DNA from: Pomacea canaliculata
Lineage: Eukaryota; Mollusca; Gastropoda; Architaenioglossa; Ampullariidae
Assembly: GCF_003073045.1 (NCBI RefSeq)
Contig: NC_037596.1
Coordinates: 30,698,184 to 30,762,183, forward strand
Reading direction: 5' to 3'
DNA length: 64,000 bases
Each line of letters starts with the position of its first letter. Position 1 is the stretch's first letter. The translations under genes were made by a program, and so were the position numbers. Below, piece by piece: positions 1 through 64,000 of the stretch. The notes beneath the pieces were generated by a model. That model was not told the DNA's origin. It ran no database searches and saw nothing but the letters and a program-made list of their open reading frames with translations.

Positions 1-848
1 ACTATTATGTTTATTTTCTATGCTTACCGGGCATTATATCTGAAAAGAACTTAAATAAAGAGTTTAAATTGGACTCAGACAACGACAAATACAAAATTTG
101 GCAGTGAGTACTGGGCATCTAATTATGTTTATCATTCACTCCAAAATATATCACAGCCTGACAAAAAGATGTATTTTAAAGTTTTGCATGAGTTGCCTAT
201 TTGATAGGCTTCAATATATACTTCTATTTTTGCATATTAATGCAGAACTTTATTTTTTGTTCTTTTTGACTATTTACATATTTGTAAGATCAGCATTGTT
301 ATCCAGTTTGTCGTTTTTAATATTTTACAACACAGTATTCATATAAATGTAAAACGTTATTTTTAATAAAGCATTTATCTTACGGTTCAAAATACTTTTT
401 GTTGTGTTGTATACACGATATGGTAGAGAGAGAGAGAGAGGAAATGAAAGGAGGAAAGTCAAACAAGAAAACAAAAAAAAAAAGTAGACCACCTGTGACT
501 TCATATACCTTTTGAACGAAAGATGCACAAGTGCAGCTAAGAGTTTTAGAGATGTGTCCCAATAACATTCACATACTTTCACAAACTTTCTCCAGTTATC
601 TTTCAGTCCCTCTGTACTACTGTCCATCCTTATGCCCACTTATCCAAATCACACGTTTGTTAGTTTTCCCATCTGTATGTGCATGGGTATTCTCTGATCT
701 TGAGACTATTTTCTCTCTATATACATATTTAAAACTAATAGGTAATCCAAGCTTTAAAACGATTCTTTTAACAGATTGTGTGCAATATTACCTATAGCTC
801 TGTGTAATAACATTGTGTCTGCAAGTGCTGTATTTACTGTTTCTTCAG
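1..848. other. Intron or flank of gene A; no exon recognised
   Basis: AT-rich sequence left of the gene A transmembrane exon. It contains a short (GA)n run near 426-440 and an A-run near 470-483. The small open frames here carry no Ig-like cysteine or tryptophan pattern and no splice-site pair in the family phase. The upstream Ig exons of gene A must lie left of the window. Confidence 0.5.
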
Positions 849-3800
849 AGCCAGAAGGTGACAAAAGTGCAAACTCTCAGATAGTGCTCGGAGCAGGACT
901 TGGCGCTGGATTAGGCCTTGCATGTGTTGTTGTCATTGTCCTTGCTGTCATCATCGTGAGGCTGCGAAAAATGATTTCGAGACGGCATGATGGTGCGTGT
1001 ATAACACCAGCTGTTACATGTGTCACACTTCTGTCTGTCTTTTGACTGCTAAAAAAGTTCCCTGCTTAATCAAACTGTGTCGGTCAGCGGGATCACATAA
1101 CACTACTTTTCCGTATCAGGGAAATATGAAAACCTGAGGTCAATGCTTGCTGAAAAAATTAACACACAAAAAAGCAAATATAACTACATATTAGCAGTCA
1201 GCCCAAACATGGAGTTTAAATGTCTCACAATCTTAAATGTTTTCCCTTCACAAGTATTTCCAATGGAAAGTTAGAGCTTAGGATCAGTAAAACACATTCA
1301 GATCCGAACCCATAAACGTTTCAGCAATCAGTTAATCTGTTAAGTGTTTGTATTTCATTTCTCTTTAACGATCACTAGCTTGAACCAATTAATGAATGAG
1401 AAAATAATGATGAATATTGGGCTTGATATTTCCAGGTTAAGCTCACTAGTAATGTAGGTATAAAAAGTTTAGAGGAAAATAGAAACTAGCACGCATGCAC
1501 ACACACACACACACACGCACACATGGACACAAACTGCTCGAATGTTTTTATTTCGTAAAATACTGTCAACACAAGGTCTATCAGTTACACAAGCATTACA
1601 CTATTATTAGAAAGAGACAAAAAGATTTTAAAAAGTGCATACTTTTAAGGTTGTGGCCCTAGGCTTCTCAAGGAGTAACAAGGACTAAACTACCTGTAAG
1701 GCCAAATGGGGAGCAAATATCTCTGTGCCTGTAACACTGTCATATAGACTAGATGCTTTGATACCCGTGGACGCAATGAGCTTTTCTGAAATATGGTTCA
1801 ATTTGTAACATATTGTCGTTCTTTCGTAACAGAGTCACCACCACATCAGTATTCCGAAGCGTATGTACAAACTGATCGTACACTAATTATTTAAATCGGT
1901 TTTACTAATTTAGAAGCAAAGTATTCACGTGACTTGCCTAAGAGATAATTGAAGACATCGTAACAAAGTTAATATTCTTGTTGAGAATGTAACAGAGATA
2001 TAGACCAACCATCTTAAAAACGCTAGGGAATAAATTAGTCATGTTATTATTCTGTAATGTTTATTTTAAAATGTATAATGTATTAATTGAGTGGAGTTAT
2101 GCCAAAATTTTTTGATTTGATATTTTTTTCTATTAATGAAAAAAGGAAATAGCCGATCAACTATACATATATAAGTAATAAGGAATTAAAATAAATTTGC
2201 GCATCTATATGCAAAAATTTAGTATGCCTCAAATTATTTTGATTAACTCCTGTTTATACATGTAGTGTGACACGTCGCTTGTTTCTTCTGAAGTTAGTGT
2301 TGCATATTGAATGTGCAACAGACATGCAGTAATTATAAACACATTGAATACAGCAGCTTAGCAAAATGTTTACACGCTTTGTATGAAACAGCTATGTAAA
2401 TATTTATACCTGCTGATGGTAACTGCTTTGCAATAACCATGTACAGTTATTCGCTGCAATAAGACATTCCATTTGTGTGTTTATGTACCTAGTTCATATT
2501 ATTTTCTATTAGATGACCCAAATCTGACAATGACAGCTTAGTGGCTCTTGGAAAGAAGTCACTTAGGTAAAAGGAAGAAGGAATAAGACAAAGGAAACAG
2601 AAAAAAGAATCAGATAAAAAATGGATTAAAAGAAAAGAAATCAAGATCAAGAGAAAAGGTCAAAACAAATAAAGAGAAATAATTTGTACTCGTTCCATTG
2701 TTCCACTCATTCTAAAAACATTAAATTCCACCACAAACTTATCAGCATTGAGTGGGAATATAATTCAGCCCCTTCTTTCCATCCATTACAAATGTGCATT
2801 TTTGCAAGTGTGCATAAAGTACTGTTATCTTGCCTTTAGGTGCTTATCTCATCCATAAGCCAGCTCTGCATTAAGATTTGTTTGTCATCATCACATTGCG
2901 GTTAAAACTTTTTCTACACTAGTATTAACCTACTTACGTGTGTGTATGTTCGCTAGTGTAAAGTAGTTTACAAATGGAAGAGAAGGGTTTGATCAGCCCC
3001 ATAAATGCTCCTGACTGAAAATTTACAAAGCTGTTAGATTTAGATGGAATTTTCTACTCGGAAATGGGTAAGTCAAGAAAGCCTGATTCAACGAGATAAA
3101 ATTTTAAAACACTGTTAGAAAAATCTCTGATGTCTGTGGTATAATAAAAAAAATAGTTTTTTTCTGATGTAAGCAAAGATCAAAGAAGTTTGCGACTCAG
3201 TATGTGCTTTACTAACTTGCTAAGTGCGAAGAAATTTACCATGTCTGAAATAAAGAGAGGCACATGTATTGTGTCAAAAATGTTTTTGCTTGCCACATTC
3301 TCATGTGAGTATATTCAATAGCTTATTTATTTATTTACTTTTTAATATCTACAAATATATAGAGCTAATATGCATAATATACTTTGACAGAAGGAAGCTC
3401 TGGTAACATTTTATTTACAAAATATTTGGATAGAACAAAGTTATTTCAAAATACAAGATTAATAGTTTCTGCCAAGAGAGCAGCATCAATAAAGATTATT
3501 TACATTGCTTATACAGCTGAAAGGCAGACAGACAGAAAGGAGAAAGAACTCTAAAACAATGAAATTGTTTTAATTTTATTCAATTTGTCTTTTTCTCACT
3601 CAGTGCCCCGATTGCTTCCGTGAGCAATGGTAAGTAGTCCGGCAGTATTAATGTCCTAGTGTATTTAAAGCAAACTGTAATATTAAGATTTTGAAATACA
3701 AATGAGTTTAAAGCACTTCATTAAGTATGATAAATTCATTTACAAACACTGAAATACAATGAGAAAGAGAAAATTATCTGAAGGAAAATTGGAGTGACAT

Positions 3801-4407
3801 TAAAGAAGAGAAAAAAAACCTTAAAAACAAAATAATGAGTTTAACTAACCTTGTCTAAATTTACCCTGTAGATCATGTCTATGGTGAGATACCCTTAAGG
3901 GAAATTAAGAGTCAGCGTTCATACCAAAACCTTGAAAGCTTAAATGGTGAGGAGACTACCCCAAGTACAGGTACATATTAAAAATTGTTCCAGAGTTCAC
4001 GTGTTTGAAAACATAATAATATTATGATATTTTCATTCTATTTTGCGTGCTTTACACTTTATTAATTATCTTCCCTTTACATGTAATTAAAGGTAGACTG
4101 TTTATATTGCTGTACAAGAGATACACAAAAATATAAACTTTAAAGGAAATAAAGAAAAAAAGAGAAAGCAAAATAAAATTTTTAAATATAAATTAGCTGT
4201 TATTAATCCATCTAATCATAACCACATACCTAATTAAACTGTAATAATTTCAATAAATACTTGAATTACTTTTCTATAGTTCTTATATCGGAAACAGTAA
4301 GAAAAACACTTTAGTATAGCGTATAGCTTACATTAAAGTGACGGCTTGCGAGTGTAAATGTTTGCACTTCTCATGTGTGTGTCTCTGTGTGTACGTGTCA
4401 ATGTGTA

Positions 4408-4472
<65 letters not shown>

Positions 4473-4607
4473 CTATTATTATTAAAAATGCCAGCAAAGG
4501 AAACCGAAGATCAAGACACATACCACATTTACGAAGTTCCCAAGGAGGACGAAAACACCAGTGATCCAGTTCAGGAGGATTTCTACGAGAACAAGGGATT
4601 TTCTTGA
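849..4607 (+). CDS. Gene A (3' part): ITAM-tailed membrane receptor, transmembrane and cytoplasmic exons
   Basis: Three exons are visible: 849-992, 3872-3970 and 4495-4607 (stop TGA). All junctions are phase 1, as in the other copies. The first encodes a short acidic stalk, one membrane segment with a small-residue GAGLGAGLGL start, and a basic stop-transfer stretch (RLRK, RR). The second encodes YGEI, ten residues, then YQNL, which matches an ITAM, with an Asp three before the first Tyr. The last encodes IYEVP (YxxP, Crk/Nck-type SH2 site) and FYENK (YxN, Grb2-type site). The tail is the counterpart of exons 11 and 12 in B, C, E and F, but no counterparts of the small exons 9 and 10 were found and the sequence is divergent, so A is an older paralogue. 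The ectodomain lies off the left edge. A poly(A) signal AATAAA is at 4958-4963. ITAM signalling through Src-family and Syk-type kinases is known for such motifs; its use here is inferred. Confidence 0.75.
993..3871. other. Long intron of gene A
   Basis: About 2.9 kb of AT-rich sequence between the transmembrane and ITAM exons. It holds a short (AC)n tract near 1498-1522 and purine-rich stretches near 2560-2680. No open exon in the right phase was found. A candidate small exon near 3604-3629 has splice-like ends but gives a stop when joined in frame. Confidence 0.5.
4412..4470. repeat. (GT)n microsatellite
   Basis: About 30 GT units lie just upstream of the acceptor of the last exon of gene A. 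The tract could serve as an unusual polypyrimidine-like region for that acceptor, since no better pyrimidine tract is visible. Confidence 0.95.
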
Positions 4608-4660
4608 GAAATTTCTGTGGTTGTTCCAGATATTCCAGAAAGAGCAGTAACCAGGTGTGC

Positions 4661-4685
4661 GGGGGGGGGGGGGGGGGGGGGGGGG
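4661..4685. repeat. Poly-G run (25 G)
   Basis: A pure G homopolymer in the presumed 3' UTR of gene A. Its length may be imprecise, because such runs are sequencing-error prone. Confidence 0.9.
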
Positions 4686-4957
4686 CTCTTGTTGTCCTGC
4701 GGTTTAAAGAAAATTGATTTCCTAGTTAAAGTGTTCAGTATTTACCATTTCTTCTTACAATGACTAGTTTCCATCTTTACTTCAAATGCAGTCATACGCG
4801 TTTTTTAAAAGAAGTATTTACCACAGTACTTGATATTACAGGGTTTTGAATGTCTATGTCAAAATTAAAGAGTTGTTTGTTACATTCACCAATTAGTATT
4901 TACAATTATCAATTTTATTGACGATAGAAACTCTTTGTAATATTTAACGCTACTTAT

Positions 4958-4963
4958 AATAAA
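4958..4963 (+). promoter_or_regulatory. Candidate poly(A) signal of gene A
   Basis: Canonical AATAAA about 350 nt after the gene A stop codon, in AT-rich sequence. The choice rests on motif and distance only. Confidence 0.5.
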
Positions 4964-7111
4964 GACACCGATTTTATCAACTTTGTAATTTTTAAATATT
5001 TTTTGTGTATATTTATAAACATTATTTTTTTAAATACACTGCTTGTAGATTTAATAAAAAAATAGGCAATACAATTGTTTTCCTATATAGGTATCTTGTT
5101 CTTTATCTTTTTGCAGTATTTTGTTTTCAATTTTACGATAATTTCGAAAGAGAACTAATACATTTCTTGTATTTATTCTTGCACTTTCATTACTGATGAG
5201 CTATTTTTGATGATCGAATCGTATGAAATTGTTGTATATACAGTAATTATGCAATTTTAAATGTGAAATATATTCTTGTGATAAAGATATTTTAAAAACA
5301 GAATAGATACTCGTCTTATGTATCTGGCAGCATTTTTTAAATGTGTCTATTGACTTGTGTATTTATTTGCTTTTACATTTTACACTTTCAAAAAACAAAC
5401 GAGAGAAAAACACGCATTAACAGCTAAGTAAGGGAGATCGGACAAGCTTCTGATCTTCTAACTGTTGTTAGTGTGTTTTTCAGTTTCTTGACATACTAGA
5501 GTTTGAATTTAGTAGAAGAACAAGTAGTTGATTCCTTTACTTTACACCTAATAACAAGGTAATACTGTCAGAAGTCGCTTGTAAAGTGAATAAACATGAA
5601 AATGTTATGTTTTAGACATGACATGCTTTAGAACGTTTCACAAAAGTAATACAAAAATTCTAAAATATTTAGAAGACTTTTAATTTTTCAGTTCGTTAGG
5701 CTAAAATTATAAAATACACAATATTGTTTAGGTCTACTACACAATATTCGACTGACTTCGAAGTTTCATATGCCTCCTGAAGTTTATTGTCACTTTTTTG
5801 TGTGCTATATTTTTTACTGAAATGTTGTCAGTCAATTGAGATCTTTCATTAAATATTGTAAAAAAACCACAGTATTACAATCTCTCATTCCGACTTCTCT
5901 TTAGTCTTTAGTTATTAATTTTTATGCATATGTACAATGTGATATTTGGTAAAAGAAAGTGATTTTTATCTGACATAAAGCTGTCTCAAAGACTATTTAC
6001 ATTTCAATTTACAAAATGTTTCATGAAATGTTTACAGTTATCGATACCGAAGATAGTATTTAAGTCATTATTATTTAAACATGAATACTAGTACAGAAAG
6101 AACAAATCAAATGTAGTATGGTTTTAAAATCTGTTTCGCTTTGAAGACAATAAAGGTGCATCTTTTATTCATTGCTTCATCTTTTATATGTTTACGAACA
6201 TGACTTTGTATATTCCTCACTGTACAAATCTTTATATAGCAAAAATCTTTTCTAGCCTCTGAGTGAGAGAAGAAAGTAAAAGAAATTAAAAGTAGAAAGT
6301 CAATGAAAAGACAGAGAGCGGGAAAGAGAAAAATAAGAGGAAGATTATACAAAACTTACTGACAAATGGCAGTCGTCGGAATTTGGAAAAAGGGGAGGGT
6401 GAGTGTTGGGAACCAATGCTCTGCCTCGGATTTCTTAAGAGCAGGGGATCTCCTGGCTGGTGTACAGATGTTTTACTTTCAATCCTTTTTGAATATTTCT
6501 CAGAAACCAATCAACAACAAAAAAAAAAAACTTAAGCTGTGACACACGTAGTGTACATTCCTGTAGTCCTGCACAGTTTATGTACAATTAAAAGAAATAA
6601 TAATATAGTTACATCCCATGTTTTATGCATCGAGGGAAAAAAAGTACACTGATCTTCTTTGCTAACGAGCAGTTTGATACCTTTCAGCTCTTTGGTAGGC
6701 TGGTTTCGAATCTGTCGAGAAAGTGTAGAAGGTTACAAACTGAATGCCATTGTTTATACACTTTACCTTTCCTTTAAACGAACGTACGCATTTACACATT
6801 CCCTGACATAAATGACAAAAATCTCTTACTCTGTAGTGCCCAAACAAGTTCCTTTACAACCCTCTCTATGCACAATAAATTATCTTAGCAGTAAAACACG
6901 CTGTTATCAGTACAAGGGTGCTATGTGCAATCATCTGTTAAAAAGGGGGAAAAAGATTTTTAGTCCGAGCTTGAATGTGGAAAGGACCTGAAAAGTAAAA
7001 CCAGATACAGATTAACAGAATGAGTGGTTCTTGTTAAATAACTACGACCTTTAAAGCGGAAGCCACTTCCTTTCCTCATTTTTAAGAGTAGGTGACAGTA
7101 GTGTGAGCTCG
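4964..7111. other. Intergenic region between genes A and B
   Basis: AT-rich intergenic sequence. The open frames here (for example on the minus strand at 6107-6510 and 6662-6847) have no domain signature. Nothing else was recognised. Confidence 0.5.
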
Positions 7112-7260
7112 TATGACACAGTGGGTATGCTTGGAATCCACTTCACACATCGACCTACATTACTGTCATGTGGGTCCGTGAGTGCACTCGACACTGTGTG
7201 GGACTTCGTCCCCTTAAAGGAAGACTGGCGCACAATCAAACACACATGCCAGCGTTGTTG
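7112..7260 (+). repeat. Possible tRNA-derived SINE, second family (degraded)
   Basis: This stretch matches 21121-21265 upstream of gene C, sharing blocks such as CACATCGACCTACAT followed by GTGTGTGG-type sequence. The 21.1-kb copy begins with a GTGGCGCAGTGGG block that resembles a tRNA-like box A. Both copies lie upstream of a family signal exon, so a shared segmental duplication is an alternative to two SINE insertions. Confidence 0.4.
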
Positions 7261-7495
7261 AGTTCTGAGGTTATCAGTCAATCTTGTCAACCCTCAATGG
7301 CAATAAAGAACAGAAGCATATGTTCACCTTTCTTTGAGTCAGGAAAACCAGAAGGAGTCAAAAAAGGTTTGTCTGGGAATAATGCTGGAGCTGACAAAGA
7401 GTTTGTAACGTATAGAGTAAGATTTAGCCAAACAGAACCAAACCCACAATTCACACAATTCAAGACTTTTCAGCTAATAATAATAGACCTGATCA

Positions 7496-7819
7496 TTGTA
7501 AGAAATTTTTAGCTCCTTTGGATAGATTAGGTCTCCCCATGTAACCCCCGTTCAGTGGGTGTAGGTTGTATACATATTATTAAGCAAATAGTTCCACATT
7601 TCCCTCACTCCTGCCATGTTAACCAGTCAAGTCAGTCTGTGGTAACAGGCTTTCCTGTCAGTGTGGCTCCTGGGGCCGCGTGTAGAGATTTCACGTGTCT
7701 GGTGATGCGTAAAGTTTGTGTCAGCTAACAGTCCTTCAACGTTAGCTTGTGGCACATACCTTGTGAAGAAGAGACAAATCTTGCTGTGTAGATCAGTTTG
7801 TTGTGAGGAGGTTTACGCA
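7496..7819 (+). promoter_or_regulatory. Conserved 5' flank of signal exon 1a of gene B
   Basis: The roughly 320 bp before this signal exon are recognisably repeated before the second signal exon (about 8310-8646) and before the gene C signal exon (about 21284-21628). Shared blocks include CCATGTTAACCAGTCAA, the TCAGTCTGTGGT block and GTTTGTGTCA. Conservation together with each first exon suggests a duplicated promoter plus 5' UTR unit. No TATA box stands out. Confidence 0.45.
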
Positions 7820-10800
7820 ATGTCAAAGCTGCTATCATTGAGTTGTTTACTATTTTTCAGAGCAACATACGGTAGGAATTCTTTGTTTAATTAGCAGTGG
7901 GTAATCTATATTGACTGAGTTCTTTATTTGCCGGGGCTCGGTCAGGTGGCGCAACGGTTAGCGCTTGTCATCAGTAAGGTCCCGGTTGGCTGTCCAGGGT
8001 TTAGCTCTCGTCTCGGGCACGCTGTTTTTTTCTACATATGGCTGTTTACATGGCTGGCTGCGTTTTCCTGACATGGCCTTAGTTGCTGGCTTGGCGCAAA
8101 ACACCAAATATTGCGTTGTGTATCTTCGGTTACATAACCCATTCAAATTCCTCTTGTACAATTACTTCCAAGGGTTGATGCATAATCTATCGTGTCTACT
8201 GTAATGTTTCGTAGCGTCTACACCATGTTTTATCCAAACAGAACACAATCCATAACTCATAATAGTCAAGACATGTTGAATAATAATAACAGACCTAGTA
8301 TATTTTAGACATTTTTAGCTTTATGGATACATTACAACCATTCATAAAACCTAACATCATCGCGATGGCGTATACCTTGTATATTTTATTAAGCACATCG
8401 TTACACCATGTGGCTGACTCTCGCCATGTTAACCAGTCAAATCAGTCTGTGGTGATAGGTTTTCTGTCGGTGTGGCTTTGCGAGTTCTTCCTGGTTTCGT
8501 GTGTCAGAGCTTTGCCGTGATGTGTAACATTTGTGTCACTTAATAGTCTTTTAAATCGGGGAATATACTTTCAGCATTTAAACATAACTTATGATAAGAC
8601 ACAAATCCGGTTATCACCAAGTCATTGTTATTTTCACTTTAACATCATGTCAACGCTAATTGGATTGACTTGTTTACTATTTATCAGAGCCACATACTGT
8701 AGGGCAGCGGTTCTCAACCTTTTACTTGTGACGCCCCCACTCAGGCCTGACGAGAGGGGGGGACAGGGGGGTCTGGTGTACCCGCGCCCGCGGCTGTCAA
8801 GGGGGCCCGGCCTTGGTCAGTGGATTTTTTTTCTTCTCCTTTTCTTTTTCTTTTAAAGAAAGGTCTAAGGACAGAACACCCAAGCATTACACATGCAGAA
8901 GTTGAGTTTGAGTGTAGATATTGAGATTCGAATTGTAAACATACATTATATACTGGGAAAATAATTTACGATTACAAGTACAAGGGGCCCTGAGAGGTCG
9001 TCTGTCCCGGGGCCCGGGCTGGCTCTCGGCGGCCCTGACCCCACTGACGAACAAAGGTACGTCCGCCCCCCCCCCCCCTTAGCCAGCTATAGGTCGGTGT
9101 AGGGGAAGAGGGGGGCTTAGATAACCTAGAACACCGCGTCGAGGAAATCAATGCAATTCAACAACGGAAGAACAAAGTTCGTATCTGCAGGAAGTATAAC
9201 TGTTAATGAAATTTTACTAAAGCAAATTCTGCGGTGCTAATAAATATTATTTTATTGGACACTCTCTTTGATTAATGAGAAGGTTGAACCTGCTTGCTGT
9301 TGCATAGAGAAGCGAACCTGTGTGCGATGTTCGTACCCACTGCTATTCGCAGCTCAGCCTCTGCGTCCACACGATTTCTGTATTTCGACTTCAGTGCTGC
9401 CAATGCTGAAAATCCTTGCTCACACATATACGAAGTTGAAAATGGCAGAAGAACTTTCATTGCTTTCTCAGAAAGGAGAGGATATTCACCGTTGATGCTA
9501 ATCCAGAATTTTGGCACTGGTGTTGTTTGGAAGACCATTTTCAGGGATTGGTCACTCGAAAGGTCGATGACCTGCTCTTCTTCTTGCGTGGACAATCCGC
9601 TTGTGCTAGGATCAGCGCATCTGCGAGGGCGAAAGGGTATGAATGATGGACGTTTCCTGAATGCGTGCCTTTTAGATGTTTAAAAAAAAGAGAAAGAGAG
9701 GTGTGACTGGAGAGGGAAAGGGGAGTCAGCGATGAGAGATTGGGGAAAGAGAGGGCAAAAGGCTAGAGGAGGGAGATTGGAGGCTTAATTGTTGAGAGGG
9801 GGATTGTGTTTTGAGTTTTGGAAGTGAGAAGTCACTGCATGCCGAGACGGTGTACTTGAATAGGGAGAAGAGATTTGGAGTTTGAGCTCCCTCACCACTC
9901 GGTTACACAATGTAAACTAATGTACCTAATACCGGTTTAAGAAACTTTTATAAAAATGACCACCTTCGCGCATAGGCATGTCGCAACCTCACAGGGGGGC
10001 GAGCCCCACAGGTTGATAACCGCTGCTGTAGGGATTTTTTAAAAATCCTATTCGTTTATGTGTGTGTTTCAAAAATAGGTGAGTGGATTTTAAGCGTCGA
10101 TGTGTGCGTGTGTCGTGTCTGCATGTAGATGTGTGCGTATGTAAGTATGAGGAAGTCAGAAAGGGGAGCTCAGCCATGCGTTCGTTTTTTGTGCTTGCGT
10201 GCTTGCTAGTCCACTCACATAGTTAAGTAAAAAGATGATTCGTGTATCTGACTCATTCTTTTTGCCTGCTTATGGCTTCAAAGGACAACTTCTAGTACGT
10301 CTTGTCTGGCTTAGGGTTTTTGCGTTCTGACTTGCAATATATTTTGTTGTGTTTTTATGCTGAAGTTAGTTTTTCCCCACGTTATACCTGTCGGCTTCTG
10401 TGTACCGTGATATCCTTATTGTTTTGATAGTGGTACGATTACATCAGCTATGTCATTCAGAGCCAGGCTGAAGAAATGTTTAGCACCCCTTTCATAAAAT
10501 TTAAAATTGTGACTGCCACCCAACAGTTTCATGGGCTTTATACGGCCCACGGGCCGGACGTTCCTCACCACCCATGTGTCCGTTCACTTCTGTACAAATA
10601 GACAGGTCTGGTATTTTTTTCAGGCCGATCCAATACACAATAGCTGGCTTTCGTCCTGAAGCAATTGAGTGTGTGGGTAAAAATTGTTTACTCGCACCCT
10701 AAAACCCCACTACATGTACTTGGTTTCTCATATAGTCTTTTTACTGCACGACATCAACGGGCGAAAACTTTCCAAAATAAAAGTTCTGCTCAGGGCCTAG

Positions 10801-13800
10801 AGCCTACATGTTTTCGACCGGGCAGACGCATCGACTGCAGTTTCCTGGGAGAGAAAGACGAGTGCCAAAAAAGTGTGTCAAGTGAGCTTATCACAATGAA
10901 TATTCATTCCAGAAGGCCTTATTCTTCATTCTGAATTAGTAAAGGCTCGGATTAACGATGACCGCAATCTTACCCTCCAAAATTTCAACAGCCCAAAAGG
11001 TGCGAATTTGACAAAAAGAAGAAACATACCTAAATAGCTAAACAAGCGTATTTCTTTGTGACTAATTGACGTCCTTGAATAATAATAAGAAAAATAAGCA
11101 TAAAGCAGCTTCCAGTACAAAATTTGAGCATTTGGATACAGATGAAGGCAGCTAAGGAGAACGGGATCAAAGACCAAAGCTTAAGTTATGGTTGAAGCAA
11201 TCAGATGAAACGTTAAAAGACATATCAACTACTCAAGATATATACACAACAAAAGAGTTCAATAATCAAAGATAAATGGCCAGTTTCTTATAGTAATCAC
11301 AGCTGTAGCAAAGCCATCGATTAAACGGAACGAACAAGGAAGATTTTTACTTCTCTTTGCCGAAAAATCTTGGAAAAAAAAGTACAAAGAATGAATGAAA
11401 TTACTAGTTATACTTCTTTTAAGAGCATTAGGACAATAGTGCATCGCTCAGCATCGTATGTGATATGATTATTATCATCTGCATTGAATTAGGTACGAAG
11501 GGTACAAGAAAAGTTTATTATACCCTCTCTTTACTTTGTGTTGTTTCAGTTGACTCACAAAAACTGTGTGATGCCAGTACTTACCTGGAGGTAAAAGAGG
11601 GTCGAGACAACACGTTGGTCTGTACAGGGCTGACAGCACAACCAAACGTCTTCTGGCTGTGGAGATCACAGCTATTATCTACTTGTGATTCGACAATCTG
11701 CGTCAGCGACAGGTACCTTCAACTCTTCCATATCAGCAGAGCTTCACCGACATCAAGTAACATCACAGTCAATGTCACCGCCTTCCCCAGTTTAGATAAT
11801 TTAGCTACAACTAACCTGTCCTGCCAGCAGACGTCAAGGGTGACTTGTCAGCTGGATGTAGTATGTAAGTATAGCTTGTTTGTTTGAGATCACATGTAAT
11901 CATCAACACATGTCACAACTTTTTACTTTAGATTTGCCATTTAAGTGCTCTTTTCATTCCAACATAACACACTGATACAAACTACAGCACGGTAGACACC
12001 AATTTATTTCTATTTAAAGCTGTCTCACAAGGAATGTATGGATTACTGTTGTAAGTCATCGCATAAAATATCTGATCGAATCTGAGCAGTGTTCATGGGG
12101 AAGTGCTATATCATTATTATTATAAACACACAACTGTTTCTTTAGCCTATCTCTAGTTTATGTTTGCCCCCCTTTCCACTATTCTCACATTCTCTTCTTC
12201 TTTCTCGATGTGCGTGTGTGTGTTGGGTAAGATAATCGTTAGGTGGGTCTGTTTGTGCGTGTGTGTGTGTGTGCGTATAGGTGCGTGGGAGTGCAAACGT
12301 GTGAGCAGTTTCATACTTTCTCCGAACCCCGTACATGTAATTATTTACAGACCCTGCTGAAGATCCCAAGTGTCAAATTGAGTTTAGTGGAGACACATGG
12401 GAGGTAACTGGTTGGTGCAATGTTTCCAAGGCCCGGTCAAGGAGAGACAGATATTTGTGTTATGTATACCAGACATCACATGTAAGCCTTTATTACAAAT
12501 CGTTTTTAATTGTTTATTATATGCTTTAATTTTCCCCCAAAATTAATCAAGACTATTCTTGACAAAAATTACTTTATGCCTTTACTAAATTTATACAAAA
12601 TTATCTTATTTTCCCACAGCCGACAATTGCTGTGGAATTGCTGCAGTACCAAAAGGTTATGGCGCTGTTACCCTCTATACTGATTTATTCGCTCGAAAAG
12701 TAGATGCTCATCAATTCTATGTGAATATTTACACCAGACTATTTAATTTGACACTTTTTCGTGATGCTACTTTTGAGAATACAGTTAGTCAAGGTATTCA
12801 AGTATTAAATTGTTTCGCACTTGCACCATTGTGCTATTGCTTATTGATCATTCCTAACACAATTTTAGTGCATCTAAGAGTTGTATTTTTTCTTAAATGT
12901 AATACCCTATTGATGAAAATTTAATCATCCAAGCAGATTATATGTATGTTATCATTTATAATGTGAGTCTATATTTTGTGTAACTCTTCTTTAGTGAAAG
13001 AAGAGACACGAATTTTTACGTGTGTATTACTGTATAAGTATACTGTTTAAGCCGTTTGTGTGTCAACAGCAGTCTACTTCCTTGGTGGGAAATTTCACGA
13101 TGTCTGTGAACCCTATTTTAGGAACTAATTATTCTAATGGTGACTGTCAAATTAAGATTGCTCTTCCTGCAGAAGGGAAATACAATTACAGTGTCATCAT
13201 TATACCTGGTGAGGTAACGGTGCTACCTTCCTTTCTTGGAAATAACGAAATACGTGAGTTTAGTACTTTATTTAGATATTGTTTCTTTCAATTATAACTG
13301 TTTTTATTATTTGATACATGGATTGTATAAATCTTTCTAAGCTTTTAGACGTTTTTTGCTGTGATAACTTATAGTACCATTGTCTCAATCTAAGACTTTT
13401 GAACAGATTATTTGCATTCAACACGGTACCGACAAATTAATTTAGGATTCTATCTATATTATTATTTATTAATATAAAAGCAAGGCAAACCTTATATCAC
13501 ATTTTTACAATTTTTTTTACATAGACAATAATAGACAATAACACACGCCTGGTAAGCATGTGAAACACATGTTAAAATATCCGCATCTTTTGGATCTGAC
13601 AATAATCCCCCCCCGGCCCCAACAATGTACACCATGATAATATATTTTAACTTTAGGTCGTCCATCTGAGCCTCCTCAACACAACTGCCCGCTATATGTA
13701 ACAGAGGGTGAGGACATAGACTGTCTTTGTTCCACCGATAACCTGGGACTTCCATCTGGTTCTGTTGCCTGGAGAGGCACCGACTCTTTGAGGTTTGCGA

Positions 13801-16800
13801 TCGACAAAGTAAACAGGACATACAGTGGGACAAATAATACTTGTATCTTGATGTGGAACAAAACTGTTGTACAAAGTACACTGTACACAGTAACAGTAAA
13901 CTGTAAGGTTCTATTGTAAAACATTAAACATTTTCTCTCTTTAGCCTTGCTTGGGATGCCAGTGTTATTTATTTCTCAGCTCTGTCTCGGATCTGCTTCA
14001 TATTTTATGCGATGTTATAGAAATATTACACCTTCTGCTCTTTGTTTCTCCTGTCTCATTGAAAAGTGCGTCTTGTTGTCATGAACGTTTCTCTTTTTCA
14101 TTTTTTATTTTTTTCAATATTCACAAAGCTGTTTTCTTCTGCTTTACAAACATATTTTAATATCTTTAAACATTTTGGAAATAAATTGACCACACTTATA
14201 AGAGAAAAATCGTTTTGACAAAGTTTTCTTTATCTTTTAAACGAAGAGTTTGTCTTATTAGAAATAATGTAATTAGTGATATTTCGACAAGAGTGTAGTT
14301 ATGAAAGTATTTAATAGGCACTTCAGAGAAAGCATGTTCCATGTTTAATCTTAAAAGTTTGCTTTGCAAATATAATATATAGCTGGTGAAACTTCCGCGA
14401 AGTTTAAAAGTACTCAGTCTTTCAATGAGCAAAGTTATTTATAAAGTAATTTTATTTTATATCATCTGCGGACGCCAGACTCATTAATTCCACCATCCAT
14501 TTCGCCCTTTTTATGCGTTTTCGTGTTTTTGTACCTTTATTAATCTCATTAATATATTAAGTTTGGTTATGTACTTTCATATTATTTTTAAGGTGTTTGC
14601 TTGTTCTTAATAAAAACCACTATGACAAAGGGCTTATTCAGCCAACAATTGCAGTATATTTCAGAAAAAAAACAAATACTTATAAACATTTTGTACGTGA
14701 AATTAGAAAGCTAAAGTGGACTTAAATAGACATTAATTAAGCATCCAACTGACATTCGTATGAACTCAAAGATCTTATACAAATTGTAGTATATTAAAAT
14801 GCTTGTCCATTATTTCATCGTCACGAGTAAATGTTTCGTGTGCTGTTTACAGATGCATCCCGAGTGCTCAGTTTTAAGATTGATAACAAAGCAGACGACA
14901 TTGTAAATGTCAGTGACAACGCAAACGTCTCAACTGTTTGTCAAGCTGAAGGAAGACCGTTGCCGACATTACGTTTGTTTACCAGGAGCAGCGACAACCA
15001 AGATGTTGAACTGACTGCAGTTATTAATGGCCTGGAACTTCAATATACTATGTCAGTGAAGTGTGGAACAACAGCAACTTACTCTTGTAAATCAGAAAAT
15101 GAAGTCTCTGAAGATCAAAGGCGCATTCTACTTACAGTTTCTTGTGAGTATCCTTATTGTTCTTTATCCATACTTTCAGGAGTACAACGAAACATATAAT
15201 GGGCACTCTTGAGTTCATATGTAGTTAAAATCGTTGCTTTTACATCGACTTGTAAATGTTTGTTCCTTAATTTTACTTCAAATCGTTTTTAACTATTTCG
15301 TTTTTATTTTTTTATTGTTATGAAATATGATAATTATGACAGGATTACTGCTTTTTTAATTGGTCTTCTAATACGTTGTCTCTAGAAGCAGTTAAGTCGT
15401 CGCCATATTGTTTACATCTGAAAATCGTAACCTATAATCAGAAAGCAGTGACATAACACAAATTTGGCGCCTGTTTAGAAAACTGAGCAAGCAGTTGACA
15501 ACGACACATTTAAGGCTAAACTATTTTCTGACAGCACATAAATATTTTCTTCTCACTGTTCAATGAAAGCACGCGTATGAGGATGATTTAACTATTAAAT
15601 AGAAATCATTTAGCAAATATTTAACTTTTCTCATTAAGCGCTGAAGTCTATAGAAAACTAATATTAAAAAAAGTATTTATGTAACTTACAGGTGCTCCAA
15701 GGCAAACAACTCAAGACATTTATTCAGCGACGTTCAACGGTGGGGAGGCGAGACTGGAGTTTAAAATCATTGCTTACCCACCGCCTGATGACCTGTCTGT
15801 ATTTTACATAGGATCGTCACTGAATGATAACACCTTAAGAAAGGTGGAATATAAGAATACTTTGAAGTTTGAGTGTACCTCTGACGGCGTGTACAGGTAT
15901 ATGGTTACATGCACAGTGACTCTCCTCAATGAAACGATATTCAGTACCGGAGTTTACCATGCTGTTTTCAGCAATAGTCTTGGAAATATTTCACTGACAT
16001 TTGAGATCAAGGAACAGTTACACACAACAGGTTAGTTATTCATACTTACAGGTGCACATAACTGTTATTTATTTAGTGATATATATATATGTATAACTCT
16101 GTATATCTATGAAAGAAATTAATGTAAACGTTTAAGCGTGAACCGTACTCTACATTTATCTATTGGGAATACATTTTTCTTCAACTCTGCTCTCAAATAA
16201 GTTTAATTTTTGACAGGACAATCAAAGCCAGAAGTAGCCGGGCAGGTCGCTGGTGGAGTTATCGGTGCTGTCGTTGCCATCGTGCTGACTGCCAGTATTG
16301 CCATCTTTGTTATTAGAAGAAAAAGTAAGTGTTTTGTCTTTAAGACATCAGTAAACACAAGAGGCAGATATATTATTTAGTTTATGAATAATAAGTGGTA
16401 AAATCTAAGGAAATGATATAAAATTACAAAGCATCTTTAGAAACGTTTTAATATTTATATTACTCAATTACTAATAGTTGTATATTTAATTTTTTTTTCA
16501 GGAATGAGAAATGACAGAGGCTCACGGTTTGTATGGATCTCTGTAGAACGAAATACAGTAATATACAGTAAAACCATGTAGAGATATTTAGATGAAACCC
16601 TTAAAGAAAACAGTTTCTGATTTTAATTAAATTCTCTTGTCATAAGAAATAAAAAATATGTGGAGTTACCAAATTGTAAATTGTAATGCTCCATATTTCT
16701 CCTTTTTAGGACGACGAACCCTGTGATGACTTCAACAACGGACCCTCAGAATAGTAGGTTTACATCATACAAATGAATTTGTAAAATTTTCATTTAAAAT

Positions 16801-17653
16801 GTTATAGTGTTTGAACAAAAGTTTACTTTTGCTTCCATTGATGAATGAATTAAAATACACATGGACGTTTTCAAGACTACTTTCTCATTAAAGAACCAAA
16901 TAAAACAAATTCAGATGTACTGATTCAGATGTACTTATACGAATTGATGCAGAGAAACATTTCTTAGTTGATAAGGAATGGAGGATATAATAAAATACAT
17001 GATTTTCATTTTCTTTCCTCGAAAGGTTTAGAAACATTATATAGCCAGCTACAAAGGGAAGATGTTAACAGTCCTTCTGTTTACCAATCACTAGGACATC
17101 AGCAGACATCAAGCAACATTACAAATCATGAAGGTTACTATGCATCATTAGCAAGTTTTTCTGGTTTATTAATATTACGTATATTGTATGTGCATATACA
17201 GCAGGATTTATTAATACTTTTTTAAAACTGTGTATTGAGTATGGGTTAAGCCTGATGATTACCGATGTATACTGCTTTATGACCCATCACCTGAAATACC
17301 TGATACAGGAATCGTAGTTTTGATAGTAGTTATAGTGTACATATTGTAACATGCAATTACAGTAGGCCGAAATTGAGTAGTATTTTTTTGCTTTGTTTTA
17401 CTTTCCTTTTTTTCATTTAATGTAATTCTTATGCTGCCGCACAAATGCCACAAAATGCCATTTGAAGAGTTTGTTTGATTTCATATCAACACAATAAACT
17501 AAGGGATTAATTCACTGAGTTGATTAACATACTGAAGTTTGCTTTTCAGATGAAGGAAATTCACACGTATATGAAGTTCCGATTGATTTGCAAGAAAATA
17601 CGAGAGAAACTCATCACAAAGAGACAATCTACCAAAACAACACACTTTTCTAA
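7820..17653 (+). CDS. Gene B: five-Ig-domain type I membrane receptor with ITAM tail
   Basis: Exons: 7820-7871 (or 8647-8698), 11550-11864, 12351-12481, 13070-13253, 13657-13902, 14853-15143, 15692-16030, 16217-16324, 16502-16526, 16710-16753, 17026-17133, 17550-17653 (TAA). Joined, they are open for 648 residues. The order is signal peptide; Ig1 (exon 2); Ig2 split over exons 3 and 4; Ig3 (exon 5); Ig4 (exon 6, a classic Cys/YSCKSEN I-set pattern); Ig5 (exon 7, without the usual core cysteines); one membrane helix (exon 8) ending RRK; linker exons 9 and 10; exon 11 with YSQL-x10-YQSL, an ITAM; exon 12 with VYEVP and IYQNN. The second Tyr context SVYQSL also fits an ITIM. Many NxS/T sequons fit an extracellular glycoprotein. 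The exon 9 donor (GTTTGT) is weak but is the only one that keeps phase. The role as a recognition receptor signalling through SH2 kinases is inferred; the ligand is unknown. Confidence 0.85.
7931..8108 (+). repeat. tRNA-derived SINE, family 1, copy a
   Basis: A box A-like GTGGCGCAACGGTTAGC is followed by a box B-like region and a body shared with copies at 20655-20830 and 55262-55447. The copies end in a characteristic (G)CGTAAAACACC-like 3' block. This copy lies between the two signal exons of gene B. Confidence 0.8.
8647..8698 (+). other. Second signal-peptide exon (1b) of gene B
   Basis: An ATG opens a 52-nt exon encoding MSTLIGLTCLLFIRATY, almost the same as the first exon of gene C. It ends in phase 1, as exon 1a does. 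The base before the donor is T instead of the G seen in B exon 1a, C and F, and the donor GTAGGG directly abuts a transposon. It is either an alternative first exon with its own duplicated promoter or a decaying one; the sequence alone does not decide. Confidence 0.65.
8742..9037. mobile_element. Nested hAT-type MITE inside the 8.7-kb hAT
   Basis: A GC-rich 296-bp segment with ends CAGGCCTGACGAGAG and CTCTCGGCGGCCCTG, which are imperfect inverted repeats. It is flanked by 8-bp near-duplicates CCCCCACT (8734-8741) and ACCCCACT (9038-9045). It therefore inserted into the outer hAT after that element arrived. Confidence 0.65.
9272..9595 (-). pseudogene. hAT transposase C-terminal fragment
   Basis: A 107-residue open frame with the hAT C-terminal dimerisation pattern, including Trp, YPLL, the LLPF.TSY.CE.GFS block, RNR and a terminal SH. 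Only the last part of a normal transposase of several hundred residues remains. It belongs to the 8705-10025 element and is not a host gene. Confidence 0.85.
10500..10562. repeat. Possible hAT MITE end fragment
   Basis: Homology with gene C intron 1 stops near 10517. The following sequence has a GGCCCACGGGCCGG block typical of hAT MITE subterminal regions, ending near CCTCACCACC. No second end or target duplication was seen. Confidence 0.3.
13590..13656. other. Short conserved intron tail before exon 5 of gene B
   Basis: The block TGTACACCATGATAATATATTTT upstream of the exon 5 acceptor recurs before exon 5 of gene C (around 26781-26803). It shows that exons and introns were duplicated together. 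Confidence 0.5.
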
Positions 17654-17866
17654 AGGGATTTTTTTACTGTTTTGTGATTTCGTTGATATAGAATCACACA
17701 GTACCACAGTACGAAGAGACGAGTTTCCTTTTCTCGGCATTGTGTTTACATGTTTGTTTCCTGGGTAGTTTGGGAACATTTGAAAGACAGATACAATGTC
17801 TAAAATAGGAAAACAATCCATTTTGTCTAAGAGCATGGTTTATTGTTTTTCAGAGTTACTTTAAAC
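17654..17866 (+). other. 3' UTR region of gene B
   Basis: Sequence after the stop codon is homologous to the 3' regions of C, E and F. No AATAAA is present before the MITE at 17867. The segment that carries ATTAAA in E and F resumes after the MITE near 18304, but as GTTAAA. Confidence 0.45.
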
Positions 17867-18295
17867 CAGTGATGCCCAACCTTTTTCGGCCTGCGGGCCA
17901 TACACATTTCCGACATGCGTGTCACTGGGCCGCTTCACCGCAAAAATACAACAAAAAAAAAAAAAAAATAGAGCAGATACCATTTTTATTAGAAACAAGT
18001 TTTACTTACCCTTAATTATGTAGTAACTAGTTAGATATTTGAAGTTGTTTACCCGAAACCAACTTCTGAATGTCCGGCTGCATCGTAGAGACACCAAGTC
18101 GGAGCACTGAATCGAAATGTTCGTCTATCGAAAAAAAGATTGGGAAACGCCCCTACGTGGGGATAAATACTTCTTCTTCCTTTTTTTTCGGTTTTTTTAG
18201 GTCTTCTTTTATTACTAACATGCCGATTTCCTGAACTGTGGGCAGAAGTTTCGCGGGCCGGATATGGCCCTCGGGCCGTTGGTTGGGCATTCCTG
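17867..18295. mobile_element. hAT MITE (non-autonomous, 429 bp)
   Basis: The ends are CAGTGATGCCCAACC and GGTTGGGCATTCCTG, inverted repeats with two mismatches. They are flanked by 8-bp near-duplicates CTTTAAAC (17859-17866) and CTTTAGAC (18296-18303). GC-rich subterminal blocks (CTGCGGGCC, CTCGGGCCG) are typical of hAT MITEs. There is no coding capacity. It sits in the 3' UTR of gene B. Confidence 0.88.
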
Positions 18296-18303
18296 CTTTA
18301 GAC

Positions 18304-20654
18304 TATTAACGTTAAAAAATTTACGTTCTTTGTGCTTTACATCCCTTTCTTTATGATTAAAATTTTTGGTCAGTTACTTTGGTCTGTATATGTCACACAA
18401 CATGTGTTTATTGCTTTTTTGCATGTTTATGGATATATTTTTACCCGACGTTTTATTTATTTTTGGGGGGAAACCAAGACGAATGAAGATCGTAGTCACC
18501 AAGCACATCACAACATATATTTCATAAACTTAAATTTAGTTAACGGCGAATTAAAATACATTAAATACAAATACATTTACTCTACTCATAGATGATAAGT
18601 GAAAATGTATAATCCCTTGAGATTTAAAATTAATATCATTTAATCAGGAACCGAAAGGTCCCAAAACTTCCTTTTTGCTGCTATCAACTACGAACATAAA
18701 GCTTGTGCACGTAGCTTGCTATGGACGTCTATCTACGTACCTCATCTTTCTTCCGGGTACACAGTGTAGAACGTGACACGTGTTTTCATACACACTGTGG
18801 AGTATAAAAAGCTAAAGGTCATACCCTAACCTTTTCAGGTCGTTGGGAGGTGAGGCGTTCGTGACCTCACTTTTTTAGGGGAGAGCTGTCTCCTGTCATT
18901 CGGTCCCTACCCTCCCAAGCCCTGTATACCCTATACCCGTTCCTGCCAGCTGGGTAGCCTGGGAAAGTTTGCTGTGCTCTTCGGGCTCTAAGCCAGGGGG
19001 CTGTCAGTTTGTAGAACCCCTCGACTATCCACTTCTCCTGTGGAATGTAGGGACATTTAACGAGTGCAGTTAAGAATGGTCTCGAGTCGAACCGCTGATT
19101 AAGCAAGAACTTTGTACAGAAACTAAAGCCCGAAGAGCCCGAAGAGCACGTTGTCAGGCACATAAATATTGTGTTAAGTGCTCATTTATCACAACTCGTC
19201 GAGACCCTTGACTCGCTCTTGGTGAACTGAAGTAATAGGATTTGAACAATGGGTAAACCAGGAAGAAGAAATCTACTTTGAGTTCTATTGTTGCTTTGGT
19301 TCGTGAACATATGATATTTAGATAAACAGTATGCATAAACAAACGAAATGAAATTCTTAAATTCTAGGTTTTAAGGCGATTCTAATCATCTTGCATTATA
19401 ATAAAGTTCTTTAACTACAGTCTTACTTCCTCGGTCAGCTTCATTCTTGTAGCAGAAAAAACAAACATCTGCACAAACACTCGTAACTATATATTGTCTG
19501 TGTGTACTTGTATATCTGTGTTTATTCGTACGTGTGAGAGAGAGAGAGCATAAGGTGAGAAGGAAAAAAGAAAGAGTGAAAGGTAGAGAAAGAGGAAGAT
19601 TGTGAAGCACTGACAGTGCATAGCAGGCAGACGTCCTCCGACATTTGACCCAAGCTGGCAAAGAAATGTTTGGAGGCCACAAGATTGTCTCATCATGAGG
19701 ACATTAGTACTCGATCTTGTACTGAGCTAAGTCCAGACTTGTTTGCCAGTACACTTGCCAGAACAATGAAACTTTGTGACACTTCAAAGTTTTAACAATG
19801 GAACACATTTCCCTTCCAGTAATCATGGTTGACAAATTGCGGGTCAGAGGTCGTACTGAGGTAGCGAATGCTTGCAAAGAGTCCTGGAGTCAAGCCAAAC
19901 TGTGAAGTGGTTCAACAGGAGACAGAAATATCATTTTATTTAAAGAGTTAAAGGGCGTAGCAGAAGTCAAGTGGTTAAGTAACAAAAATAATTGTGTGCA
20001 TTGTAGCAAACATGTAATTTTGGTAAATATACTGAACTTTGTCCCTACTTCCTTGTCTCTATTGTTCTCTCATTTCCTCTCACTACAGGTCCTTTAAGTC
20101 TCTTCCCCATTGGGATGAGACAGAAGAGCCCTGTCCACCAAAACTATTTTAGTGCTTCTTGCTGATCTTTTATCTTGAAAATTGTTATTATCTTCAATAA
20201 CCACGACGACAAGTACGATATTTTTACATCAGGTGATGTTGTAAATTGGCTTAAAATTACAAGTATATCCAGATCTTATTTGTACTTTCAGGAGTGAAAG
20301 ATATTAGCTGAAGCTGCTGTGTCAATCATAGGCCACCCTTGAATTGGTGGGTACAACAAAGTATACTCAAACGAGCTACTCATGCTTACGTTATCTTTAC
20401 CACTAGCATTCCCACCCGAGGTAAATGAGGGGTTCTATTTCTGACTTGTGGACAAGTGTAAACATACAAAGTTCGGACGGCAAAGTCAGAGAAAGTAGCA
20501 TGAAACAGTTAACCCTAGAAGATCTCTTGTGGTACAGAGTGTACTGTTCAAGTCTCACTGTCTTATTGCTGCTGTTTAGATGTCTCTCACATCCTGGTTC
20601 CTAACGATCGTTTCAGCCTGTAGCCATGAAAACCTCAAGAAAAGTCTCGGGGCC
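18304..20654. other. Region between genes B and C with a duplicated 3' flank
   Basis: The stretch 19080-19300 matches 33020-33330 downstream of gene C (blocks such as GATTAAGCAAGAA, ATAAATATTG and CAGGAAGAAGAAATCTAC) and, more weakly, 61600-61720 downstream of F. The flank was therefore part of the duplicated unit. A GC-richer block at about 18835-19040 is absent from the F flank and may be an unclassified insertion. No gene was recognised; the minus-strand open frames at 19386-19696 look random. Confidence 0.5.
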
Positions 20655-20830
20655 GTTGGGCGGTCTAGTGGCGCAACGGTTAGCACCTATCACCAGTACG
20701 GGTTGGGTGTCCTGGGTTCAGCTCTCGTCCCTGGCAGGCTTTTCTTTCTCTGTATATGGCTGTTTACATGGTTAGCTGCCTTACCCTGACATAGCCTTAA
20801 ATGTTGGCTCAGTGTAAAACACCCATTCTC
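20655..20830 (+). repeat. tRNA-derived SINE, family 1, copy b
   Basis: GTGGCGCAACGGTTAGCACC (box A-like), then GGGTTCAGCTC (box B-like), the body GTATATGGCTGTTTACATGG, and a 3' GTAAAACACC end. These are shared with the copies at 7931 and 55262. Confidence 0.85.
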
Positions 20831-21120
20831 CAACCAGGGGCGCATTACAATGCCTCAGGGCATGGGGAACATAATAAAAACTTCTTTTTTCAAAGTCATA
20901 GAGTAGTGCTAAGATCTCGCTACTTTTCTTTTACCTCTGAAGCCGTAGTTATAAAACGGTTGCACAGAAAGCATAAAGAAAAAAAAACTATCCGCGTGGG
21001 TCTGAGTACCCATTTATAACTTTCTTAACATCCTAGTTGTGCTAAATAGCAAAGGCCTCGGAAGGGCTAGCCCCTATCGTTCTCATTTTAAAATATTTTC
21101 TGCGGGTGGTTGACAGAAAG

Positions 21121-21265
21121 GTGACCTCGAGTGGCGCAGTGGGTCGGCACTGGAATCACCTGAACACATCGACCTACATGTACAGTGGTGTGGGTCTTGA
21201 TTGTACACAATACTGCGTGGATTCTTCCTTCTCTAGGAGATGACTTGCGTGTGATGTAGCACACA
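21121..21265 (+). repeat. Possible tRNA-derived SINE, second family
   Basis: It begins near CGAGTGGCGCAGTGGGTCGG, resembling a tRNA box A, and shares several blocks with 7112-7260. It lies just upstream of the conserved 5' flank of gene C. Confidence 0.45.
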
Positions 21266-21628
21266 AAATATCAATTCGTAGCTTATTTTTAGCTTTATGG
21301 GTACATTAGAACTATTCATAAAACCTAACCTCAGCGCGATGGCGTATACATTGTATATTTGAGTAAGTACATCGTTACACCATGTGGCTGACTCTTGCCA
21401 TGTTCACCAGTCAAGTCAGTCTGTGATAGGTTTTCTGTCGGTGTGGCTTTGCGAGTTCTTCCTGGTTTGGTGTGTCAGAGCTTTAACGTGTCTGATGATG
21501 TGTAACGTTTGTGTCACTGAAATAGTCTTTTAAATTAGGGAATATACTTTCGGCCTTGACATATAACTTTTCAAGAAGACACAAATCTGGTTATCGCCAA
21601 GACTAATTTATTTGACGACTTTAACATC

Positions 21629-32223
<10,595 letters not shown>

Positions 32224-32814
32224 AGAAACTGTACTGCTTTAAACTTTGTTGATCAAGTGGAGAGTTCAGTCCCACAGAGACAAGTTCCCTATTGTTAGCG
32301 CTGTACATACATGCCACTACATTGGTAACTGTATTGGTTTCTTTAAATGTTTAGGAATATTTGAGAGGTCTGCAATACGACCAAAAAATTTGGTTCCCTG
32401 GCCTTTTCATTGTTTAGTATAGCTGTCTATCAGAACAGTATATAAAGCTCCTCCACGGTGATGACAGCAATTGTCACTTGTACTTAGCTTAGGGGGATAT
32501 AATTAATAGGGACAGATACAACATAATTAATGAATAACGTCTATCAGAAAAGGGATCACTAGGAACGTTTGATCATCATGATCGTGGAATATGACACCAG
32601 GTAAAAGTTATTAGCAGAATGGTCGAACACAACAGCTAAACAGCTAGTGTTTTGCTTTTTTTTATATAAGTTATTGAAAATATAAATTTACCACTTGTTT
32701 GCTAAAATATTTACCTGTTGAAATACTACCCGGTATTGAAAATGTTTTTTTGAAGTGGATAGAAAGTGAGGTAGAAAAAAAGATGGGATGCAGCAGGAAA
32801 GAAAAAAGGTTCAT
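32224..32814 (+). other. 3' UTR and downstream flank of gene C
   Basis: Sequence after the stop is alignable with the 3' regions of E and F. No clear AATAAA was found. An AT-rich flank follows with no further gene. Confidence 0.4.
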
Positions 32815-32985
32815 TTTCGAGAAATAATAAGCTCGTTGTGAAGGACATTTTCCAACAGTAAAGATATCGTATACATCTACTATAACATTGTTGACGGCGA
32901 GAATAACTCCTGTGACCTTAATACGCCTTGCTAATTTGTGTTATCTCCCTTATCAAAGTCCGGAATAACTTTAAGGAATTTTAGG
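32815..32985 (+). repeat. Dispersed repeat family X, copy 1
   Basis: It contains GACGGCGAGAATAACTC, a TGTGACCTTAA block and GTTATCTCCCTTATCAAAG. The segment is repeated in inverse orientation at about 33690-33850. Related copies are near 43605, 44220, 62310 and 62560. Confidence 0.65.
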
Positions 32986-33689
32986 GGATTGTCTTCTTTT
33001 AAAGGAATAATCTTAGGTCCAGCCATTGATTAAGCAAGAATTGTGTTCACAGACTAAATCCAACAAGTGCACGTTGCACGTCTTACATAAATATTGCGAT
33101 AAGTGTTCATTTATCACCACTCGTCCAGGCCCTTGAGTGGTGAAAATGGCGCTCGTTTCTGAACTCAAGTAATGCTAGACCAGGAAGAAGAAATCTACAT
33201 TTATTTATGTGTGTGAGTCTGTAAATATATGACATTGGACACGGTAGGCGGCCTAACTGATCACGGGTACAAGTTCCCAAAAATGCACAGCAAGCATAAA
33301 CAAGCAAAATGAATTTACCTCTAATATGAAGTTTTACGACCTCGGTCAGCTTCATTCTACAAAGCAAACATTAACACAAATATAACCATATATTGTCTAA
33401 ATGTAAATGCATATCTACACAAGTATTCCTGCGCGAAATTCACTAGAAGGAAAAAAAAAACCTTAATTGTTTACATATCTTTTTAAGAAGCAGATTAAAG
33501 TGAACTTCAATTCCTTTGCTAGCTTGAATGTTACGTTCATTCGCGTTCTTGAAAGGAATCTCGTGTAAGCATGTTGTGTTCAGAGGAGGATATGAGTGTG
33601 TAAATATATATACGCCCATAATTTAAAAAAAAAAAAAAACCAACACAATCTCATAAAATTCTTTCTTTGCAGGTCATGCTATACCAGAT
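32986..33689. other. Duplicated downstream flank of gene C
   Basis: The stretch 33020-33330 matches the flank of gene B (19080-19300). The rest is AT-rich with an A-run near 33629-33641. No gene was recognised. Confidence 0.45.
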
Positions 33690-33850
33690 ATTGATAAGGG
33701 AGATAACGCACGTTAGCACTGCACATTAAGGTCTCACGAGTTATTCTCGCCGTCAGCAATGTTAAAGAACATCAATACGAAGTATATCTATTTTTTGGAA
33801 AATGTCTTTCGCGGCGAGTTTATTACTTCTAGCAAATAAAACTTTTCGAC
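33690..33850 (-). repeat. Dispersed repeat family X, copy 2 (inverted relative to copy 1)
   Basis: The reverse complement carries the same order of blocks as 32815-32960: a GGACATTTTCC-like block, a GACGGCGAGAATAACTC block, CCTTAA and GTTATCTCCC. The two copies form an inverted pair with about 0.7 kb between them. Confidence 0.65.
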
Positions 33851-34052
33851 CATTTTACTACTTTCAAATAAAAGAAAGACACAGAAATTAAGATATAAAT
33901 ATATAAACGGCTTATGGTGCAAATGTTACCTCTGCATCAGGTATTGCACATGTCGTACTGCACGGCACAGAACGCTTCTGTTCTTTTATCGACGTCATTC
34001 ATTAATTCTACTTTGTCTGTCTGTACTTATTTTATATTTTCTTCTATGTACA

Positions 34053-34053
<1 letters not shown>

Positions 34054-34083
<30 letters not shown>

Positions 34084-34102
34084 GCTGCTGCTGCTGCTGC
34101 TG
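34054..34102. repeat. (TTG)n(CTG)n microsatellite
   Basis: A run of TTG triplets passes into CTG triplets upstream of relic D1. Confidence 0.95.
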
Positions 34103-34406
34103 GCTCGGCGTAGTTTTAAAACTCTAGGGCATGGGGAACTCGAGGAAAAATGTCTTATTTTTTAAGTTAGAAAGCAGTGTTTAGAACCCACCGATGTTGT
34201 TTTACTCCTGAGGGCGTAGTTATAAAACGGTTTGTCAGGTATCCTATGATAGAGAACAAAAGTAGTATTCGCGGTGTTTCAGTACTCTTATAACTTCGAA
34301 AATAAGAACTTATCTTGAGTTTTCTCATTCTCTCCCATAAAAATATATCATTTTTCCTTAAAAGCTGCGATCTCTGAAGGGGAAGCTCCTTTCGTTCCCA
34401 TATTGT

Positions 34407-35405
34407 ATGCATTTATTTGGATTGGTTTGTTTACTATTTATCAGAGCCACATACAGTAAGCCCCTCCGCCTTCTGCTGTTGACAGCACGGCTAGCTGATT
34501 GAATATCTAAGGAAACAAAAAAATTCTCCGGTGGCTTTTTATCGTTTCAGAATTCAATTCATACTTTGATGGTTAATGGGGCATTGGTGAAAATTAAACT
34601 CGTGACTGGTGACGAGAGTAACCCGATTGGAAACATTATTCGCATTGTTGCAATAGCTTTATCACTTGAGGTAAGGGAGGTAGCCAATACCTAAATTGTA
34701 CAATTACGCTAGCGAGAGCTGCCTCCCTTTAATGTCAAGCACCCTAGAGAAACTTATTACAGTTTGAACTTTTAACATGTTAAAACGGCAGACTTCAACA
34801 GTACAGTCACTGAGAGTCGATAAGCTTTTGATATTTCGCACATTAGGTAGGTTAGCAAAAAAAATTTTATAAAAAGCATCATAGAAGGTGGAGTGGATGT
34901 TGTCGTTTCTTACAACACTGTTTTCCACTGCAAAAGGTAAATTAGGTAATCAAAGCAATTTTCGCAAATTCTGGTAAAGTTTGGTTTCAGACGAAAGAAG
35001 AAAAGGAACGATGGGATAACGATCGTGTTTTCATAAAGCGTAGTTACAACCTTTATTAATATTGCCTTGTCTAGTTTCATTTCGTAATTGTGTCTCTGAC
35101 AGGTTCTCCTAGCAAAACTACGAACGACTCCTATTTCATAACGTTTGTGGATGACGAAGCTAGTTTTACTTTTAAGATGAGCGCTGACCCTCCGCCCAAG
35201 TTAGAGGTATCAGATCAAAACAAAAATCATATGAAATAATGGTGAAACATAATAAAAAGTAAGTCTCATATCTTGCAGAAACATTTACTTTATTATCCAC
35301 TTTCCATTTTGATTAAACACTGTGAATAGGAAAATTCATATCCATAATCCTTCCCCTCCCCTAATACATACATATCTCTTGTTTCTACGAAAAATGAGAA
35401 AATAT
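34407..35405 (+). pseudogene. Relic D1 of the receptor family (signal exon plus truncated exon 7)
   Basis: The signal exon 34407-34455 is open (MHLFGLVCLLFIRATY), phase 1, with a good donor GTAAGC. The following sequence to about 34690 matches gene C intron 1. Sequence from about 35035 matches gene C intron 6, so exons 2-6 are gone. A partial exon 7 of the gene C type (35103-about 35210) keeps the start of the domain and then jumps into sequence matching gene C intron 7 (near 30258). No transmembrane or tail exons follow. It is a remnant made by internal deletions, although its first exon still looks usable. Confidence 0.8.
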
Positions 35406-36353
35406 ATTATATATATAACAAAAGCAAAGTACATGTGTACACAGTGCTAGTTTAATCCAACTGTTTTAAATGCGAAGATGTCAAGATTACTTCCATTAAC
35501 TGTGATTGTTGTTTTGCATTTTGTCACTATCTAAATATGGTATTTATTCGTGCTACCCTTATGCTAGATACAAGACACATAAAATGTTAATAACAATAAT
35601 CGACAGACAATAAATCAAAGCACTTTAACCTTTGTTGAAATATAAATGAAAAGTGTTATGGAATAAGAGAGAAAAGTACTGTGTATATATGGGCTTTTAT
35701 AAAGTCTGTACGGGATGTGGTGCAAAATTTAACATAAACCCGTGAGTTAGTCATTGTGTCTGCTACATAACAATTTTGTAATTTTATTTGTCACATGTGC
35801 GCATAATTACACAAATATTTCTAGAAATATACAAAAATTAGTTGTTATAAACTTCTGTGAAAAGACTAGGAAATCTTCAGACTGGATCAATCAGTGCTTA
35901 CTATTTAAAATGTGTTTCTGATTCTATCTAATAAAAATAATTTTTAGTAAAATTGCTGACTTCTTTCAGTTTTTAGCAACACAGAACAGATGTCACAGAT
36001 AATGTGTCTGGCAAATTCCAGGAATTTTAAAATTTAAGCCCAATATCTAAATATTATTAAATACATAAAAGTGTGCATGTCTAATCTTATCATAATGTAT
36101 GCATGGAAGTGAGTAGAGAAGGGATAAAATACTGTGTATCTGTATATTCTATGTGTATATAAATATATATCCTACTGCTGTCTTGATTTTAAAGGTACAG
36201 CAAGTACTAAGAATCAGGAGCGTTAGTTATATACGAAAGCGAACAAGTCTATCATGCTGAAGAAGCAAATGAAAGAGAGTAACTTAGAGAAAAACTCATT
36301 AGCAGTGATTTCTTGTTTTTTTTTACTCCAGCAAACATCGGCTCCAGCGGTCG
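35406..36353. other. Intergenic or intronic region, nothing recognised
   Basis: AT-rich sequence with a short (TA)n tract near 35405-35417. It may belong to the 3' part of the minus-strand gene G, but no exon was recognised. Confidence 0.4.
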
Positions 36354-36915
36354 TCACATCCTACTCCTCATCCGTTCTAAGACAGAAAAAATTTTGTGGG
36401 TTTTTTTTTTCCTTATAGAGACGATTTCGGAGCTAGCAATGTCTATGGAGCCATGCAACTGACTGAAACTTTTTATATATATAATCAGCTGTTTACAAAA
36501 ATAGATACTTCCAAGATGCTTTGAAATCCTACCTAAAAACGATACATTACTCCTCATTTATTTAGTGATAAATCATTTTACCGATTATTAGGTGTCACGC
36601 TGTCAATTATTTTATTTTACTTTAAATTTTCTACTGCCTAGCCAAATAGGTTAAAAACAATTTATCAGCATAATATGTAGTATACATAAAATAAAATGTA
36701 GTCAACATAACATAAAATGTGGTCAACTACATATTTCTAATACACAAGAGTGATGTCGATCTTTAACAATGCACCCCGCGACCGCACGTTCGCACACACA
36801 TACTCCTTCTTCCAAACCATCTCTCTTGATTCTCTATTGAGTCACTGTCAAAGGTACACTTAAAGAACGTCTGATCCATCTATATTGATAAACACAATTA
36901 GGATAAAATTTATAC

Positions 36916-37008
36916 CAACCAATGTATTGAGATGAACGCGATGGTTCCGCTCATGGCCGCAATGATCCAAGTTGCCAAATATTCACGTTCAACCCATCGA
37001 ACCGTTAC
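36916..37008 (-). other. Candidate transmembrane exon of gene G
   Basis: On the minus strand a good pyrimidine tract and TACAG acceptor precede an open frame encoding WVEREYLATW followed by a hydrophobic run (IIAAM, then TIAFISI) and HW. A donor-like GTATAA follows, and a stop directly overlaps it. The frame is entered in phase 0, whereas the stalk exon upstream ends most naturally in phase 1, so either an exon is missing or one boundary is wrong. Confidence 0.4.
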
Positions 37009-38239
37009 CTGTACAACAAAGGACAAGTGGTAGAAAGTAGCGACAAAAATAATTATATAAAGCCACAGAAATAATTATAAGAATGAAGGAAGAAAGATAA
37101 TAAGTTAAAGCCTGACTATATGAAAGATAGGCACCGACCGGCTGACATACTGACGAAAGTCTTACATTATAAATGGATGAAAAGAGACATTGGAGTTGTA
37201 GGCACTTAGGATAAAAAAAGACAAGAAAGCAGACAGGCAAACCGACAAAAAAGGCGGGCAGGCAGGATACAAATGATATAATGTAGCTGAGTGTTGTGAC
37301 TGTTTCACTGGCTGCACTTATTTATTAACTTTTTACCGACTGTGAAAATGAAAGAAATTCATTCCTTCAAACTCTTTTACTGTTAATAGGCAAATAAAAG
37401 TATTAAAACATTATGTACTCTTACGCCACACTTAATAGCTCCAGAAATTAAAAAAAGGGTTATATGTCTCAGTAACCATAATATATATATGCTCAATTTC
37501 ATTCTTAGATAACTGAGCGTAGAGCTTAGCGCTGAAGTCCTGGGGTAAAGAAACAAAACAAAACAAAACAAAAAAAAACAAACAAAAAACAAAAACAAAA
37601 AAAAAGCACCATTCCTTTACTTCCTCGTCTTGCCCTGGAGCACCGACTATTTTTTCTTCATAATACAGTCCCTGAGAATGGTGAGACTAGGGGTGACGGG
37701 AGGATGTGCTAGTGCTCGGGACGGCTCATCATAAATCTGAATGTACATTTTAGGCATTTTTCAGATTACAAAGCATAAGATGCAGCGGCTTAAGAGGGTG
37801 CAGAAGATTAAAAGAGAGGTAAGATTTTATTCTCAAAATCTCTTTTTGCTCTTGAATTAACAATTTGCAGTTATAGTTTGCATTTTACTCCACAGGATAA
37901 AATTTCATATTCTCCAGGAGAAAGGGATATTAAGCGTAAACAATATTCTTCTTTTTCTATATTCTCTAGCGTTGTAACTCGTTCATCATTTGATGTTTAA
38001 ATTGGTACATAAACTCCAAAAATTAATAATTCTGGCTTGTATCGAGTCTTTAATACGAAGTTCCTAGTATAGAGTTCATATTATAGGGTGGGTTACGCTC
38101 GCGCTCGTCCGAGTATTATACGAGGGGACTACTCTTAAGTGGTTCACCCTGTATTTTTATATTGTGTCTTACTGCTACGATTGCATCAGACACACCGAAA
38201 TATATTTTCTGATGAACAGATAACGGTAAGTGTGCCGAC
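37009..38239. other. Putative intron of gene G
   Basis: AT-rich sequence with an A/C-rich low-complexity tract near 37551-37606. No exon with Ig signature was found on either strand. Confidence 0.4.
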
Positions 38240-38311
38240 CTGTGTCACCCGCTTTTGTAGAAGACGAAAAAGATGATGTTGTAGCAGAAGGCGAACGAGA
38301 TGTTGTTACGG
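38240..38311 (-). other. Candidate Ser/Thr-rich stalk exon of gene G
   Basis: A TTATTTCAG acceptor is followed by a 72-nt phase 1-1 frame rich in Ser and Thr (TVTTSRSPSATTSSF, then SSSTKAG), as expected of a mucin-like stalk. The donor GTCGGC is weak. It fits the phase of the Ig exon upstream. Confidence 0.45.
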
Positions 38312-38896
38312 CTGAAATAAAAAAGATCGACTTGTTCATTCAAATGTAGCTGGTTTTTTTTTAAAATCGTACTTCAAAAGATAACAGAGCTGTTTATTGT
38401 TATCTTCTTATATAAGAGTGTTGCTCTGAAAATGTGTAGTGTCCATGTTGAAGCTTCTGTTAACAATTTTGAACAATTTTATGTGTATAATTGTATTCTA
38501 CAGTTTTACAGCTTAAACATTGTATAAATATATTATAATTATTTGTTGTAGTGTAATAGAAATATGGATCACGTTTAAGTAAATAGTATAATAGCAATAG
38601 TAACCTTATTTAAAGTAAGTTAAGCGTAACTTCTTACATAACTAAGGATGAAATTCAGTCTACTCGTACTGAGCAGCTAAACTGATTTTTGCAAGTTCCA
38701 CAAACAAAGCCTATTTAAACAATTTTTATCTGTGTAACTGATTATTACAATTCAGCATGTAAAAGCTAAGATTTCATTTTAAAAATAAAAATATATTTAG
38801 TAATTCCGCTAAGGTTTGCAATATTTGAATCATTTGTATGTATAATAAACAGTCCAAAGGAATTTACTTTAATTAATTTTTGAACATTGAACTCAC

Positions 38897-40250
38897 TGTA
38901 GCGGAGAGGTTCACAACTCTGTCCGGCTGGCGAGCAGTCCACACTACAGGTTAATTTTCCTCCCTCATACTTAGCCCTTTCTCCCAAGAAGTTGAGCTTG
39001 TAAACTTTAACATCAGAAACATTCTGTATACAGCTACAGTTCATTGCTCCAACAGGTTCCATATCACATGTTTGAGTGGAGGGTACTGCGCATAAACGAT
39101 CAGGTGTTCCGCCATTGATTTCAAAAACGAAGAAAACAACAGTGTATGCACAGATCGATGATGGGACTGAGCAGTTGACACCCACTATTGAACCTTCTTG
39201 AAGAGATGGACAACTTAGTGATATGGTTTGACCCGTGGCATCTGTAACACAACAATATTTTTGTTATACAAGTTCGTGTGTTTGTGCAGAGACACCATTG
39301 TTATCGTTATTATACGACTTCATACAGTAAACACATAGCAAGAGGATGGCTTAGAGTATAAGTTAATGTAAAATAGAGAACATAATTCTACGTTTAGGAC
39401 TTTAACATAGGGTGCTGAAAACTGAGAAAGTACAAACTGTATAAGATAGTTAAGGAAAAATTGTTTTATCCAGGCCAACAGTCGGAGCTCTATTCAACTA
39501 ACGTATAGAAACTAATATTAAGAATTGACAAACTTAAGCCCAAATTTAACATATACAAACAATAATACAACATATATCTGGTTTAGAAAGTGCATGTCTC
39601 ACTCCCTTATGTTTCGTTTGTCAAGTTCCACTCTACTTCAATCAGTGATGTACGGAAAAATTACACCAAACGTACTACGGCCGCGTTCTTTTCCCTCCTT
39701 CGATAAGAGCAAACAAGTTTGTGTTATCCGACACACCTAACTTGTGCAATAATAAAGAACCAAGACACAACACATCTTCCTCACTATAAACGTCCTGAGT
39801 CACCTGCTGCTTGCCCTGGTAGGTCAAATTTTCTTATCCCATACCCTTCTCACTGTCTATAGAGTAAACTGCCTCCTACAGTATCCACGCACTGGGCACA
39901 ACCATTACACATTTTTTAACTTTATACCATTTCACCAATTGACCTATTTCAAAATCAGGATTTATACTGTCCAATAGTCTCATACCTCATCTCCAGTTGT
40001 TAGTTAACTCTTTGATAAAAACTATACCAAATTCTTTTCTGAGGTTTCTTATCCAGTGTCAGTAAGTTTAGTACCAGGATGTGTAACGTGCGCACATCCA
40101 CACACAATAAACCAGAAAGATTTAATAACTTGTTTGTCGGTAACACCGATAAGCGGAATAATATTAACATATACAAAAGTAGAAATACATAAAAAATACA
40201 TTACCTGAAATAAATTTCATGAAAATCAAAAGTGGAATTAGTGGTGTCAT
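38897..40250 (-). CDS. Gene G: single-Ig membrane or secreted protein (signal and Ig exons)
   Basis: Exon 1 (40250-40205) encodes a signal peptide (MTPLIPLLIFMKFIS) and ends in phase 1 at GTAATG. In-frame ATGs exist up to 40364, but only the one at 40250 puts the hydrophobic run at the N terminus. Exon 2 (39241-38897, 345 nt, phase 1-1, donor GTGAGT) encodes one cysteine-rich Ig-like domain of about 115 residues with more than ten Cys and NxS/T sequons. A Ser/Thr stalk (38311-38240) and a membrane segment (37008-36916) may follow. The domain does not closely match Ig1 to Ig5 of the tandem family. The gene runs opposite to its neighbours and separates relics D1 and D2. A partner or regulator role for the tandem receptors is conceivable but purely inferred. 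Confidence 0.65.
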
Positions 40251-40364
40251 CTTCACTTGCAAAGATTTCTCTCCGTACATGAGCAATGCCTTTTTTCGTT
40301 TGACGCTTTTCTTGAACGATTGCAGCATCAGCACTCCCAACCGTTCCCATTGGCTGGCTATCAC

Positions 40365-41109
40365 TGTCTACCTTTCAATGTGAGAGGTGAAGGCCACTGT
40401 ATAAACTGTATAGGATGACCTCTGTACCATGAAACGCTCTTAACTGCAGTCACACGTTTAAAAAAATGCATGGATAACAGAATGGCTCAAGAAGAAAATT
40501 AACACAGCAGATGAATACAGCCTAATTGAATTCCTGTTGTTTTTAGGACTGGCAAAGCGTGCTTGACCTAAAGAAGTTGAGATGGAACGATAGTACAACT
40601 TAGTATAAATAGATTTCTTTAACTGTTCAGATGATGTTGAAGACGGGTGCTAATCTTTGAGATGTTTAAGCTATCATGAGAAAAACATGCATTCGCCAGC
40701 AACACACAGCTGTACACGTACCAGACTAAAATGTACACATTACACAGCACAGGCAAATACACGTCGACTCACAATTTTCCGCTCTTTCCAACTCCACCTA
40801 TCCATTTAAAAGATACGCGTATACAAATATACACAGTCAGTAGGACACATACACATTGACACACGTTCAGAACACACTAGGTGTGCATTGACTCACATCC
40901 ATTCTTGTGATTGTGATAACTGGAATAGTCAATGAGTTTTGTTTCTTGTTAAGAGTTGCTTTGTCGTTTAAATCTGAACGCAGCATGTGTTGTGTACTTT
41001 TTGTGGGGGCCATGATAAGACTCATAAGCAGCGAAACATGGACTGGTGATCAACAGAGAATACTTTAAGAATTGTGACTAATACATTTAACTGCAGCTGC
41101 TTATCTGTA
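40365..41109. other. Intergenic region upstream of gene G
   Basis: Presumed 5' flank shared by gene G (minus) and relic D2 (plus). It has several CACA-rich stretches near 40690-40900. No promoter motif stands out and no gene was recognised. Confidence 0.4.
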
Positions 41110-41424
41110 CTGGCAGTCCTCGAGTTACGTCAGCCCCGAGTTAGGATGTTTCGTGGTTACGACATCTCTACCATTGACTGTATGAAGCCTCGTTTCCACT
41201 CCAGTGGTTTTGCGTCGTAAACGTCGTAACGCCAACTTCGTGTTTCATTTCATTATAAAACGTTTGTTTGTGGGTTTTTTTAAAAATAATTACTGTGTTA
41301 GGGTAGGATAAGTGCTCACAGTATGTTACTTACGTACAGTATGTACGTATGTTCCGACTTACGGTGAAAATCTGTTTACGACGCGACATAGGAACGGAAC
41401 AACCTCGTAAGTCGAGGACTCCTG
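41110..41424. mobile_element. Tc1/mariner (pogo/Tigger-type) MITE
   Basis: The ends are CTGGCAGTCCTCGAGTTACG and CGTAAGTCGAGGACTCCTG, imperfect inverted repeats flanked by TA (41108-41109 and 41425-41426). It is 315 bp, non-coding, and unlike the 175-bp MITE in gene C apart from the CCTCGA core of the ends. Confidence 0.75.
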
Positions 41425-41866
41425 TAAATACTTTTTACATGTGATTCTTTGTGGCTACATTTGTATCCACGTAAATAGTCCTTATACGGCTATGTCTGTA
41501 CTACGCTATGCCGCTGATTATTTATTAGAGACAGTTATACTTCCATTGGTAGACACTTTTCCATATTATAGCTTAAAACTGTATGTTACATTTATAGCAG
41601 TGATGTATGTCTCTTGAAAAGAATCGTTTCACCACCTGGCTTGACTCTTACAATATTAGCCAATCAGATCCTACGGCTCTCGCAAGTTTACCTTTCGCAG
41701 TAGCCTTAGGGTTACTGTCTGACCTCTGGCGTCAGGGCTACCATCCTAAGTGTGTCTCTCATTTGAGTCATTGCTATGTAAACGGTTAGCTTTTGTAAAA
41801 GCTATTAAAACGCAAAGGAAAAATCTTGTCTACAGCATTTTCCTCCATATTGACAACTTTAACGTC

Positions 41867-43597
41867 ATGTCAACGTTAATCGGACTGATTTGTGTACTGT
41901 GTATTAGAGCAACACATGATAGGATGTCTGCATATACATGTACTTACTTAAGTTTACATAAATTTAAGGGTATTTTCTATCAGGTGTCTGGGTACAAATG
42001 AGTAGGTTAAAAGTGAGCACCCGTGTAGAAGCATTCATGTGTGCGCATGCGTGTATGCGTGCACATGCTTGCGTGCTCTATAATAGTCGGAGGAGGGCCG
42101 GCAGGTTTAGCACAAACGTTAATGGGTTTTAGTTGAGGTATGTGATCAGGGCCGTGCTTAGGGGCAGGCGGGCGAGGCATCTGCCTAGGGCCCCGCGCTT
42201 TTGATTGATATGGTAACTAGGCATATGGAAGTATAGTCAGCCGTATCACATTCTCGCTGGACGCGCTTGGAGACAGAAGGCTGCTGGACACCGAGGATTT
42301 ATCGCGCATGAACGTTCGTGCATTGAGCTATTGCTGGATTTATGTGCCACTAGGGGGGAGGGGGAGGGGGCAAGTTGGAACTGAGTGAAGAGGTAGGTAT
42401 AAGGTAAGTTACTGAGGTGTGGCCAGTCTGTGAATTGAGCGGATTGGGCCCCTCCCCTGGCTTTGCAACCTGTAAGCGAGAGGTCGAGTCCTTTATTTCC
42501 TAGTTACTGAAACTTTCTTTTCCCGTTTCTCCACCACCAAAAAAATAAAAAAGAAAAAAAAAAGATAGAAATAACTACTACGTTAGTCTAACTGAGCATT
42601 AAACACTTAAGAAAACAACGGAAACTGAGTAAAGCTCAAAATAGAGAAAGCATTAGTTTTTTATTTTAAAAAATATTCAATTCAATTCAGGAGGACGTTG
42701 AGAAAACTACAAACAACTCCTATTTCACAACGTTTGTGGATGGCGAAGTTAGTTTGACATTTTAAATGAATGCTTACCCTCCGCCCAAGTTGCTAGTGGT
42801 AGTTTACAACGGATCCGGGAATAATTCCATGTCACCAACAGTCGAACATGAGAACACTGTGAGGTCTACATGTTTATCTGACACATCATACATTTATATG
42901 ATTACCTGTATGGTGACTACTAAACCAAACAATCTACGACACTGGGCCATACACCGTTACTTTATGGTCTGTGAAACATTTCATTTGCGCTTGAAGTCAA
43001 AGTAAAAGAACAGACGACAACACAGGCATTAAAAATAGCAGGTAGGGGCTGAAGCATTATTGTTGACATGACACAAACGTACGTGTCCCTCTACACACAC
43101 AGGCTTGAACCTGAGCTTATTCATATCTGTCACTCTAACATTCATTGGACGGGGAACTCAAACTTTACATTGTGTGTCAGATCAAAATGAAAATCATATG
43201 AAATAATGGGGAAACATAATAAACAGTAAATTTCTTATCTTGCGAAACGTTTTTAACTAATTCTCCACTTTTCATTGTGATCAAACAGTCTGATTTGCAG
43301 AATTCATAACCATAATCTTCGCTCTTCCCTTTTACATACATGTCTCTTTTTTCTAAGAAAATGAGAAAATATATTGTTATGAAGGTGTTGAGGCTTTTCT
43401 TTAGTAAATTGAGAAATCTTCTTAAAATGTAACTTTAAAGTATACAACTGATAATTTGTACAAGTACACGGTTACTTGTACAGTAACTCTTTGCAATAAA
43501 ATAACATTCTGTGCCGAAGTTTATGATACTGTTTTCAGTAATGGTCTGTAAAATATTTCACTTAAATTTGAGATCAAAGAACGTTGACTCAACAAGT
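41867..43597 (+). pseudogene. Relic D2 of the receptor family (signal exon plus two exon 7 remnants)
   Basis: The signal exon 41867-41918 encodes MSTLIGLICVLCIRATH, closest to gene F, but the donor GT is changed to AT. A remnant of the gene C type exon 7 follows at about 42691-43039 with an in-frame stop (TTTTAA) and frame damage, then sequence like gene C intron 7. A second, gene F type exon 7 remnant covers about 43455-43597 (the TATGATACTGTTTTCAGTAATGG-like part onward). The first remnant starts with GGAGGACGTTGAGA, which in gene F lies in intron 1 (near 54379), so a deletion fused intron 1 to exon 7 and removed exons 2-6. No transmembrane or tail exons remain. Confidence 0.8.
42147..42480 (+). 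mobile_element. Possible hAT-like element fragment in relic D2
   Basis: It begins CAGGGCCGTGCTTAGGGGCA and continues with a CCTAGGGCCCC block, a start often seen in hAT-type elements. The other end and target duplications were not identified. Confidence 0.4.
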
Positions 43598-43604
43598 CAA
43601 TATC

Positions 43605-43800
43605 TGACGGTGGGAATAACTCGTGTGAGCTTAATGTGTAATGCACATTTGAGTTATCTCCCTTATCAAAAGTACGGAATAACTTAGGAATTTTATGAAA
43701 TAGTCTGTTTTTTTTTAAAGGAAAAAGTATAAACTAGCATAAATTTACACACTCACGTCCTCTCCTTAGCACAGCGTCTTACTTCAAATTTTATTAGGAG
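43605..43800 (+). repeat. Dispersed repeat family X, copy 3
   Basis: GGGAATAACTCGTGTGAGCTTAA, then GAGTTATCTCCCTTATCAAA, then an A/T tract and an ACACTCACGTCCTCTCC-like block, in the same order as the copies near 44.2 and 62.6 kb. Confidence 0.6.
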
Positions 43801-44199
43801 TGATGAACTCGTCGTAGGTGGTTGTACTTTAAAGGAGAACATAAATATTTATAGTAACATACCTAATTCTCCTCCATAAAGTTCTATTTAAAGACTTTTA
43901 AAAAATCAGATCAAACAAATATATCTCTAAACTATTGACACTATGTTTTAGGAAATGCTGTTATTATGATGTATTATAATGTTAACATGTGATGAAGACA
44001 TTCCAAATGCTGACAACACTATAAGATAAAGCGTCGAAGAATTTACATGGCAGACGATAAATGAGCTAGTACACTCAATAAACGACAAATTATTGTTTTG
44101 AGAATAGAAACCAATTGAAATTAGCATTTAATCAAACTGATCTTTTATTTTGACATTTTCTGTTTACCACTAGATCCTATAGGGAGTAATGCACTCAAA
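43801..44199. other. Intergenic sequence between relic D2 and gene E
   Basis: AT-rich sequence with no gene or repeat recognised. Confidence 0.4.
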
Positions 44200-44700
44200 G
44201 TCCTCATGTCATTGTAACGGTGCCAATACTCTGAACGGTCTGTTGGACACCTATTTGGGTTAACTCCCTTTATCTATGTCTAATGTAGCTTTATGTGCAG
44301 AAAAAGGGATTTTTTGGTGTGTTCTTAAGAAAAAAAATCCCTTCCCCCCACGCGAACATATGCTTAATTTACGCACTCACACTCTCCTCTCAGCACGAAT
44401 GCAATCGTACACGAATAAAATCAACAACAGCAATTTATCATGCAGATATAAAACCATGCAAAGCTCTAATTTTTTTACAATCTGTCAAGGCTATCGGGTG
44501 ACTTCGCAAGGTAGTCGGTGTTCTAAATTTCGCTAAGCCATGCTTAGAAAGCCGTGACGAAGCCAAGAAGGAATAAGAGCTAAATATGCTTCCTAACTAG
44601 CACTTACATACAGGCTACCCTTTGGTTAGTAGTGTATTGGTAGCTATGTGAGAGAAAGAGAAGGATATGTGTGCTTTATGTAATTATAAAAGATATCAAA
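44200..44700 (+). repeat. Upstream module of gene E (repeat family X copy 4 plus flank), duplicated at 62.6-63.0 kb
   Basis: From the GTTAACTCCCTTTATC block to the TGTAATTATAAAAGATATCAAA block, the sequence aligns in order with about 62620-62995. Shared parts include CACTCACACTCTCCTC/CACTCATACTCTCCTC, AATAAAATCAACA, AAGAAGGAATA and ACATACAGGCT. It is part of a larger duplicated unit rather than a short repeat alone. Confidence 0.65.
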
Positions 44701-44711
44701 CGAACTATTCT

Positions 44712-44734
44712 GTGTGTGTGTGTGTGTGTGTGTT
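44712..44734. repeat. (GT)n microsatellite
   Basis: About eleven GT units upstream of gene E. Confidence 0.9.
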
Positions 44735-45431
44735 CGTGTGAACTAAGAAATTCAAACCGTGCTTGCCGTGTTAGAAAGATCGGTGCAGAGTGGAACCCAT
44801 AGTTTTCTTTTACTGGATTACTGACCTTTTGACAGGGCATTTCAATGTAAATGGAAAATAAGTTTCAATGAATCTAGGTTGTGATCTTTACTGCACGGTT
44901 GTTGCTGTCTGCCTCTCTTTTCTCTCTCTCTCTCTCACTAAATAACCGATAGACAAGCATACCTATGAGCTCTCTCACACACACAATGCCTCATTTAAAA
45001 TTCCCATTGCTCACGAAAACTTAATAAAGTTTCTGCTAGACAGAGATACACACTACACACAACTTTGATGTACTAAGTATACTTTGTATGGTTCTCACGC
45101 ACTGCTCGTTTGAGGTGTACAGATTAATAATACAGATACAGATCGAATTTATGAACTGCATAGTGTGTCATTACAGCCTTAATTCGGGATATGCCTAGCC
45201 CTATAAGTGACATTTTACCTTTCTGTTATCTTTTTCTAAAGTTTATAGGCTTTCAATTTTTTGGTTTTGTTTTGTCAAATATAAAGGCTTGATATGGCGG
45301 TTTTTCTACTTGTATTTGTATTTAACAGATGCTATTTATTTGTACCCATAATAGGAACTCTTTCAGTTGATATTCCTTCCTTGTTTCAGTCGAGGCTATT
45401 CAGGAACGTACGTTTACAAATCCAGTAAGCC

Positions 45432-48400
45432 ATGTTGAGAATGTTTCTGTTGGTATTCATTTGGTTGTTGCAACGATCTTACGGTAAATAACTAAGTTGT
45501 ATTTTTAGTGATACATCTATGTTTGAAAGTGCGTAGTGATTGTGTGTATTTGTTTCTACATGTTTGTTGCATACTTTAAAATACTTTCGTTTATTTTCAG
45601 GAGACCTACCATCTCTCTGCAGTGATGGCTACTTGGAAGTGATTAACGGGACGGAGACAAAATTTATTTGCTCCAATTTTTTAGGAACTCAAACTATTAG
45701 ATGGTACTTTAAGGGAAATACAATTGCCACATGTAGCCCATTACAGTCTCAGAATGAACAAAACTGTATTGTAACTTATCTACCAGTAGTGTTCATTGTT
45801 AGCAGGACATCGCCAACAACAAGTGTTGTGACAGTTAAACCTATTTTTAAAGATAAACAGTCCAGCTTATCGTGTGAGATCGCCGACACAAAAGCCATCA
45901 GCAACTGTCCTGTAGATTTAACATGTGGGTATTTTCTAGTAAAGATATTGTATTATATATTTTAAATATGTCCAAAGATAAGTATTTTACTCTAATATTA
46001 CTTCCAGTAGCTTCTTTTTAACCCACTGTGTGTTTAATGTATCCTTGACACTGCCCACTATATCTTTTTTCTCTTTGAAGCAAAATATTTAAAACTTACA
46101 CTGAGAAATAAGCATGGTTTAATTAAACTGCGTACTTCCCAAATAACAGATATTAGTTATGTGTTTATAGAGATTAATTTCTTTTTTCTCGCTAATGAAC
46201 TGGTAATCGCCACTCATTGCTTAATTTTCATAATAATCGCTTACAATTTAGACCTAAAAACATGAGTTTCTTATCTACACTTCTGAAAATGGTGTTAAGA
46301 AGGCCTTGAGAAATAATTTGCGTATAAAAGTGACTTTGTATCAATCATACAATTAGAGGAAGCCATCGTTTTGTGCTTTAAAAGGATGTATCATATCTGT
46401 TTCTAGATGATGAGCTTTTAAAGGTCTTTATTTTAATGTAGTATTAATAATTATAAAATGTCATATCGTAGGCTAAACATTCACCACACAAGAGTTACAC
46501 TTCTCAATAAAGTCATCAATCATTTGCAGATTCTGCAACTGTCTCCTCCTGTACTGTCGAGTTCAGTGGCAGCACGTGGACAGTTTCAAGCCAGTGCAAT
46601 GTTACAAAAGTTTACTCGTCACTAGCCAGATACAGGTGTGATCTTTACCAAAGAATACAGGTAAGTCTTCATATCATGTCATCAGCCTCAGTTTGATAAT
46701 ACAATCGATATATATATATATAACTTCTAGGCGCAATCTTGTGATTACTGATTCTCCCAGTGATGCTCAAAATGATTTTTAAGAGCACTAACTGCATTTT
46801 GTTTCATTCATTAGAATGATCCAGAAGAAAGACGTGTTAATAGTTCGCCAATGTCAACATCAAGTATCACCGAGGCTGACTATTTCTCTGGTTATTGTAG
46901 CATGACCAGCTTTCTACCTTCTGACGGGACATACAACTACAGAGTGATGTTGATACCAGGCTATGTCAATGTTACTCCTCCTTTCAACGGAAATAACTTT
47001 ATAAGTAAGGACTAGAAAGATTTATTATATAAGTAAAAGCTGACTTTAGTGAAAAAAATGCAAATTTGTCAAAGTATGGACACAACAGGTGTGGACTACT
47101 TTAAGTTTCCTTTATATCATTTCTAAACTGAAGATGAGAAATTACAGTCTGTTTCAATTTTGTAATTAAGATCGTCCTACCTGTTGGAATAAATGTGGGA
47201 TTACTTCCTCGAAGCAATCTTTATTTAAGCAGTTCAAGCAGGTGAGATGACTGTAACATTTTATATTCTTTCAGGAACTCCAAAAGGTTATTTATCACAC
47301 AACTGCCCCACATCTGTATCTGAATATGGAAACCTACAGTGTGCATGTTCAGTCACAGACAGAGGAAGTCCTCTAGGAGAAATTCGCTGGCAAAAGTCAT
47401 CCACAAATGAACTGTCGCTGAATGGTGTTCTAAGAGCTCAGAATGGAAACATTTTGACATGTGTGCTTACGTGGAATAGAACAGAAATACAATTTCTACA
47501 TTACACCATCATCGTAACATGTGAGTCTTCTACCTGGAGAGATGCCACTCTGACACAGTGACGAATTATTTTACTCTTCTTCTAGTTCTGTCTTCCTCTG
47601 GGTCTCTGGGTATGCAAATTAAAAATGAGCATCCATGATATAGTTTTGAAATTTAAACTACATAGTCATGTTCGAGTAGGATAATGACTGATGGTTAAGT
47701 TGAGTTTTCTGTAATGTAAATATAACTGTTACTTTTTTTATTTACAAGACTCTAGTAGTGAAATGTAACATTTTAAAGCTCTTTCTACCTAGCTTTTATT
47801 GCTTTTATATTTACAGACCCACCCAGCGACATACAGTTTAAGGTAAACGACATAGAAACTGTAAATGCCACAGTAAAGGAAAATTCCACAGTGAGGATGG
47901 GGTGCCTGGCGGATGGCAGACCCACCCCAAGCATGCGTTTGAATCTCCATCAACAAAAACACTGTCCTGAACACCAGTCCTCGTGGAAATGTCACTGTTA
48001 ATGATATCAGAGCGACAGTCACTTATGACATGGAGTCAGTGCAGTGCCAAGACACAGGAGAGTATGAATGTGAAGTGGACACTGGTCCTGGACAGACTCA
48101 CAAGCGAATCTCATTATTTGTAATGTGTAAGTAATACAAACTTCATCGGCTGAAAGAGATATTCAAGGCTAAACTTTTTTATGCACAAGGTTTATATTTT
48201 TCATACAAGGAATTCAGTTATTATTTTTACTGTTCAAATCAGTGTTTCTTCTCAATGTTTAGTGAAATCAGCATTTGTTCTAACTTCATCCGTTTTTCTT
48301 TTAAAATAGTTAATGAGCATGTGTGTGGATGTTTATAACTATTCCCTATTAAGCACCGACATTTGTCGAAACTGAACTTTGAAAAATATTTATGTAACTT

Positions 48401-51400
48401 ACAGGTGCTCCAAGACAAACAACTCAAGACATTTATTCAGGGACATTCAACGGCGGGGAGGCGAGACTAGAGTTTAAAATCATTGCTTACCCACCGCCTG
48501 TTGAGCTGTCTGTATTTTACATAGGACCCTCCCTAAATGATACTACTTTGAGAAAGATGGAATATAAGAATACTGTTAGCTTTGTGTGTACATATGACAA
48601 TTTGTTAAGGTACATGGTGACATGCACAGTGACTCTCTTCAATGAAACAATATTCAGTACCGGAGTTTACAATGCTGTTTTCAGCAACGGTCTTGGAAAT
48701 ATTTCACTGACATTTGAGATCAAGGAACATGTAGATACACCAGGTTAGTATTTAATACTTACAAACATGCAGAACTGTTTATATAAATTATATATATATA
48801 TATATGAGAGTGTGTTTCTTCAAATTAATCAAATATTTGCTTGAGTTACCACACTATCCATATGTCGTTTAAAAACAGAATTTCTGGAACTATGCCTTTT
48901 CATTCTGCTCGCATCATTTTTTATTTTTGACAGGGCAGTCAAAGGCTGAAGTAGCAGGACCTGTCGCTGGTGGAGTTATAGGTGCTGTCATTGTCATCGC
49001 GTTGGTTGTCAGTGCAGTCATCTTTATCATCAGAAGAAAAAGTTAGTAAATTTTGTTTGAAAAAACAGCAAATCGAAAAGGTGCACATGTTATTTTATGA
49101 CTGATAAATAGAAACACAACAAAAATTACATAAAATTACAGAGCAGAACAACTTTATACATGTTATTTGTAATTCTGAGTTACTAATATTGAACTATTTG
49201 CGGTTATTTTCAGGAAGTAGATTTGACGGAGGCACAGGGTGAGTGTCTAGGTAGAACGGAATACAGTAATATGTAGTAAAATACAGTTAAACCATGTAAA
49301 GCTGTTTCGATGAAATCATTAAGCAGATCAGTTTTCACTTTTAATTATATTTTATTGTCATAATACAAATTTAGACCTAAGGCGCTTCAATTGTTAAATT
49401 ATACAATTGTAAGGCTATATTTTTCTCCCATTTTCTTTACAGAACGACTCCGGCAATGACTTCTAAAACTGATCCTCAGAGAAGTATGATTATCTAACTT
49501 TTGGCCATTTGTAAAATTTGAATTGAACATATGATAATGCCTTCTTCTCTCTGAACAAAACTGCAATTTTACTTTATTGGTGAATTAATTTAGCTACATG
49601 TAGACTTAATAACGAGTAACAACTGTGTCACGTGGTAAGTAGTATAGGGCTATAGTGTTCGTGTCTCACTTCTGTTCCCTCCACGAAACAGGCGGACGCA
49701 CTGGTAAGCAGACTTTCGGAGGGTGAAACGGGTAACTGTGGGGATGCGTTAGCGGTGAGTTATGTCGAGACGGAGTAGTCGGCCTTTGGCGGCTCTCGAC
49801 CGTCGGGTGGACAAAGGGCCAAGAAGTGCGATTGGATATATCTAGATAGTGGAATAGTCGAAGTGAGTCTGTGGTATGTTTGACCAACCACGAGAGAGAA
49901 GAGCCCGCGCAAATGAGAATTTAACATCACGATCGGCGAAGGATCGGTGTCTGTTACACTGGTGCTGGAAGAGGAGGGTTGTAGCCGAAATCTGTTCAAG
50001 GCTGTTCAGATTCTCTGCTGTGAGTTTGTCTGGGAATCGTGACAGCTCCAGCACAACCGACTCAGAGGTGTGGAAGACCCGCTCTGTCGCAGAGTGTACG
50101 ACGCTTCATCTCCAGCATCTGTTTGGTCGCAGACAGTAGAGGCAAACCTGGTAGATAAGTGTCGGTCCTGTTAGGCGCTGTTAAGCTTGAGACAACAGAC
50201 CGGCCTAAGGGACGAGGTACAGGTAGGCACACGGTGGTGCCAGACTCTCTGCGCTTGAGGAAGGAGGCCGACACGAACGACAGAGGACATCAGCGGATTC
50301 TAAGACGTCGATCGAGGAGGGCCCTCACGTGACTAGAGCCTTTGTGAAGAGATAAGTGGCGTGTGCATGTATTGTGTGAATTAGCTAAGCTAATTAGTGG
50401 CTCACGTTACCTAGGCTAGAAATGGATAACGGGACACCCTAGTTTTAGGCTATATATTGAGATTGCATCATTTGTAAATTGTTGAAATACTCTCGATTAT
50501 TAATAACGTTCTGAAATACACTAAATTCCCTTGTGCTGCTTATTGGGGAGGTAAGCTGGGGGCTCTGAGTCAATTAAAGGGCAATTAGCAATTTAGTGTA
50601 AGTGTGCGCGTACACGTTTCTGTCGTCGCCAGTTGGTAGAGGTGTCGACAGTGTGAACAGCCCGAGGCAGCGGGAATCGCACTCTGACCATCTTCGCGTG
50701 CTCATTCCTCGGAGTTCACGACAAACTGATAAAACACACCCGACAAAAAGAATAACATTAAATTTAGACGTAAACATTCAGATGGAAGTGGTGCGAGCAG
50801 ATCTTTATTTTAATAAGGAATGGATGATATACGATATTTACTTTTTATTTATTTTACAGACTTAGAAACACTATACGACAAGCTACAAAGAGGAGATGTA
50901 AACAGTCCTTCTGTTTACCAAACACTAGGACCACAGCAGACTTCAAACGACTTCACAGATAATGAAGGTTGAAACGCATTATTAGACAACTTTTTAAACT
51001 TATTTCACATTTTCTATCTTTATTGAATACTAGCATAAAATAGTGAAGAAAGAAAGGGTCTATGGAGTACCACAAATCAGATGGAAGCACCAAAGTATCT
51101 GAAACAAAAAGAAAAATCGAAGTATTTAAGATAGAAACTTTTTAATATCTATTATTTAATGTAAAAAAAAAATGTTGTTGATTGTCTTGGTTTAAGCGAT
51201 GGTGGTAGAGGAAACGAATATAAACAATGTAAAAACAAAGTGACAAACGTCTACCTTACTGTGATTCCATCCTGACTACTGAAATGTCTGGTTTATATTT
51301 ACCGAGTGGGAAAATATTTCAAAGTCGTTTGTAAAAGAGATGTTTCTATGCATGTGAAGGTAGCACTGTACAAAAGTTTGATGGTTATCGTTTTATCTTG

Positions 51401-51771
51401 ATTTCTTTATTGTCGACAAAAATATCTCATATAGAATACTTAGTTTTAGTTAGCAGTAATTGTATTAATTTTATCATAAATATACAATAACCTAAAACTG
51501 CGCATTGTTTTGCTTTGTATTTTCTTTAGTCTAGTTTTGTTTTTATTTTTGTTTCCGCATAAATGTAATAAACTTTTTTAATTGTCATCTTTGATTTTTA
51601 CATCAACATTTTGATGAGATTACCGCACTGGGTTCATTAAAAGAAGTTTGTCTTTCAGATGAAGGAAAGTCACAAGTGTATGAAGTCCCGACTGATCGGC
51701 ATGAAAACACAAGAGGAAGACGACAAAAGAGACAGTCTATCAGAACAGCACATTTTCTTAGTGGTTCTTTT
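45432..51771 (+). pseudogene. Gene E: divergent receptor copy with two frameshifts
   Basis: Exons: 45432-45483, 45601-45924, 46530-46660, 46815-47004, 47275-47520, 47817-48126, 48405-48743, 48934-49041, 49214-49238, 49443-49483, 50860-50967, 51659-51771. The order and phases match B, C and F. The signal peptide (MLRMFLLVFIWLLQ) and Ig1 to Ig4 are strongly divergent but keep the cysteine framework; exon 7 and the membrane and tail exons are close to B and C. Exon 6 is 310 nt, not a multiple of three: one extra base near 47943 shifts the frame and ends the protein in Ig4. In exon 12 one A is missing from an A-run near 51727-51730, replacing the YxN end with an unrelated extension to 51921. The ITAM exon itself is intact (LYDKL-x10-YQTL), as is VYEVP. 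It is either a young pseudogene, a truncated secreted form, or a gene with assembly errors. Confidence 0.8.
49625..50765. repeat. GC-richer interspersed insertion in gene E tail intron, unclassified
   Basis: Compared with the same intron of B and C, about 1.1 kb of less AT-rich sequence is inserted between sequence near 49620 and sequence resuming near 50765. It has no long coding frame of known type. A TGTGTC start, a TATATATTGA block and late AATAAC-like motifs would suit a solo LTR of an old retroelement, but no terminal duplication could be settled, so the class stays open. Confidence 0.4.
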
Positions 51772-52300
51772 TTCGTACTTCTTTTATATTTTGTTAATTT
51801 AGAAGTTCACTGTCCAATTCTCGAGAGACAAGTTTCCTATTGCATTATTGTTCATACATTTTGCTTCGTTGGTATAACTGTTTGTTGCCCTGGTTGTTTG
51901 GAACATCTTGGAGAAAGATAGCTACGTCTGCAATATGACAAAAACCTTTTTCAACATTTTTCAGAGTAATTTTGTCGTTCGTTCATATTATTAAAAATAT
52001 TAAAAAAGAAAAATTTGCCGTCTGTGTTATTTACATCAATTTTTGTTTGTGCAAACATCTCGCTGTGTAACTGCTTCAAAGCATAGGATATGCTTATTTC
52101 CGAAATAAGTCATTATTCCACGCATTCACTTTGTGTTTTGTCTCCTAGGTGAGAATCTAATGAAGATTATGCATCGTCACTTCACACTTTAAAGATGTCA
52201 TTCAAATAGACAATATAATAATTTAGTGAAATATTCAAAACATTTAAATGTTATTTACAGGCACTATGCCCACACAGGATAGGGTGTATGTGTGTGGTCT
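51772..52300 (+). other. 3' UTR region of gene E
   Basis: Sequence after the ancestral stop aligns with the gene F 3' region. ATTAAA motifs at 51990-51995 and 51999-52004 lie just before a block (AAGAAAAATTTGCCGTCTGTG) that also follows ATTAAA in gene F, so they are the likely poly(A) signal. Confidence 0.45.
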
Positions 52301-53839
52301 TGTCTGTACATGGGTTTGATTGTTTCTATGTGTGTGTATGAATTTTCAAGGTTAACTTAATGTTTAAAAATCCTCAGCCAGCACACCTATGAGTAAAACT
52401 CGTTTAGGCCTGATTGTATTAGGCAGTAATTTATAAATACTGTTCTGTAATAATCAGATGAATCCATGCTCATATCAATATGCTTGAAAAAAGTCAAATT
52501 TGTTGCTCCTTGGGCATATTCAGGTTTTTTTTCCTCTTTCACTTTGTCTCCCTCTCACACACACAATAAAACACCTATCAAGGAGTATATGTACAACCTG
52601 TGGACACCGATATGCAAAATAGCAAATGGCGCGTGAGAAATATTTATTTTACATACACGAAAACATCAAGAAAGAAAAAAAGTATTACTTAAGCAATTAT
52701 TGGAGAGTACTGAGTGTTCTCCTCTACAGGCACGATGACTTTCTTCTGAATTTGTTTGCCACCATTTCTTCACTGTAGGTTAAAACAGAATACTGACCGA
52801 TGGTTAAATAGATCACAAGGTTCTAGCATGACATAGCCGATCGTCTGCTACTTACTTTACTGGGGTAGGGTGAGGGGTGAAGCAGTGCCCTAGAGCGCTC
52901 CGAGTTTAGTCGCCTGTAATTAGATATCTAACCGGAAAAAGATAGGCTGAGTACACACCATGGCCGAGTTCTTTATCCTAAGAGTGGTCCATTGTGTCAA
53001 GCGATGTATAGAGCAAAGGAGGAATGCACTTAGACGCTTACATTTTGGTTTCTATTTTGTTTCTTGACTATTATACGATAGAATTCAAAGATATTACAAT
53101 TGTAACACTTGTGGATGATTTCTAAGTTAACTTTTATTTGAACCTGACTTTTTTGTGGGTGAAATAATAATAATGACTGGAAATAAATAGTAAACAATAA
53201 GTGTAAGTCTTCAGCAGTGGGAAAGGACGGTGCAGATCAGATTTCATTTTGTTTATAATGTTAAATGACATGCTATGTTTTCAGGAATATTTTACTATTT
53301 GTATCTACCTCCCGTTGTGAGTCAGCATACATTTCTTGACAGTGTTTTTGTGATGGTGTGTTTATACGAGACCAAAACACCATGATGTAAACTCTGTAAA
53401 TGCGTCTGTTAGAGCTTCATTAAACTTGACCTTTAACCTATCCCTTGAACTCTATTAAATGTTGACCAACCTAACATTTCATTGAGCAAAACTCCAGGTT
53501 GATTGATAAATGTTTCTGTATTACTAACCAATACCTTTTTTAGTTTAACAGTGTATCGTTCCTTGAGAAACTCGCTGCACCATGTGCTACCCTTACAAAG
53601 TTATCGGGTGTGAGTGGTTGCATGAGGATTTTAACTTCCTTGTAGCTTATCAAGTCCTTTCCGGCGCTGTGTACATCTGTGTGACCCAGTGTGTGTCTTG
53701 TGATGTGAACGATTTCTGTCGTCTTGTAGCCCTGAGGTGGGACTGCTTTCCGCCTGTGTGTTGCTATGTTCAAAGCTTTTGGCAAAGTACAAATATTATT
53801 GTTTACAACACTTACCTTGATTCTGATTGCTCTCACATT
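52301..53839. other. Intergenic region and 5' flank of gene F
   Basis: AT-rich sequence without a recognised gene; the opposed open frames at 53540-53929 overlap the first exon of F and have no domain signature. The last 150-250 bp before 53840 loosely resemble the region before the D2 signal exon. Confidence 0.4.
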
Positions 53840-56800
53840 ATGCCAACGCTAATAGGACTGATTTGCGTGCTATGTATTAGAGCCACATACGGTAGGTTAT
53901 CTTCACATACTTTGAGGATTTGCTTTTAAGTGCGTGAATACAAATATGTGATTAGCCCACGTGTGTGTAATTGGAAGAGAGAGGGAGGGGGCAGGGGTTA
54001 GGGTTAGGGTATTGCAGAAGGACTTGGTTACGGGTTTATTTTGAGGTGTATGTGGGCACACCTACTCTGCTGGGACACTCTATAGTTTTGTTGCTTCTTA
54101 TAAAACAAACGGTAAACAGCGAATAAGCGGAAACACTATGTAATGCTCTCTTCATTATAAAGACATTTTTATAATTACCTGTTAACTTACTGAACACCAC
54201 ATTATTCAAATGTAACTATTATGATGAAGAAAATATATTTTAAGGATGGTCTTGAACAGATATAAAGAGCAACAGCACTGAGCAATATATGTGGACATCA
54301 AAGCACTGTAAGTACAGCGGAATGTAGCGATGTAACTGTCAGGATTTTCTTCTACACGGTGTGAGGACTGAATAAAGGAGGACGTTGAGAATTAAAATTA
54401 TTCCATCAGGATTTCTCTTGATGAGCACATGATGTCCCGCCCACAGACAGCAATTAACTTGCACCTATCTAAACTAATTTAAAACATTTTGTTTACATTA
54501 CCACAATATGTTATAATTATTATATAATTAAATTATAAATTATTATGAATGTTGCTTATTTGTTGTAACTATTTAAATATACTTTTATAATATGTGGTCT
54601 TCATTTTTTGGTGTTTCAGTTGTCACAGTGTCACTGTGTAAAGATGGTAAATATCTGGAAGTAAAGGAGGGTCGGGATGACAACAGGTTTGTCTGTACAG
54701 GATTGACAGCTGAGCAAACAGTCAGCTGGTTTTGGGGAACAACGTTTATACTTAAGTGTACAGCTTCAGCCTGTGAGGCAAATTATTTCTCCACGTACTT
54801 CAAGATTAGCAGATCTTTACCGACTGAGAGCGACATTACAGTGAATGCCACCTCCCTCTCAGATTTAGGCAACTCAGCATTAGCTAACCTGACATGCCAT
54901 GTGTCAGGTGACAATAAGGACACTTGTCAGCTAGATGTCGTCTGTAAGTATAGCTTGTCTATTTAAAAGAACGGGTACACGTTAGCACACATGCACCCAT
55001 CATGTACATCTTTGCTCTTTTACTCACACCCTCTAGCTTGCGCTCTCTCTTTCACGTGCGTAGGCACAAGCACGTACGGTCGTGCGTTTATATGTATTTC
55101 TACGACAGTAAAAAGCCTAAAGTGGAGAATGACAATATAATTTTTAATGAAACAGCCAATTCTTAAATTTGTAAATTATTAAAATATCGTAAACAGTGTA
55201 AGATAGTCCGGGTTTTTCTTTGTCGATCTTCCAACTTTAAGTTCTTTTATCACCAAGCAATAGCGGTCCGGTGGCGCAACAGTTAGCACTTGTCACCAAT
55301 ACACTGAAGGTTGGCTGCCCTGAGTTCATTTCACATCTCGGGCACGCTGATCTTTCTCTGCACGTGGCATCTGTTTACAGGACTGGCTGCTTGCCGTAAT
55401 ATAGCCTTAGTTGCTGACACGGCGTAAAACACCAATCCCCCCCCCCCAAGCAATAACAACAGTAATTAAATCAGTTGATATTAGAGTCGTTCCATTACGG
55501 ACTCATTCCATATTTTTTAACCAACAAGATGAAAATATAAATAATAATAATTAGACAAATTAAATCCTTTGTTTTTTCTAGTGAAAATTTTACATGTTAC
55601 TAGTAAAACATATAGGTATAGCTATAGTTAGTAATAGAAATTTTTACTATAATCTATCGCTTAAAACATTAATTCTTACCTAACAGTGAGCTGTGTTTTT
55701 ATTTATTTCACTCATCACATGCTTTTTCAAAACCATCCGCATCCAAACAGTTAGACAAGCAAATATATAGCTTTTTTGTTTAGTGTTTTTATTTTAAAGT
55801 CACACAATTCTTCAAAATAGAAAGATCAGATAAATTGTTGTCTCAAATAACTAGCTGAACAGGGCTCTAATTTGGATTTTAAATCCATTCTTATACAATA
55901 TTGAAGGATAGTTTTCTTGCCACTAGGTGGCATAAGCGATTTTAGCACGATTGTCAGTTAGAGGAAACTTGACCCAAACTTAATAATTTATGGTTATGTA
56001 AGCCTATGCCTGTTCCTTTAAAGACACATACATTTATCTGAACATAAATGTACATAAATAGCTAGAGCACTAAATGAGACCACAGCTTTAGCTGTTGAGT
56101 TTGAAACATGACATAAACAAATTAAACTCTCATCATGGGATGATTTGGGTTTTGTTTTTGTGTCGATTACTAATCATTATTCACTTTAGACAGCTCAGCA
56201 ATAACTATCAAGACATAACCAGCAATAACTAGCCTCAAGCCGCTGCTGAGTTTTCTGATATTCTTCTGCGATATAAACTATTAATTGGCTTGTATTTAGC
56301 GATGCGCTTTCTCTATGAATATACATATATAAGTAAACTGAAATATTTCTCGATTTCTGTTGTAACTCATAAGCTACTAAACAACATCAAAGCAAATTAC
56401 CATATCACACCCAATAGTGAAAGTGCCTTGGCATTGTCACTAGTAATCTCTAAACTGTTTTGAAGCACTCTTTCTACCCACTCTCTTCCGCTTTTCTCTC
56501 CCTCTCTCCTCTCTCTTTGGCAGCACATTTGAAATATTTTACAATTTCAGATCCTGCTGAAAATCCTCAGTGTCAGATTCAGTTTAGTGGAGATACATGG
56601 GAAGTAATCAGCCATTGCACTGTTTCAAAGGTCCGCTCAAGGAGAGACAGATATGGCTGTTATTTATACCAAATTTCAGAGGTAAAATTCTTCTACAACG
56701 TCCCTTATGGTTTTCCAGATTCTTTGTTTGTACACAGTTTACTGACTGAAAATTTTGTGATAGCTAGTTTAATTTTATATAAACCCATCTTCATCACCAT

Positions 56801-59800
56801 TATTAACTCACTATGTGATATTTACAACATTCATAGTAAGTTAATTGACAGTCATGCGTAGTGGTTAAAATCTTTAAATGGTTCTTTTGTGTGTCTCCAG
56901 CAATTAACTGCTCTTTTCTTGGGTACTTTTACAACATCCTTAAAACCCTCTTCAAAAGCTAATTATTTTTCTGGTGAGTGTCAAATCAAGATTACTCTCC
57001 CTTCTGAAGGAAAATACAACTACAGTGTCATCATTATACCTGGTGAAGTACAGGTGTTTCCTTCCTTTAATGGAAGTAATGAAATACGTGAGTTTAATAA
57101 ATATTTAATCTTCTGATATTGTTCCTTCATATCATTTGATAAATTTACTGGATGTCTTTCACAGAATATAAACAGCAGTTAACATCACAGGTTTTTACTG
57201 TGATGACTTCATACTATAGTAATATAAAAACCTCCCAAAGCCTTAATAGATGATAAACAGTAACCTATTATTAAAAATAAATACATGACGATGATGATGA
57301 TGATGATGATTTTCAAATTAGGTCGTCCATCTGAATCTCCTCAACACAACTGCCCACGATATGTAACGGAGAGCGGTGACATAAACTGTCTCTGTTACTC
57401 GGATAACCTTGGACTTCCATCTGGTTCTCTTATCTGGAGAGGAACCAACTCGCCGAAGCTGACGTTAGACCAAGTGAACAGGACATATAGTGGGACAAGT
57501 AATACTTGTATCTTGATGTGGAACAACACTGCTGTACAAAGTACACAGTATACAGTCACAGTAAACTGTATGTTTTTCTAAGGATTCATTTTTCTTCAAT
57601 ATTTGTTTTGGTTTTGAGCCAGTCCCATTCATTTTCTTTCCGTGTAATCAGTTCTATCCCACTCATTCCTGCAATCATCTCATTGATATACACATTGAAG
57701 TCATCTATGTTTCAAATTATTTTTGAAGATTAAAAATAATGATCATAAATATTGATTGCTTATGTCTGACAGACACATTAACAGATACTCATTAAGATAA
57801 AGAATTAACTATAACTCAAATATTTAGAAATACCACACAATTTAAAAATTAATAAAAAGACTTTTGAATGTTCATTTTAAAAACTTAAGTTCCCATATGT
57901 TGACAATAGGAATCAAACAATAAATTATGCAATACCAGTCAAATTTTAATAATAATACTTCTACAGGTGGATGATTTTACTCATAACTTTTTTTGTATTT
58001 ACATACTCATGTTATATACCATAATAAAAAAAATCATTAAAAACAGTGATGAATGCACAGTTTTTTCGTCCTGTTGACAGATGCATCCCGAGTGCTGAGT
58101 TTTAAGATCGACAACAAAGCAGACGACATTGTAACTGTAAAGGAAAACACAAACGTGTCCGTTGTTTGTCAAGCTGAGGGGAGACAACTGCCGACAATAC
58201 ATTTATTTAAAAGAAGCAGTGATAACCAAGATCTTGAGCTAGCCTCAACTAATAATACTCTGGAGCTTCAATACACTATGACAGCCGTGAAGTGTGAAAC
58301 AACAGCCATTTACACTTGCAAATCAGAAAATAATATCTCTGGAGACCAAAAATATATTCGACTAATTGTTTCCTGTGGGTATTCGCCATGCTATTTGACA
58401 CAAATGTAATTTACCTTGAAAAAGTGCAGTAACTTAATGAAAAATTCATTCCATTTACAGGCAATAAAAATCTTTGCTGCTTTTTAAACTCATTGTTTTG
58501 ATTTAAACCTCATTTATTTTGAAAAAGTATGAGAACTTTTGCAGTACTAAAAATTATTATCAAGTGATACCTGGCATGCCCATGATAGTTTCTACCTTTA
58601 ATTCTTTAATCTTTTATTTTATTGTCAGTTTATGATCTATGGCATCATTAACACAAAGTGTACTTATTGAAGTTTCTAAAATGTTACTTAGCACTTTTCA
58701 TTTGACTTTCAGGTGCTCCTAGACAAACAATGCACGACTCTTATTCTGTGACATTTAATGGTGACAAGGCCAGACTGCACTTTAAATTCCTTGCTGACCC
58801 AGCGCCAAATGTGTTGTCCATATTTTCCATCAAATCTTCACTAAATGATACAACTTCAAGAAAAGTTGAATATCAGAACAGAGTAGAATTTGACTGTAAA
58901 TCTGATCAATTGTACAGGTATATGGTCACCTGCACAGTGACTCTTCTCAATAAAACAGCATTTAGGCCTGGAGTTTATGATGCTGTTTTCAGCAATGACC
59001 TGGGAAATATTTCACTTACATTTGAGATCAAAGAACAAGTCGACTCAACAGGTTATTTTTTAATACTTACAAATTGGTCTTCATTTTTATTCTGTGATTT
59101 TTGTACATATATGATACCTGAACTAAACAAAGTAAATGCATTTAAGCACACCAGGCTATACATCTAGCTTTTTCAATCAAACCTTTTATAGAACTTTGTT
59201 TCTCTTCTTCCTACCTCATAAAATGTTGTTCTCCACAGGGCAATCAAAGTCTGAAGTAGCAGGACCTGTTGCTGGGGGAGTTATAGGTGCTTTTGCTGTT
59301 ATCACGTTGGTTGTCAGTGCAGTCTTCTTTATCAGAAGAAAAAGAAGTGAGGTTAATTTTTTTTAAAAAAACAATAAATGAAAACAAATATATAATATAG
59401 TCTTTATTAGCGATAAATGAAGACCGTAAAATTGAATTTAAAACGATCCTCAGTCTTTAGAAACCTTTTAGTATTTGAAACTCTTAAGTACTTATGATGA
59501 TATATTTGCAATGGTTTTCAGGAAAACCAGATGAGAGAGGCTTACAGTGAGTATAAATCTACAATGAAACCATGCATGTACTGCCTTTTTAGATGAAATA
59601 GTTAAGCTGATCAGTCTATGTTTTTAACTCAACTATGTTGTCATTTGAAAGATAAATTTAGACAGTGCTACCAAATTATAAAATGACTTGGAATGTTATT
59701 AATAATCCTTTTTCTCCCACTCATTTCAGAACAAACCAGGTGTTGACTCCAAAAACTTCTGAGAGAAGTATGATTATTTAATATTTTCCTGAACTACATA

Positions 59801-60830
59801 TTGGCTTAGTCATGAGCACATATACTTATGAAACTCGCGCAGACAACGTAAAGAATCAGATAAAACAGAGACGTATCCATGGAGTAGGAGTAGAGTATGG
59901 AAATATTTATTATTTGATAAAAATGGAGGACTTGTTAAAACGAGGTTTTCTATTTTCGTTTTTCCTCTGCAGGTTTAGAAACATTATATGACCATCTACA
60001 AAGGGGAGATATCAACAACCCATCTGTTTACCAAACACTAGAACCTCTGCATGCTCCAAAATATAAAGGTTATTACACATCATTAGAAAGCTTTTTTAAA
60101 ACTTTTCTTATTCTGTCTTTACTTTATGGGCATAAAATAAAATAGTTTAAAAAATTAGGACAAGATCTATGGCACACCAGAAATTAGAAGGAAACAGCAA
60201 AATATCTGATAAAGAAAAAGAAATTCCAAACATTTAAGAAATTTTAAATATCAACCATCCACTGTAAGATTAAAAAGTTTAAATGTGTTTTTGATGTTCT
60301 TGAGGTAGGTGATGGTGGTAGAGGTAAAAAAGGAGAAAAGCTAATGACAGACGTCTAGCTTACTCTTATCCCTCCCTCCACCCTAACGACTAAATTGTCT
60401 GGTGTATATTCAAAATGCGGGAAAATATTTTATTACATAAATTAAATGTATGCGTAAGAAGGGTGGTGTAAATCTGATGATTGCCAAAGTGTCCCATTGC
60501 TATATAAAGTATCATCTCAGAAAGATCTCATAGAAAACACAGTTATGGTTAGTAGTAGTTATACTGTGCAAACTGTTGCATTTTAAAATAGGTACAAAAC
60601 AGGAAGTAGATTTTCTTTTGTTTTGCAATATATTTTTTAGTATAAGTTAATTGTTCTTGTAGCCTTGTGTTGTTTCATAATTGCCAAAAATTCCATTCTA
60701 CTATTTCATTTGATTTTACTTATAACTTTTAGATCAAGGAAAGTCACATGAAGCTCCAATTGATCTGCATGAAAACACAAGAGGAACACGACACAAAGAG
60801 ATAATCTACCAGAACACCACATTTTGTTAA
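53840..60830 (+). CDS. Gene F: five-Ig-domain type I membrane receptor with ITAM tail
   Basis: Exons: 53840-53891, 54620-54943, 56551-56681, 56901-57087, 57322-57567, 58081-58374, 58713-59051, 59239-59346, 59522-59546, 59730-59767, 59973-60068, 60733-60830 (TAA). The joined frame is open for 645 residues. The signal exon encodes MPTLIGLICVLCIRATY. Ig1 is moderately divergent from B and C; Ig2 to Ig4 are close to them. Exon 7 is of the B/E type. The membrane exon ends RRKR. The tail has LYDHL-x10-YQTL (ITAM). Exon 12 keeps IYQNT (YxN), but the segment matching VYEVP is reduced to EAP, losing that tyrosine. Exon 11 is 12 nt shorter than in B. A candidate poly(A) signal ATTAAA is at 61065-61070. 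This is the most compact intact copy. Confidence 0.85.
55262..55447 (+). repeat. tRNA-derived SINE, family 1, copy c
   Basis: GGTGGCGCAACAGTTAGCAC (box A-like), a weak box B, and the shared body and 3' GCGTAAAACACC end, followed by a C-run. It lies in intron 2 of gene F, where B and C have no SINE. Confidence 0.8.
57288..57310. repeat. (GAT)n microsatellite
   Basis: About eight GAT units just before the acceptor of gene F exon 5. Confidence 0.9.
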
Positions 60831-62284
60831 ACTAATCTTTTTGTACTGCTTTTAATTTTGTTGATAAAGAAGCACATTGTCCAGTCCTCCAGAGACAAGT
60901 TCCCTCTTATTAAGGCTGTTCATCGATGCCACTACATTGGTAAATATATTTGTTTCCTTGGTGCTTTGGGGAGCATTTGAGAGAAAGATAGTAATGTCAG
61001 TCAGCAAAGGTCATTTTTTTTCATTTATCAAACTTCACTGTTACTTGATACTATGTAAAATGTTATTAAAAAGAAAGTTTGCAGTCTTTGTGCTTCACAT
61101 CCATTTCTATGCAATTTTCTAAGTTTGGGCAGACACATCACTTTGAGAGGTTTCACACCATACATGTATTTTTTCAAAAGAAATTATTATTCCACCGTCA
61201 AATGTTGGTTTGTCTCCTAACCCACAGATGATAAGTAAAGATGTTAAGCACCTTAAAATATGGAAATAATGCCATTTAGCTAGGAATGATCGACAGGTAT
61301 TGTGACTACATTTTAGCTCCTATCAACTTGGTGTGGTTATTTAGTTTTAATTTACCTCTTCCCCACCAGCTGCACGAGACCTAACATTTCCATCGACATT
61401 GGTAAGCTTTCTTGCCGGCACAAACTATGAAACATAGACATATATGTCTCCTTATACACCGTGGAATGTATCGGCAAGTTATAGCATCAATACACATGTC
61501 CGTACACACTGTGACAATTATGGGCAATTTTATGAATGAAGATGAGAATGTTGATCTAAAGTACAGCCACTGCTTAGGCTAAAGTTGAACCTAGAAAAAT
61601 TCTGATTTATTAAGACACGCCAAAGCCCTCGAGTCGGTAAAATAGCTCTGGGTAGTTAACTCAAGTAAAAGGATATGAATAGCAGTTGAACAGTTGACCA
61701 GGTAGAAGAAATAATTAAAAGTTTCTGTATTTTATATGTACTGCTTGGGTAGCCTCCCTTGCTATGAAACGATGTTTTGTTTTCTTACAACCAGTTAGCT
61801 AAGTATTTTAATTATAAAATATCTTAAGATAAACATCAATGACATGATTTTATTGTTGCTCAAGACGACTTCCCATATACAAGAAAAATAGATATTGTGC
61901 AGTAACTTAATTGTTTATCCCAAAAGCACCTAAACGATGAAAAAAAATTAAGGCTGTGTAGAAAGCATGTTGACAGTTGCTGCCCGCCACGCATGTTTTG
62001 GTGACTTCACAGGCCGGATCTCTATAATGAATAAAGAACGAGCCCACGTGTCTAAGTAGAAACTAAAATTGTACCGGAAAGCTTAGTAAAAACCCAGGAT
62101 AGAACAACACGATCGAGGGATCCGGTACCAGCACAATAAACCACCAATGCAGATTTGGCAGGCCTCGTATACTCCTAAAAACTAGGAGAAACAACAGGAA
62201 AAAAGGACACAAACACGTATACAGTTGACCACCAATGCGGACTTCGCAAAGCTCGTAGACATAAACAGGTAAACAGGGCACAAA
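60831..62284. other. 3' UTR and downstream flank of gene F
   Basis: The first 300 bp align with the gene E 3' region and include ATTAAA at 61065-61070. The part near 61590-61720 resembles the flanks at 19.1 and 33.1 kb (GAAGAAATA block, ACTCAAGTAA block). No further gene was recognised; the minus-strand frames at 62063-62384 have no domain signature. Confidence 0.45.
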
Positions 62285-62530
62285 CAACAGAAAACACCTG
62301 TGGTGCAGGTTTTTTCTTACGATAAAGGTGCAACGTAAACATGTTGTCGGCAAAAATAACTCCGGCGATCTTAAAGTGCAACATAAATGTGCTTTATCTC
62401 CCCTAGCAATGTTACATTGAGCTTGACGTGCAAATAAGAAATTTTATGGCACAGTCTTTAAAAAAAAAAGTCTCCGTTTACACACTCAAACTGTCCTCCC
62501 AACGCACAATTGTTATTTAAGCTCTATCAT
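62285..62530 (+). repeat. Dispersed repeat family X, copy 5
   Basis: It contains GTCGGCAAAAATAACTCCGG, a CTTAAAGTGCAACATAAATGTG block, TTATCTCCC, then an A-run and an ACACACTCAAACTGTCCTCC-like block, in the same order as the other copies. Confidence 0.6.
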
Positions 62531-63000
62531 CCAGAAACTAAAAACTTTCCCGAAAAGATATGCTTCGTATACACGTACACTGCTGCGGGAAAGAATAACT
62601 CTTGCGACCTTAAAGAGTAATACAGATTTGTGTTACCTCCCTTTATCGATTTCTTTTAATAGCTTGATGTTCAGAAAAGGCAATTTTATGTTCTTAATGA
62701 AAGATAAAAACCTCACGCCTGCTCAAACGTAATACGCACTCATACTCTCCTCCTAACACACACGCACGCGCAAGAAATAAAATCAACAGCATGCTATCTG
62801 TGCTGTCAACTTCACTCAGCCATATTCACAAAGTCATGACTAAACTAAGAAGGAATACAGTGAGAGAATTTCCGCAGTAGATATGCCTCTACTAGTATCT
62901 ACATACAGGCTGACCCTTCTTGTTAGTTTATCAGTGGATATATAAGACAAAGACAAATATACGTGTCGTATGTAGTTATAAAAAAAATCAAAGGAACACT
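62531..63000 (+). repeat. Family X copy 6 plus duplicated upstream module (matches 44.2-44.7 kb)
   Basis: GAAAGAATAACTCTTGCGACC, then GTTACCTCCCTTTATCGAT, followed by the flank blocks also found upstream of gene E. The match continues to about 62995. Confidence 0.65.
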
Positions 63001-64000
63001 TCTGTGGACTTCCCAATGTATTTCCTTCCTTTTAGTCAGAGTAACTTTACCATCCCTGTGCAATTTGTCAAAATTTAGTAAAGAATTTATATTGTTTAGA
63101 GCATTGCATTCAACGCACTGTTTTTGTTCAACCATTTCGAATGTCCAGCCTTGTGTTTAGATGTAAATAGTAAATATCTCTCGGATATTTTATGGCATAA
63201 AAATTAGGGCTTAAACCCTAACAGATCATGATTTTATCCCGGAATGTATAAGATTATCTGTGTAATTTTAGTGATGCTCTGTCTCCCAGTAACTACTAAT
63301 TAACTTCAGCAAAGTAAGGGACATTTAAATAAAAAGTGTATGGTGTAAGGTAAACAATGTATTAGTGTAGTCAGATGCCCAAGCCAGTTTTTGTGGTATG
63401 GTTTGTTGAGCTTCTCTCTTTGATTCTGTCTCTTCTTAGCTATCCCACTCGCTATAATGTGCGTGACACTAATATAATGACAAGCATCCTTGCTTAGTTA
63501 CTAGACGATTATGAGTAGGGAGACCATCGTAATGCGTTGTTGTAACTCTATTTGTGTGTGCGCGCGCACGCGCGAGTCATGGGAAAAATGTAGAAAATCG
63601 TGTTCCACAGATTGTAAGAATTGTAGAGGTTACAGCAAAGAAGGAAAAAAGTGTGAGTCAACAGTTCTTAGTATCAGCAAGGAAACCTCTGGAGATACCT
63701 TTGCGGTAAAATGTCAGTTTTAATGCATAATCTATTCTAAAAGATGAGGATAACTAGAGACTCAAATAGTTGTTGAAATGAAATAAAATACCGGGTATAA
63801 CTTTACAGTTCACTATACGTCGCACTTGTTGTAGTAACTGGTGCTCTGGTCTCACTCACCTTTACTCTTTCTTTGTATCTTTTCCTCTCAGTGGCTTTCA
63901 TTACGCACATCTGTGTGTTTGTGTGAGAGAGAATGTTGGTTGAGAAAATTATCATACAATTAAAACAGAGATTTGAGTATAGAGACCGGCTTTAAAGAAG
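63001..64000. other. Right end of window; no supported gene
   Basis: An open frame at 63511-63723 encodes a Cys- and Lys-rich segment (WEKCRKSCSTDCKNC). No convincing splice sites or family match were found, so it is not called as a gene. A short alternating GC tract lies near 63560-63573. Confidence 0.4.

Follow-up and report, generated by a model that had tools for sequence, protein, structure and literature searches.

A conserved probable ITAM exon in a clustered family of predicted Ig-type receptor genes of the snail Pomacea canaliculata

Tyrosine-based signaling motifs are recognized by their spacing: an ITAM reads YxxL/I-x(6-12)-YxxL/I, an ITIM I/V/L/SxYxxI/V/L, and an ITSM TxYxxV/I. 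The vertebrate paired receptors (CEACAM, FCRL, KIR, and Siglec) join related ectodomains to opposing ITAM or ITIM/ITSM tails and are encoded by clustered genes. Corkscrew is the fly SHP-2. Several invertebrate systems come close to the locus analyzed here. The oyster Crassostrea gigas has CgIgIT2, a receptor that combines a classic ITAM with a single membrane span and five Ig domains outside the cell; it is expressed mainly in haemolymph and is linked to ERK phosphorylation (PMC11999971). In Drosophila, the ITAM tail of Draper is read by the kinase Shark and its ITIM isoform by the phosphatase Corkscrew (PMC4503800, PMC8092387). The Botryllus FcoRs and Hydractinia Alr are clustered Ig-type receptors with activating- and inhibitory-type tyrosine motifs, and at oligomorphic FcoR loci splicing can exchange the motif (PMC12065747). 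Syk-type kinases occur in vertebrates and some invertebrates, and Shark and Hydra HTK16 carry ankyrin repeats between their SH2 domains (PMC9486129).

We analyzed a stretch of 64,000 nucleotides from P. canaliculata (the window; contig C7, positions 30698184 to 30762183) and searched a genome of 440,159,624 bases in 24 contigs. An earlier note on this DNA had claimed that a single symmetric exon encodes an ITAM with exactly ten residues between its two motifs in all of five copies. When the sequence was read again, all five exons and their YxxI/L-x10-YxxL motifs were found where the note had placed them, at 3872-3970, 17026-17133, 31383-31487, 50860-50967, and 59973-60068 (genes A, B, C, D, and E, respectively). 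Each exon has AG on its 5' side and GT on its 3' side, and the symmetry holds as well, since all five are in phase 1-1 with lengths divisible by 3 (99, 108, 105, 108, and 96 bases). Their phase-1 translations are YGEIPLREIKSQRSYQNL, YSQLQREDVNSPSVYQSL, YDHLQRENINSPSVYQAL, YDKLQRGDVNSPSVYQTL, and YDHLQRGDINNPSVYQTL, with L or I at both +3 positions in every one. The count of five copies is right for the exons, but D is probably a pseudogene and A is without an Ig-type exon in the sequence analyzed. The acidic residue that the note had placed two or three positions before the first tyrosine is present at -3/-2 in B, C, D, and E and, through a codon split by the inferred splice junction (an aspartate, assigned by eye), in A; it is not general in the farther paralogues described below, where position -3 is mostly T, A, or S in an alignment that lacks one of the 18 and misplaces another.

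A six-frame scan of the window for YxxL/I-x(6-12)-YxxL/I gave 31 matches, and the exact x10 spacing gave 8 in 127,996 codon positions, 5 of which are the exons of genes A to E. Because single matches are this common, one ITAM-like match is weak evidence, and conservation among homologous exons is what counts. A chance origin of the motif was ruled out by the homologous exons together with 19 further paralogues that keep it.

Gene models were obtained by comparing the window with itself and then fitting splice sites. Genes B, C, and E gave clean models of 12 exons, each a single open frame of about 650 residues (649, 652, and 645 residues, respectively, or 648 for B and 651 for C after one acceptor in each was moved 3 bases by eye to reach an AG, which gave AG/GT borders). 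The exon order in all three is signal peptide, five Ig-like units with unit 2 split across two exons, membrane, two short juxtamembrane exons, ITAM, and last exon; the membrane exon has 108 bases and is hydrophobic, with basic residues at its end. In gene B, on the plus strand like the other four genes, the signal-peptide exon is modeled at 8647-8698, and self-comparison and the gene model place Ig-like unit 1 at 11550-11864, the first half of unit 2 at 12351-12481 (phase 1-0), and unit 3 at 13657-13902; the second half of unit 2 lies at 13070-13253 (phase 0-1), its start being the acceptor shifted 3 bases by eye. Unit 4 follows at 14853-15143 (gene model and Pfam, with I-set just below the Pfam cut-off), and unit 5, the query of our family search, at 15692-16030 (gene model, genome search, and profile). 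The modeled tail runs from a membrane-spanning exon ending in RRK (16217-16324) through juxtamembrane exons of 25 bases (16502-16526, phase 1-2) and 44 bases (16710-16753, phase 2-1) to the ITAM exon (YSQL-x10-YQSL, from sequence and exon scan) and a modeled last exon, where VYEVP and IYQN sites precede the stop (17550-17653). A second signal-peptide-like sequence, at 7820-7876 upstream of gene B, resembles its first exon by eye.

Gene C (21629-32223) and gene E (53840-60830) follow the same model, with last exons at 32120-32223 and 60733-60830. The last exon carries the tyrosine sites YEVP and YQN in B and YDIP and YQN in C, while E is without the first tyrosine and keeps YQN. The models of B, C, and E thus hold a membrane span and an ITAM in one chain, and under the predicted topology the part encoded by the ITAM exon would face the cytoplasm, in the tail of a receptor at the cell surface. 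This tail position after the membrane exon and the conservation among paralogues both support reading the exon as an ITAM, as the earlier note had done. B, C, and E resemble CgIgIT2 in being molluscan and in their membrane span and ITAM, and they may also match it in their ectodomain, where five Ig-like units are called by exon pattern.

The other two genes are less complete. Within the window, gene A consists only of a membrane-spanning exon (849-992, phase 1-1, borders set by eye), the ITAM exon (YGEI-x10-YQNL, read from the sequence), and a last exon that carries YEVP and YENK sites before its stop (4495-4607, borders set by eye). Its membrane exon is unlike the other membrane exons and has other genome matches only at E values of 0.07 and 0.13, and its last exon matches nothing else in the genome, even at E up to 10. 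For the ITAM exon, the exon scan favored a shorter donor (at 3946), which leaves motif and phase unaffected. We found no Ig-type exon in the 2.2 kb that separates gene A from the gene upstream. A small exon near 1833 was dropped from gene A, as by eye its phases do not fit. Gene D (41867-51755) has the exon set of B, C, and E in broken form, with an intact ITAM exon. It carries three lesions (a changed donor in the first exon, a frameshift in Ig unit 4, and a frameshift in an A-run of the last exon) and is therefore probably a pseudogene, although an assembly error may explain the two indels. Degenerate fragments at 35075-35450 and 42670-43684 resemble Ig unit 5 and the intron downstream of it and look like relics of further copies.

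The Ig assignment of the ectodomain draws on its fourth and fifth units. Unit 4 of E matched Pfam Ig_3 (2.6e-6) and I-set (5.9e-5), both just below the cut-offs, and among solved structures NCAM2 (2.1e-4). Among solved structures, a profile built from 23 unit-5 sequences matched titin (1.4e-5) and LRIG1 (5.7e-5); taken one at a time, two unit-5 sequences had no Pfam match. Units 1 to 3 are called Ig-like by exon pattern alone, without database support. The membrane-segment model of ErbB1 scored 0.0031 against gene B, below its cut-off. An EGF-type ectodomain, as in Draper, was rejected, because scans of two proteins at E up to 1 turned up no EGF domain.

Searching the genome with Ig unit 5 of gene B gave 124 matches at E up to 1, of which 123 are on C7. 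Counted by eye, 102 of them reach E <=0.001, all on C7 (0.8 to 30.9 Mb), and these are matches, some of them fragments, as distinct from proven genes. The ITAM exon of D as a query returned five matches. Four of these lie within the window, and the other is a further, sixth copy 51 kb past it, at C7:30813649; gene A was not reached by this query. Among three distant paralogues read over 6 kb downstream, one (L061) is followed by YDALQMKDVGMQSQYEEI, and the other two (L060 and L062) showed no convincing ITAM exon over that distance. The L061 exon, used in turn as a query, gave 18 matches including itself, all at C7 27.15 to 28.20 Mb. These farther exons lie 2.5 to 3.6 Mb from the window and form a diverged subfamily, and when read, all 18 encode Y-x-x-L, ten residues, and Y-x-x-I/L/V. 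An ITAM exon lies 1.3 to 5.1 kb downstream, on the same strand, of 16 of the 18 Ig5-like matches in that interval, with paired ITAM exons behind 2 of the 16. Two genes there have apparent double ITAM exons (C7:28181327 and 28181697; C7:27310827 and 27311459), with a stop soon after the second motif.

In all, ITAM exons are present at 22 loci on contig C7, 6 near the window and 16 farther away. The oyster receptor differs in this respect: CgIgIT2 is described as a single named receptor, whereas the snail has 22 ITAM loci, and some of the neighboring genes bear ITIM/ITSM-like tails. The earlier note had said beforehand that both tyrosines should be conserved in further paralogues and species, and among the paralogues we found both of them, at the same ten-residue spacing, in 19 of 19 new exons and so in all 24 copies. 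Both +3 positions are L or I in 21 copies, and V follows the second tyrosine in the other 3. We found a phase 1-1 exon for 21 of the 24 copies; of the remaining three, L070 and L074 each stand second in an exon pair and run into a stop soon after the motif. The 18 farther copies were retrieved with a query that itself carries the motif and are known from ITAM and Ig exons, not as whole gene models, and because paralogues were found by similarity, copies that have lost the motif may be missed. For about 80 of the 102 Ig5-like matches, most of them loci known from matches alone, the two ITAM-exon queries found no ITAM exon.

The constant spacing bears on what the two sites do. YxxL/I also matches the sorting signal YxxPhi, and the tail is long enough for several such signals, so the two sites could be independent YxxPhi motifs that bind AP-2 and direct endocytosis, with no ITAM. 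We regard this as unlikely: sorting signals need no fixed spacing, yet exactly ten residues separate the sites in 24 of 24 copies across two diverged subfamilies, and the extra tail tyrosines (YxxP and YxN) suit SH2 docking, not sorting.

If the exon is an ITAM, its motif should be distinguished from one kept by kinship alone, in recent copies or copies homogenized by gene conversion, with no selection. Divergence differs strongly among exons of one gene pair, so that the genes look like mosaics: dS is 0.06 in Ig unit 3 of B and C and 0.28 in Ig unit 5 of B and D (82% identical), while Ig unit 1 of D is saturated relative to B. This pattern suggests exon exchange or gene conversion among genes B to E and, together with identical cores in several of the 18 farther copies, speaks for kinship. 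The earlier note had pointed to gene A as divergent yet motif keeping, and indeed the ITAM exons of A and B are only 19% identical and retain both motifs and the spacing; B and L061 likewise differ at 11 of 18 core positions, as counted by eye. Changes were counted on a tree built from 24 different cores of 30 codons, themselves ascertained by similarity. Of the 30 columns, only those of the two tyrosines are free of amino acid changes, their codons having changed synonymously only (2 and 1 changes), whereas none of the 26 columns outside the motif is without an amino acid change. The four motif columns have 0, 1, 0, and 3 amino acid changes, and the remaining 26 average 5.8 (one-sided P = 0.002). 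Kinship without selection is, on these data, decidedly improbable.

Pairwise dN/dS of the ITAM exon ranges from 0.19 to 0.93 and is below 1 in 10 of 10 pairs, the two highest values (0.88 and 0.93) both coming from pairs with E; in the last exon it ranges from 0.18 to 1.11 over six pairs, five of them below 1 and the sixth at 1.11. In this codon-based comparison, of the kind that the earlier note had proposed, the ITAM exon as a whole is under no tighter constraint than the Ig exons, and the constraint lies in the motif. A dN/dS of 2.21 in Ig unit 3 of B and C was not used, because synonymous changes there are very few.

The genome also encodes candidate readers of such a motif. A gene on contig C14 matched Pfam SH2, Ank, Ank, and SH2 in four of five pieces (L055; the fifth, of 93 amino acids, had no match), with kinase exons 1.8 to 3.7 kb beyond on the same strand. 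By its predicted domain order, SH2-ankyrin-SH2-tyrosine kinase, it is a Shark-type kinase, and the best matches of its C-terminal SH2 exon among solved structures are ZAP-70 (2.4e-8) and Syk (1.8e-7). A gene on contig C2 matched Pfam SH2, SH2, and Y_phosphatase in three pieces (L052), with PTPN11 as the best solved match, and its predicted SH2-SH2-tyrosine phosphatase order makes it SHP-2. No separate Syk (an SH2-SH2-kinase lacking ankyrin) was recognized among 46 SH2 exon matches, some of whose loci were read; because the search runs exon by exon, one may still exist. Two more pairs of closely placed SH2 domains resemble PLC-gamma by eye (SH2-SH2-SH3). A cluster of SH2 and tyrosine kinase exons at C2:9.12-9.18 Mb appears to hold several copies of one kinase gene.

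These genes also bear on whether both tyrosines matter. The Botryllus FcoRs use hemITAMs (PMC12065747), and the snail last exon bears extra single sites, so a single-site receptor of the hemITAM or adaptor type, in which one tyrosine matters and the pair is incidental, would have precedent. We give this very little credence, since neither tyrosine varies in any of the 24 copies and two SH2 domains are encoded by the candidate kinase gene. On balance, we consider it likely that the exon is a genuine ITAM in the tail of single-pass Ig-type receptors that would dock Shark and signal activation. In such a mechanism, a ligand bound to the Ig-like ectodomain would cluster the receptors, a Src-family kinase would phosphorylate both ITAM tyrosines, and the phosphorylated pair would be bridged by a kinase with tandem SH2 domains (the snail's own Shark-type kinase is the most likely one), which would send an activation signal, probably phagocytic or inflammatory and in haemocytes. 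The further tail tyrosines (YxxP and YxN) could dock adaptors.

Genes with what looks like the opposite, inhibitory kind of tail lie next to the ITAM genes. A0 (L047) is just upstream of the window and the L045 gene 11 kb downstream of it, and their Ig unit 5 is 47% and 45% identical to that of B, respectively. Their tails contain VYAIV, then DVYADV or DVYSAV, then EYENCGF or EYEIFGF, and end in LNYTTV...TEYAEI or LNYTIV...TVYAEI followed by the stop. A third last exon of this type, with LLYTTV...TEYATI, is found at C7:30894722 (L049). These sequences (L047 1124-3706, L045 1391-4230, and L049 1456-1647) fit an ITIM followed by an ITSM. As A0 has reading-frame breaks in Ig unit 5 and in the ITIM/ITSM-type last exon, L045 and L049 are the better examples. 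The L046 gene has, within 7 kb, only the first ITIM-side exon. Within the window, ITIM-type exons had no convincing match in genes B to E. A weak ITIM-like match at C7:6892581 (E 1.6) was read and judged spurious.

The order across A0 and A is Ig unit 5, a first membrane exon, the ITIM/ITSM exons, 2.2 kb, a second membrane exon, the ITAM exon, and the last exon. The phases of these cassettes are compatible by eye, and one ectodomain could possibly be spliced to either an inhibitory or an activating tail. Behind its ITIM tail, L045 has a frame-broken relic of an ITAM-type last exon. No activating cassette was found in the 7 kb behind the ITIM exon of L049 (L059), which counts against a general two-cassette layout.

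Neighbors with ITIM- and ITSM-like tails, related to the ITAM genes in Ig unit 5, hint at paired receptors. By analogy with Draper-I/Shark and Draper-II/Corkscrew, the ITAM members would recruit Shark and activate, and the ITIM members would recruit SHP-2 and restrain. We offer as a tentative idea, with somewhat less than an even chance of being right, that C7 holds an invertebrate analogue of paired receptors, in which ITAM tails are read by Shark and ITIM plus ITSM tails by SHP-2, with A0/A perhaps spliced either way. The snail shares with the Draper system a Shark-type and an SHP-2 gene, but Draper has an EMI/EGF-like ectodomain and is one gene with alternative tails. Like the FcoR and Alr receptors, the snail Ig-type receptors are clustered and have both activating- and inhibitory-type motifs; unlike them, FcoRs have hemITAMs and a sushi domain and lie in an allorecognition locus. 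The likeness to vertebrate paired receptors is one of layout, the snail family being related to them no further than the Ig fold as compared here, and we take convergence as its default reading.

The exon is ordinary as an ITAM, and what looks new is the clustered arrangement at family scale with mixed tails. Among the literature matches listed, which cover the field in part and are no proof of novelty, there is no report of an expanded gastropod family of this kind, and a review on the immunity of apple snails (PMC9178244) has, in its main text, 0 mentions of ITAM, IgSF, and tyrosine and 2 of immunoglobulin. If our reading is correct, a mollusc would possess an enlarged set of Ig-type receptors whose tyrosine switches are in part activating and in part inhibitory, along with genes for the kinase and phosphatase that match them. 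The ITAM/ITIM logic of chordates, flies, cnidarians, and one oyster receptor would then reach an expanded molluscan family, providing a system for asking how snail haemocytes separate self from non-self. With the ten-residue spacing constant in 24 copies, one could test directly how spacing is read by the tandem SH2 domains of Shark-type kinases.

The window also contains minus-strand open frames outside the receptor exons. By eye, one at 22455-23165 resembles a LINE-type reverse transcriptase and one at 9275-9679 the C terminus of a hAT-type transposase. A third, at 38769-39263, is cysteine rich, spans 165 codons, and is possibly an exon of another surface protein.
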